From Apostichopus japonicus (Eukaryota > Echinodermata > Holothuroidea > Aspidochirotida > Stichopodidae): 64,000 bases of DNA. Shown one piece after another: positions 1 to 64,000 of the stretch (within the stretch, counting starts at the first letter, position 1; each line of letters opens with the position of its first letter). The position numbers were made by a program, and so were the translations under genes. The stretch lies in contig NC_092579.1 in the NCBI RefSeq assembly GCF_037975245.1, positions 2,781,001-2,845,000 on the forward strand, read 5' to 3'. The notes under the pieces are model-generated. The model searched no databases, was not told the DNA's origin, and saw only the letters and a program-made list of their open reading frames with translations.

Positions 1-508
1 CTGCCTAACTCCTTATACCCCTCACAAAACTCCCTTTGTTACACAGACCCCATTTCCTGTGAGAGCTTATTTCCAGGAATAACAAGATAGTTGCCTAGCA
101 ACTTAGAAGAGGTAGAAGTGAAGAGGTTTTAATCCACAAGACAACATACAAATATACTGTACAAATGTATAGCCCCTCTGTTCAGTGAGCACTGCACAAT
201 GCACCTAATAAACAAGTAAAACTATAGTACAAAACAAAACTTTATGTAAGGGCTGACCATCTTACAAAAGGAAATAAGTATTCGAATAGGCATTCAATGA
301 AATAGGTGTTTGAATACTTATTGGAACAGCTAAATTTAGCATTCTCTAAGCATTTGAAGGAAAGAAGTATTCGAATACCTATTGGAATAGTTATTTTAAG
401 TATTCTATTAGTTATTCTAAAGTCTGAATGCTTAAATTTTTGAAATACCAACTATATAGCTATTCCAATACTTAGCGAATACTTAATAGTTATTCGTGTT
501 GGGTAAGG
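1..508. other. AT-rich stretch with ATTCGAAT-type short repeats, no exon found
   Basis: No coding exon was recognised on either strand. Between about 270 and 480 an imperfect short repeat built on the palindromic core ATTCGAAT/TATTGGAATA recurs many times. The stretch lies downstream of the last recognised DRC3 exon, so it is either DRC3 intron or intergenic DNA. The missing DRC3 C-terminal exons were not found here. Confidence 0.5.
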
Positions 509-1033
509 GTAACATTTATGCACAGGTGATTGTGTCTTTATCCACGAGGAGCTAATAAGGAAACGGCAAAAACATAACATTTATGCACAGGTGATTGTGT
601 CTTTATACACGAGGAGCTGATAAAGAAACAGCAAAAACAATAACATTTATACACTGGTGTTTGTGTCTTTATCCACGAGGAGCTAATAAGGAAACGGCAA
701 AAACATAACATTTATGCACTGGTGATTGTTCCTTTATGCACAAGGAGCTGATAGAGAAACAGCAAAAACAATAATATTTAGTCACTGGTGATTATGTCTT
801 TATCCACGAGGAGCTGATAACGAAACAGCAAAAACAATAACATTTATGCACTGGTGATTGTGTCTTTATCCACTAGGAGCTGATAAAGAAAACAGCAAAA
901 ACAATAACATTTATAAACTGGTGATTGTGTCTTTATCCACAAGAAGCTGATTAAGAAACATCAGAAACAACATCATTTAGGCACTGGTATCCACGAGGAG
1001 CTGATAGAGAAACAGCAAAAACAATAACATTTC
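509..1033 (-). repeat. Tandem array, about 8 units of about 65 bp, each with a DRC3 splice acceptor and exon start
   Basis: Eight diverged units follow one another with a period of about 65 bp (core GAGGAGCTGATA near 549, 614, 680, 747, 810, 875, 944 and 998). On the minus strand each unit reads as a T-rich tract, an acceptor TTATCAG or TTATTAG, then codons for LLVDKDTIT in most copies. DRC3 orthologues have LFVDKDTI at the point that follows exon 10, and the reading phase (0) fits. After about 33 exon-like bases every copy runs into TAA and back into the T-rich tract, so no copy is a full exon. The array therefore looks like amplification of the 5' boundary of DRC3 exon 11. Confidence 0.8.
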
Positions 1034-1476
1034 TAGGCTTAGAAATGTGTGAATAATATCACACTTTGGAGTAACAGATGAAGTAATCATGCCTGTTGAT
1101 TTTGCTTATTGTTATGAAATGACCACTGAACTTCATAGAAAACAATAGGCTTCTCGTACTGAGTTATAGTGTTTACAACCCAGTGTCACACAAGCAAACC
1201 CCATCACCATCTCATAGATTTCATCTGCCTCTGTTACGGAATCAAAATTTCTTACCAATGATAATTTGTTACAGAAATAAAGATTTCAATAAAACCTAAA
1301 GGTTGAGAGACATCTGCATCCTAGCTTTACAACAGGATGGAACCAAACAGATTTAAAACAGAAACAAACAGGTTCCATAGACTCCATTTTCCTCCGATGC
1401 TACCCTGACTACGTCACTACCTCTCACTGCACCAAAAAGCTTTTATTTTGCTTGTAAAAGGAAACAGGTGGCTCAC

Positions 1477-1600
1477 CATTTTGAGTTCCTCGCTGAGTTC
1501 GTCATCGAGTTCATTCTTGACGTATTTCTCCAGGGTCAGGATAGCAATCTCTAACACCTTCTCGTGATGAATATTCTCTAAATCTCTTACCTGCGATATC
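1477..1600 (-). CDS. DRC3 exon 10, last recognised exon
   Basis: The intron before it ends TTCTAC, 15 bases after the branch signal TTCCTTAA. Splicing at this AC gives [19 protein letters not shown], collinear with SLMAQCRDLENHHHEKLLEI. A standard AG just downstream (1591) would drop ISQ and break the frame. The donor is GTGAGC, phase 0, after EELKM. Confidence 0.88.
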
Positions 1601-4600
1601 GTAGAACATTTTGCATTAAGGAATTTTATTTTATTTTTTTATCTAGGTCTTGGTAAGTTATTGGATAGGATAGGAGTATTGGATTAGCACCCACAGAGGT
1701 CCTTAGGCATAATTTGCTCTCCCTCCCCAGGCCTCCCTCTACATTAAGTTTATGCATGCACAAACAGAAAGATATAGCGTTGGCACGCAATTACCTGGAA
1801 GTTTTCCCAGGCCCCTTCACCTTAAGGGGACCTGGTTATTTGCCAAGTCTTCCTGTTTTATGATCCCGCAAAGGGTAGGAGGTACAGATAGGAGGACAAG
1901 GAATGGCAAACTAATTACCATCATAATAACTTGGAGTCAAATCTTGCATGATCAAGATTTTTTTCTACATTGGATGCTACAAGGTGTTGATCAGAAGTAG
2001 TAGATTCTGCTCGCCATTCCTTCATCGGATCCTGTAAAACCTACACCGCTTGTTTAATATTTGTTTGCAAACTGTCTATGTAATGTGATTTCAATGTTTT
2101 ACTCTTATCAAACAATCTTTAGGTCTCCCAAGTTAGAAGCAGACATACAACTATGCTCACAATAAATAACCTTGTACCTGGGGATATTCATTATAACGGG
2201 TAGAGAAACTTTCGTCTTCAAGGCAAATAATATCAGTACTAGTAAAAGTTCTTGATACCCTGCTTCAAGCCATTTAGCAGTTCATACTCTATAAACTCAT
2301 GCAGATATTGACCGGCAAAATAGTAAAAGTGCAAAGTATCTACCCAAAAACATAGTTATATGCACCCAGAGAACAATCAAACTTCAGTAATTTGCCAGCT
2401 TATAGGCCATCAGCATACCCCCCCCCCCCCCCCCAAATATGCAACTAATAATAATTGCAATTCATGCTCAAAGACTTAGTTTACTAGCCAAGGGCACAAT
2501 ATATATTTACTAAAATTTCTCAAAGGGGCGAGTGCACCCCTCCTCTCAACAACATATCATCTTAGCCCCCCTTACCCAGTACAAGAATGGTGGTTGCACC
2601 CCTGCTACTGACACATTCAAAGCACTCTCCTTCTCTGAGAGATGTGATGGTCTAATGTGATAATTCCTATAACCCTCTAATTCAATGGCAACTGCTATAT
2701 TATACTGGCAAACATTGCAAGAACAAACAGAAAGATACATTCATATATACAGCATTCTAATGTACATTCACAGAATAGTAAAAATGAAGAATCAAAGCCA
2801 GAGAGAATCTGCAACCTAGTTTCAAAAAAGGATATAGTCCTTGGACAAACTCGACAAAATTTGAGACCATATCAGCCAGACTTCTCTCAAAATCTTTAAT
2901 GGTGTCCTATGAGGAAAAAAGAAGATGGTTTTCATGTTGTTTATATTTTCAGATACAGAATTATCTTTGAGATATAGTCAGAGAGGAGCATACATGCACA
3001 CAAATGATGAAAGATGATATATATAAAGAAAAATAGATGAAACGTTCTTTAATTTCATTATAATCATAAACGTAATCAAATTCTAAAACTGCAGGTCCCT
3101 TTATCAGTGAGAGTTTTAGCTATTATTTAGTCCAAACTTTCAACATAATTTGCTTATTAAATATGATATAATATAAACAAAAAGTTACAACATGTGGCCC
3201 GAAATTAAGAGTAGGCCTACAATAACTCAAATCAAAGATATGAGAGTGATTCAATTTGCTAGCATGAAAAGATAATATTTGCTAATGAAAAACTTTTTCC
3301 GCTTGGTTAAAGTTGAGCAATTAAAGGAAAGTACAATATTATCAACATCTATTATTGGTTCCAAAGTTTTGAAATTTGAACTGTTAAGTTCATGCTGTGT
3401 TGCAGATGATTATTGCTAATTTTAAAAGCTATTTAGATTGAGAAGAAACAGCTGCATCAACAACAACAATTATTATTACAACAACAACCCAAATCAACAT
3501 AAAATAGCTCAGATGATTCAGACAATTGACCAACTAAGCCAACACTTTCACTAAAAATCAATGAAAGGAAGGAAGGAAGGAAAAAAAACACCATCTTAAA
3601 ACAAACTTTTCATCTACAACAAAAAATCCTGTGTGGGCATTAAAATGATAATCTGCCTCTGAAGATCCTGCCAGGATTAAAATATCCCAGCCTTTTACTT
3701 ATTTGTACTTTTTCATATTTATTTATAACTCATGCCAGTGTTCATATCCTCTGAGTAAGATATGAAATATTAACTTTGCTATTGAATTTGTAATTCATAA
3801 TTGACAACATTGACTACTGTTTGAGATGAGTGTTATCCCTGACCACACACTGTGGATCTCACCTCCAGTTGGTCGACAAGTTGCAGTTCGTAGCCCATCA
3901 ACGTATCCCACAGTTTACTGATATCGTCATCGTACTCTGCCAGCTTGGAGTCTAATACTTTAGCATCACTGATCACAGTCAGGTCTGACAGACACTATAA
4001 GAAAAAAACAATAAATAAAAACTTGTAACGATGTTATGTTTTAACGTCCATATATAACGATGGTTAATCGTATCTTATGGATGTAATACAAGGTATGTTT
4101 TTAATATAAATTAAGCACACTTTGTAACAGAGAACAAGAAGCATCTAATATCCTGACAAGAACACCGTGTACCTGCTCAGAAGACTCAAATGATGAAGTG
4201 AGCAGTTTTTCTGACATTGTACCTCTATTGATTAATGTGTTAGACAATGCTAAGTATAATATTCTTTACATGTAGAATACCTTTAAAGGAGACGCTAACC
4301 CAACCATCAACTTTAGCTTCTACGACAGAGATCTTTGTGAAGAACAATTTCCCCAAAGCCGCTAAGCAAGAGATATCATAGTTTAAAAGTTGTGTTTGGG
4401 AGCTAGCATTTTGTAAATCTTTGATCCTATAGTACCACTAGGATCTGAAACGTTTTACTTGATTTTTCGTATCCATACTTCCATCGTAAAATGTTAAGTG
4501 TTTTTACTCAAACCAACGACATCGTAAGGTCATGATAAGAGCTTCAGACTTTAGATTCAGCATTTGCAAAACTCATCTCCCAACAAAAAAATAAGCATTG

Positions 4601-5275
4601 TAATTAATAAAGCAAACAAATGGAAAATGAATCACATGTGTCTCGATGATGTCATGTTTAGACTTGATCAAGTCTTCAGTCTTTTGTGTGAAGGATCACC
4701 AACTGGAATAAGATATTTCATAGCTGTTTAGGCGAGTTGTTCATGACATTTACCCCTATCGTATGGGTGAATAATGGTGGTTGGATCTCTGTCTCCTTTA
4801 GTGACCAGACGGCCAGGATTAAGTCTGCAACTATCTAAAAAATGTAACTAATTAAAACTGGTACCACTAGAAAGATCGCAACACTTCCAAGGAAAGCTTT
4901 ATCATCAAATCAAGTGACAAATTCTTGCATAAAGTGAAAATCAACGAAACTATAGTTTAATAGTTTTGATTAATAGTTACTCTTTTAAGATATTGGTAAC
5001 TAAATGACATTGCAGCAGATATTACCTTCTTTCTGTACTTGTTAAAGTCTTCAATCTTACTGGTCCCCATCTCCTTATTTTCAGTCTTGGCTTCCTCGAT
5101 GCATGAATAAAACTCATTGACCTCTTTCTGCCTCTTCTCGTGCTCCTGTAATCCAAAGTTGAACACCTGTCGACAGATCCCAACCATCTTCTCTTTGTAT
5201 GTGTGCATGAGTCAAGGATTAGGTTGATGTATATATACAAATATATATATATAAACGTATATGTATGTATATATA

Positions 5276-5323
<48 letters not shown>

Positions 5324-8300
5324 CTATAATATGTAACAAACCCGTATCGTTCTTGACATGAACAATTTTCCTATTGAAATCTTTATGAAAATTTTAAATG
5401 ATAGACAACTTAATGAGTAGTTAATAAAATCATACTAATTTATGTTTGTTAATTAATAATAATAATACCATGATTTTTCACCCATAACAGCCTAAAACAG
5501 TTCATTTTTAAAAACCACTGATGAGCCTCAGTGATAGCTATTGTAAATTGAGAATTATGATGTTACAACCCACTAAAGTGCAAGGACTATTTCACTTCTC
5601 AAAAGTTTGGAATGCAAAAAAAACAATTCATTAAATTATTAAACAATGCTGATTTCAAATTTTAATGCTAGAGGTATATCGATGCTCATTTTACTTGCAG
5701 TTTTTTTATGATGAGATTCTTGTCAACATGCAACATGTAAAGCAAGCAATGTCTCTGGTTTATGTACATTCAGTTTTGATACTTCAGATTGACATCAGAG
5801 CAGACACACATTCATACATCATGCAAAGACTTAACATTCCACAAATACATAAATTTATATCTCACTGATCAAAAGTGGACACTGATTCTAAACTCTTTGC
5901 TTAAAATAGTATAGAATGAGAGATTTAACATGTGGAAACCAGTTGGCAAAAACTAATCATGAATGATAAACTATCGACTCTTGCATGCATGAAGAGAAGG
6001 TTTTTCTTGAATCTATTTTATCCAGCTATGAAAGGATATACAAGAAGCAGTTCATCGACTCCAGGTAAAGAGGCCAGCTTCTGGGCCTCTGGATCATCAG
6101 AGAAAAGGCTTTCAAAGAGATGAGGTCCATTGAGATTCTCAACATAGGCTGCCTGGAAATTAAGAAAGTGAAAAGAGTTGTCTGAGTTTATGTCATTGTA
6201 CAACACAAGCTGCTCTAGTTTTGGTCAGAAGAACATATACATATAGATAAGAAGGGACATCTTGAATGACCCAAAAAACTTTTAGTTTTCTTCTGGAACA
6301 ATGTTTCCATGAAAAGTTTGTTTTCATATCGTGCCTGCATTATTTCTAAAGCATTTTATGTCTTTTACTTTTCAGTAAAACAAAAATAAACTCTTAGGCC
6401 TTATAATACAGTGTCTGGAAAAATCAACTGTATCGCAGATTTTTTTTTTAAACGCAATCAGCCAATAATACATAAGCAAACTATGTAGAAATTTCAAACC
6501 TGCTAAAATATTTTCTTCAAAAGATAATTTTTTTTTTTCAAGTGAAAATTGATACATTACAAAGAACTGATATATTGGACAATTCACTTACTTTCTGTTT
6601 GTTGAATTCAGTTTCTCCAGCCTCCCGTTCCAGTCTTTTGTTTTCAGCACTTGATTCATCTGCTACGAGTTCCTCTATGGCATATCTGTACTGCTCCTTA
6701 GCTGCCATTTTCTGAAAAAGTTAACCAATTTAACTCTCTGTTAAGTTTATAGTCCATCTTCTTGTTTCAAAATTTCTTGAATTCATTTCGTGAAAGTCGT
6801 AGAATACTACAGGGAGAGACGCTGAATATACCAAATATTACCCCAAATAAGATTTCTTTCTAGCATTTTACCAAAAAGTTTGGAGTGGGCATAGACTGGA
6901 CAGCAATCGATTTTATACTGATGTTTTATTGGGTTGCCACGTTTCTTTGGTCGAAAAGTGGGACTCTGCTCCCCTTCCTCCCCTACAAAGACAATTTTGG
7001 ACTTTAAGGAGGGCTTCATGGCGTTTCCTGCCAAGCTTGTGAGGCTAAAATGTGGCCATCAATCACATCATATTTGTGAGTTGGAAACAATTGCATCATG
7101 CATCCGAAACGGCCACGTTTAGTGATGCATGTAACTTGCACTTTATTTAGCTTTTGTATCACAAAACCAGTCATATTTTTGAATGTCACAAAGAACTTTA
7201 GAAAATCAGGACAATTTAAGTTGCGGGTGGAATGGCATCAGGTTATTGCAAAATCTGACAATACTGATTAAAGTTGTGCCGTCACAGGCACTACTTGCAC
7301 CACTGAACATTGTTCTGGTTTCTGCCTACCTCCCCCCTCCCCGCCCCACCCACTCAGATAATAAAAGGTTCCATTCCATTCTAGACTTTCATCATCCATT
7401 CACTTAATTAACAAGAGCATAGATCTGCAAAAGGCAATCTAAAATTTACAGTTCTTTTTTAAATCATTTATTTTGAAATAAACTTCATAAACGAGTGGAC
7501 ATAAAAATAAATTGATTAAAAATGCATTTACTCACTGTATTCTCGTCAATTAACCTGAAATCCAAGTAGACCAGAGACGCGACATGGGCAACGACAAACA
7601 CTTTGTAGTTAGGATCTTCACAGAAAGGATTGCCAGATAAATTGATTGTCTGAAGATTCTTAAACTTCCTTAAATAAATTAACTGTGGAGGATCAAAGAA
7701 ATAAAAATATTTTATCTTCTTTGATTGAAACTTTCCAGAAAAGGCAGATAGATAGATGAACGGAAAAATGGACCGACGGACGGATGGACAACAGTTAGCG
7801 AGAGAGATAGATAGATCATAGCACTTACATTTTCTAATGATGACAGGCTATTGTTGCCTATGGATAGAACATGAAGTCTGGTGAGTGTGTCCATGTTTTC
7901 AACGACGGAGATTCGGTTGTTGTATAGGGTCAGGTCTTCCAGCTTGGTAAGATTTTCCAAGTTTTCAATAACTTCAATATTATTAAAGGAAAGATCTGGA
8001 AAAGAAAAGCCAAAGCTAATTTTCAGGTTTAATTATATACTCTCCTAAAATTCCTCCTTGAGTTTGAATTCATATTCATGCATTATTTGTGACTTATTTT
8101 ACAATTAAGTTACAAAACACCTGCAAATAGTATCAAAAGTTAAAGGTGGTGCTCATCTCCACGATCACATAGTACAGTCGGACTGCTATCACATACAAAG
8201 TCAAACCAGATTATTTAATTAAGATTTTACAAACAGAATGTGGTTCCTGTCTTGAACATATCTTGACCATCTTCACAGAGTATATGGGGAGGTTTGGACT

Positions 8301-9679
8301 ATCTGGTTTACTGGCATGGACCCAATGCACCTCTGGGCTAGAGGTGCTGACAATGACACCAAGTTGATGTACCAAAGGCACCGATTTCCTCTGAGCCATG
8401 AGAGATGATAATTTTGTCTGAGGTGCCCAATTTGCCCTAGTGCCGCCTGTTGGATCACTGAACCAGTAGCAATTCAGGCCCCAGTCCGCCCCTGCACAGC
8501 ACAGTGAGGTTGTGTTTTACATACCAAGCCAAACCAGATTCACCAGACTGTCCAGGCCCTCTATTTTTTCTATGATGTTATTATCCATCTGAAGCTTGGT
8601 CAGGCTTGTAAATTCCCAAAGATTGTCAACTTTCAATATGTCTGTAGAAGAGAATGGAATGGTGATCAGGAGCAAATTGAGACCACAGGTCTCAGAATGA
8701 CGCTTAACAATGAATGCTGTAGTCACAGACTAAATCCCTTTTTATTTAAAGTGAAATTATATTAATACTTACGATGAACTGCCATACATAGTATTAAATG
8801 ATATCATTGTCCAAGGTTGCTTAGTTTAATACAAATAAAATTCATACCTCACAATATTCAAATGATAATTCCATGACAAATAACATAAATGTTACTTTAA
8901 ATCTAAGTGACCAGCAAGGAGAGGTTCTAGCTCAAACAGTAGGGTGTGGGTCCTCTCACACCCACCATGATGTTATCATAGATACAACCATTGGTAGTTA
9001 TACTACTGTACATTCGAGGTTTCAAGGAACAAACTGTAGAAGCAGAAACTGGCTTGAATGTAAAGACCTTAGCAGATGATGATCAACTAGCAGCATCTAA
9101 GTGTTACATACTGTATGTAAACATAAATAAAATGAGAAGACACCTGACTTTTGTATGCTGCTTGTCTTTGTTCAACTTGTGCTTTCAAGGTCTCTCTTTT
9201 AATCATAATAACATATCTACAGTAGTACAACACTAGATAATTATGCTAGATACAAAGAGTATGTGGATCGCTGAGTATATATTATTGATACACTACAATC
9301 CGCATGTACAAGATGAAGAATGGCAGCATTTGGAATATTCCAAAGCCCAAACATAAATTACTTCGATTAGATCCAATAATTCAAATTTACAAAAACTGCA
9401 TTCAATGCAGATGCTATGCTGAGAAATTTTTACAAATTCCCTTACCTCTTCAGGCAATATTGCTCTTTGAGTTAAGGAAATTAGCATTCAAATAAGCTAA
9501 TAATCTTCTCTCAACTTACTTTTGAAATCTAATCTGAGAGCCCCTATGTCTGCAAACTCTGTCTCTTCCTCCTTGGCTATCCGTCCTGCCTCTTCTTTTG
9601 GACCTTGTTCATCTATTGCTTTCAGGAGCATTTCTTCATCAATAACTGATGGTGCTACTGTATCATATAAACGACTCAT
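1477..9679 (-). CDS. Dynein regulatory complex subunit 3 (LRRC48), 10 exons, C terminus missing
   Basis: DRC3 is a subunit of the nexin-dynein regulatory complex of motile cilia and flagella, where it helps control dynein arms. The minus-strand exons, in transcript order, are 9679-9520, 8641-8525, 7995-7829, 7682-7536, 6711-6592, 6152-6040, 5200-5026, 3994-3863, 2906-2836 and 1600-1477. They join in frame to 442 codons. The start [10 protein letters not shown] is almost the vertebrate DRC3 start. Residues about 54-197 form SDS22-like leucine-rich repeats and a cap; residues 198-442 are a charged coiled-coil region. Family members are about 520 residues, so roughly 80 C-terminal residues are missing here. 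Introns 6 and 9 have AT-AC ends. The gene is divergent from TOM1. I identified the family from memory of the sequence, with high confidence. Confidence 0.93.
2836..2906 (-). CDS. DRC3 exon 9, with a second U12 AT-AC donor
   Basis: Acceptor CTCATAG. It encodes [20 protein letters not shown], like ETINMFERNIVDMV in the family. It ends at 2836, directly before ATATCCTTTT, a second U12 AT-AC donor. It leaves two bases (CT) of a Leu codon. Confidence 0.88.
3863..3994 (-). CDS. DRC3 exon 8
   Basis: Acceptor TTATAG, donor GTGAGA, 132 bp, phase 0. It encodes [18 protein letters not shown] and [17 protein letters not shown], matching the ISELFDALMTLEMQLVEQLE region of the family. Confidence 0.92.
4287..4797. 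mobile_element. Inverted-repeat MITE with TTAA-like flanks, in a DRC3 intron
   Basis: The left end AGGAGACGCTAACCCAACCA follows TTAA at 4283-4286. The right end, read in reverse, is AGGAGACAGAGATCCAACCA and is followed by TTAG at 4798-4801. There is no ORF. The imperfect terminal repeats and TTAA-type target suggest a non-autonomous piggyBac- or Kolobok-like element. The copy is degraded. Confidence 0.6.
5026..5200 (-). CDS. DRC3 exon 7, with an AC acceptor
   Basis: No AG acceptor fits the 5' edge. The intron ends in CACAC just before the exon, 11 bases after a U12-like branch site TCCTTGAC (5218-5211). Joining GT from exon 6 to A gives Val, then [18 protein letters not shown], matching YKDKFVIIC. 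The donor is an ordinary GTAATA. Confidence 0.88.
5221..5327. repeat. TA-rich microsatellite
   Basis: Mainly (TA)n with GTATG and AAACG interruptions, inside DRC3 U12 intron 6 just upstream of its branch site. Apparent ORFs through it are low-complexity artefacts. Confidence 0.9.
6040..6152 (-). CDS. DRC3 exon 6, with a U12 AT-AC donor
   Basis: Acceptor TTCCAG. It encodes [17 protein letters not shown] then LPGVDELLL, aligning to FVEHLNGSFLFDSM and LPGVGELL. The exon must end at 6040, because the next bases on the minus strand are ATATCCTTT, the U12 AT-AC donor consensus. Two bases (GT) of the next codon remain. Confidence 0.9.
6592..6711 (-). CDS. DRC3 exon 5 (start of coiled coil)
   Basis: Acceptor TTTCAG, donor GTAAGT, 120 bp, phase 0. 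It encodes a Glu/Lys-rich helix with [12 protein letters not shown] and [14 protein letters not shown], equivalent to the AEAKHQYSIDEL region of vertebrate DRC3. Confidence 0.9.
7536..7682 (-). CDS. DRC3 exon 4 (last repeat and LRR cap)
   Basis: Acceptor CCACAG, donor GTGAGT. It reads [20 protein letters not shown] then [20 protein letters not shown], matching the LRR cap of the family in which the chain ends LxYLDxRxID. Phase 0 on both sides. Confidence 0.93.
7829..7995 (-). CDS. DRC3 exon 3 (leucine-rich repeats)
   Basis: Acceptor TTCCAG, donor GTAAGT. It encodes [16 protein letters not shown] and two further repeats ending at SLSSLEN. The exon ends in phase 0. Confidence 0.93.
8525..8641 (-). 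CDS. DRC3 exon 2 (first leucine-rich repeats)
   Basis: Bounded by a CTACAG acceptor and a GTATGT donor. It encodes [11 protein letters not shown] and the repeat [12 protein letters not shown]-like stretch (here [14 protein letters not shown]), ending at NLVWL with a split Asp codon completed by exon 3. Confidence 0.93.
9520..9679 (-). CDS. DRC3 exon 1 (coding start)
   Basis: The ATG at 9679-9677 opens [16 protein letters not shown], followed by [10 protein letters not shown], both hallmarks of the DRC3 N terminus. The exon ends before GTAAGT with one base of a split Asn codon. Any 5' UTR exon lies upstream and was not resolved. Confidence 0.93.
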
Positions 9680-10849
9680 CTTGAATCAAGGAAAATCTGA
9701 TTGAGGTAAACCATCAATAAGGTAGATAAAACATGAGCAAATGTTTCTAACATTATGAAGTTTGTGTCTTGACGCACCCACTGATGGCTATGTCATATAC
9801 TTTCAGCTAGCCTGAAAAATGTTAGTAATTTAGCTGTTTTCACCTGCTATTGTTTACTCTTGTAATTCATTGACACTGGCGTGACTCCTAATGTCCCCTG
9901 ATGATCATTGGTTCAATGAACTCTTGTTTCCTGATGATCGGTTGAGTAAACGTGAGTGCCATCCATACTTAACTGATGACTGGGTAAATAACTTTTTCTT
10001 TCTCATTATGCCTACACTAACGATAGGCTCAGACAGAGTCAGAATAACATCAGCACCACATTCAACGTGTGATTCTAGTTTCTACCTTTCTTTCTGCTGT
10101 GAAGGGTTTCTAGCCTATGCCTAGGCCCTACGTTAGGCTACTTACCAAGCCTATATTGTATCAAGGCAGCAACACATGGTACGTTTACCTATGTTGATTC
10201 GAAGTTGCCAAACTAAACGATAAATTACAATGAAATTTCACATTAATCAGTAAGTTCTTGGGCCAAGAACTAACGAAATTTGGCCCAGTAATATTGTTAT
10301 GGCCTAGTTCTGCGAAACGAAGTAACTCAAAGCCATTCTTCGATGCACATTTCTGACCATTAAATCAGTTTAGACGCTATGAGAACAATGAGAATTCACT
10401 GAAAAGCAGACTACAACTACATAAGGAAAATCGTTAATTAATAAATCAAGACATTTGCTAAAATCAGAAGGTGAGTAAAAAGTATTCAATTACCTTCTGC
10501 AAAGTACTTAATTTCCTCGGGTTGTCAAGGCATTGAAAATGCATATTCATATCGCTATTTCGAGAAGATTACGTAATTATTATTATTGCCAGACAGCTTA
10601 CTCATGATAAGCGGCATTTATTTTTTGGAATGGTTAATGATGTAAAGGCAAATAAATGCATAATAATAACCAATTTATTTAAATATTATTACTATAATAA
10701 AATAATGGTTGCATAATTGATGGAATGTTTATAATATTTATGAAATTTAAAACGCCTCCTTTCTAACTTACACTTACGCATAACCAAAGCAAACAAAATA
10801 GGAAAATTATGTACAACCTGTGACTCAACAGAGCCTGAAATTCAAAACG
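9680..10849. promoter_or_regulatory. Shared 5' region of divergent DRC3 and TOM1
   Basis: The start codons of DRC3 (minus) and TOM1 (plus) face away from each other 1.17 kb apart, so this stretch must hold both 5' UTRs and promoters. No clear TATA box or CpG-rich core was seen. The sequence is AT-rich near 10560-10760. Its role is inferred from gene order only. Confidence 0.55.
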
Positions 10850-10904
10850 ATGTCGTTTATAACAAAATCCCAAGTTTTTGCCACTCAAGTCGGACAAAGA
10901 ATAG
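10850..10904 (+). CDS. TOM1 exon 1
   Basis: ATG opens [18 protein letters not shown], where the VGQRIE stretch before the VHS domain is typical of TOM1. The donor is GTAAAA, weaker than the others in this gene, and one base of the Glu codon remains. Confidence 0.87.
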
Positions 10905-13900
10905 GTAAAACAGATGATATTTGTTTAAAAAGTGGACTAATGTCGATTCATTTGAAGTCAGTAATGCCTGTCACTGCTATACTGCAGACAGTGTTGTGGA
11001 TAGGGTAGGCCTAACTTAGCCTAAGTACAGTAATTCGTACATCTCAACTGCGTTAATGTTATTATAACTAGGCTAGTTCTAATATTACTGCAGGCACAAT
11101 GTTAGTCATAGTAGTTACTTAGTCATACTACCACTAGTCTATACATATAGCTACCATCATACTGACCCGGTGATACTATACAGGCCCAAGACCTACCTTG
11201 TTTTACAGATGTAACTTGATAGTTGTAACAGTTACGGTATGGTGGTGAACATTAATTTTGGCGAATCAACTAAATTTGCATAGGCCTACTGTGTTATATA
11301 TATTATGAAGCTGCACCGATAGTAACTGCAGTTACCTCGCTTGTAAGTTACATTGTAAAAAAGATATTATCCCAATTTTAATCTACAAAGCCAAAACAGA
11401 AGAGGCCAAACTTGCCATATGTTATGAAACAATGAAACATCAATTTGGTAAAATATTGCTTGTTATATATCACCTATAGATGTTTTTGTTATTTATTTTT
11501 CAGTTTTAAGTTGTTCAAAGTTTCAAGTTTATTAAAAATCCAGTATCCATACATGAAAGTACATATTTATAAATAGGATATGAAAAACAGTTAAGATATT
11601 AAGCTTGAAATAGCCTGTACTATATGTACAAATAATGAATCAAAAGTTAATAAAGAATTAAAGTAGGTTTTGTGGAACAACACCCTGAATAAATATGACA
11701 GCCCTATAAACGAAAGAATTCTGAAAAACGTACAGTTCAAAATTTTTGGCGTGATTGTCCTATTTCTCAAAATATAATTATTATGTTAAGAAGTGACTTC
11801 AGCTCGTTGTGGAGTGGGTGTTTCTTGTCTCCATGAATTTTGATGAGAAAGCCTTTTGAAATCTCTCATGGCTGCATTGTTAACTTAGTTAATAAGGGTG
11901 TTAACATCTACGCTAAAAATGTTGGCACAGTAACCCAAGGAGGCTCTAATTCTTTTCTGATCCTTTACAAGTAAAAAATAGTACCAGGCAGGAACAGCAT
12001 ATGCAATATGAGGTAAATATAGGTACTAAAAAAATTCCATTCATACTATTATCTTTAAGTATGGCACAATAAAAGGTAAAGTAGAAATGATATAATAAAT
12101 CCTCTTTAAAATTCTGGAAATATGACACAGTTATATGTTATATCAGTGTGAGCATTTCTGAGTTTTCACTTTCAGAATTAACCCCTTTGTTTAAACAATT
12201 TACATATTAATCACCATTGTAAAGCAGTGAACAGTAGTACTGCAGGCTACTCACAATAGGACAATGTTTTCTATCACAGTCACATACATAAACTTGAATT
12301 TTGTGTATGCAAATAACTCAATTACTGTAGTTTTGATTTTTTTGTTTTTAAACTTATTTTCTATAGAAAGAGCTACAAATGAAGGGTTAGCCTCTGAAGA
12401 TTGGGCCCTGAACATGGAAATATGTGACATCATCAATGAAACTGATGAAGGGTAAGTAATTCCTCCAGCCATTATGTGGCACTCTGTTACTGTGGCCGGT
12501 GAATCTTATGTTGAAATTATCTATCTCGGTGCTACACCATTGGCTCTCCAAGAAAGAAACTAACGATAAGCTGCATTGTAGTACTAAAGTTTTTCAAAAT
12601 CTGTTTTTAATAACCATGTTTCACATTTTGACAGATTCACACAGTTTGTAACGTAATCGAGCAATGGTCACCATGACTTCTACAAATGTATTCTTTGAAC
12701 TTTTCCCAAAAAGTCACAGGTAGTGTCAGTTTGTTCATCTCAACTGGCAGTTAGCAATAATGATGTTACACTAGGCTATACATGTTGATGTTTGTCGTAA
12801 AGAAATACCTCTTGTGGTTGAAAATTTTGAAAAACAGCACATTTGATGGCAGGAAATGTCATGCTATAATGACAAGCATTACCAGCCCTTTAAGTCTTTA
12901 CTCACCATATAAACTTTCATCTCATACTGTAAATTTATATTCTTTGAGGAAACATGTCTGGTTCATAACTGACACTGTTCAATATTTTGCTGCACGATCC
13001 ACACTCTAGTAACATCTTTAAAATGCGTTTGCCCTTTCTTTGGTTAAAACCCATTTTGATTTGATTCTGATAGACATCACTTCTGGACTCTTAAAATCCC
13101 AAAATAGTGTAACCTGTGTAGGTCATCAACAGGCTTCAATAGCCAGTGGATGTTGCCATTTGCCAGTAGAAGAAAATGTACCTACTGTAGGCATTTTTTA
13201 TTCTGCCAGTAGACATCAAACACATATTTACACAATACATGGTAAGTTGGTTAGCAATAGTCAATAGTTTTGTGAATTATGCAAAGTTTTTTGAGTTTGT
13301 GGTAAAATTGTCAAACGAGAGTGGCATTGCATTTCAAATCATGGATGGGTGCTGCTGGACCCTCTTCAAAAATTACTACCCTCATTGCATTATTAGAGCC
13401 CCATGACATATAAAAAAGTATTGTCTTGTGGAGTTAGGTCAACTTAAAAGTGCCAAAATATTTAATTTTGGTATTTTTTGCTTAAAAAATTTGGTATTTT
13501 TGGTGATAAATTATTGTCATTTTTTTATTTGTTATTATGTCCAGTCCAAACAATACAAAATACTGATTACAATGCTTCCTGTAATTTGTAAGTTATGCAG
13601 TGCTAAAGTTGCTATTTCAATGCTGCGATTCAGCATGAGGATGGGTTTTAAAGCCTTTTATTTTCAACGTAACCATGTGAGAGCTGTAAGATTTTTTACT
13701 TTAATTATAAATGTAAAGTTCTACCAATTTAAGAAATTTCAGGGTTCTAGCTTTTCTCAGTACTAATTTATGAGCTTGTAAGTTGCTCCGATGTACAAAA
13801 GAGGTCGTCTTTGACAGCCAGTATCTTTTTCTAGGAGAGATATGTAGTACCACCCTGTGGGTATAAAAGATTTCAGGAGTGTTTTGCCTTATTTTTAACT

Positions 13901-16900
13901 GAAAAAGTCCTCAAAGTTTACGATTTTGACAAAGAACTAGGCTGGAGACCTACAGTATTGGTATATAGGTTGCAGACCTACAGTATTGGTATACTATAGG
14001 CTACAGACCTACAGTATTGTTATAGGCTGCAGACCTACAGTATTACTGTATAGACCTGTATATAAGATAGGCTGCAGACCTGCGGTATTGGTATATATAA
14101 GCTGCTGTACATTTCTGACTGGTCTGCATGTTGGTAGTTTAGATGAAAATGGAATCTTTCATTTAAAAATCCTTTGGTTGTCTGTCTTAAACTTTGAACC
14201 ACACTTGAGAGGAAATATTTTTTATTTCAATGAAGGCCCAACGAACATGTACGAATAAAAAGTACAGTAAGTAGTGTTTGCACTTTGCTCATTTCCTGGA
14301 TCTTGTTTAAAGATGATCTTAAATGATCAAAGTTTAGATCTGTTTTTATCAAGAAAAGATTTAGTACTTCTGTACTATCAGTCTAATACCAGAGCACTGT
14401 ATGCATTTACGGAGCTTTTCTCATTTAACTGTACATTCCCTACTGGATTTGAGAAATAGCAAACTCTGATTGAGAACACAGAATACATGTTAGAAGGTTG
14501 AGCACTGGTTGGAAGAGAGCATGTTATGTTGCTATTGCTGATATTCATATTGATGCAGTGGTAATATGGGGATTTAAGTTTTGCTGCTTATAAATAATAA
14601 TAATTCATACTAGTGAAAATGAAACCAAGATTATTAAGCAAGTCAGCAAAGGTGCAGGAAGACACAAATGATTCCATTAGCATGTGCAACTTGTTTGAGA
14701 CAAGTAACTTACAGTCTGCAGACAGTTCAGTGTATCATGTAGAGTGGTGTGACTGGGTAATACTAATAACCATAGGATCACTTCAGTGTTGTGAACCAGC
14801 ACTTCCTTCTACAGACTTAAAGGATTGGTTCAGGTGTTTGACATGTCTATTTCGTATGAAAGAGCACAAAAAGACAAAAAGAACAGTGAAGAAACTATCG
14901 TGATAGCATGCTCTGTTAAGGAGATATGACACTTTGAAGATATCAAAATTTCTTTGAAAATGACTGGTTTAGAAAGACTAACTGTGAGGGTGTGATGTCA
15001 CATCCTCACTTCCTTAACATGTGTGAATATATTTCTTAAAAAATTATTTACATTTTTTAACACATTTGAAAATAATATAATCAAAAATTCTTCAGATGTT
15101 TCATCTCAAATACTTCCTTTGACAAATATGAGATCTCCTGACATATCTTTTGGTTGAAAGTCATGAAATCTCACAAAATATTTAGAAAAAAAACAAAGAC
15201 TTTTCAGGAATGTGAGGATGCGACATCACAGCTAGTCAGATTTCAGCAGTTTCTACACAATCTGATAAAACTTTACACTTGAATATCTCCTTAACCGAAA
15301 AAGATATTTGAACAGTTTCTTCACAATTGTGTTTCTTTTATTGTCCTCTTTCATATAACGTTAACATGTATAACAACTGAACCAATCCTTTAAGATAGCA
15401 GGTGACAATAATTGTTGAAAGGGGATTTTTAATTTTTACTCATATTTTGGTGCTTTTTTAGGTCAGAATGCAGAGTTACTCTGTATTCTAATTGTGTGCC
15501 ATCACTCCCAGTCCATCTCTCCTCTCCCCACTCCTCCAACTATCCCCTCCCAGCCCATCTCTCCCCTCCCTCCTCCAACCCTTCCATATTGACATTTTTC
15601 ACTAATATGTTTCCCATTCTCAGAGCTACTGTACATGGTCTACAGATATAAAATGATTAACTTCCCATTCCCTCTGTAGGCTCTGACACAGAACTGCCTT
15701 CTCTATGCTTGCTATGAATCCAACATATTTATTCCTTGAATTATGGAACATAATAAACCAAACTACATGAGCATATATATTGAAAAAAAAACTAATTATT
15801 TACTAATCTTGCAACAATTAATTTACAAGCTCAATATAGGTTTACTCAGTGTATGTTAAGCTATAGTGGAAGGTACCTAATCACAAAACAAAAGCATTTA
15901 TAAATCGACATGACATAGACATCACAGTTTGATACAGAATTAAGTGTTTCTCTAGTCTGGAGACCTTGACGTCAAAGCTACCAATTTCCAAGAACTATAT
16001 TAAGAGCTCTTTTTAACAATATACAGTACCTCAAGTTATCAACTGTTAGACTTAAGTAATAGAAAATAGAACAATAGCTGGGGTGAACCTTGGGTATTAA
16101 TACCTTAAAGTGAATGATAATACCTCGACATTACGCATGAAATAAGTACTAAAATAACTATACTACAGTGAACACCAGTCTTCTATTGTGTATTCTTAGA
16201 ATACTTTGCGGTTTATTTTTTCCTTTTTTAAACATGTACTGTAGTACTACTGTACATCACTTTGCTGAACAGGAATTTTGTGGGCTGGAATTGGCACAGG
16301 TTTGCATCTAGGGGCTAAATTTATGCTAGAGGCCCATGTCTCAGGTTTTATACTATAAAAAGCACTATGGAGTGGAGGAGGGAAATGAACGGGGGGGGGG
16401 GGGAGGGTGGGGAGGTGGGAGTGGAGGGATAAGGAGGAAGGAATGGGAAAAAAATTGTTGGTAATGAGAGGATCATGTGAAGGACATTCCATGGGATCAC
16501 TGATTACAGAACCACAGTTGTAATCCCTTGTGGTTCTGAAGATGTTTAAACTTTTAGCAGCATTCCATGCTAATTAGCATGTATAGATTGTAACATTGTA
16601 CTTTAAGAATTAGGTCTGCCGTACAAAAAAAATAAACTACCCAAAATTGTTTTAATGTACAAATGCGTAATTTCATCTTCCTTTAATACTGAATAAAGTC
16701 GAATGGACATGATTCCCAATCCCTTCCAAATGTTTTTATATTTTTTATATTTTTAAATATTTGTCAATGAGCCAGTGGCACCTGGCAAAACATGAAAAAG
16801 ATTTTGAGATGATATATAATTAAACATACATTCTCTTTATGGACTTAAACTGAAGCACATGTATACGATGATACAGATTTCAGTATTAATCATACTGTAT

Positions 16901-19900
16901 GTTAAAATGCATTGGAATTTAACTACGCAGGTGCTGGGTATATGTATATAACTTACAGTAGCTACTTCCAAAACCCCTCAGTGCACATGTGGTACTATCA
17001 AAGACTCTTATAAAGTTTCAACTGTAAAACTAAAATAAAATTAAAGCGATGTATATACATTCTTTGTTATGGAAATAAAATATTTCTCTGTTATGGAAAG
17101 ATGCATGCACGTTTGCCGTTTTTAATGTTGATTTCATTTCATAATTTTTTCATGATTATCTTGTAATTTAGGTTATTATAAATTTACTTCAGTCCCGTCC
17201 TACGTGTCTCTTCTACGGTAGGCACTCCCATCTATTGTGCCCGTGCCTAGAAAATCTCACCGCCCTCTTCCTGATGGATTTACACATTCCATAATTTAAT
17301 TTAAATGCATTTACATTTGCCATTACAGGCCAAAAGATGCGATGAAAGCTATCAAGAAAAAACTGATTGGGAATAAGAAGTGGAAAGAGGTCATGTACAC
17401 GCTGACGGTAAGTTGGTGGGTGGAGGTGGAGGAGGTGTGAAATAGTTGTTTATAGTGTGAGCAAAGTAATTTGTCTCTTCATTTTTCCTTGTATTTTATA
17501 CTTCCATTAAGTAGTATTTCAAAAGGGCTAGTGCTAGTTTCTGTCTATTAGTAGGCCTGCATACATGTACACACAAGGTTCCTTTCCTTTTTAATTTTTT
17601 TTTTTTTTTTTGTATTTTCTGATACCAAATTCATTGGGATCTGTGTACATGACATCTTGTGAGTCATAAAATGATGCATTGTGATCAAGTGCACTATAAA
17701 GAAGGAAATTTGTTTGATGCCACTCAAGTGAAGATCTTTAAGCAGTAACAGTGTGCGTGCGTGTATGTGTGGGTGTGGGTGTATCTGTGAGGATTTGGGG
17801 CAAATGGGTGGAAAAGTGCAGGTCTAGCTAGGATTATAAGACTTTACTACATGACATTTGACATTAACTGACACATTTTGAAATGAATGACACAGACAAA
17901 TTCTGAAATAATGGTACTGTAATGTAACATCTTGAAATAACCAGCATATTTTTAAATTTAAATGTTGCAACATTTGAAATAGCTGATGCATGATAAAAAC
18001 AACTGATTAATCTTTCATGAAGGGTTCAGCAGTTTGTATCAACCAACACAGTTTCATAAATGTTTGCAACATTTTATATTAACTGATCATTGAGCAATTT
18101 GTAGCAAAGGATTTCTTCGTTAGAACCAGAAATGGCAAAATATGGAAAGAAATATGTTGCTCTCTCATATTTAACTTTATACACCAAATGCAGGAATCCA
18201 TTTTAAATTAGTATGCAAATTAATACGTATGGCTTCACAGAGATGTAAATCTCATATATTTGAAGGCTGTACTGCATGGATGAATGTCAGCTGTAGTGAA
18301 TAAATTTGGGCTGAAATTGTCCATAACACTTTTTGAAGCTTGTAAGTTTTGTAAGTATGTCATTGAATACTGAAAATGGTAAGGTTCTGTATACAAAAGT
18401 TATTTTTTAGAATCTGCACATTTGGGTTGCTCAGTTTTGCATGGCAGTTTGCTTCAAGTTGAAATTGAAACTTGTGTTTCCATCAGGGGCACCGTTAAGC
18501 CAACATGAGGAGAGGTAAAACTGGTGCCAAAGGTGAGAATCACAGAAGAACAGACCGCGATACGGCACATATTATTGGTCCGTCCACAATAATCCAGCGT
18601 TGCTTTTTGCTGCAAGAAAAACAACATATGAAAGGAATAAACAGGAGTATTCATTATGGGATTTTGGTTGCAAAGAGTCTTGCACTGCATTACACTGAAA
18701 ACTAAATGCACACAGTTCGATTACACTTGAGACTGTCTTTATGATCTTGAACAGGTACTACACTGACTTGTATCACATAGACCAAGAGGGAAACTCCAAG
18801 CAATAAACATTAGGAACTATACAATTACCTTAGAGCCCAGCTTAAAAAAGTATGCAGGAACTGAGGCAATTCAGATCAGAGCATGCATTGAGTGTGGTTG
18901 ACTAGATGTGTGATATACCGTATATATAAAGACAGTAGATTGTAAACAATACATGCAACAGAAAAGCCAACAGTACAGTAGCAATACTGAACCATATTGT
19001 CTGGAAATCCCCATTAAAGGTGTCTTTTTCATTTGATATTAACTAACTTGCTTTTTTTCCTTTCTTCATAAAATACTGTAGCATGGATATCGTACGCTTG
19101 GGTGATTAAAGAAATTGTTAAAAGCGCAATTTGCCCTTTTGGTTAAAAACGCCTTCTGTTTTTGTTTGTTGAATTTATGGAAATGTGTACCCGTTGCAGT
19201 TCACGCACAGCATTTCATGAAGCCGTTTTACCCTCATACGACTACGTACATAGAGAAAATGCTATCAGATAAATTAAAAAGACGAAGTGACATGTGCAAG
19301 ACAGACAGTTCTTCTTCTTTAATGCTTGTGATAACAAATACTGTCCTGTGATGACAGACTGAAAGTCTTACAGTAATATGGATAGGAAATTGATTGCTTT
19401 CATTTTCAGAATGCCAAGGTATCGTTCTAATTAATAATATCTCTCATCGTTTATTCTTTCCCTTCTTTTCCTTAGGTTCTCGAGACGTGTGTCAAGAACT
19501 GCGATCATCGAATGCATGTGCTGGCTTGCAAACAAGATTTCATTAGAGAAATGGTCAAAATTATTCAACCGAATGTGAACCCTCCTACTGTCGTACAGGT
19601 AATGATGTCAGATCAGATGTAATCTATTTTGTGTAGTCAACCTGTTAATACCGCAAGCCTTTGTGCAAGTCGTCATATTATGGGTGTTCCTCATCCTCGA
19701 TATATCTGTCGGCTGTACATACACTCCAATCTACCCTAGCCTATAAACTGGCACCATAATAATAAAATAATATACATATAATAATAATAACATAATGAAT
19801 GTAATCTGGTAACATTGTTGCAGTCTGCCACTGCCCCCCCTGTCTGCCCCAGTGGCCCTCACTCTCACAGAGAGGGTCATGGGGGGGTCGTTAGGGGCAC

Positions 19901-22900
19901 AGAGAGGATCATTGGGGGGGCAGGGGGAACTGCAGGAATGTCACCAGTTCTACAGCTAAGGCAGATCTGAATGCATACTTTTATAGGAGACAGGTGGGTA
20001 TCATTAAGGGTACATGTACTGCCAATTCCTTACGCATGCTATACCACAATGACTTGCGCATGCCATATGTACCTCAATTTATTATGTTCTACCACAATCC
20101 CTGATGTGTGCCAAACTTAAGTCTCTTATGCATGTCAGACCGCAATCCATTATGTGTGCCATACTTCTGTTGTGTTTGTCACATCTCAGTTTGTTCAGGT
20201 GTATCAAACACAAAATCCTTAAATTCCTCTATTTAACCTTCATAGGAAAAAATTCTAGCTATGATACAAACTTGGGCTGATGCCTTCAAACGACAGCCGG
20301 ACCTACACGGGGTTGTTAAAGTCTACGATGAGTTGAAGCAGAAAGGCATTGAATTCCCAGCCACAGACTTGGATACTTTCTCTCCCATTATCACCCCTAT
20401 TAGAGTAAGTATAGAATACCTATGTTACCATCTTATAAATATTAACCTACAATGACTGAGTATTATACACATGTTTTACTGGTGATTCTTCTCACAAGCG
20501 AATGTAAGGAGTTTTTTCTAACCAGTAGTGTCTGATTGATGACTAGTCCACGTCACTCGTACCAAATACAGCCAGCATTATCCAATCTACAATTAGGCTT
20601 AGGCTTGATCAAACAAACACTCTTTCTCTCTGAGGATCGCTACTTACGAAATCAGTACTAAGCCTAGTAATCAGCTGTTGTATTCAATCCCTGTAGCTTT
20701 GTCGGGAAGACATGTTGGTGAGATATTATTAGCATGCAAACCCTAAGGAACAAAGATCCCAAGATAATTACAATTTACTGATTTCATTCACATGAAACTT
20801 GCAAGCGTTTAACAAAGTTGACATTACCTGTACACTATGGTACAGAACAATTTGTCAGATAAAATATGGATTGCCGTCTAGCTATTAGGTCAAGTATCTT
20901 TTTGCGATTGTCTTTAATTTTTACATGAAAGATGTTTTAATACTTGAAGAGTATTTGGTTACTTTTCAGCATCAATATTATTTGTGATTATGATACTTAT
21001 ATATTTATTTTTAGAGTACACCTGACATTGATCCTGGTATGAATAGGCCGCCTCCATCATACAACCAATCACAGGTAGGTCTTCATAAATTTATGTCCGC
21101 CACTTACCAATTATGTCTGTTTGATATCAGAAGCATTCAGGTTTTTTTTTAAATTTTAGTTTATGAAAACATTTCTCTTTCTGAAAGTTATCAAGTGGCA
21201 AAATGTTTTGCACTTTAAATAATGTCTAGGTTAATTTTCCCCCTTTTCTATATTGTAATGTTCTTATCCTCTTCTTGCAAATGGAAGACCGAATCTCAAT
21301 ACATGGGCAAGCAAGCATCATTGATTTCATTTTGGCCGATTAAGGAGCTAACAGCCCAAACACTACTAGGGCCCTAAAGCTTCTTTCTAGGAGCATCAGG
21401 GTACCAGACCCCCTTGTGATGGTGACTCTTGGTAAGTACTGTAGATATAACTCTCACAGTGGTGTTATTTCTGATATTTTGACATTTTTCTGATATTATT
21501 TTCCAGTCCCCAGTTCCTCCCCCTGCTGTCCAGAGCAGTCCACCGCCTCCTGTTCCTGCTTCTGCTCCCGCCCCCACCCAAGGAGGTACACAGCAACACA
21601 TTGCCAAACTGAAGAGGGACCTCGACATGGTTAACACAAACGTTAAAGTGATGTCTGAGATGCTTACAGAATTAGTTCCTGGCCAGGAGAGCCCGGACGA
21701 CTACCAACTTTTAACGGTGAGAGCATTACATTGTAATGCTTGGTTGTGATTGGGAGGGGTGAGTGGTGGGGGAAGGGGTTGGGAATAGGAATTTTCCTTT
21801 AATTTTTTTACATTTCCATCACTCCTGGCTAATCTGGTCTCTACTTAATGTATGACCTCCCAATCCAACTCGCCTACAAAAGATTTGTTGCATGCAAACT
21901 GTAAAGCACTCCACCCTACCTCTAACGAGTTCAGTAACTATCCTTTTAGATCAGTAAGTTAGCTCTCTAATCAGAATGGTTTTTGTCTCTTCCAGTCATT
22001 CATTAAGTTGAGAAATGGTTGGAAACTTTCGAATAAAATTATTGTACCAATATTAGGTGTAAAAGAAAGGTTAAGTACCCCTCAATGTTACTAACTCTCA
22101 GTATCACTTTTATCAGTTTGCTACAACTCAAAATTCAAGTTTGAAGGAAAACTGTCCTTTCACTGAACTGGCTATAAAATTATATGAATATGTTTGAAAC
22201 AATGGGCTTGTCAATTACGTAGACATTGTCAATAGCCTTTGAGAGAGGGAGGAACTAGATCTATTTTGACCAGGAAGTTACTCATTATGTCATAGGTGTA
22301 AAAGAAATATAAACAGTGGATGCTGGATGTTTATTAATGTTCATAACAGGCTGTAGAACGGGGAAGTAAAAAAAAAATTAGGAAGTGAATGGCAACAGTT
22401 ATAGCAAGATACTTAAATGATTTTGTTGTTATGAAAGTGACAATGATTTGCATTTTTAAGAACCTAATTAGTAACTCCTAAAAGTTTACACCATGTCAGG
22501 GTAATAGTGCATTGCTCTCACTGTCTTGGTATACATCCATGCTCTCACCATACTTAAAGGTTTTCAGATGTTGTTTAAGATGTCATTTGTAGCTAAGTTT
22601 AATCAAAACATACTGCATAATATTTAAACTGCTCTGAATTCCTAATATTAAAGAACCTCAGGAATTTACTTTGACTCGAAAAGACTTGACCTTAATCTAT
22701 TACAATTGTCCTTATCAGTGGTTGTTATTACAACAAGTACATTTAGTGACAGATATTGTCCAAATATATTGCCCAAATACTGTAGTTCAAAGTCTGGAAA
22801 CCATGTAAGCTTGCAAACTCAATTATTTCTACGATAAATGGCTTTTCTGTGTCGCTAACTGTCATAGGATTTGACCTTTCCTCTTTTAAGTGGCTGAGAG

Positions 22901-25900
22901 GGTTTTCCCCTTTCACTAATGACTGTTATATCTGTCTTCAACATTCAGAAGGGTGATTACCTTTGCAGTGATCAAGTTATCTGGTATGGTGTTCTGGGTA
23001 CTTGACTTCAGGACACATTTTCCTCAGTTGCTCTATCAGCACTATTCAATATACAGTATCCCAGTATCCATCATATTACAACATACAATGAACCACCGCT
23101 TCTCATAACATGACTAATAATACAGGATTCATATCCTGTATTATTATATCCTGTATGATATCCTGTACACACATATCCACTCTACAGAGGTCAGACATAT
23201 ATTGCAATATAGCAAAGATAGAATCGTAAAAGTTAAATTATATAAATGTTCCCTCCTGTTTCCCTGTATAGGAACTGAACCAAACATGCCGTACCATGCA
23301 GCAGAGAGTAATGGAACTCCTAGGTCAGGTGACTCATGAAGAAATAATGGGTGAGGATGCATTGCTCTTGGTTGGGTTTCTTTCAAAAGTTGAAAGAAAA
23401 AATAGTTTGAATCATTTCATTCTCAATCTTTGATTTATAGTTTTCTGTTTCACAGATTGGATTATTTTCTGTCTTTGTTACATATTATTTTCTACTTGAT
23501 AAAACATTACGGTCCATTTTATTTGCATATCTCAGGAAGAGACACTGTTTGTTTAATACCAAATGATAGTATATGGACAAATGCCCCATTGTGTTTGGCT
23601 GACAGAATCCATTGTTAATTGTGTATTTACTTCACTCATCACTTCCCTGTCTCCTCGCTACAACTACCCCCCCCCCCTAGCTTTGCGGTGTGTAGAGCAC
23701 TTGCTTACCTTTAAATAGTAACCTTCTCACTTTTGACGGTTCCGTGTCAGTTGCTGTCCCTATGATTCCAATAATGCCATAGAAGGGTTATCATACACAT
23801 ACATAGAGATGAAAACATGTTTGTTTTCTGAATGCTATATCCGCAGGTGAACTCCTCAGGATTAATGATGATCTTAACAATCTATTCGTTCGATACGATC
23901 GACATGAGAGGTACCGCCAAACTCACTCTGGTTCCACACCAGTATCACCATCACAGCCTCCAGTGTCAGCCATACAACAGCCAGTCGTGGCTTCACAACC
24001 TCCGGTAAGTGACACCTACTGGTTCCCGTAATCAAAATAATGACGAAACATTTTTCCACTTGCGTTTATGTTTAAACAAAATTAACCGCAGTATGAATTT
24101 CAGGTAAAACATTTCTTGGAAGAATATTTGCACTACACCAACCAATCTTTGTGTAACCATTTTTTTGTTTCTAAGTTAAGAAAACTGAAAACATTTAGTA
24201 ACTTTTTTGATGTGTTTATGGGATGTCTTTGACCCTAGTAGCCATTTGACATGTTACTATCTACATGATATCTTCCTGGTCACCACTGAAAGGGGAAGTA
24301 TTTATTCACACCTCTTTTGGTTCTTCTTACTTGTGTTTAGCCTCCAGCAGCAGCGCCACCTCCTTCTGCTGCCGAGACTCTCATAGACTTTGGAGAACCA
24401 GCGACCCCATCCCAGCCACCTCCACCCTTGACGCAGCAGTTAGCAGGTCTAGGTAGGTCCTATCAGATGTCAGTCAAATGAAACATCATCCAATCACCGT
24501 TGACCAGTCTTATGTTTCCAAAATTGAGCTAAGAATGGCAGACTGTGAAAGAAAACAATACTTCTGTAAGAAATGAGGAGTTTGTGCATAGAATGTGATA
24601 GTTTTAGACATCTATGTGTGGTAAGTTGCAACTAGGTACCGCAATTTACACCAGTTAAAGTTGACTCCAATAGGAGCATTAGTGAGTATGCTGCAGAATG
24701 TAATGCATTTGTATAACATAGATATTATGTCATTTGACGTGTCACGTGTGTGCCACATATCTTTCTAAAGGGTCAAAGGTCATTTGGAGTCAGCATAGGG
24801 CAAAATGTAAAAATTTCAAAAAAGCTGAATTTCTCCAGAAAACCTCCAGAACCTGAACATCAAAGGAGCTCATATACGCATGGTAGTCAAGCCTTATTTA
24901 GTGTAAAGTGTTACATAATTTGTTGTAGGTCAGAGTCCATTAAAGGTAACAAGGGATCAAAACTTGAAATACTTGTAAACATGATATCTCCAGATAGGAA
25001 AATTGTTTGACTCTCATATTTGGCTCATGCCTTCCCTCAGTATGAGTATAAGAACTGTATTGTTTTGTTTGGTGGAGGTCAAGGGAAATTTGGGGTAATC
25101 AAAGGTCACACTGTTTTAAACCCTTATCAAAACAAACCTTGTAAACTTGATATCCCAAGATATATAGATAGATGATACTGCCCTCCATTTGAGTATTAAC
25201 TTCAGCCAAGGTGATTAGCTCGCAAACTACTCTGGTGGTGTATGGGTTTGTCTCTTGTTCATTGTGGCTTTTTAATATATTTATGAACTTATTTATCTTC
25301 TACATGACAGATATAAATTCATCAAATGCAAGCAGCCAGCTAAATCAAATTCCAATGGCGTCAGGTGACCAACCACAGCCACCATCCAATGATGACTTTG
25401 ATATGTTTGCTCAGAGCAGGCAGACTAGCTACCAAACCAGAGGGTAAGTTAGATCAGTGATTGTAGTAGCTCATATACCTCTCTCCATCTCGGTTAAATG
25501 GTGACTTTAGGCACAAAATAATATGTTTACTCTGAGTAGGGAGACCAGCTACCAAACCAGAGGGTAAGTTAGATCAGTGATTCTAGCAGCTCATATACCT
25601 CTCTCCATCTCGGTTAAATGGTGACTTTAGGCACAAAATAATATGTTTACTCTGAGTAGGGAGACTAGCTACCAAACCAGAGGGTAAGTTAGATCAGTGA
25701 TTGTAGCAGCTCATATACCTCTCTCCATCTCGGTTAAATGGTGACTTTAGGCACAAAATAATATGTTTACTCTGAGTAGGGAGACTAGCTACCAAACCAG
25801 AGGGTAAGTTAGATCAGTGATTGTAGCAGCTCATATACCTCTCTCCATCTCGGTTAAACGGTGATTTTAGGCTCAAAATAATATGTTTACTCAGAGCAGG

Positions 25901-28900
25901 CAGACTAGCTACCAAACCAGAGGGTAAGTTAGATCAGTGATTGTAGTAGCTCATATACCTCTTTCCATCTCGGTTAAATTCGACTTTAGGCACAAAATAA
26001 TATGTTTACTCTGAGTAGGGAGACTAGCTACCAAACCAGAGGGTAAGTTAGATCAGTGATTCTAGCAGCTCATATACCTCTCTCCATCTCGGTTAAATGG
26101 TGACTTTAGGCACAAAATAATATGTTTACTCTGAGTAGGGAGACTAGCTACCAAACCAGAGGGTAAGTTAGGTCAGTGATTGTAGCAGCTCATATACCTC
26201 TCTCCATCTCATAAACGGTGATTTTAGGCTCAAAATAATATGTTTACTCAGAGTAGGCAGACAACTACCAAACCAGAGGGTAAGTTAGATCAGTGATTGT
26301 AGTAGCTCATATACCTCTCTCCATCTTGTAAACGGTATCAGTGTAGCATGTTAGGATTGGAGGATGTGTTTAAGAGTGAGTATTAGGGCCTAACAGTTAG
26401 GCTAGGTCATAGGCTAATGTTTGTGTGTGTAGTTTGTATTAAACTTTGGATATTGAAAGCCAAGTACAGTACTGTGTTAAGTCTTTATTTGACAGTCTAA
26501 ATCTCACTCACCTGCAATAAATTTCAGATCTTTTGTTTTAACTTCCTGTGGCATCTCTGTTGTTGCATTATAAGAGGTATTCTACATTGACATTATGCAT
26601 TGTGCTAAATAAGAGATTCACAAAAGTAGGGCTGATGTTGCCTGCAGCATATCATGCTTTTTCTATCATTTTAATTTGATATCATTTGATGGTCCAAAAA
26701 CCTTTTCCTTCAATGACTTTCACTCTAGGGGCAGTACTTACCAAGATAATACCGAAGTGGACCAAAGTGGTACATTGGCAGACATGGTACAGACAAGGAT
26801 GGCACCAGAACAACCAAAGGTAACTACAATGGTGCGGGAGGAAAAAAACAAGCTTTAAATATCAACCACTCACATCAGGAGCTTTCTGATAATTTATAGG
26901 AGAAGAAAATGCCAGTGATTTATTTGATTGACTGATTGATTGATTGATTGATTAATTAATTCATTAATTCATTAATTCATTCATATATTCATCCATCCAT
27001 ATATTCATACATTTATTTATGATATGTATTACAACATTATGTTATTGATTGATGTATTATTTACAAAATAATTCTTTGCAAAAGGTTTGTTACTTTCACT
27101 TGTCTCTCTGACCAAAAACAAATCTTTGAGCCAGTGTTAGAAGATAAGTGGAGGTCCTACATGACCAGTTTCTAGCATATTTGATGACAATTTGTAACCA
27201 GGATTTGATTTTCTAGCATTTTTGGAGAAAATATAGATCAATTTATAAAGATAATTTGTTGAAAATTTGAAACTTGTGTTGTGGTCAAAAACTAGGATGC
27301 ATGCAGTAAGCCATAGTTTTAGGTCTGACTAGCAAAGAAATGTGTTTTTTTTTTAATATTAATTACAATGTATTTTTATGTTCTGTGATGCATTGGAAAG
27401 GATTATTTCATACCAGATGAGGTAAGGGATTGCTACTCTGGTGTGCTTCTGAAAACATCCTTTTCTCATGCACCCTCTCTGCTTTTTTCATGTTTCAAAG
27501 AAAGTGTGCTTTATTTCTTGTTGCTTGAAATGCTTCCATCCTATTTTAGGGTTCTGAGACATCTTTAGTTGAAAATGACTTCAAGTTGTTATTACTTCAA
27601 TCAGTCTCAATATCTGTTTGCTGATGAATTTGGAAAACAAACTTCCGAAGTATTCTAAATGCACTCTGACAAGATGGGTTTAATGGAGAAAAGCTGTCGC
27701 ATTAGAAAGCAAAAAATGTATTCCTGTTGCCCTTATGGCACAAACAATTTACCGTAAAATGTGTAAAATGCCACAGAGGAAACCTCTGGAAACACCTGTT
27801 TATTTATTGCAATGGAAGGAAATGACACAATTTCGCAAGCTACATCGGTAAGACCTAGAGAAAGATACTATTCAAGAGGAGGGACCTAAGACAGGCTAGC
27901 CACGAAAGTGAAATTAGTCCTTGGCCTCACGGTGGTAAACAAAACAGAGATTTGATCGGCTCATGATCTGTTGGGTGGGGCTTGCAAATTTTGATTGAAG
28001 TTTGTAAAATCTACGGACTCGTTAAAAAATCTGGCGAATTTTATTCAGCTCAGATAACCCAATAAAAATAATGAATATTGAAATTAAAATTGCATAGAAC
28101 AGGGTCGTTTTCACTGAGCTTTTAGTGCAGTAAGCTGGAAAAGTTTAAATTTCGCAAACAAGTACTGAGACTTTAATTTGCAGTGTTTCTACTCATTTTG
28201 AACTGATGTGTAATTTTTTATGTCATTCATCCATGTTGTTCTATCGAGAGAATTCTCTCAGTTCATTAGTTAGCTTTATTAATAATATCCCCTCCCCCAC
28301 CCTCCTTCCAACTACCCCCTCCCCATAAACCTTCTCTGATCACATCTATCACCGTTTAAGATGCTGTTATGACACAACGATGAGGTACTGCCGTTCACTT
28401 CTCTCTCCTCAGTTTCAAGCAATGTTGCCTAAACTGTCACTGCTTTTTAGTAGTAGATCAATGCTGATGTTGTGTGAGATTTAGTAATATCTTGTCAGAC
28501 AACCAAAAGTATCCTTGCAACTGTTTTCTGAAGTTTTTGACTTCTTCTAAGAAAGCTGAGGTTGTCTGAGAGACAACATTTTGTAAATTGCTGGTATTCA
28601 TAATAATAAATGAGCAATGCTATTATAACAACCCCCTGCCTTCTCAACACTGTATATCACCATGGATATTATTGGATGCTAAAGACAATCTTTGAAGTTC
28701 TTTCCCTGGTCTGTCTTTTTTGCAATGTTGTGTTGGCATATTTCTTCCTCCAGAATTCTCTCTTTTTTTGGTGGCATGGGTGCTTTCTGGATCTGAAATT
28801 TTGCTTTGAGCAGTTATTGTATTTAAAGTGGAACATTTGTATTCAAGCATAAAATGTATACTCTGAAAATAAGTGTTTGTTTCTTTTGCTGTCACATCTG

Positions 28901-31496
28901 ATGATTGAATGCTTTGAAGAACGATCCACTAATATTCAAAAACTAATATCTTTGATCTCTTTCACTTTCATATCACATGTATCTAGGCTCAGTCTAATTT
29001 ACATATCATATTCTGGGCTAAGAGTTGTTAGTAGTGAATAATACTAATTACCAGCCTATGGCATCCATGGGTTAAATTTGGGAAGAACTGCTTCAAAGCA
29101 CCCATGTAAGAAAATGCAATTACTACAGATGTGAAAAGGAGCCAGTCTGGTTGGAAAGTGCACCTGGAGTGTTCATTTTAATTCAGAATGAATTAATGAG
29201 TGTTAAGTTTCAATAGCTTTCAGGGTGTTTTAGATGTTAAAGTCAAGCAAAGTTTGTCTCATTTCTTGAATTTCTTATGTTTTAAAAGTTTTAATTCATT
29301 AATTTAGTTTGCCCTTCCCATCTTATCATCCTTATCATCATGTTCCTCAGTCTGTTATCAACCTCGTCAAAAATTTCTTCTCTCCCCTGTTGACTAATTT
29401 TCTTATGCCATAACTAAGGGATCTAGAAACATTGTTTGGTTATCTTACAAATATGGTTGTTTACAAAATGTGTGGATGTGTTTTCCATTTTTTTTTTGGC
29501 AAAAAATTGTAAAGGTAGGACTAAAGAGATACATGCAATATTTGCAACATCAAATAGGGATGTATTCTATATTTCAGAAAAAATAAGTTAGAATTAAAAT
29601 GAAAATAAAAAATAAAAAAATTTGAAAATCCAAGGAAACTCTCTTGAGGAGACTTTTAATGTGATCATATGGTTAGTTTATCTCATTTATAAGACATCTT
29701 CATCCCAGAAGCTAGTTTGTTGATTTTCTCAGTTTAGGTCAGATTCTGTGGATGTATCAGAGAGCTCATGGTACAGTATGGTCTCTGCTTTGCTAAACTA
29801 TTGCAAGAATCCGATCATTGCTATAGAGTTTTTAGACTAAATAATATTAGAGAAAAAGTTGAAAAGTGGAGAAGAAGCCCTTAATAATTAATGATTGATC
29901 CATTTTTCTTCTTTCTCTGTTTTCTCTTTAAAGGCGACAGGTCAAGGTCTAGATGACGTAGAAGCCTGGCTGACAGCAAGTGACCTGGTAAATTGACTCA
30001 TCTTTTTATCTCAAAATGTTTGGTTTTTGACAGCATTTGGTAAATTTGATTTCATAGACGGACTGTGATAGTTTGTATAGGTATTGGGTTCACCTTTCTT
30101 TAAGATCTGTTAAACAACTTTGATCAATATTTTTTTAATTGGTTCAGCTTTGATGAGGATAAAATTGACCAATCAATTCATAAACGAGCAACATTTGCAT
30201 CTCACCAAATATATAGAGAAAACAAGGGAGAGGAATGTGGGTGTGGAGTCGGGGGGGGGGGGGTCGGGGGGTTGTGAGGTGGCAACAGATAATGACAAAA
30301 TGATGGGAGAAAGAAGGAATTTTGTCAAAATTAAATTTTATTTATTTAATGGATGGTTACGTTTATACAAAGATCTCTGTTTTTCTGATTAGTGGGACAA
30401 GGCTTTACATGAAAAGAACTTTTGAGTATTGAGAGATCCCATTGTTATATAATTCATTAAAATTTTAGGGAGAAATTTGTTTGATCTCTCATACCAGATG
30501 CGGAAGAAGTGGTTTTAGATTGTATCAATTAATTATAAGATTTATATATGATAAACTAGATAAAAGGTTTCATTTCAGTCAGTTAATATACTGCCGTACA
30601 ATTTTTGGCGCTGTTGCTTAAAGCAACTCTTCTCGTCATAGTAAATGAAAAGAAAAGATATAAACAGATGTATTCTTGAGGAAAGAAAGATATCTGAAGT
30701 AAAAGTGTGTTGTTTCACCTTGCAGAGCAAATTTGACCTACTTGATGGTTGAATTTTGTTTGTTTTTTCCCCTCCTCTCCAGAGCAAACCAGCTGATACC
30801 CTAGCAGCAGCGAACATCAATCAGAGTGCCGATGGAGGAATCTCCAGTACAGGTCAGTTAACATTAGGGGATGGGGGAGGGGATGGGGGATTGGGAGAGG
30901 GGAATGGGAGAGGGGGATGGGGAGGGGCAATGGGAGAGGGGCAATGGGAGAGGGGCAATGGGAGAGGGGCAATGGGAGAGGGGCAATGGGAGAGGGGCAA
31001 TGGGAGAGGGGCAATGGGAGAGGGGCAGTGGGAGAGGGGCAATGGGAGAGGGGCAATGGGAGAGGGGAAATGGGAGAGGGGCAATGGGAGAGGGGGATGG
31101 GGGAGGGGAATGGGGAGGGGACTGGTGGAGGGAAAATGGGGAGGGGAATGGAAAAGGGTGAAGGTGGAATGGAAAAGGGTGAAGGTAGAATGGAAAAGGG
31201 GAATTAGAATGGGGGAGGGGGAGGGGTAAGGTGGATCGGTGAAGGGGGATGGGAAAGGGGGAGGTGGAAAAGAAGCTCATACATTGGTAAACCAAGACTA
31301 CCTCATGTTAAAATTAGTAAAAATCGTGCAATTCAAATGTTTTTTCTTCTTCCTTTTCCCCTCAGAGTTTGATAAATTTCTTCAAGAACGGGCGAAGGCA
31401 GCTGATACGCTACCAGAGAGAGCGCCAGTTCCAAATAACAGATCTGGAAGGCAATTACAAATGGAGGAATCAGAGAATACAATGTTTGCTCTCTGA
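10850..31496 (+). CDS. TOM1-family endosomal adaptor (TOM1/TOM1L2-like), complete, 15 coding exons
   Basis: TOM1 proteins bind ubiquitinated cargo on endosomes and link it to clathrin, Tollip and myosin VI. Coding exons: 10850-10904, 12367-12451, 17329-17407, 19476-19598, 20246-20404, 21015-21074, 21507-21716, 23272-23350, 23847-24004, 24341-24452, 25311-25443, 26729-26819, 29934-29987, 30783-30852 and 31366-31496. They join in frame to 532 codons plus TGA. Residues about 15-150 are the VHS domain ([17 protein letters not shown]). Residues about 205-310 are the GAT domain. Then follow a Pro/Gln-rich linker, a clathrin-box-like LIDFGEP, a myosin VI-binding-like DDVEAWL, and a terminal [14 protein letters not shown]...MFAL close to vertebrate TOM1. 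Length is near the usual ~490-510. A single invertebrate gene may represent both TOM1 and TOM1L2. Confidence 0.94.
12367..12451 (+). CDS. TOM1 exon 2 (VHS helix 1-2)
   Basis: Acceptor CTATAG, donor GTAAGT. It encodes [20 protein letters not shown] and DIINETDEG, nearly identical to vertebrate TOM1. Confidence 0.95.
13939..14105 (+). repeat. Tandem repeat, about 5 units of 36-40 bp
   Basis: Five imperfect units carry the core GCAGACCTACAGTATTGGTATA. They lie in TOM1 intron 2 and no splice boundary of the gene is included. Confidence 0.8.
14821..15389. mobile_element. Long palindromic MITE with exact TTAA target duplication
   Basis: Left end AGGATTGGTTCAG follows TTAA at 14817-14820. The right end is its complement and is followed by TTAA at 15390-15393. 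The symmetry continues deep inside: arms carrying ATGTCACATCCTCAC (near 14993) and a matching inverted arm near 15215, plus GTTAAGGAGATAT near 14912 matched in reverse near 15290. There is no ORF. Piggy-Bac-like or Kolobok-like non-autonomous element, inferred from the TTAA target. Confidence 0.8.
17329..17407 (+). CDS. TOM1 exon 3 (VHS)
   Basis: Acceptor TTACAG, donor GTAAGT. It encodes [18 protein letters not shown] and VMYTLT, and ends in phase 0. Confidence 0.95.
17408..19475 (+). other. TOM1 intron 3 (2.1 kb)
   Basis: No exon or RNA gene recognised. It holds a poly(T) tract near 17595 and a short GT-rich stretch near 17750-17790. The remainder appears unique AT-rich intron. Confidence 0.6.
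19476..19598 (+). CDS. TOM1 exon 4 (VHS)
   Basis: Acceptor CCTTAG, donor GTAATG, 123 bp, phase 0. It encodes [16 protein letters not shown], the most conserved VHS segment, to NPPTVVQ. Confidence 0.95.
20246..20404 (+). CDS. TOM1 exon 5 (end of VHS)
   Basis: Acceptor CATAG, donor GTAAGT, 159 bp, phase 0. It encodes [37 protein letters not shown] and the SPIITPIR segment that closes the VHS region. Confidence 0.95.
21015..21074 (+). CDS. TOM1 exon 6 (linker)
   Basis: 60 bp, phase 0. Acceptor TTTTAG, donor GTAGGT. It encodes a short Pro-rich linker, [20 protein letters not shown], between VHS and GAT. Confidence 0.85.
21507..21716 (+). CDS. TOM1 exon 7 (Pro-rich linker and GAT start)
   Basis: Acceptor TTCCAG, donor GTGAGA, 210 bp, phase 0. 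The first 30 residues are Pro/Ala-rich. Then [19 protein letters not shown] and [15 protein letters not shown] start the GAT three-helix bundle. Confidence 0.95.
21717..23271 (+). other. TOM1 intron 7 (1.6 kb)
   Basis: Nothing coding was recognised. There is a short local repeat of TATCCTGTATTATTA near 23120-23165 and no other structure. Confidence 0.55.
23272..23350 (+). CDS. TOM1 exon 8 (GAT helix 2)
   Basis: Acceptor TATAG, donor GTGAGG. It encodes [20 protein letters not shown], almost the vertebrate GAT sequence. Confidence 0.95.
23847..24004 (+). CDS. TOM1 exon 9 (GAT helix 3 and linker)
   Basis: Acceptor CCGCAG, donor GTAAGT. It encodes [20 protein letters not shown] and ERYRQ, which ends the GAT ubiquitin-binding bundle, then a Pro/Ser/Gln linker. 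Confidence 0.95.
24341..24452 (+). CDS. TOM1 exon 10 (clathrin-box-like motif)
   Basis: Acceptor GTTTAG, donor GTAGGT. It encodes [20 protein letters not shown]. The LIDFGEP stretch corresponds to the LIDLG clathrin-box-like motif of TOM1. Confidence 0.9.
24453..25310 (+). other. TOM1 intron 10 with a dispersed GGTCAAAGGTCA-type repeat
   Basis: About 24765-25175 carries GGTCAAAGGTCA-like words and CTTGTAAACATGATATCTCC / CTTGTAAACTTGATATCCC. The same wording returns near 51655-51740 (CTTGTAAACAGGACATCCC) in the ALDH gene. It is likely a dispersed, diverged repeat of unknown class. Confidence 0.45.
25311..25443 (+). CDS. TOM1 exon 11, whose 3' end founds a tandem array
   Basis: Acceptor ATGACAG, donor GTAAGT. 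It encodes [15 protein letters not shown] and [27 protein letters not shown] matches EFDMFAQTR of TOM1. Its last bases and donor are repeated seven more times just downstream. Confidence 0.9.
25430..26340 (+). repeat. Tandem array of about 120-bp units copying the TOM1 exon 11 end and donor
   Basis: After exon 11, its boundary ACCAAACCAGAGG|GTAAGT recurs about every 120 bases (near 25441, 25561, 25681, 25801, 25921, 26040, 26160 and 26279). Each unit holds a diverged copy of the exon tail (AATGGTGACTTT...ATGTTTACTCTGAG) with an added AGGCACAAAATA-like insertion, a consensus donor and about 60 bases of intron. Eight nearly identical donors thus lie in a row. Units differ at only a few positions, so the array is young or homogenised. 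Confidence 0.93.
26729..26819 (+). CDS. TOM1 exon 12
   Basis: Acceptor CTCTAG, donor GTAACT. It encodes [20 protein letters not shown] and TRMAPEQPK. The frame fits exon 11 spliced at its first donor (25444). Splicing from later copies of that donor would add array sequence. Confidence 0.85.
26820..29933 (+). other. TOM1 intron 12 (3.1 kb)
   Basis: A tetranucleotide microsatellite (GATT/AATT/CATT) runs about 26925-27000. The rest is AT-rich with no recognisable exon, RNA gene or mobile element. The ORFs near 28610-28895 overlap on opposite strands and show no domain. Confidence 0.6.
29934..29987 (+). CDS. TOM1 exon 13 (myosin VI-binding-like motif)
   Basis: 54 bp, phase 0, acceptor TTTAAAG, donor GTAAAT. 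It encodes [24 protein letters not shown] corresponds to the IExWL motif of TOM1 that binds myosin VI. Confidence 0.88.
30783..30852 (+). CDS. TOM1 exon 14
   Basis: Acceptor CTCCAG, donor GTCAGT. It encodes [20 protein letters not shown] and SST. A G-rich minisatellite begins about 20 bases after the donor. Confidence 0.85.
30868..31260 (+). repeat. G-rich minisatellite, 14-bp unit GGGCAATGGGAGAG
   Basis: About a dozen near-perfect 14-bp units occupy 30925-31095, flanked by more degenerate GGGGA/GGAATGGAAAAGG repeats. It begins about 20 bases after the TOM1 exon 14 donor. The coding strand has runs of 3-5 G at regular spacing, so the transcript could form G-quadruplexes. Long ORFs on both strands here are repeat artefacts. 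Confidence 0.93.
31366..31496 (+). CDS. TOM1 exon 15 (C terminus and stop)
   Basis: Acceptor CCTCAG. It encodes [18 protein letters not shown] and ends SENTMFAL then TGA at 31494-31496. Vertebrate TOM1 also ends in an acidic stretch followed by LFAL. Confidence 0.95.
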
Positions 31497-34400
31497 GAGA
31501 AATCTTTACATAGCATAGCAAACAAAAATTATAATTAAATCCACTGGTGAACCATTAGGTAACACAGCAGCAACCATTTCATGTATAATAATTAAAAGGA
31601 GTTTCTGGTGGCTTCAGTTGATTGTTTCACAAATTTTTGGAAATATTTTCTGAATCTGTATGTGAAAACCACTGTTAGGGACAAAATATTGAGATTGGGA
31701 TTTCAACTAGCAGTGTGGAATAATTTTCTCTTCAGTATGATTTTCACATTGTTTGTCACTAGAGAACCCTTTTCACATTTCTATAACAGGCATGAGCTTT
31801 TTCCCCGAATTCGCAGAATATCCGTGATTTCTTTTCTACCTCGGTGACAAAAACTATTATCCTAACACACTGTAGCATATGCAAACTGGAGCCAATACCA
31901 CAATTTTTGCAAAGTTCTGTGATTTTGTTTTTACCCCTGGCTCATCCCTGCTATAAAGAGAGGATTCTGTGGATTCCTAAACAACACAAATCATTATTGC
32001 CAAGAGAAAAAAATAGATATTTTGAAATTTAAGGGAAAAAAGGAAAAAAAGTAAATTTTGCCATTGAAAGTCTCATTTGCCTTCTATTAAAAAACTGAGA
32101 TATAGTTAAAATTAAGGTAAAAGGCATTCTTGTTCTTTCTCATTCATGTTTTTGTTTTGCCTTTTTGTTCAATCACAATGCAATGAACTGTTGTGAATTA
32201 AGATCTGGGTACATTTTATGTGCAATGAATGTAAGAAAATGTCCTTATGATATGACCCACATCTCACACCAGAGGATTTTCCTTCTGTGAGAACATATTT
32301 TGGTCGCCATGGTAATATGTGGGGATGAAAATTTTTTTGGTGGTGTAGCAAATTCAATGCTGTTCACTGCTGACAGCCATGCTTTTTACATTTTTACGAC
32401 AAGAGCGTAGCAGTGTGTGTATATATATGTTTGTATAGAACAAAATTGTCAGAGCAACACTGGGCATGAGGCCTGATTACAGGAATAAAGTGTACAACCA
32501 AAAAATTTATCAATTGTTTGATCATTTTGTAAAAGGCGAATAGGTAAATAAAAAATTTGCATGCTTATGTAACAAACACAAAGGGTCAGTGCACAATTAA
32601 TTACTTTGATTGATATGTTCGATAAGAAAGCCAAAGGAAGCCAAAGCAAAAGCCAAAGGAGATTCTGTATCATGAAGATATTAGGACAAAGGTGTGATTG
32701 AATTTGGCAAAAGGTGTGCCCAATGGTCAAGGGGAATGCCTAGGGCACCCTGTGGGGGCCCTACTACACCACGGTAATATAGACACATTCTTACCAACAA
32801 ACAACTTATCTGGTTTAAACTTGGGAATAGCTTCCATATATTTTCAAACTGAAAATATGATGTAGGTGTAGGACGGTAGAGAGGAATCTTTGGAGAGAGT
32901 GGGACCATTTTATTCCCAAGGTCCTTTAATTACCTTGTGAGTAACAAATTTTATTTGGAGTAAACTTGATATAGATATCTTGGAATCAGAAAGGGGAAGG
33001 TGATCAGAATACCTTGGCGATCACAGATAAATGTTTAAGTACTCCCCATTACACAACTATTATTACGTAGTATTCATGCCTTTCCATTTCTACAGTTTTT
33101 TTTTTTTCATTTTGTTGATGCATACACAAGTAGCCAATAGAATGCATCCAAATATCAATTCCATTATATTTCATACCCTACCTTTAAATCTTATTAACAT
33201 GTTTTGTGTATATCAAGTATTTTTGTAATATTTTGACCTAAAAAGCTTTTAAGCAATCACAGCTATTGCTAACTGTTTGTGTTACCAGCATTTTCGCCAA
33301 ACTTTGTGGGTAGATTTTGGGAACAACCAGGTGTTGGGTGAAAGAGTGGATGAGGGTGGGAAGGACTTCAATAAAAATAAATTAAGCTTGCCGGCAATCA
33401 TGAGATCATTCCATGTGATAAATAATTAAACAAAAACAATGGTTGGTTTTATATGTTGATGCTCATTTTTGTTTCCATGGTTACTTGGCAATAGCTAAGT
33501 ATGTTAATACTCACACTTTTAAGATGCTATTCACATTACTGGAAGAAAATATTGTGGAATATTTCCAATAACACATTTTGTAACTCTGGAGGAATTGATC
33601 ACTTTATGAGCTTGTGTGCTGTATCACAAATTTGGAATTCCCTTTTTTTTTCTTTTCTTTTTTTCTTGTGGGTAGTTGATGTATAAATTAATACAAATGA
33701 AGTACCTACCATTTATCATGTAACTGTTGTATGTTGAATGTTCTCAAGTCTAATTCTGCACTTTGGTCGATATATTTCATAGCCAGCTGTCAGTTGTAAT
33801 TACCCAACTTGGATCTCCTACTATGGATACATTTTCGCAGGTTTCAAGAATTTAAATCTCTACGCAGTAGCATGATAAAATCATGGCATGTCATAGTGTT
33901 CTTTATTTTTAATTCTGGATAGACTGGGTTTTCATTTTCATCTCGATTGGATATTTTAATCCCTGTAATAAAATTAGCATATTGTTACTTGACAACAACT
34001 TGGTACTTGTGGTCTTGGCTAGGTGTGTCACCATAGGATTGGTTAAGTCCTCGTTTGAGTTCTATGTAGCTTAAAGAAATGGTCCTTTTGTTGTTATGAT
34101 TTAAAACATGTTAATTCTTATATCTGTGCTTGGATTTATAATGAAAGTGCCAATTAGCAAATAGTTTCCTTAAAGTGTAAATATGAATCTGTATTTGCCA
34201 ATTTAGGTATGTATGGTATGTGAGTAAATTCAATTTACCCTCCACCAACATCTGCAACCAGTTGGGACAATCTCCTATATACTGTACTTACATGTCATGC
34301 TTTAAAGCACTTGTACTGACAGTATGAGCAGTATGAACATCCAACAGTATGAACGTTCAATAGTATGAACATCCTGTTTCTATCATATAACAGTTAGGAA

Positions 34401-37400
34401 CTGTTCATACTGTCAGTAAGAGTGCTTTAACGCATGATATGAGGACAGTATAGTGTGGTATTAGCATTAGAATCAGATAAAGGTTAAAAACTGTTTATAC
34501 TGTCAGTAAGAGTGCTTTAAAGCATGATATGAGAGGACAGTATACCGTAGCAAGGTGTATTACTATGTTTCGCATTACAAAATTGTCCCAAAAGGCTGAC
34601 AACATGTGACAGTGATTCATGCATATTCATGAACACACACACAACAAACAGATTGTTAATACTGTGTAGCACTTTGGCACTTTAAAGAACCCTTTCCAGA
34701 CTTAGATCAAGGAAGGCCTATTTGGTTCGTAAATGTTGCATTAAGCACTTTGTTACACTTTGATCTATTTTTGAACAACTTAAAATGATGATTTGCTGGA
34801 AAGCAGTTGTAGCAGAAAGACAGTTTTCTTTATTCTTGATACATTTAAACAAGTACATATTAAAATGCATAGTGCAGAGACATAAAGTGCACTTATCTAA
34901 GTCATCAACATGCTTTGTATTTTAGCCCTTTTGCTTCTTTTTCCCAGTTCAAATTTGCATTCCAAATATCTACCGATTGTATGTTTGTCAGTAAAGACCT
35001 GAAGCTCAAAAAGGAAACTATAATAGAAGTTTTTTATCATATTATTCTTCAATTAAGGGAGAAAATGTTACACAAATCATTATCTATTCTATTACTTTAT
35101 CTCTCAGTAAATTAAAATATCCTTTCATTTGTAGGGGAGCAAGTGCGAAGCATTTAACAGATATTTTTGTTACTATTCCCTTAAGATTTGATCGAGTCAT
35201 TACAGCTCGGGCAAATACAGTGATATGAATTTGAAAGTGTTAAGAATCTATAGCATACCTTGCTTGAAATTAAATTTGGGGTTGTGAGCTTTCTCATATT
35301 GTAACAAACCCAAACCCCTTTAAATTCCCTCATCCCAAATGGCAATAGCTCTGCAAGTGTTTAACATATTGATTTCATTATTGCACTACAAACTTTTTGT
35401 TTGAAGTTAAACTGTGAGACAAAAATTCCATGGTTTGTTATTTGATTTAATATGGAGCCTCCTGAATATAAAAGTGGCCTGTAGCAGGTTCAAGTTTCTG
35501 TTTGGATTTGCTGGTTTTGATATTATGGAGTAAGACAAACTTATTTTGGTACAATGGTCGTGAACATGAGTGGGAGGGGTTTGTTTGTGTGTATGTGGGT
35601 GCGTGTGTTGGGGGGGGGGTGGGGGAAGTATCAACTTGCCAATAAAACATCTTTAGTGTATACCTTCAAAGCCAAATTAAAATGATAAGTGGAAAATATT
35701 CAGAAATAATATTAAAATTCTTTGAATGTAAATATTATTGTTCTAGGAGAGGATTAGTTAAACAGTTTTTAAGAAAAAAAGACACTCGAAACCCAGACAA
35801 AATTTTTTATATAAATATTTCCTTTTGAAATTTTTAGTACGAGGTAGGTCGAGGTATTCATTGCAGGCACCAAATCACTTTTGCCAAACTTTTTGATGAG
35901 AAAGCACCATTTATGATATCCTTGTAATGTTTGTCAATGTTTGTTCCTGTTAGTTTTTTTTTAAAAATTTTTTAAGTGTATTTAGTATCATGAGATGTTA
36001 CAGTTTTCCTGATTCCCATCTTGTAACTAGATTATAGTCGAAGATAAATTAACTATTAATGGAACTCTTTTCTTTTCTTTTTAATGTCCATGCATTTTCA
36101 CAGTTATTGCCTAGTGTCTTACAGGTAACTGTAAATATCATTCAGAGATGGGGTTTTTTTTGTAATTGGATAGGGTATTATAAAATGTGAAATATCAATA
36201 TCAAAATTTGTCTTGGTTTCATTGCTTTCTTATACATCCTTGTTATAAGGTTTACACACCATTTGACTTCCATCAACCCATCTATCACCCCCCCCCCACC
36301 CTTCTTCCATTAATCTGTGTTGTTATCTTAAATTATTTTTGACACTTCACCTATGTAACGCCGGGGGAAAGGATGTTCGGTGGTGACATTCCTGGGGGGG
36401 GCGGGGGGTGGGGTGATGTGAGCTCTAGGTCTCTACCGGTGACCACAAGAATGGAATAGACTCTTTGGTTTTAGTTCTAGTCCATGTTTTATATCTGCTA
36501 GCGTGTTCTCCGACACTGTACTAGCGAGCTCTTGTATAGAGCTATTAAAGTAACAACTTCAACTGCTGCAAAAGCAGACAAAAACGTAGCTAAAAGATAA
36601 ATGGAAATCTTGAAGGTGTTGTGATAACTAGTGAAAGTAACGTTGTGTCTTAGAACAATAGATTTCAAGGCTACCCCACGCCCTGAGGGGTCTCCAAATC
36701 TGAGCGGAAGGGTTTGACCAGTTCCGGTGGAGTTAAACTCTAAGGCAGGCCAGCTATGCCAACAGGACATGGCTCTACACATATTTTTTACAACAACATG
36801 ATTTTGATGTTAGTAAGAGATTTGTTTTTAACACAACAGTTAAGTCAAGATGTTTTATTGTTCTCAATATTTTATTGAGAATACAACTGGGGAAGGAGGT
36901 GGACTTGATTCTAATAAAGTTTGTTACAATTCTATACCACTTTTACTTTTTTGGGTAAAATATTTAAATTCAATATCATCAATTAAAGTGGCTTGGGTAT
37001 CTAGTTTAGCAAACAGAACATTTAACGTTATCAATATATAGCCCCCCCCCCCCCAAATATGCTAGAAAGTTGAATAATGGCCAATCATGTTCAGTCTTCA
37101 AGAAACATTTTCAAAGCATCTCCCCTCACTGAGATATCTTAAGATTCTCCAATTCAACCCTTCTTAACATTTTGAATAATATTTTAGCGGTCTTTTAGCA
37201 CCATAGAAAAGTTTAGAGTAATACTGATAACTATCGATGACTTTTATGTCATCTCAGAATAGATGGGGGAAAAAAAATAACATTGGTATGGAGTATCTCA
37301 GTGTTTTTATAAGATTGAAATTCAGCTCTTTGGGTCTTTTCAAAATCTTTCAAACAATGGCTTCATTAGACATAGATAAGGGAGTTGACATCAACATTTA

Positions 37401-37948
37401 GTTGGTATTAAAGGACTATATTATAAAAGTCCAGGTTGTATTTTGCATATCCCTTTAAATTTTGAGAAATGTTCCTTTAAACTTCTGGGGTTCATCAATT
37501 ATAATGTGGCTGGACTGCTTAGTCTAACACAAAAGTCTAAGTTTGTTCCTTAAGATAAATTGATACACAAAAACTCAATAGATCAACTAATTTTATGGCC
37601 TATAGTGACATGTTTACAATGCATTTCAAAGTTTTCAAGGACAAATGGTGCTTAACTCATACAATGCTGCTCATTTCTTTATAGGAAGAAATAATCAAAA
37701 AATAATAAAAAATAAACAGATCATAATACTTTGGTTGATTTAGTAGAATTTATAAAACATTGGATTGACATAAACATGTAGGCCTATGCCGACATCGGGT
37801 CGTCATCAATTTAACCTTAAAGATCTGCTTCATTGGCTCCAATTGTAGCTCGCAATAGCTAGGAAAGTTTTGTTAATACTGTACGTAACCGACCTGCCAC
37901 GGTTGTAAATCGACATCAGGCTCCACTATTACGAGCCTACATAGCTTC
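31497..37948 (+). other. TOM1 3' UTR and intergenic DNA
   Basis: No coding exon was recognised. AATAAA signals occur near 33370 and 33967, among others, and could end the TOM1 mRNA; which is used cannot be told. A hairpin-forming repeat lies at 34275-34552. Poly(C), poly(G) and T-rich tracts occur at 35610, 36290, 36395 and 37043. A 94-codon minus-strand ORF at 36498-36782 shows no recognised family. Confidence 0.5.
34270..34556. repeat. Inverted and direct repeat cluster around GCTTTAAAGCA
   Basis: A left arm near 34275-34335 (CATGCTTTAAAGCACTTGTA, CTGACAGTATGA) is matched in reverse by two right arms, near 34395-34452 and 34497-34552 (CATACTGTCAGTAAGAGTGC then TTTAA and GCATGATATGA). A short direct repeat AGTATGAACATCC lies between. 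The pattern suggests a hairpin MITE whose right arm was duplicated. Confidence 0.7.
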
Positions 37949-37952
37949 TTAA

Positions 37953-38422
37953 GGTAGCATACGCCCATTAAAAGCCCCATTGACTTACACACTAAATCAC
38001 AAAAGTAATGTGGTCTCTAAGTCTAGATAGAAGTTTTCACTAGCTAAACGCTACCCATCACCGGATAGCTGACAAGTTGGCCTTTCATGGCACCATCAAT
38101 TTTCCGTACCATGACCATGAAGATTTTTTGCTATCCGAGCCGGAAGTTTTCGTCACTTGTAAACAAACCTCTTCACTCAGTGGTAAACAAATTTCCTACG
38201 CTGCTCCCGGGAGGCCTAAAGGGGTCTAAAATTGCCTCAATTGACCCAATTTTCTCACCACATGTACTTCCATTCATGCTCTTCAACATGCAAGCCACAA
38301 AAAACTAGATTATGATTGAAAACAGGTCACAAAAGATGTTCTCCCGCTGCTTTTTGGCACTTTTCCTGAGACAGGAGAACAATCGAGCGGATTGATATAG
38401 ACTCTAATAGGAGTATGCCACC
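37953..38422. mobile_element. TIR element with exact TTAA target duplication
   Basis: The left end GGTAGCATACGCCCATTA follows TTAA at 37949-37952. The right end in reverse is GGTGGCATACTCCTATTA and is followed by TTAA at 38423-38426. It is 470 bp with no domain-bearing ORF. Ends and target fit a non-autonomous piggyBac- or Kolobok-like transposon. Confidence 0.75.
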
Positions 38423-39179
38423 TTAACACCATTAGGCTATATATGTGGCATGCGATGCAGACTAATTGTAAAAAGAGGTCATTTTACAACCAAGGCAGGT
38501 CGATTACGAAATTGCAAGAAACTTTTTCATGATAGCATGCTATAGTTGGGATCTATACAGTAGACCTTTAACGTAGGGTAGCATTATAGAGACTTAGAAT
38601 ATTTTCTTAGGTGAATATCTTATCAGGTGACAATCAGAAACAGAATACAGTAACATAACTAGCACTAAAAATATGTTTTTTCCTTGTATTAAGATTAAAA
38701 GTCTGCTAAAGGGAGCATTCCAGACATTTAGCACACTAAAAGAGATGCTGGCTAGTACCTTGGACAAAGAAGCACTAATTTATGCTTACAAGCACCATTT
38801 TCAGTATGCATCCGCAGTTCAGTTATTCATCCAAACTTGACCGGCATTTGGCTGTACGGGAGCCTAGAAAGGACAATAAATAAGCTTACACAGATAGATA
38901 AACAATAAAAAAAAAATGATATTCGAGATAAATAAGTAACTAATCAAAATATATAGAACAACAATGCCGAAATAAACTATCAGAAAAACAAGAGATGCCA
39001 CAATATGTTTCTCAAAAGAACGAACATAATCGCAAAAATGTTTTAAATGGCACTATGAAGTTTCCATACGCTTTCCTATAACGGCCTTGACCTGTCCATA
39101 TCTAGCTCCAGGCATAACCATTGTCCAGAAACAGCTTGTCCAGAAACCCTTGTATGTATGTACACAATGCATTTTGTGT

Positions 39180-39222
39180 ACTGTGCAGTGTGCAGTGTGC
39201 AGTGTGCAGTGTGCAGCTAACT
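39180..39222. repeat. Short 7-bp tandem repeat GTGCAGT
   Basis: Five to six copies of GTGCAGT in a row. No gene context is evident; it sits just left of the large repeat nest. Confidence 0.85.
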
Positions 39223-39599
39223 GTTGGATCGGTCAAGCAGGTTCTGTATAATAACAATTTAACATACTCACTCACCGGACTCAAATCAGGCAAGGTGAAA
39301 GAACTATTAATAACCTGTTTGAAAGTAGCAGCCATTAAGAGCAGCCACTAACAGCAGCCAATAGTGTATACATCAACGTAACGCGCCGTTGGCCACTCTT
39401 GGTTGTACACTGTGACGAGCGCTGGGTACGCTGTGGCAGGAAAGTGGATCCCCAGCCAGCCACTAAGGGCATACTAAATTAGCGGACAATAACAAGACGG
39501 TTTCTTTTTCTTACCTGTTTTAAAGCGATAATAATTCACGCTATGCATACTTTAATAAGCCAATGATGGCCCCATAAGAGATCACATGTTTTTCTTTCA

Positions 39600-39984
39600 T
39601 GTTTCAAAGTTTAACTCCGATATACGGACCCCTCCAAATCATTTTTGGGATCATTACACATTACGTTTATACAGGGCGCTTAGAGATGTCCGTATCGGGG
39701 TTAAACTTTAAGGCCACTTTTGGTCAAGAAATCGGTTTTGTTACCGATAGAAGAGATATCACGTTGTAAGAAGAACCGTTGTACTTTAATGTGGTGCTAA
39801 CCGGACATCTCAACTAGGTCGATAACCTAAAATAATCGATTTTGAAAAAAATGAAATTAAACTTACTTTTGGGATCATCAAACATTACGTATATACAGCG
39901 CGTTTAGAGATGTGCAGAACGGGGTTTAAACTTTAAGGCTACATTTGGTCAAGAAATCGTTTTTGTTACCGATAGTTGAGATAT
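39600..39984 (+). repeat. Tandem repeat, about 224-bp period, left part
   Basis: GGGATCAT plus ACATTACGT recur at 39647 and 39871. Each unit also carries CGGACATCTC, CTAGGTCGATAAC, AATCGATTTTGAAAAAAAT and GTTACCGATAG. The array is interrupted at 39985 and resumes at 43687. Confidence 0.85.
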
Positions 39985-40454
39985 CCTTACCAAAAAACCC
40001 CTTTGATTTTCCTATAAAAAAAAACCCATAAGAAATTTCCTTAAGGATTTTGGCCCACGGTAAAGAGCATTTCCTATGGGGTTTTAATGGGGGAATGAAC
40101 CCACAAATATTTCCCCCGGGATAGTCAAAATCCCATTAAGGAAAAATCCTGAAGAAAATGGGTAATCTTCCACACTGGGAAAATACCCGTAGCTGGTTTA
40201 ATTCCACAAAAAACTTTCCTATTAGCTGGATCCCGAACATATTGGTGATTTTCCCATTGAATATTCCAACAAGAATATCCCAGTAGACTTCCCCTTTGGC
40301 AGATTCCCCAGAGATTTCCTGTTGAAAAAAAACCCCAATATTCCCTAAAAACAAATCCCAACCTCATCCTATGTGTTTTATCCCGTTGAAATTAACGCTG
40401 AGGGTTTTGTTCCTGTTGAATCCTGGCTGTAGTTACAAGTTTCTGCATGGTATT

Positions 40455-40700
40455 CAGGTGCGTATCCAGGGGGGGGCGTTGGGGGCGCGCGCCCCCCGGG
40501 TAAGAAAAAGAGGAGAGAAAAAAGAGAAGAAAAAAGGGAAAAGGAGGGGGAAAAAGAAAAGGAGGAGAGAAAGGAAGGGAAAAGAAGAAGAAAAAAGAGA
40601 GAAAAAGGAGAAAGGGAGGGAGTAGAAGATAGCCAAGACTTCGGGAAGAGAAAGAGGAACAGTCGTAGTTAAAGCGCTGATCCCTATTATATACACAGGT
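40455..40700 (+). repeat. CAGGTGCGTATCCAGG terminus followed by AG-rich tract
   Basis: The start matches the terminus of the hAT-like MITE at 43219. It runs into a near-palindromic GGGGGCGCGCGCCCCCC and about 120 bases of A/G-only sequence. No matching right end with the same flank was found, so it is probably a truncated copy. ORFs over the AG tract are artefacts. Confidence 0.5.
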
Positions 40701-40704
40701 TAGC

Positions 40705-41179
40705 CAGTGACAGATCAAGGATTACGGAGGGGGTGTGCGCCTCACCCTACCCCTTACACCGACAACTCCATTGTTGACGTTTCTTTCCCTCTCTCACTAA
40801 TGTATCTATATAAATACTATATATGGTCTATCATAACGCGTGTGTGTGTATGGACGCCTTAAACAATTGTACAATATATGGAACCAACTGTGGCTGGTTT
40901 TGAACTCGACGGGGTCGTCGGGAACATGACGCATTTCGGGAAGGGGAGACCGCCCCCCCCCCCGAGCAAATTTTCTTTATGACATCACTAGTAATTTCAA
41001 AATAGACAATGCTTAGGTGCAACTTACAAGGCCTGGGAAGTGTCATTTCCAGCAATCTGGGAGGCATTTTCGGCCAAAATTTTTCTTGTACGCTTCGCGC
41101 CAACTCATGGTGGCTCTTCGCTTAGATAGTTTGCATACAGGCTTCGCCCCTCCCTTGGCAATTACTCGCTACACGCCTG
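40705..41179 (+). mobile_element. Diverged hAT-like MITE, related to the 43219 copy
   Basis: It starts with CAGTGACAGATCAAGGATTA and ends GCTACACGCCTG. The interior 40975-41130 (TAGTAATTTCAAAATAGA, GGCCTGGGAAGTGTCATTTC, CTTGTACGCTTCGCGCCAAC) is the reverse complement of the 43219-43537 copy. The start may belong to a second, similar element; no clear target duplication was found. Confidence 0.5.
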
Positions 41180-41283
41180 TTCGAATTTGTAAAGCAAAGA
41201 GCAGATATAACATCATATCAGTGAGCATTGAAATGCCTGTTCCACGATGAACAGCCTCAAAAACTGTCTATGTGTGTAGTCGA

Positions 41284-41716
41284 AGGCGTAGCCCAATTGG
41301 ATTTGGGGCTGTAACGACTTGCCCGAAAAAAAGCCAAAATTTTTCGCGCAAGAAGCGCGCGTTCAACATATCGATGCCAATATCATATAATCAAGCATCG
41401 GTCATTACATTGCATGGCATCGTGTACCTTACGGTCCGTGAAAGTAGCACAGTATACCGCCGGATGCTAATGTAAACAACCAAATGTCTTATCTAGATGG
41501 AGAAAAAGCATACCGATCCATTTATGTCAAACTCTCTTTTACAGTAGTAACGTCGGCCAATCTTAGAACTCTATTTTAATTACCAAGGAGATCATTTTTA
41601 AGCTATTCATTGCTATTTATTTTTCTCTCAGTAGGTGCCCGAAAAAATAGGAACAAGATTGGTTGCTGGGGGGGGGGGTGGGGGCTGCAGCCCCGCCTCC
41701 TACGGGACCTACGCCT
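41284..41716. mobile_element. Short TIR element with AGGCGTAG ends
   Basis: The left end AGGCGTAGCCC and the reverse of the right end AGGCGTAGGTCCC are similar. The flanks share the 11-base word ATGTGTGTAGT (41270-41280 and 41717-41727), with three extra bases CGA before the left end. It is a probable MITE; the target duplication length is unusual, so the class is open. Confidence 0.5.
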
Positions 41717-42224
41717 ATGTGTGTAGTGTTCGGTTTCGATATACCTGATATCGGAAATATCTGCTATTTTTCATTTCCTTCAACCAAGTTTTATAATAGC
41801 CATAATAAGAGGTTTCAATATTTCTACACCAATAAATTAACTCTGTCTGAATTTTCAAAAATTTCCTCACCAACATTCTTCATCATACTTTCCTCTACTC
41901 GTGCAATTTGTACCTGTCTATTAGGGGTTCAAGGAGGTTTTTCCCTATTGGTTGTCCATAGATTGAATTTTGTGCAATATTATGGGTATGTTTTGAAGTG
42001 ATTTTTATTCACGAGAAATGTGAATTTTCAAATTCTCAACAAATAATGTGCTTAAACCTTGAAAAGTGGGGCTTTCGGATATTGTGGACCGTGACGTAGA
42101 ATCGCCTACAAAAGCAATGATCCATAGGACATGCAATTAGGTCGAACATGATGTGTGACTGGTGACAACCTTCAAAAAGGTTATGGATGGAAAAAAAATG
42201 AGAAATACTTGGTTCTCAGGCAAA

Positions 42225-42392
42225 AGTGTACATTTGGTTGGTCATTTTCAAGCCCGAGAAGTGTCATTTCCGGTGATCTGGGGGGTATCAAAACAAGAAA
42301 TTTTCTTGTACGCTCCGCGCCAACCGATGGTGGCGCTCCGCTGAGATAGTAATTCGCGCCCCCCGGGTTAGAAAATCCTGGATACGCGCCTG
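42225..42392 (+). mobile_element. Fragment of the same hAT-like MITE family
   Basis: GAGAAGTGTCATTTCCGGTG, CTTGTACGCTCCGCGCCAAC and the end GGATACGCGCCTG match the 41000 and 43219 copies. Left part missing. Confidence 0.55.
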
Positions 42393-43218
42393 GTATTATA
42401 TAGTCAAGTTGTGGAGTAATAAGAAAACCAAGCTTTCCAACGAACAGTACCAAAGAGGACCAACACGTTCTTCATAGTGAATTAACATTATATTGACCTT
42501 CAGTTTACAATTAAATATATATGTCAAGGTAAGAATGATAGCCTCTGGCAAGTGAATTTAGCTGTGAAATAGTGAATAAAAATGAAAACTTCTTGTGAAT
42601 AAAAACTGAAATATTTCTACAGTATGTACTACAATAAAAAGTGTAAGAAATGTCTATATAAGTGAGATGAAGTGAACGGATGGATGTAGACGTAAATAAG
42701 CACTACTTCTGCTCCTTCAGATGGTAGGCCTTTCTTTTATCGAATCATCTTACATCTTTTCTGCCATCTTACTTCTGATGGCTGTCTTAGACACTCCATT
42801 AAACTTTAGTAGAGTCAACCCTAAAGGAACAAAGAAATTAGTATGAGATTTTCCATAGTCAAGATACATATTTGCCAACATTGCATTCCATTCTGTGTGA
42901 CCTATCACATGATATCCTAACAAATAGATTGGCAGCTGCACTATTTATTGCTTTCCATCATAGAGAGAGAGAGATACATCAGACTTGTTTTCAGAATTGC
43001 TGTTTGTAAATGACAAGATTTTTGGATTTAGTTGATTTTGTTTTAAAGTGATGACAGTTTCTGGACACTATTGTGAATGAAAACTACAGTTCAGTTAACC
43101 TAAACTTAACATGTGTCTTTACCTTAATTTTATTGAAATGTGAGTATAATCAATGCATATATAGACCGAGACATTGTAGTCAGAGTCAATGTAAGGATCA
43201 CTGATGTTGTTTTGCATC

Positions 43219-43537
43219 CAGGTGCGTAGCCAGGAATTTGCCAAGGGAGGGGCGAAAATGTAGGTAAACTATCAGAGCCGTAGATACGGCATTGCAAACT
43301 ATCTAAGCGTAGCGCCACCATAATTGACGCGAAGCGTACAAGAAAATTTTGGCTGAAAATGCCTCCTAGATCGCTGGAAATGGCACTTCCCAGGCTTTGT
43401 AAGTTGCATCTTAGCATTTTCTCTTTTGAAATTACTAGCGATATCATAAAAACATTAACAAATTTAAAAAAAAATATGCTCAAAGGGGGGGGGGGGAGAG
43501 GCGGCCCCCTTCGCCCTCCCCCTTGGCTACGCGCCTG
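43219..43537 (-). mobile_element. hAT-type MITE, 319 bp, with an 8-bp target duplication
   Basis: The ends CAGGTGCGTAGCCAGG and, in reverse, CAGGCGCGTAGCCAAGG are near-identical terminal inverted repeats. The flanks are TTTGCATC on both sides (43211-43218 and 43538-43545). CAG-starting ends with an 8-bp duplication are the hAT signature. There is no transposase, so it is non-autonomous. Relatives lie at 40705-41179, 42225-42392 and 47935-48075. Confidence 0.85.
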
Positions 43538-43686
43538 TTTGCATCAAACTTATCAAACTACTTCATCAATAATTCCTGTAGGGATAGCCATTTCCTATTG
43601 GGAACTGCAGAATCCCTAAGGGAAATGATCATTTCCTTAAGGAATTGCCATTTCCCTAGGGAAATATATGGGTTTTTTTGTAAGGG

Positions 43687-43970
43687 ATATATATATATAT
43701 CACGTGAAAGAGGAACCATTCTACTTTAATATGGTGCTATTCGGACATCCCAACTAGGTCGATAACTTAAAATAATCGATTTTGAAAAAAATTAAATCAT
43801 TTTTGGGATCATTACACATTACGTTTATACTGGGCGTTTAGAGATGTCCGTTTCGGGGTTAAAACTTTATGGCCACTTTTGGTCGAGAAATCGGTTTGTT
43901 ACCGATCGTAGAGATATGCCACGTGAAAGAGAAACCTTTCTACTTGAATGTGGTGCTAACTGGACATCTC
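43687..43970 (+). repeat. 224-bp-period repeat, middle part
   Basis: It resumes after the TIR insertion with CACGTGAAAGAGGAACC and includes GGGATCAT at 43805. A second break at 43970 is caused by the solo LTR. The last remnant continues after 44434 (CAACTTGGTCGAT). Confidence 0.8.
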
Positions 43971-44430
43971 TGTAGAGATCATAGTCTAGTTCTCTCTAGT
44001 TTCCACCATTCAACCCTTTCACATGTGTTGCATGCCAGTGCATTCCAATCATAGTAATTAATAGTGATATGTTCAGTACTTACCTGTAAACACATACCTT
44101 GCATATATATTCTAGTAGAGGGTCATTGTTACTTACCTGTAGGTAAATACCTTACAGTCCTGTATATATGACTCTATAGGTATTGTTTTCTTTATAGTTG
44201 TTTCTAGGGTGGACCTTTCTGCATTTAAAGGACTCATATGGTTTGATTGGTTACTGTTATTGTATTATCATTTTGATTGGTTGAAACACTGATGACCAGC
44301 CTGTGTCAGACTGGTCATCAGGTTCTTGTAAATAGTGTTATAGAAAATACAGCAGAGTTGCACAGAACCCCAGAGTGTGCAGGTGCCTTTTTTTTTTTTG
44401 TTCTTTGAGTTTTTCCACTCGGTCTCTACA
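43971..44430 (+). mobile_element. Solo LTR of a retrotransposon, 460 bp
   Basis: It starts TGTAGAGA and ends TCTCTACA, perfect 8-bp inverted ends in TG...CA form. TCTC flanks both sides (43967-43970 and 44431-44434), a 4-bp duplication. Removing it restores the 224-bp repeat (GGACATCTCAACT). There is no ORF. The 4-bp duplication fits Ty3 or BEL-type elements. The strand is a guess. Confidence 0.75.
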
Positions 44431-44792
44431 TCTCAACTTGGTCGATATCCCAAATTAATCTATCAAAACAAACAAAAAACAATACCTTTCTTATTTATGC
44501 ACTAGTTGAACACATAGTCGACCGCAGGGTCAGTATAACACACACGACCGCAGTGACAGTGTGTCATGTCTTACTGTCCTTTTTTCTCTTAGCGGCTGCT
44601 GTTAGTGTCTGCTGTTAGTGGCTGCTACCTTCAATCAGGCGCTTCTCGGTGGATCGGAAGCATTACATCAGTAGGCTAGTGACCAAGTCAAAAGCGGAGG
44701 TAAAAAGCTACAACTTCCCGGTGATTGAAGTACTGTAAAGTTACTGTGTTTTAAGTATTCATTCTTGTGATATTTTCCAACTCAAGAAAATC

Positions 44793-44915
44793 ATGTTCAC
44801 AGCTGCGAGGTTTGTCCGTCAAGTGACGTCCAGGTTATCTGCACCAGGTATCAATATCCGTTGTATGTCAGCCGTCCCCCAGCCACAAACCAATCCTGAT
44901 GTCCATTGCAATAAG
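44793..44915 (+). CDS. ALDH exon 1 (mitochondrial presequence)
   Basis: It encodes [18 protein letters not shown] through NPDVHCNK. The donor is GTAATT and the exon is 123 bp, phase 0. The start lies only about 150 bases from the repeat nest, so promoter elements may lie in or next to the repeats. Confidence 0.9.
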
Positions 44916-47900
44916 GTAATTCCGTTTAGTGCTACCTTATCATATAAGAATTAAGATGCCTAAGTTAAAAAATAGTCAAGAAAGTAGTATGATAGTAGAC
45001 TAAGTCAGGTATTGTAGGTCCAACTAAACTAGCAAGGCCTAGCCTTTGTTCTTTAACTAAAGCCAGCAAGACCTACTTAATTGAAAATATTTCTTAGCAC
45101 ATTTGCAACAGCACAATAGCAATAGAAAGGAAAACAGAAGTCAAATAAATTAAACACAAAGAACTAGCAAACCTGTTACATTTGGGCCAGCAATAGCGTC
45201 AACATGCTATTTTGAATTTGAGTGTGTATGCCTATCCTGTAACTTAAGATTGTAGCCTCTTAGGGTTACATCTTTATGTTCTGACGTCTCTATGTGCCGA
45301 CGTCTCTATGTTCCGACGTCTCTTTGTTCCGACGTCTCTATGTTCCGACGTCTCTATGTTCCGACGTCTCTATGTTCCGACGTCTCTATGTTCCGACGTC
45401 TCTATGTTCCGACGTCTCTATGTTCCGACGTCTCTATGTTCCGACGTCTCTATGTTCCGACGTCTCTATTTTGGGGGAGAAAATGGGCAAAGAAATTTTT
45501 TTAAAAATTATTATAGTTTTGATGCTATATTCACGTCACACCGATCAAAATTGTCAATGGGTTGATCCCAGGTGACCTTTGTGTTGTAAGTTGTACAAGG
45601 TCAAAGTTAATTTTCAGACATTTAGTGCAATAACTCCCAGTGCCAAGGTGTGACAAGGTTGATATTTGCTGACAAGTTGCAAATGGTTTAGGGGAATATT
45701 TTCAAATGCATCGGTCATGTGATCCGAGGTCACCAAAGGTCAATTAATGATAAAAAACTAGTATTTTTGCGATAACTTGAGAACGAATTGTCCATTAGGG
45801 TTGGAAGTTGCTTCAATGTAATCCAATTGTTGACCCGCATCTGGGTGACCTTTGACCTCAATTTGACCTTTGGTGACCTTACGTGTTTTGGGGATTTTTA
45901 CAGTTTCGATGCTATTTTCAGATGTCAAAGGTACCTTTTGATCATAAATGTCAATTGGTTGACCCCTGTGTGACCTTTGTGTGAAGTTATACGAGGTCAA
46001 TGTTAATTTTCAGACATTTAATACAATAACTCCCAGTTCCAAGGTGTGACATGGTTGATATTTTTGGACAAGTTGCAAATGGTATAGGGATATATTTTCA
46101 AACTTAACAGTCATGTGATCCGAGTTCACCAAAGGTCAATTAATATTAAAATACTAGTATTAGTGAATAGAGTGGTGGAACATTTTTAAACTTAATGGTC
46201 ATGTCATCTGTGGTCACCAATGTTATCATATCTGTTGACTCCCTTGTAGGTGACCTTATATTTCTTACATTTTCGATGCCATATTCAGATCTCAAAAGTG
46301 CATTTTGATCAAAAATCAGATCACAATTTATGATCACAAAAGTGTTGTTGTAGTGTTGGTTACTTTATGGGTACATGTAGGACCACAATTACTTGACTAC
46401 AGTATTTGAGCCCAATTTTGCTTGATAATAATATGTGTATTGTCATATACTGTACTGTACCCCTACGCAAGGAACCACAGTGCCCTTGGGCTCTTTTTTA
46501 AATAACAGCTCGCCTTTCATTCATTTTTCTATTCTTTTATTTGTGCACATGTGTGTATGACTGGTATGAATAGAAAATATCCCCAATAATTATATGTCTA
46601 GATCTATACTATATATACCGCTGTTTTTGATTTGATCATCGTTGGTGTTATATACTTTTAACTCTTTAGAGGCCGGTCAATAGATGCATAAATTTCAGTT
46701 TTGACCTTTAAGATACTCTGAGTTCAGTTTCCGTATCCCTTATATTTGTTTGTTTGATTGTTTATTTGATTTTTGACATATTAATAAATATATGTGGAGG
46801 GAAGTCCAATACAGGCTTAACAAAGTAAAGGACTCCCAAGAAAAAAAGTATATACATAAATGAAAATATAATTAATGTCTTAATAAGGAATAATTAATAA
46901 CATGCAATATTTATAACCGATGTATCAATACTGAAAAATAACTTCCTTTTTTTAGCGTTTTTCTAAATGTTACTTTAGATTGTTTAGAGTTTATAGCAGC
47001 AGTTAGAGAACGCCATGTCCTTATAGCACGATTCTTTAAACTTAACATACCAAATGTTGTATTACATAAGTTGTGGTGTGCTTGACCGGCATTTCTAGTG
47101 CAGTGACTATGTATGGCGCTGTTAACAGTAAAGAAGTCATGAAAGGCTGCAGGAAGTAAGCCATTCCAAGCCTTGTAAGAGAATGTGGCTTCATTCAGCA
47201 TAATAATATCACTAAATTTTAAAAAGTTGAGCAATTTGAAATGTTTATTTTATTATTATTAATATTATTATTTATATGTCATATATTATACATTATTATA
47301 TTAAAAATATAATTATTTATCTTTTGATAGCTTTTCATCAACAATGAATGGGTGGATGCTGCAAGTGGGAAAACATTTGCGACAGTGAATCCAAGTACTG
47401 AAGAAGTTATCACAGAGGTCGCTGAGGCTGACAAGGTTAGAATTAACAAATTAAATAATGAGGATAATAGATTTCCATCAAATAATTAATAATTATGACA
47501 GTTATTATTTTGTGATGACATTTCTCAGTCTTACGTGTATTCTATTCAAGGGCGGCAGAAGCACTTTTAATCTGGGGGGCACCGACGTCGAAGGGCACTT
47601 TGCAGAAATTTGATTGGACTGATGCAGCCTTATATTTACTGTAGTACCCTTTATAACTCTTATTGTATTATCTTATTTGCGGATACACATCACTCCATCA
47701 ACACCCCCCCCCCCCAAAGAAAATATGTATACTAGCACTGTAATATCCAATGCGCAAATTGGGAAACAAGGAACAAGTTTTCTTTTGAGACAGAATGAGG
47801 TGAAATCATGCTAGTTGCTAAATGTAGGAATCTTCCGAATTAGAGTTTTTTTTTCTTGTTAATATCTTAACAAATTTTTTTCCATTCGAAATAGCTTTGA

Positions 47901-50900
47901 GTTTGACCCACAGAAATTCATTGAAAGTCACGGGCTTAGCCAGGATTTGCAAAGTTGTATGCACGACTATCTGAGCAGAGCGCCACCATCGGTTGGCGCG
48001 GAGCGTACTAGAAAATTTTTGGTTTTACAAACCCCTCAGATGGCCGTAAACGGCCCTCCCCGAGTGTTCATTTTACTTAAATGTAGTCAGTATAGGCTCC
48101 AAATTATAGCACGCTATAATCGCTAGAAGCTTTCAAATTTTACTCTCCACATTGTTCTCAGACATTGTTAAGGAACACACAAGATGACTGAATGTCCCAG
48201 TGAGGAAAATTTCCTCAAAAGGTTGTAATAAAAAACAGTTTAAGAATTTTGACCAAAGGTGACCATATTTGAATATCTAGCATACATTTTGGGGCCAATA
48301 CAGCATACCCTTTAACTGTTCAACTTTATAAGTGAATTAAAATTTAGTTGATCTCGAAAAATGGATTTTCATGATTTTTTTTTTCCATTTCATATTAGTT
48401 TAAATGTGTCTGACCATGAACTTTAAATATTATGCAGGCTGATGTTGACCTGGCGGTGAAAGCAGCCAATGAGGCATTCCGGCTTGGATCTCCATGGAGG
48501 ACGATGGATGCCTCTGAACGGGGAAACCTGTTGAACAGACTCGCAGACCTGATTGAGAGGGACAGAGCCTACCTCGCTGTAAGTTAAACCAGCTGAGTCT
48601 GTGACGCAATTGTCTGTAGAGCTTCCAACGCTGTCTTATTTCATTTACTGGAAGTTGTTTTAAAACTATACCAAGATTTTGATCCATGTTTAGAATACAT
48701 AAATTTACCATCTTGTGTATGAAACATTTGGTAATCTGTTAGCACATTGCAATGTCAAATTTTGGTCACAGTCTTTCAAGTCAAAGGTGGCAAGATTTCA
48801 AACTTTGGAAATTTTGGTGGCATGAAATCCAGAAGGAAAATATGATGAAATTCCTGTTCTGATCCCTTTGTTCTGTTCTGATCCCTTTGTTCTGTTCTGA
48901 TCCCATTGTTGTTGTGTCAACTTATATTCTAGATTCTTAGAAGTGAAACTATTGTTATTATGTTTAATCAGTTTGTAAAAGTGTTCTTATTTTATTGCTT
49001 TAAGTAGGTATTCAAATTACTGACCCATGCAATACCTTGCTGTACAGAACATATATGTGTACTGCAGTATGTGTTGTACTTTATTATAGCACCACCACTT
49101 GCATTCACACAGAGCATTTTTTTTGTAAATACGTTATATTAAACTTCTGCAACCGGTCGGCAATTTGTAGTGTCTAATGTCACAAAATTGCTAACTTCTC
49201 TAGATTTTCAGACTATATCTTGCTAGTAAGACACAAGCTAAGACTAAGGGCTATTCATTGGAAAGCAGATTATGAGAACCCTTTAATAAACTTAGTAACC
49301 CTTCATACAAGAAATGTAAAAGAAAATAAATAATTTTAAATAAAATTGTAAAACAAATTGTCAGTCCAAGAGGTGCTTAATTTGGAGAGTCCTGCAACTG
49401 CTCTTACTTGTTTATGGTTTAGCGTGTATATATTGTAATATAATCCCAGGTAGTTGAGTAATTGTAGCAGTACCAGCAAAAGTTATCTGTTAAACAGCAT
49501 AGTCTACTTTCATACTGTACGATATATATATCTGACTAGCTATGTCCGGTGCAGTATGCTCAATATCATATGGACAAATATGTTTGGTAATATTAGTGGA
49601 TTTCAGTGTGTATACATTGCACGTATCATTGGCAAGTTAAGATCAAAAGGCTAGATAATATTTTCATTATATAACAATAATGCATATATGTGTCTATCTA
49701 GGTTCTAAGATATGACCACACCTTTGAGGAAAACATAATGCTAAATATGTTTTTTTTTTGTAGGAGAGCTGCAAATATATTTCCTGTTATTCTTTTTTAA
49801 TAAACTTCCTGTAGGAAAAGAGCAAATATGTCGTATAAGTATGACTATCTTTCATCAGACAACTTGAGGTCTCTTTTCAACCACCTGCGGTCACTTTTCC
49901 ATCCATCAATTACTTCATAAAAGAGTTTTTGCAAATTTGAGATGACCTTCACTTGTTAATTTCTAGAATTTTGTCTGTTTTTGGCATTGTGAACTTTTTC
50001 TTACTATAATCTACATCCAAAGTATGTGTTATGATTGTGATCTGCAGTTGATATGAATGTTTCACCTAGTTCAAATTTGAGAATTCAAAGTGGTTCTAAT
50101 ACTCCAAGGGCGATCAACTTCATAGTGCGGATCAGACCCCGCAAATGTGATCGCGGATCTGAGGCCAGGAATACTATCACCCTCTCGGAGAGGTTCCTGG
50201 CCTCGGATCGGTTTGAGTCTTAAATGGCTGGTGCACTGTATTAATTTATAGCTACAGTTACAGAATTAGATACACCACACATTATCACACACATTATCAC
50301 AGTGATAGTTTGCAGTTTGCAATGCATACAGAAGAAAGAGCCCACTTTATGTAGGCATATTAGATCCTCCTGCAAGCAGGAACTCGCGAAGAAGCCTCAT
50401 TGGCTTATCAAAGCTGCAAGCTGACCGAAGTCAGTCTCTTACAATCATATTTAACGTCCATGATTATGAATTGTTAAATGTCAACAACTCTGTAACTGGA
50501 CGACTTACATTTATCTTTGGAGTTACTCGAATCGGGGACCTTATGATTGAAAGGCACCGGCGTTAACCACTGAGCTACAGTAACACTCCTAATTGATTTG
50601 TATAACAGTCATATGTCATGGTCTTCTTGCACTGGCATAAGTTATTAAATACTCTTTTAACTTTGACCCACCTCCTGTTCTCCATTGTGGACATGTCAGG
50701 GGTCAACTTGATTGCTTCCATAGGAAGAACAAGATCATGTTCGCTGATCAATTTGTTCTGAAATGTGAAGTTGTGAGCAAGGCATTGCTTCTAGGATCCT
50801 TTAATAGAAACATGCTTTTATTATTGCGTTTGTCCATGTGTTTGTGACATCAAAGCTTGATTTTCTAAATTCACTTTTATTTGGCCTTCCTGATTCGGCC

Positions 50901-53900
50901 ATCAAGAAACTCCAAAAGATCCAAAACACCGCTGCCCGTATTGTGAAAAGGAAAGGAAGAAAGTGCCGCACCACCCCACTTCTGAAGGAACTTCATTGGC
51001 TCCCTATCAGCTACAGAATCCAGTATCTTCTCACCTTCTGTGCTCATCATCTTGAACGGCCTGTGTACCTGTCACAACTTCTCTTGCCATATACTCCAAC
51101 TCGCACACTTCGATTGAAGAACTATGGTTACAGAAGCTTCCAATACTCTGGGTCTTATCTCTGGAACAAGTTACCAGATCACATTCGAACATGCTATAAA
51201 CTTTCTACTTTCAAAAGTCTACTTAAGACCCATTTTTTCACTTGTTCTTTTGTAAATTAATTTACTTTCTTTGTAAAGCGCTTTGAGCAGTAACTTTTGT
51301 TTACTGATTTGGCGCTATATAGGTCTCATTTATTATTATTATTATTGATCTCTCTCTTTGTTACTCCTAGAGTTTGGAGACTTTGGACAATGGGAAGCCA
51401 TATCAAGTTGCATTTGCAGCTGATCTGGCACTGACCATTCAACATTACAGGTTTGTTCAATTCTATGTCCTACTGTAACATCAGTTAAATTCCTTACCAA
51501 ATATCAAAGTACCTCTTTAAAAGTCTCCCTATTAAAGCAGTATATTTCATCACGTTTGTCACAACCGAGCGGTTCAGTACATAGGCATTGCTTGACCACA
51601 GGGGAGTGGTTCATTATGTAGGCTGTGGAGAGAATGAAAATGCAACTCATGCATGTTTGGTCACTAGTCATTTGGTGTCAGCCAAGGACACACTCTGTAA
51701 AGCCTTCTAAACACAAGTCTTGTAAACAGGACATCCCAAGATAGGTTACATCACATTGCTCATACTTTGCATGTGTCTTTCTTATAGTGAGTACAAGTTC
51801 TGCTTCTTTTGAGAAACAGAACTGTATTTCCTTCTGACATTTTGCATTATGCAAGAAGTGGTTGGCAAGTTTGAACTTTTCCTTCATTAATCTTTTGTGG
51901 CACTTTGTATTAGCAGGCTACTTTGTTTTTAGGAATCGTGCTTTGCGGTTTGTCATTGTAAATTCTTTGCATAGTACAGTATATAGTGAGCCTCAAGTAG
52001 CCAAGTGAACTACTTGCTTTTGTCTTTTAATCATTGTTACATCAAAGTTGGTAGGTGGAATGTAAGTCACAAATTTTCTCTACAGACCCAAAAGGCAGAA
52101 TGCATATGTGTCACTATGCATTGTGGAATGTACTGTTATTATAGAATTTGAGGTTCAGCAACATTGCTACGCTGTTTATGAATCATAACAACTTGGGCAT
52201 TTAAGCAGGAATTAATCATAGAGTGTTCTGCAATCATGTTTGCTCACTGATATGTGTTTAATCTTCAGGTACTATGCTGGCTGGGCAGATAAAATTCATG
52301 GGCAGACTATCCCTGCAGGTGAGAGGAAACTTTTGTTGACTTTCTTCATTGTTAACTTTGCCTTCTGTTGTAATATTTTTTGTAAAGGAAAAGAGTCTTT
52401 TACTCTAAGTTCTGCTTGATTTATTTACGGAATGGCTTTGCAGATAGGACCCAAAGTTAAACGTCAAAAGTGGAACATCTGTTGATTTGCTTCATACTAT
52501 TTCCTCAAAGATATGGATGACATTTCCTGGATCTTAGGTTACTGTTGTTCCAGTTGCAGGATTTCAAATTTTGTTGTCTTTAACTATTAGTTTACTGAAA
52601 GATACTACTGATCAAAAACATCCTCCCCCCCCCTCCCACCCGATTGCCTCCCCTCTACTTCTCAGTAAGTTAACCACGTTAACACAAAAATACCCAATTT
52701 AGAAACTCAAATCATGTTATCAATTTCTCTATGGGCAAAAGCCCTTTCCGATACGAACCACATACACAAGTAGTTAATGTTTCGACTATCTCTAGGGGAA
52801 AAGGAGAGGTTGGGGGCAGGGAGGGGGTGGGGATGGGTAGGGAATGACACATCAAGTGGAAGCAGTTGTCTGTAGTTATACTAATGACAAAAGAAGAGAA
52901 GTACACTTTACAAATATGGCCTCTTTAGACTACCTTTGAAGCTGATTGTACTCACTAAGTACATAGGGTGAGGAGCACTATGTTAATACTCATAAAGAAA
53001 ACATGGATTTTGATCACAAACAACCACTTGAAACACTAGGCATGTTACGCCACCTTTAATGAAAATTTTTCAAGCAGCTTTTTCAAAGGTTGTAAAGGTT
53101 TCTAAAGAACCCAACAAAGAAGTAAAAGATGATCCATGGGCTAAACCCAAACATTGTTGTTTCTGCAGTTCATATAGGCATCTGTTGTCATTTAATGTTA
53201 CCTTTGCAAGGTTGTTATTTTTAGTAGGTCCCACCTGGTTTACTGTGTTATGTATTAAACAAATATTGAATACCTATTGGTTCTTTGATCTGTTAGAATT
53301 TAAACTTCTAGCCATAAAACTGTGAGCACTTCATCGTAGAAACGAATAGATTTTCTAGTGGACCTAAAAGTTGAAATGGTTTTTACAAATCTGATTTTAT
53401 GTAAGCTGCCATAAAAAAGACAGATTCTTTTACTTTCTGAACTATTCTAGTGTTGTTTGATTGATTGTCTGTCAGCCATGCATACTAAAGCTGCCCTGGT
53501 AAATATGATTCATGCCCTAGGATAACAACTGTACTGTCTACTGTTAATAATGGAGTTATTATATCTTCATATGCTATGTATTATGCTGTAGATATAGGTC
53601 AGATTTTGTGAGGTACAGTATTTCCACAAACAGTTACTACCATTATGACACAAACAGTATGACCATATTACAATTGATGTGTCATTTCTTCATATGTTTT
53701 ATATAATAATATTACGGTTCACCTTCACCATATCTCAAGCGAGAGCAAAAGAATAGATCCCTGCTAATATACAGCCCACCAAAGATGATATGAGGGACAG
53801 AAAGGTTCTGGCAAAGTTCTGTTTGAAAAGTTCCGCCAGTTTCTGCATAGATATTTGATCATCGTGTCCTATGATGTAATAGAAAAGAAGGACTGGCATC

Positions 53901-56900
53901 CACTTTCTTCTTGGTACTTCTTGATTGCTCTGCCAAACTCACATCTTTCATCCTTGTGCTGTTGTTACCTTTCCACAGGGATTCCCCCCCCCTTCCTCCT
54001 CATGTACTTATTAATAATGGATTAAACAGATATTCAAAGTTGCTCCATGGTTGTTCATCGCCTGAGTTTGTGAGTTTTCTCACAGCTTTAGCTTAATGGT
54101 TTCATATAGAGATGTTATATCCCTGTTCTCATGCCTGTGTTAATATCATTTAATATCCTTCATGATACACATTAAAAATGATTTTTACACATCTATGAAA
54201 ATGAGAGAAGTTTGATAGAAAGATTAAATTTTATTCTGCCAGTTTAACATTTGATTTAGACAAATAAAGAAGGAAGCAGTATTGCAACAAGTCATTTCAA
54301 TTTAACACTACATAAAGGAGTCACATAGCAGTACTTTCCCTGACCTGGAGTTGGTTAATCAAATCGATTCCTGTATTACTGGCACTATTGGGTCAAATTT
54401 CATATATTCTCATTCATGTCTCTGCTTTTGAATCTCAATTCATAACTCGTCACCAGATGGGTGACAAGGGCTCTCAATTGTAGTTACAAATTGTCGTTCA
54501 GACCAGTTTACTTTTAGTATAAAAATTTATGGTCCAGTACCTCTTGTAAGTGCCAATCAGTGACAGCTAATTAGGCGCAGTCATCTACCCGGCTTAACGT
54601 TTCTAAAGAATCGGTCAAATTGTAGACTTTTATTATATTACCAACAATTATAGCAAAGCTAGTGGCTGTATAAGGTGATAATTGAAGGGCATTCAAACAA
54701 AGTTTATTTTGTTGAGGAATTTTTGTCATTGTGTCTTTCTCTTCCAACTTCAATGCTCTGACCACACAGGGTTAAAATTTCAGAATTTTAGCAGTCTCTA
54801 AAAAAAAAATTAAGCATTTTCATTTGTGGCGATTCCATATTAAAAGAGTCAAACTAATCAGTAGATGGCATTTAAAAGTTCAAGAGTGAGGTGATGGGGG
54901 GGGGGGTCAAGTAACTGACAACTGTTAAAAGCATTTTCGGAGTGGGGAGGGGGGAGGGGTGGGGGGGGTTTGGTTGCCCATGACCAAGAAGTTTACAAAA
55001 CCCCAAGAGGAGTATCACTTCATACATTCACAACTGCTCAATCTACTGCAGCCCACCAGGTAAGTATTTGTCAAATTGCATTGATCAAGGGGAAATTAAT
55101 CAGCCAGTTAATAATAATAATAATAATCAGTTTTTATATAGCGCGACTTACAATAAAGTCTGGCCACGCTGCAGTTATTAATAATAAGTCCACTAAAAAA
55201 ACTAAGAGTTTCATCACTCAGACAAATCTTACATATATTAGTATTAACCATGTTCTCAGCGAATTTGAAAATTTCCATAATTTTTAACGTGTTTGTTAAT
55301 GATTTTAAACTAAACTACTAGGCGAGCTACCGAACTGCATTGCTTTGGTATCTTAGTATCTAAGCATTGCAAGAGTACCAAGAAGCACAAGTGCAAGTAG
55401 CAGAACTGCTGTAAATCACATTGTTGTTTGTAATGTTTGACAATAGAAGAAGGAACAGAGATAAAGGAGGGAAGGGGAAAGGTACTTTAATGTTTCACCT
55501 AGATAAGGATAATAAACAGAGATATATATATCTGTGTTTCTTCACTTTTAGTTTTGTCAGTTGTCACTTTGTTAAAGTTATGTGCATATTTGTAGCTTTC
55601 ATGCCACTAAAATGAATGCTGAAAGTTTTTACGGGGGCGTTTGGCCCCTTCATGCCCGGCCAGGTGCTTTCCCCTTGTAACCCCAGAGGGGAGTGACCCC
55701 CTGATGATTTAGCCAATATCGCTGGCATGAACACTGTTAGCAAGTATTAACTAATAACTAGATCTATGGTAGTTGCATAATAGTCTATATATCTGCTGAC
55801 TCATGGTGTGAATTTCTCTAAAGGAAGTTATTCATCCATATATCGCAGTCTCTGTAGAATGCATAGGTCAGCATAACTTACAGTAATATACAGTGAATCA
55901 ATAACTACACTAGTGCATGCATGTATGAGCACTAGTGTTGCATTCTTCAAGTGTACAGTATCCTTCACTAATACAGTGGTCTCTTTTAACAAATTACCAT
56001 GGAATTTGTTATCCATATTCATGAGTTACATTTAAATATGCATTGTAATGAGTAACATCTTTGTTGATCTGGACATAATGTGTAGTTTGATAATCTTTAC
56101 AATTCCTTAAATCATTATTGCTACTATCACAGTGCAAAGCCTAATTGTAAGGATTCATCCCATAGAAAACAAATTTTCCTGAACAAAATTACCATGCTTC
56201 CTTCGCATACTGTTTATCCTTCAAAAAGAATAACATTTTCCTATGAATTTGTGGTCAGTAAAATGGGGGAGTTGCTACAAGAGCTCTCTGAACCCATTAA
56301 CAAACAGACACAGCTGTATCTGGGTATCCTTTAGTTTAAAGGCATTGAAGACTCGCCCCAAACCGTGTGCTGTGCTCTGAAAAAGTTAACTTTCCGTTGC
56401 TTACAGGTGAAGATTTTTTCTTGTCGCTACAAAATGCAGACAGTAATGAAACGTGATACCTTGTTATCTTTTATCTAAACCTGAGATGTCCATGGCTGCT
56501 ATGTATACTGTGTTGTGGGTATTGACCGTAGCTGTATGTACTGACTGTACACTAGTGTCTAATTACCGACGGTAGCAAGCTGTGTGTGTATTTTCTGGGA
56601 TCGATGGTGGTGTCTAAAACCTCTGTTACACCTCATTCGAAACAAGGTCAGATTACCGGCGTGAGGCGTTTCTTTGTGCGCGAGTCTTCACACCCTTTAA
56701 TTGAAACCAGTAAACATCCCAAACAAGCTTCAGCAGGCAGAGAAAAGTACTACATGGTCACATTGCATCTAGCTGGTTAGGAGTTATTTTAAAGTCATTC
56801 GTGAAACACTTTTTTGCCTTTTCCCAAAGATTGAAATTATCATAATTGGACTGCTTGGTTTACTATTGGAAACGTATGAAACTTGACTATAATCCTTATT

Positions 56901-57295
56901 ATTAGTAAAGTAATGTAGTTTTGTATTGTTATCGGATTTTAGCATAAAAAATGTAGAAAAAGTGATCAAAATCAATGTGAAAACCATTGAACAAATTCTC
57001 TTTCTCTAAGTAGTCATAGCACACATACATCAAAGCTGTACTTAATATACAGTAGTATATCTTCAATATATATGTAGTATTTCTTATTACTGTGTACTGA
57101 TATTACATTTTCAATTTTCTACAAGTAATTTTAATGTTCAGTTCCAATTCCTTCTTGACACTGAGCAGATTGTGACTGGTTGCTACATTTTCTTGTAACT
57201 CTCAGTCAATTTATTCATTTCCTTTTTGCACAGATGGTAACAATTTCGCCTACACTAGACAGGAACCAGTCGGAGTTTGTGGACAAATAATACCA
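44793..57295 (+). CDS. Mitochondrial aldehyde dehydrogenase (ALDH2/ALDH1B1-like), first six exons
   Basis: ALDH2-type enzymes oxidise aldehydes such as acetaldehyde to acids with NAD+ in the mitochondrial matrix. Exons: 44793-44915, 47331-47435, 48438-48578, 51371-51450, 52269-52318 and 57234-57295. They join in frame to 187 codons. The first ~27 residues are basic and hydroxylated with no acidic residue ([18 protein letters not shown]), typical of a mitochondrial presequence. [31 protein letters not shown] and [12 protein letters not shown]-like [14 protein letters not shown] are ALDH1/2 signatures. The rest, with the catalytic Cys and Glu, lies beyond the window. A DIRS element occupies the next intron. 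Confidence 0.93.
45281..45469 (+). repeat. Minisatellite, 16-bp unit GACGTCTCTATGTTCC, about 12 copies
   Basis: Almost perfect tandem copies in ALDH intron 1, with substitutions only in the first few units and the last. Each unit carries an AatII-like palindrome GACGTC. Three overlapping ORFs are open because 16 bp cycles through all frames without a stop. Confidence 0.95.
45580..46175 (+). repeat. Two diverged direct copies of a ~200-bp block, offset about 396 bp
   Basis: TTAATTTTCAGACATTTA, AATAACTCCCAGT.CCAAGG, GACAAGTTGCAAATGGT and GTCATGTGATCCGAG occur first from about 45605 and again from about 46001. The interval between carries TGACCTTTG-type words, as in the dispersed repeat of TOM1 intron 10. 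Confidence 0.75.
46735..47260 (-). mobile_element. 5'-truncated non-LTR retrotransposon (LINE), 3' end
   Basis: The minus-strand frame 47234-46911 resembles the C-terminal tail of LINE reverse transcriptases: [18 protein letters not shown], then H-x-TRN, TWRSL and FRKTLK. It is followed by a 3' UTR that ends A-rich near 46740. The upstream polymerase core is absent. The clade was not determined (CR1/Jockey-like group). Confidence 0.7.
47331..47435 (+). CDS. ALDH exon 2
   Basis: Acceptor TGATAG, donor GTTAGA (GT but off consensus). It encodes [20 protein letters not shown] and EVAEADK, the N-terminal ALDH signature. A minus-strand LINE fragment ends about 100 bases upstream. Confidence 0.94.
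47935..48075 (-). mobile_element. Fragment of the hAT-like MITE family
   Basis: It starts GGGCTTAGCCAGGATTTGCA and includes GCGCCACCATCGGTTGGCGC GGAGCGTAC in the same order as the 43219 copy. No right end or target duplication found. Confidence 0.55.
48438..48578 (+). CDS. ALDH exon 3
   Basis: Acceptor ATGCAG, donor GTAAGT, 141 bp, phase 0. It encodes [34 protein letters not shown] and [10 protein letters not shown], as in ALDH1/2. Confidence 0.95.
48579..50335 (+). other. ALDH intron 3, left part
   Basis: No exon recognised. A triplicated 17-bp CTGATCCCTTTGTTCTG run lies near 48858-48903. A 54-base imperfect hairpin is at 50156-50209. Confidence 0.55.
50156..50209. repeat. Imperfect hairpin with GAGGCCAGGAA arms
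   Basis: GATCTGAGGCCAGGAA (50156-50171) pairs with TTCCTGGCCTCGGATC (50194-50209) with one mismatch. The loop itself holds a small CTCTCGGAGAG palindrome. It could be a compact foldback repeat or a small structured RNA; nothing in context decides. Confidence 0.6.
50338..50590 (-). mobile_element. tRNA-derived SINE
   Basis: Read on the minus strand from about 50587, it starts like a tRNA: TAGCTCAGTGGTTAACG (A box) then GGTCCCCGATTCGAGTAAC (B box). An unpaired anticodon stem argues against a true tRNA. The body includes GACTGACTTCGGTCAGCTT, a stem-loop, and CAAGCAGGAACTCGCGAAGA in the plus orientation. Family not identified. Confidence 0.7.
50828..51345 (+). mobile_element. 5'-truncated LINE (CR1/L2-like) with 3' UTR and TTA tail
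   Basis: The frame 50838-51260 reads [39 protein letters not shown] and WNKLPDHIR, the C-terminal tail of CR1/L2-type reverse transcriptases. The stop is followed by AAGCGCTTTGAG and GGCGCTATATAGG, then (ATT)n, the usual 3' end of such elements. It ends about 25 bases before ALDH exon 4. Confidence 0.85.
51371..51450 (+). CDS. ALDH exon 4
   Basis: Acceptor CCTAG, donor GTTTGT. It encodes [20 protein letters not shown] and a split Arg codon completed by exon 5. Confidence 0.93.
52269..52318 (+). CDS. ALDH exon 5
   Basis: 50 bp. Acceptor TTCAG, donor GTGAGA. It encodes [16 protein letters not shown], a core ALDH1/2 motif. Confidence 0.95.
52319..57233 (+). other. ALDH intron 5 (4.9 kb)
   Basis: No exon recognised. 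It holds C/T-rich runs near 52621 and 53988, a G-rich tract near 54895-54970, a LINE/SINE tail at 55105-55190, and otherwise AT-rich sequence. ORFs up to 105 codons show no domain. Confidence 0.6.
55105..55190 (-). repeat. LINE or SINE 3' tail, (ATT)n with GCGCTATATAAA
   Basis: On the minus strand it reads GCGCTATATAAAAACTGATT followed by (ATT)n. This is the same tail type as the plus-strand LINE at 51290-51345, so it is probably a short truncated insertion. Confidence 0.7.
57234..57295 (+). CDS. ALDH exon 6, last in window
   Basis: Acceptor GCACAG, donor GTAAGT. It encodes [20 protein letters not shown] and P, the beginning of the nucleotide-binding core. It ends in phase 0. Confidence 0.94.
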
Positions 57296-58070
57296 GTAAG
57301 TAAAGTTAGACTTCTAGAGATACTTCTGCTCTTTATACCAGCAATTAATAAAACAATTGTACACAATGGGTAAAAATGTGCTTAAAACTATATAATTATA
57401 TGAGGTAGGAAATAGAATTGTTTGATTACTCCTTCACCAATTTCTTGTATATATGATAGATGAAGGTTGTCCTGGCTTTGTTCAGTGAAAAGAATTTATT
57501 TATGTGTGGATTGCAATATTGTGGACAGCATATCAGTATTGTGGATTGCAGTATTGTGGACAGCTTATTGTGGACAGCATATCTTGCCTACTCAAAGAGA
57601 TGAAATGCTAGTTACAATGATAACATTTCAGTGGCAATTAGTCAAGGTTGTTAGGTTGTCTGTCACAAACAGGATCATAAAAACTATGTCTGTAGATCAC
57701 TGTTATAGCCTAACTGACATTTAGCACTACGAGCAAAGGGCAGAGTTCTAAATGCCACTAGGCTCCCTATTGAACTCAAGAATAAGTTCCCCTTTGTAAT
57801 TTTCACCTCTAGCCGCCATTCACACGCAAAGACGGATAGCTATGAGTATAAAGAGCATGGGGTGTGCAGGGTGGTCTAGCTGGGAGGTGGAGGGTGCTCT
57901 AATTGTAAACAATTTAAACATTCCAGGGATGTTTCTGAGCACTATGAAGTGCTTTCTGTCAGACTATTCCTACTTCAAATGCGTGCCACATAATGAGTGT
58001 TTGTATGAATCACAAGTTGATATTTTGCTGTATGAATGTATTTTGTGGCTGAGAGAATATATATGCCTTT
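57296..58070 (+). other. ALDH intron 6, flank of the DIRS insertion
   Basis: No exon recognised. ATTGTGGA(T/C)AGCATATC-type words repeat locally at 57505-57590. The intron is then entered by the DIRS element at about 58071. Confidence 0.6.
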
Positions 58071-58116
58071 ATTTACTTCGCTCCTCGCTTACCTGTCTCG
58101 CCACAACCTTAGCACC
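58071..58116 (+). repeat. DIRS left inverted terminal repeat
   Basis: 46 bases beginning ATTTACTTCGCTCCTCGC are a perfect reverse complement of 63903-63948. Similarity stops exactly at 58071, so the element edge lies here, possibly including the preceding TTT. Confidence 0.9.
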
Positions 58117-58811
58117 CTCATTCTACCGCGCCTAGAATGTCCTGGTAACCTTTTAACACTGTGCACCCTCTGTGACCCGGCTTCACGGGTCACTGCCCAT
58201 CCTTCTCATTCTACCAACCAAAGCGTCTACATCGTTATTTTCGAGCGGATATTATTCCATCGATTTCTGTCCAATTTTGGTTCCTAGAATCGGAATTTTT
58301 TTCCACCTACTGTTTGCTGAAGCATTCTAACCGTTGCAGCCCGATAAGTATCCTTTTCCTATTCTTGGGAGGTTTTTTAGGGCTGGTTTTTGTTAGCGGC
58401 GCTCGCGCCGTTTTTTTCTGTGCAGAAAACTTGCGTGGGTAGCAGTTCTGCGATTTGTTTACCGTAGTTACGCTAGTTCCCGCCTTTTTAGGCTACACAC
58501 GCTATCACGCCTTTCCCTCACCCACTGTTTAGTTGTTCAATTTTGTTGTTCACTTTAATTCTCCTGCCTTCATTATTCGTTTTTTTCGTTAATTCGTTGT
58601 CTTCTCTCCTCCCTGCCCTTGCTAGTTAGTTAGACTTTTGTGGGTCGGCTTAGGCCTAATTGTTACCATTGTAAGCCGCGGGCCTCTAGCCGAGGCACGG
58701 TGTTAAGCCTAGTGTGTTTTCCCACAGATCTTATTGCTTCTCTCCCCCTTTTTAGCTTCCCTCTCCTATCGTTTTGTTAGATTCTTCTTCCTTAACCGGG
58801 GTTTTTCAGTC
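58117..58811 (+). other. DIRS 5' leader
   Basis: No stable ORF from an ATG. The sequence is T-rich (TTTTTTCGTTAATTCG and similar). It lies between the left terminus and the first gag-like ATG and may hold the element's promoter. Confidence 0.5.
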
Positions 58812-59720
58812 ATGTCCAGAAGCCAGTTGAAGTGCGTTAACTGCTCTAGGTTCCGGCCAGGGAGGGCCTGGGATGAGCACGATCTCTGTCCCAAGTGCCG
58901 TACGTGCACGAGGAGGGACCCCTGCCTAGTGTGTATCAACTTCACCCCCAACCAATGGCTAGACATTGATACCTGGCTAGCAGGCCAGAGAAGCAAACTT
59001 CAGGATAAACTCGACCTGCTCCCCAACCCCAGTGGGTCCCGAACAACGGGAGACCGAGCACAGTTAGGAGAGGAAGAAGAAGGAGAGGTGTTGGAGAGGG
59101 GCCCAGTAGGGGCCGAGGAAGAAGGAGAGAAAGGGAAAGAGAGAGAAAGAGAAGGAGAGAGAGAAAGAGAAAGAGAGAAAGAGAGAGAGAAAATGCCTCC
59201 CACGGTCCCGGCGACGTCCGGATCAGTCATGACCAAGGGGAAAGGCAAAGACAAGGGCAAGGCTCCGGCCAAGAGAAAAGTGCCCAAGAAAAAGTCCGGC
59301 CTCGCCGGCACCGAGAAGGCTTCCCAATCTGGGTCGCAGAGAAATAACCCGCCGGAGAGGCAGGTGCCACGGGCACCGACAAGCCCAACTCGAGCTCCTT
59401 CCGGGGCGCACAGCAGAGAGCCAGAGGCCGGAGGATCGCTGTCCAACCAGAGCCGGTCCCGGAGCGGGGCCGAGAACCACAGCCATCACGATCCCCAGCT
59501 GGGATCCCCGACCGAGAGAGCAGAGGAAGGAATCCCTCACGCAACCCGGCCAGACGGGACCGCACCCGATCACGGTCCCGATCCCCCAGACGAGGTACCA
59601 GGAGGGGATGGTCGCCAGCATCAGACCAGTCTTCCGACTCCTCCGATGATGGATACCGTAGGGCTAAGAGGAGGTATCGACCACACAAACAGCGTCACGA
59701 GGAAGAGCCCTCGTGGCTAG
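58812..59720 (+). CDS. DIRS ORF1 (gag-like), N-terminal part with Cys motifs
   Basis: The ATG at 58812 is preferred over the non-ATG start further upstream, because the protein then opens MSRSQLKCVNCSRFRPGR. Cys pairs CVNC, CPKC, CTRRDPC and CVNC-like CLVC suggest zinc binding near the N terminus. A run of Glu/Arg/Lys (EREREG) is coded by a GAGA-rich stretch at 59105-59190, followed by a Lys/Pro-rich region. After about residue 180 this frame probably leaves the original one, since the better continuation is in another frame from 59348 on. Its function would be nucleic acid packaging, by analogy. Confidence 0.7.
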   Translation: MSRSQLKCVNCSRFRPGRAWDEHDLCPKCRTCTRRDPCLVCINFTPNQWLDIDTWLAGQRSKLQDKLDLLPNPSGSRTTGDRAQLGEEEEGEVLERGPVGAEEEGEKGKEREREGEREREREKEREKMPPTVPATSGSVMTKGKGKDKGKAPAKRKVPKKKSGLAGTEKASQSGSQRNNPPERQVPRAPTSPTRAPSGAHSREPEAGGSLSNQSRSRSGAENHSHHDPQLGSPTERAEEGIPHATRPDGTAPDHGPDPPDEVPGGDGRQHQTSLPTPPMMDTVGLRGGIDHTNSVTRKSPRG

Positions 59721-60988
59721 CCCAATTGACAGGTCTCCTAAAGCCGCTCCTCGAGAGAGAACAACAGAGAGCCGAGGCAGAAACAGAAGCCGGGAGCCAA
59801 AAAGCGGCTACAACGACCACTACGGTCCCGGAACCCCCCCTGGAACCGGAGGCAGTCACCCTCGGAGAGGACACTCTGGACTGCAGAGCCTCCGTAAATC
59901 TATCGGGTCTGGAGGACAACTCTGACGTCCCCCCGGAGTTCGACCCTTTGGAAGAGGAGTTCCCAGGCATCTTCGAGGAAGAGGAAGCTCCCACGGCGGG
60001 AGGCAGTTTACCCCCGGAACTAACCACGCGGGTGGCAGAAATCTTCCGCAAACACCTTGGGTTCGAAGACACTCCCGAAGTGACAACTAAACCGACCCAA
60101 GTTTCCAAACTCACAGCCACAGGGGAGACCTCTACCCGTCCGAAATCTACCATTCCAGTCGACGCCTCCTGTTATGACAGGTTCGAGGCTATCGCGGATA
60201 AAAAGAGATGGACCGCGTTCCCGGCAAAAGCAGAACCAGACGAAGCATGGAAAACCCTTTTCAAATGCCCGACCATACCGCAGGAGGCTAGAGAAAAGCT
60301 AAGGTCCGAGCAGGGCTCTTCCTCCTCACACATCTTCAAAAATCCTAGCCAGAAGAAGCTAGAGCAGCTCCTAGTTGATGTCGACCTGGCCGCACGCTCC
60401 GGAATGAAGTTTACTTCTGTTCTCATGCTGACCGCGGAGGTGCTGATGAGATATCACCAACAACTTCCACAGGACGATACCTACGTGTCCAGAAACGAGG
60501 CAGGCCAACTTTTACTACTCCTCGGACCGCTTGTGAGACTGGCCTTCGACCAGTTTGCTAGAGTCGCTATACGTTCAGTCAAGGCCAGGAGGGAAAACGT
60601 CATCTCCTCCATCCGCTGGCCATCCGTGGAAGCTAAGGAGAGAATGCTAGCCCTGCCCTCCTTGGGAGACGACCTCTTCGCTGGTAGCTTCCAACAAAAA
60701 CTCCAGGAGGAAGTCTCACGCAGAGAGACATTAGCCAAATCGGAATTCCGCTCCTCTGAGAGATTCAGGTCAAGACCGCACCGCCTAAGAGAATCTAGAC
60801 CAACCAGAGGAGGCAGAGGAACGTCCCTCAGGACACCCATGAGAGGTACCCCACGGGGCAGATCAAGAGGAACAACTAGCCGACCACCTCGCCCGTGGGG
60901 AACACGAGGCTCAGGCAGAAGCCCGACGACGACCCGACGGGACGGCGACCGCTCCTCCACTAGACCACCGTTTGCCGCCCGGCCCTAG
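59348..60988 (+). CDS. DIRS ORF1 (gag-like), C-terminal part in a shifted frame
   Basis: This frame is open from 59348, after a TAA, to TAG at 60986-60988. It has no suitable early ATG. It encodes an Arg/Ser-rich stretch (RRDRTRSRSRSPRRGTRRGW), an acidic stretch, and FPAKAEPDEAWKTLFKCP with helical sequence typical of DIRS ORF1 C-terminal halves, ending Arg/Gly-rich. It appears to be the continuation of the 58812 ORF after a -1 shift or single-base indel between 59348 and 59720. Its end overlaps the RT frame. Confidence 0.65.
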   Translation, partial: PAGEAGATGTDKPNSSSFRGAQQRARGRRIAVQPEPVPERGREPQPSRSPAGIPDRESRGRNPSRNPARRDRTRSRSRSPRRGTRRGWSPASDQSSDSSDDGYRRAKRRYRPHKQRHEEEPSWLAQLTGLLKPLLEREQQRAEAETEAGSQKAATTTTTVPEPPLEPEAVTLGEDTLDCRASVNLSGLEDNSDVPPEFDPLEEEFPGIFEEEEAPTAGGSLPPELTTRVAEIFRKHLGFEDTPEVTTKPTQVSKLTATGETSTRPKSTIPVDASCYDRFEAIADKKRWTAFPAKAEPDEAWKTLFKCPTIPQEAREKLRSEQGSSSSHIFKNPSQKKLEQLLVDVDLAARSGMKFTSVLMLTAEVLMRYHQQLPQDDTYVSRNEAGQLLLLLGPLVRLAFDQFARVAIRSVKARRENVISSIRWPSVEAKERMLALPSLGDDLFAGSFQQKLQEEVSRRETLAKSEFRSSERFRSRPHRLRESRPTRGGRGTSLRTPMRGTPRGRSRGTTSRPPRPWGTRGSGRSPTTTRRDGDRSSTRPPFAARP

Positions 60989-63020
60989 GGGTGCCCACCT
61001 CACCACGGCAACGCCGCAGGTGGGGGGGAGACTGTCACTTTTCACCCAGCAATGGGACATTTTGGGCGGGGACAAGTGGGTATTGGAGACGATCTCACAA
61101 GGGTACAAGATAGAGTTCACCTCCGCCCCGCCCTCCGGGGAGGGGGGAAGACCTACTCCAATACCCACCGACCCCGTCCAACAAGCAGCACTAGAAGGGG
61201 AAGTATCAGCCTTGCTGGCGAAGCGGGCAATTGTAGAGGTGTCGGGAGAGGCGGGACCCCTCTTCCGCTCCTCCCTGTTTCTAACACAAAAACGGGACGG
61301 GTCTTGGCGCCCGATCTTGAACCTAAAACCCCTCAACAAAAATTACGTAGAACCAAAACGTTTCCGTATGGAGACCCTAAATTTAATCCTACCCCTGCTC
61401 AGAAAGGGCATGTGGGCGGCAAGCGTAGACCTACAGGACGCCTACTTACATATACCAATACATCCACGTCACCAGCGGTACCTAGCCTTCCAATACGCCG
61501 GAAGGAGATTTACATTCAGGTCACTCCCGTTCGGCCTGTCTACGGCACCAAGAGTCTTCACAAGAGTGGCAGGAACGGTAATCGCCTACCTCAGGAAACA
61601 AGGAGTAACGCTGTACGCCTACCTCGACGACTGGCTCATAGTAGGAGAGACCCTTCAGGAACTGGGTTGGATAATCAATCAAACAAAATCCCAGCTAACA
61701 CCAACACAGACGATCCAGTTCCTGGGGGCCAGACTAGACCTCACCACAGGCATAGCCAGTCCCTCAGAACAAAGGATAGAGGCAGTCAGAGCGGCCACAG
61801 CCCAGATCATATCGTCACAAGAGTCACCCACAGGAACGTGGCTCCGAGCCCTGGGGCTAATGTCCAGCCTGGTCGACGTGGTGACATTATGCAGACTACG
61901 CATGCGTCCGCTGCAACTCCACCTGCGGAAAACGGCCAACCTACTAACCCTGGACCAGACAGCGCCGATCCGCCGATCGGAAGACATCACCCCCCATCTA
62001 CAATGGTGGCACGACACAGGCAATTGGGACCAAGGGGTCCCCTTCACCACCAGTTTGCCAAACACATCGGTCACGACGGACGCCTCATTGACAGGGTGGG
62101 GAGCCCACTGGAAGAACTTGACAGCCTGGGGGACGTGGTCCACAGCAGAAAAGTCATGGCACATCAACTCACTAGAGATGTTGGCTGTCAAACGGGCCCT
62201 AGAGTCGTTCCACGAACACCTGAAAAATACAGTAACCACCGTCTTCACGGACAGTACCACCGTGGTAGCGTACATAAACAGGCAGGGGGGCACTCACTCC
62301 GAGAGGTTATGCCAGCTGACCTGGGAAGTCCTGATGACAGCCAAGGACTCCGGAATGACATTACGGGCGTCCCACATCGCCGGAAAACTAAATGTGATGG
62401 CCGATGCTCTATCCAGAGGACAGATGGACCCAAACGAGTGGGCACTGTCCCAGAAAACATGCAACAGGATCTTCGAAATCTTCGGCAAACCAATGGTGGA
62501 CCTGTTTGCGACGGCGGAGAACACCAAACTCCAGATTTTTTGCTCCAGACAATTCCACCCCAGGGCGCACCACATCGACGCCATGTCCTTCCCATGGAAC
62601 AATCTGGAAGCTTACGCCTTCCCGCCGCTCTGCATGATCGGCCAGGTCCTGAGAAAGATCCGCCACTCCAGAGGAAGAGTCATACTGATAGCCCCCTTCT
62701 GGCCCCGCAGACCATGGTTCGGGGAGCTCCTACAACCTCTAATGGACACCCCAGCGATCCTACCGGACACGCCCCATCTGCTGTCCCAAAGACGGGGGAC
62801 CCTCATCCACCCAGACATCAAAGGGCTACAACTAGTTGCGTGGAAGTTGTCAGGACTTCCCTTCGACAGAGGGGCTTTTCGGAAGCGGCTGCCGCGATCG
62901 CGGCCGACGCCAGGAGGGCAACAACCGTTGCTACTTACGATTCCCGACTACGCAAGTTCGGGGAATGGTGCCACAACAGACAGGTACTGCCATCCGAAAC
63001 CTCTTTGGCACAGGTGGTAG
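60972..63020 (+). CDS. DIRS reverse transcriptase-RNase H (with C-terminal methyltransferase-like region)
   Basis: The start is uncertain: no ATG precedes the domain, and 60972 is a TTG, so entry may be by frameshift from ORF1. Numbering from 60972, the polymerase has DGSWRPILNLKPLN (109-122), SVDLQDAY (151-158) and YLDD (217-220, catalytic Asp pair). RNase H has D370 (TTDAS), E402, D426 (TDST) and D478 (ADALSR). Residues ~495-600 (VDLFATAENTKLQIF, YAFPP, LIAPFWP) are the region that follows RNase H in DIRS and resembles a degenerate Dam-type methyltransferase. After YLDD only 13 residues precede the conserved GW, where relatives have about 27, so a piece of the domain seems lost. Confidence 0.85.
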   Translation: MPPGPRGAHLTTATPQVGGRLSLFTQQWDILGGDKWVLETISQGYKIEFTSAPPSGEGGRPTPIPTDPVQQAALEGEVSALLAKRAIVEVSGEAGPLFRSSLFLTQKRDGSWRPILNLKPLNKNYVEPKRFRMETLNLILPLLRKGMWAASVDLQDAYLHIPIHPRHQRYLAFQYAGRRFTFRSLPFGLSTAPRVFTRVAGTVIAYLRKQGVTLYAYLDDWLIVGETLQELGWIINQTKSQLTPTQTIQFLGARLDLTTGIASPSEQRIEAVRAATAQIISSQESPTGTWLRALGLMSSLVDVVTLCRLRMRPLQLHLRKTANLLTLDQTAPIRRSEDITPHLQWWHDTGNWDQGVPFTTSLPNTSVTTDASLTGWGAHWKNLTAWGTWSTAEKSWHINSLEMLAVKRALESFHEHLKNTVTTVFTDSTTVVAYINRQGGTHSERLCQLTWEVLMTAKDSGMTLRASHIAGKLNVMADALSRGQMDPNEWALSQKTCNRIFEIFGKPMVDLFATAENTKLQIFCSRQFHPRAHHIDAMSFPWNNLEAYAFPPLCMIGQVLRKIRHSRGRVILIAPFWPRRPWFGELLQPLMDTPAILPDTPHLLSQRRGTLIHPDIKGLQLVAWKLSGLPFDRGAFRKRLPRSRPTPGGQQPLLLTIPDYASSGNGATTDRYCHPKPLWHRW

Positions 63021-63910
63021 ACTTCCTTCACTCCCTCTTCGAGGAAGGCAAGCAAGTGTCGACCATCAAGAACTACAGGTCGGCAATTACCGTTATACAT
63101 CGTGGGTTTGCAGATGGGTCCACCCCAGGCAGCAACAGGGACATCTCCCAGCTCATCAGGGGGATGGCGAACAGGCGCCCCCGAATCAGGCGACTCGCGC
63201 CCTCGTGGAGTTTGTCAGCAGCGCTGCAAACACTCACCAAACCGCCGTACGAACCCATGGCCTCAGCCTCGCTGGCATCTCTTACAAAGAAAACGCTATT
63301 TCTGATCGCTCTGGCGTCAGCAAGAAGAAGAAGCTGTCTCCACGCTCTCTCCACCAAACAGAACCATATCAGGTTCGAGAACCACGGGGTAAGAATGGTC
63401 CCCGATCCGGCCTTCCTAGCCAAAAACCAGGTCCTATCCTTCCTGCCGGGGGACATTTTTATCCCCGAAATAAAATCCCTCTCTTCAATCGCAGAGGATA
63501 AACTGTGGTGCCCAGTCCGAGCTCTCAAATGGTATCTAAACAAGACCCAACACCTTAGAGGAACAACCACGACCTTGTTCTTACCGAGAGCACCTTATTC
63601 AGCGGCGTCCAAAGACACCATTTCCCGATGGCTGGCGGAGATCATCCGCCCGTTTACAACCGGCACAATTACACCGAGAGCCCACGACATCAGGGGAGTA
63701 GCGGCCTCAACAGCCCTTTTTGCGGGAGTCCCAGTGGAGGACATTCTCAAGGCAGCAGCCTGGCGAACGCCAACAACATTTGTTACCTGCTACCTTTCGG
63801 ACTCTCTACAGGCTGAGACGGCGTTTTGTAGCGCGGTGATGCGAGGTCCGGCGGGTATTAGGTCCCACCCCTCGGGCCTCCCACCATCGGGCAGTGCCAC
63901 TCGGTGCTAA
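62840..63910 (+). CDS. DIRS tyrosine recombinase
   Basis: The frame lies +2 relative to RT and overlaps its end. It is open from 61052, but recombinase-like sequence starts only near 62840 (VEVVRTSLRQRGFSEAAAA). An N-terminal DNA-binding domain includes TYDSRLRKFGEWC and VSTIKNYRSAI. The catalytic set is visible: Arg in SARRRSC (about 63325), HDIRG (63683), Trp in AAAWRTP (63761) and the nucleophile Tyr in FVTCYL (63791). It would integrate the circular DNA copy. No clear ATG precedes the domain. Stop at 63908-63910. Confidence 0.88.
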   Translation: MEVVRTSLRQRGFSEAAAAIAADARRATTVATYDSRLRKFGEWCHNRQVLPSETSLAQVVDFLHSLFEEGKQVSTIKNYRSAITVIHRGFADGSTPGSNRDISQLIRGMANRRPRIRRLAPSWSLSAALQTLTKPPYEPMASASLASLTKKTLFLIALASARRRSCLHALSTKQNHIRFENHGVRMVPDPAFLAKNQVLSFLPGDIFIPEIKSLSSIAEDKLWCPVRALKWYLNKTQHLRGTTTTLFLPRAPYSAASKDTISRWLAEIIRPFTTGTITPRAHDIRGVAASTALFAGVPVEDILKAAAWRTPTTFVTCYLSDSLQAETAFCSAVMRGPAGIRSHPSGLPPSGSATRC

Positions 63911-64000
63911 GGTTGTGGCGAGACAGGTAAGCGAGGAGCGAAGTAAATACTCCAAAACTTACTGGTTTGGATATTTACGAGTGACGAGCTTACCTGTCTC
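63903..64000 (+). repeat. DIRS right-side inverted repeat and probable internal complementary region
   Basis: 63903-63948 is the exact inverse of the left terminus. After a 24-base spacer (63949-63972), ATTTACGAGTGACGAGCTTA and following bases (63973-64000) repeat the left terminus in its own orientation with a few changes. A junction of complements of both ends is what the DIRS internal complementary region looks like. The true right terminus would then lie beyond the window. A tandem second element is the alternative. Confidence 0.75.

Follow-up and report, generated by a model that had tools for sequence, protein, structure and literature searches.

We conclude, from sequence, that intron 9 of the DRC3 (LRRC48) gene is most probably a genuine AT-AC intron that would be removed by the minor (U12) spliceosome, and that intron 6 of the same gene would be removed in the same way; we put the probability of this reading at about 0.95. 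The gene lies on the minus strand of the window, the whole 64,000-nucleotide stretch of DNA that was analysed, which is part of contig C19 of a 671.6 Mb genome in 35 contigs. A preliminary description of this DNA had proposed that the gene was DRC3 and that intron 9 was its second AT-AC U12 intron. Both proposals fit the sequence tests reported here, and numbering by coding exons makes it intron 9.

Eleven coding exons were joined into a frame of 523 amino acids without inner stops (1,572 nt including the stop codon), starting at an ATG at 9679 on the minus strand. Coding exons 1–10 occupy positions 1477–9679 of the window (minus strand), as placed by the gene model, phmmer and a genome search, and exon 11 lies outside the window, in the adjoining genome flank sequence at window-relative −1691 to −1936 on the same strand. 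Exons 9 (2836–2906, minus strand) and 10 (1477–1600, minus strand; translation ending ...ELKM) were placed by the gene model and the phmmer alignment. The best three PDB matches of the model in a phmmer search were DRC3 chains (9fqr_Qv, E 4.4e-170; 8j07_3, E 4e-164; 8glv_Em, E 2.4e-83), which we take to be mammalian, human and Chlamydomonas, respectively. Residues 1–519 of the model aligned to residues 1–517 of 9fqr_Qv, a full-length similarity to DRC3 that covers both the LRR domain and the coiled-coil tail, and LRR_9, LRR_4 and LRR_8 were above the Pfam cut-off. When the genome was searched with DRC3, 11 of the 18 matches were the 11 exons at one locus; the remaining seven aligned to its LRR portion, at E 1.1e-7 or worse. 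This search, in which 82 of 118 candidates were scored, so that the single-locus count is a lower bound, revealed neither a second copy nor a retrocopy, the latter of which would have displayed the spliced sequence itself. These results support the assignment of the predicted gene to DRC3, with a single orthologous locus. Eight of its ten introns are GT-AG and two, introns 6 and 9, are AT-AC.

Intron 9 (1601–2835, minus strand) was defined by the gene model and an end-pair test; it is 1,235 nt long and in phase 2. Its donor, ATATCCTTTT, starts at 2835 and matches the U12 donor RTATCCTTT at nine of nine positions. The U12-type 5′ splice site as a whole, ATATCCTTTTTT (2824–2835, minus strand), rests on a 9/9 match to ATATCCTTT and on the snRNA duplexes given below. 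A U12-type branch site, TTCCTTAAT (1615–1623, minus strand), matches TTCCTTRAY at 9/9 positions. The branch adenosine is likely the one at 1616, which leaves 15 nt to the end of the intron; U12 branch sites are usually found 10–20 nt from the 3′ end. The intron terminates in AC (1601–1602, minus strand), and its 3′ end, TTCCTTAATGCAAAATGTTCTAC, shows no strong polypyrimidine tract and is A-rich above, as judged by eye. A donor at 2835, a branch near 1616–1623 and an AC at 1601 had been described previously, and these signals were recovered on the minus strand at 2835, 1623–1615 and 1601. The 23 terminal nucleotides at the 3′ end occur once in the genome at up to three mismatches (the reversed pattern, used as a control, occurs twice), and the possibility that this end is a piece of a repeat was set aside on that count.

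Joining exons 9 and 10 at these positions gives the codons ...CAA-GGA-CT|G-ATA-TCG-CAG..., in frame and with no residue lost. The junction is gap-free against all three DRC3 chains (9fqr_Qv, 8j07_3 and 8glv_Em), in agreement with the in-frame, collinear join claimed at the outset. Around it the model reads ISQVRDLEN, as compared with MAQCRDLEN in 9fqr_Qv and 8j07_3 and FTQVRDLQN in 8glv_Em; the Q and the RDL are identical in all three chains. In the end-pair test, GT-AG, GC-AG and AT-AC ends were combined, the donors ranging from within exon 9 down to about 120 nt past its end and the acceptors lying no more than 90 nt from 1600. Among the 373 pairs tried, 67 were open in frame, and only the pairing of AT at 2835 with AC at 1601 was residue-neutral.

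The other AT-AC intron, intron 6 (5201–6039, minus strand; 839 nt, phase 2), was identified by the gene model, motif matches and duplexes. Its donor, ATATCCTTTC, is a 9/9 match, its branch site, ATCCTTGAC (5219–5211, minus strand), matches TTCCTTRAY at eight of nine positions, and 11 nt separate the branch A from the intron end, which reads ATCCTTGACTCATGCACAC. The junction is gap-free against 9fqr_Qv and 8j07_3. In the end-pair test, 507 pairs were tried, 90 were in frame without a stop, and one GC-AG pair was also residue-neutral. That pair was rejected because its donor gave a U1 duplex of −1.5, weaker than that of any of the eight GT-AG introns.

In the window, these signals exceed what chance would give. 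On its minus strand, 63,991 nine-base windows contained two perfect matches to ATATCCTTT, one at the donor of intron 6 and one at that of intron 9, together with 15 matches at 8/9. Genome-wide (671.6 Mb), ATATCCTTTT was found 1,874 times on one strand and 1,790 times on the other, or about 0.17 times per 64 kb and strand; the reversed pattern, as a control, was found 1,434 and 1,429 times. Three of the 3,620 AC sites on the minus strand had a 9/9 branch match within the region scanned upstream of the site, and 38 had an 8/9 match. Branch matches of 8/9 also occur in GT-AG introns 3 and 5, equal to that of intron 6, so the branch match count alone does not separate the two classes.

Searches of the genome, in each of which 40 to 49 candidates were scored, gave one match above the Rfam threshold for each of U6atac (104.2 bits), U12 (115.9 bits), U4atac (72.2 bits) and U11 (88.7 bits). 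The genome's own U11, U12 and U6atac were then paired with all ten introns, together with the generally known U1 5′ end. Across the ten introns, U11, U12 and U6atac paired best with introns 6 and 9, and U1 paired worst with them. For introns 6 and 9, respectively, the U6atac duplexes were −6.0 and −6.6 kcal/mol (+3.1 to −3.4 in the eight GT-AG introns), the duplexes of U12 with the branch −6.2 and −7.4 kcal/mol (−0.2 to −4.7), and the U1 duplexes −1.9 and +1.3 kcal/mol (−5.6 to −9.7); these three separate the AT-AC from the GT-AG introns clearly. The U11 duplexes were −4.9 and −5.6 kcal/mol, as compared with +1.1 to −4.2 kcal/mol in the GT-AG introns, a small margin because intron 10 reaches −4.2 and intron 6 only −4.9.

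Syntaxin 6 served as a positive control: passages of PMC2831892 list one of its introns as AT-AC U12 for both fly and human, and as switched to GT-AG in fish. In a syntaxin-6-type gene of this genome, two exons matching STX6_10_61_N are split by a 581-nt intron, ATATCCTTTCTT...CTCCTTAACTTACGTCTTGTAC, with the layout ATATCCTTTC...CTCCTTAAC...TTGTAC and an in-frame exon join, DLEETIGIVEANPRKF. This predicted intron shows, in one gene, that a minor-class AT-AC intron is kept in the genome. A Band-7 search for prohibitin 2, intended as a second control, returned 12 mixed matches.

If intron 9 is removed by the minor spliceosome, U11 would read its ATATCCTTT donor and U12 would read TTCCTTAAT, with the branch adenosine bulged at about 1616. 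U6atac would then displace U11 from the donor, and the 3′ end would be the AC that follows the branch at 15 nt, joining the exons without loss of a residue. Splicing of intron 9 in the cell as modelled is inferred from these signals, as are the branch nucleotide and any consequence for how much DRC3 is made.

AT-AC ends alone do not prove that an intron is of the U12 class, because SCN4A intron 21 is AT-AC yet uses the major spliceosome; according to the relevant passages of PMC2831892, AT-AC introns of the major spliceosome exist and carry G at +5. That intron 9 has AT-AC ends and is nevertheless removed by the major spliceosome, like SCN4A intron 21, is extremely improbable: its donor has C at both +5 and +6, matches the U12 donor perfectly and forms a U1 duplex of +1.3. 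It is also very unlikely that intron 9 is a GT-AG intron of the major class, running from a donor at 2815 (TAG|GTTGCA) to an AG ending at 1584 or 1578. This option is in frame without a stop and changes the protein by only one residue, gained or lost; with the AG ending at 1584, DLEN is kept and one residue is added. Its U1 duplex of −4.0 is the best among the in-frame GT-AG options but is weaker than those of all eight GT-AG introns of DRC3 (−5.6 to −9.7). Furthermore, it would replace the Q and the R before DLEN, which are identical in the three DRC3 chains, and would give no account of the perfect U12 donor and branch.

The 3′ end of a U12 intron can also be AG, and there is a CAG 10 nt below the AC of intron 9. 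Pairing of the AT donor at 2835 with this AG at 1591, in which case GATATCGCAG would not be retained in cDNA, is nonetheless hardly credible, since it would place a TAA directly after VQGL and since the AG sits 25 nt from the likely branch A, as compared with 15 nt for the AC. The preliminary description had expected a loss of residues and a shift of frame from the nearby AG; with this donor the consequence goes further, the TAA being the second codon after the join. A further alternative accepts the AT-AC join as constitutive and has exon 10 sometimes cut at an inner site. A strong major-class donor-like sequence, CAG|GTAAGAG, lies in exon 10 (1584–1593, minus strand; GT from 1590), 10 nt after the AC of intron 9. 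Its U1 duplex of −11.0 compares with −8.1 at the modelled intron 10 donor, and duplexes of −11.0 or better occur at seven of the 3,541 GT sites on the minus strand. Use of this site would reduce exon 10 to a 10-nt microexon and delete 38 residues, leaving a short form that is in frame through exon 11. We consider the coexistence of both forms unlikely, since CAG|GTAAGAG is a site match only and its use would remove the conserved RDLEN segment; exons of 10 nt are poorly defined. Binding of U1 at the inner site might help the AT-AC intron through exon definition. Flanking U2-type introns enhance U12-dependent splicing, as summarized in part of a review (PMC3584512).

A second oddity was found in DRC3 intron 10. 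A genome search with a unit of about 66 bp, consisting of the exon 11 acceptor and the first ∼30 nt of that exon, matched 13 places, all of them here: the head of exon 11 and 12 tandem decoys (1027–513 in the window and window-relative −1400 to −1691 in the flank, minus strand). A scan for acceptors that required YAG recovered all 13, and reading on from the decoys meets an in-frame stop after seven codons in one and after 11 codons in eleven. The decoy array is split by almost 2 kb of sequence in which palindromic repeats of the TATTCGAATA type abound (about 510 to window-relative about −1410). This segment has a 31-nt inverted repeat (81%) at its ends and looks like a foldback or DNA-transposon-like insertion. 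One could imagine that DRC3 output is set at splicing by the 3′ half of the gene, with its two AT-AC introns, strong U1 site and 12 in-register decoys, and that DRC3 lacking RDLEN in frame, or truncated at its C terminus, could be made in amounts that depend on how active the minor spliceosome is relative to the major one in ciliated or sperm cells. We regard this scheme as improbable.

As predicted here, the AT-AC introns of DRC3 are a further example of a well-known class. The U12-type AT-AC introns of syntaxin 6, PHB2 and KCMF1, as described in passages of PMC2831892, have the same donor and branch, a similarly short distance from branch to acceptor, and AT-AC termini; what differs is the host gene, DRC3. 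The syntaxin-6-type gene of the present genome is laid out likewise. In the same passages of PMC2831892, most mammalian SCN and CACN1 channel genes have two U12-type introns per gene, as does DRC3 here, but DRC3 codes for a subunit of the dynein regulatory complex and its pair is AT-AC throughout. In human, 26% of the U12 introns are AT-AC (PMC7367187, Table 2), and portions of that survey report that each of the 21 U12-bearing genomes examined shows U12 introns clustering within the same genes. Novelty is therefore modest, as two U12 introns in one gene are a documented tendency. A literature search that covered main texts turned up no paper linking DRC3/LRRC48 with minor introns; such an intron may still be listed in supplementary tables, the usual place for gene lists of this kind. 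Echinoderms are not named in the main text of two U12 surveys (echinoderm, no occurrence in PMC7367187; sea urchin and Strongylocentrotus, none in PMC2831892).

The close tie between DRC3 expression and minor-spliceosome activity that had been suggested, together with a link to disease, is a hypothesis. Work cited in PMC7367187 holds that the excision rates of the two intron classes differ too little for a meaningful effect on expression. Ciliary genes are already on record among minor-intron genes: a ZCRB1 study reports primary-cilium and centrosome genes, and DRC, LRRC48 and dynein have no occurrence in its main text (PMC13216214). The present case contributes a structural gene of motile cilia in which two AT-AC introns are predicted with exact junctions. 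Should the introns be conserved in other animals, the activity of the minor spliceosome in motile cilia could be read out from DRC3, in a setting unlike that of the primary-cilium genes of the ZCRB1 study. By itself, the DRC3 case leaves the picture of the minor spliceosome unchanged.

Several other features were noted. Open frames resembling a TOM1/TOM1L-type (VHS-domain) gene by eye lie at 20246–25450 on the plus strand, head-to-head with DRC3, and one piece gave a VHS match at E 2.4e-5, below the Pfam cut-off. Human TOM1L2 and DRC3 are presumably also neighbours, and the pairing of a TOM1-like gene with DRC3 may be old. Pieces at 44755–47489 on the plus strand resemble, by eye, a mitochondrial aldehyde dehydrogenase, a tentative name; the two short pieces compared with Pfam had no match. 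Long open frames of a retroelement, DIRS-like by eye, occupy 58700–63910 on the plus strand, and one of them showed a weak phage-integrase SAM-like match in Pfam, below the cut-off.

Outside the window, mitochondrial cox1 was found on a 16,099-base contig (C35), followed by open frames that by eye resemble nad4L and cox2; ARAGORN under the bacterial code found no tRNAs at this locus. In the stretch of cox1 aligned to 8ugh_4A (cytochrome oxidase subunit 1, PDB), nine of nine AAA codons stand at Asn and four of five AGA codons at Ser. AAA as Asn and this mitochondrial gene order are echinoderm traits, and together they suggest that the genome is that of an echinoderm. Another contig (C29) carries, at about 14.7–31.2 kb, five more pieces of cox1 that are interrupted by TGA in frame; they could stem from a copy in the nucleus, from a mitochondrial contig that was rearranged or from contamination.
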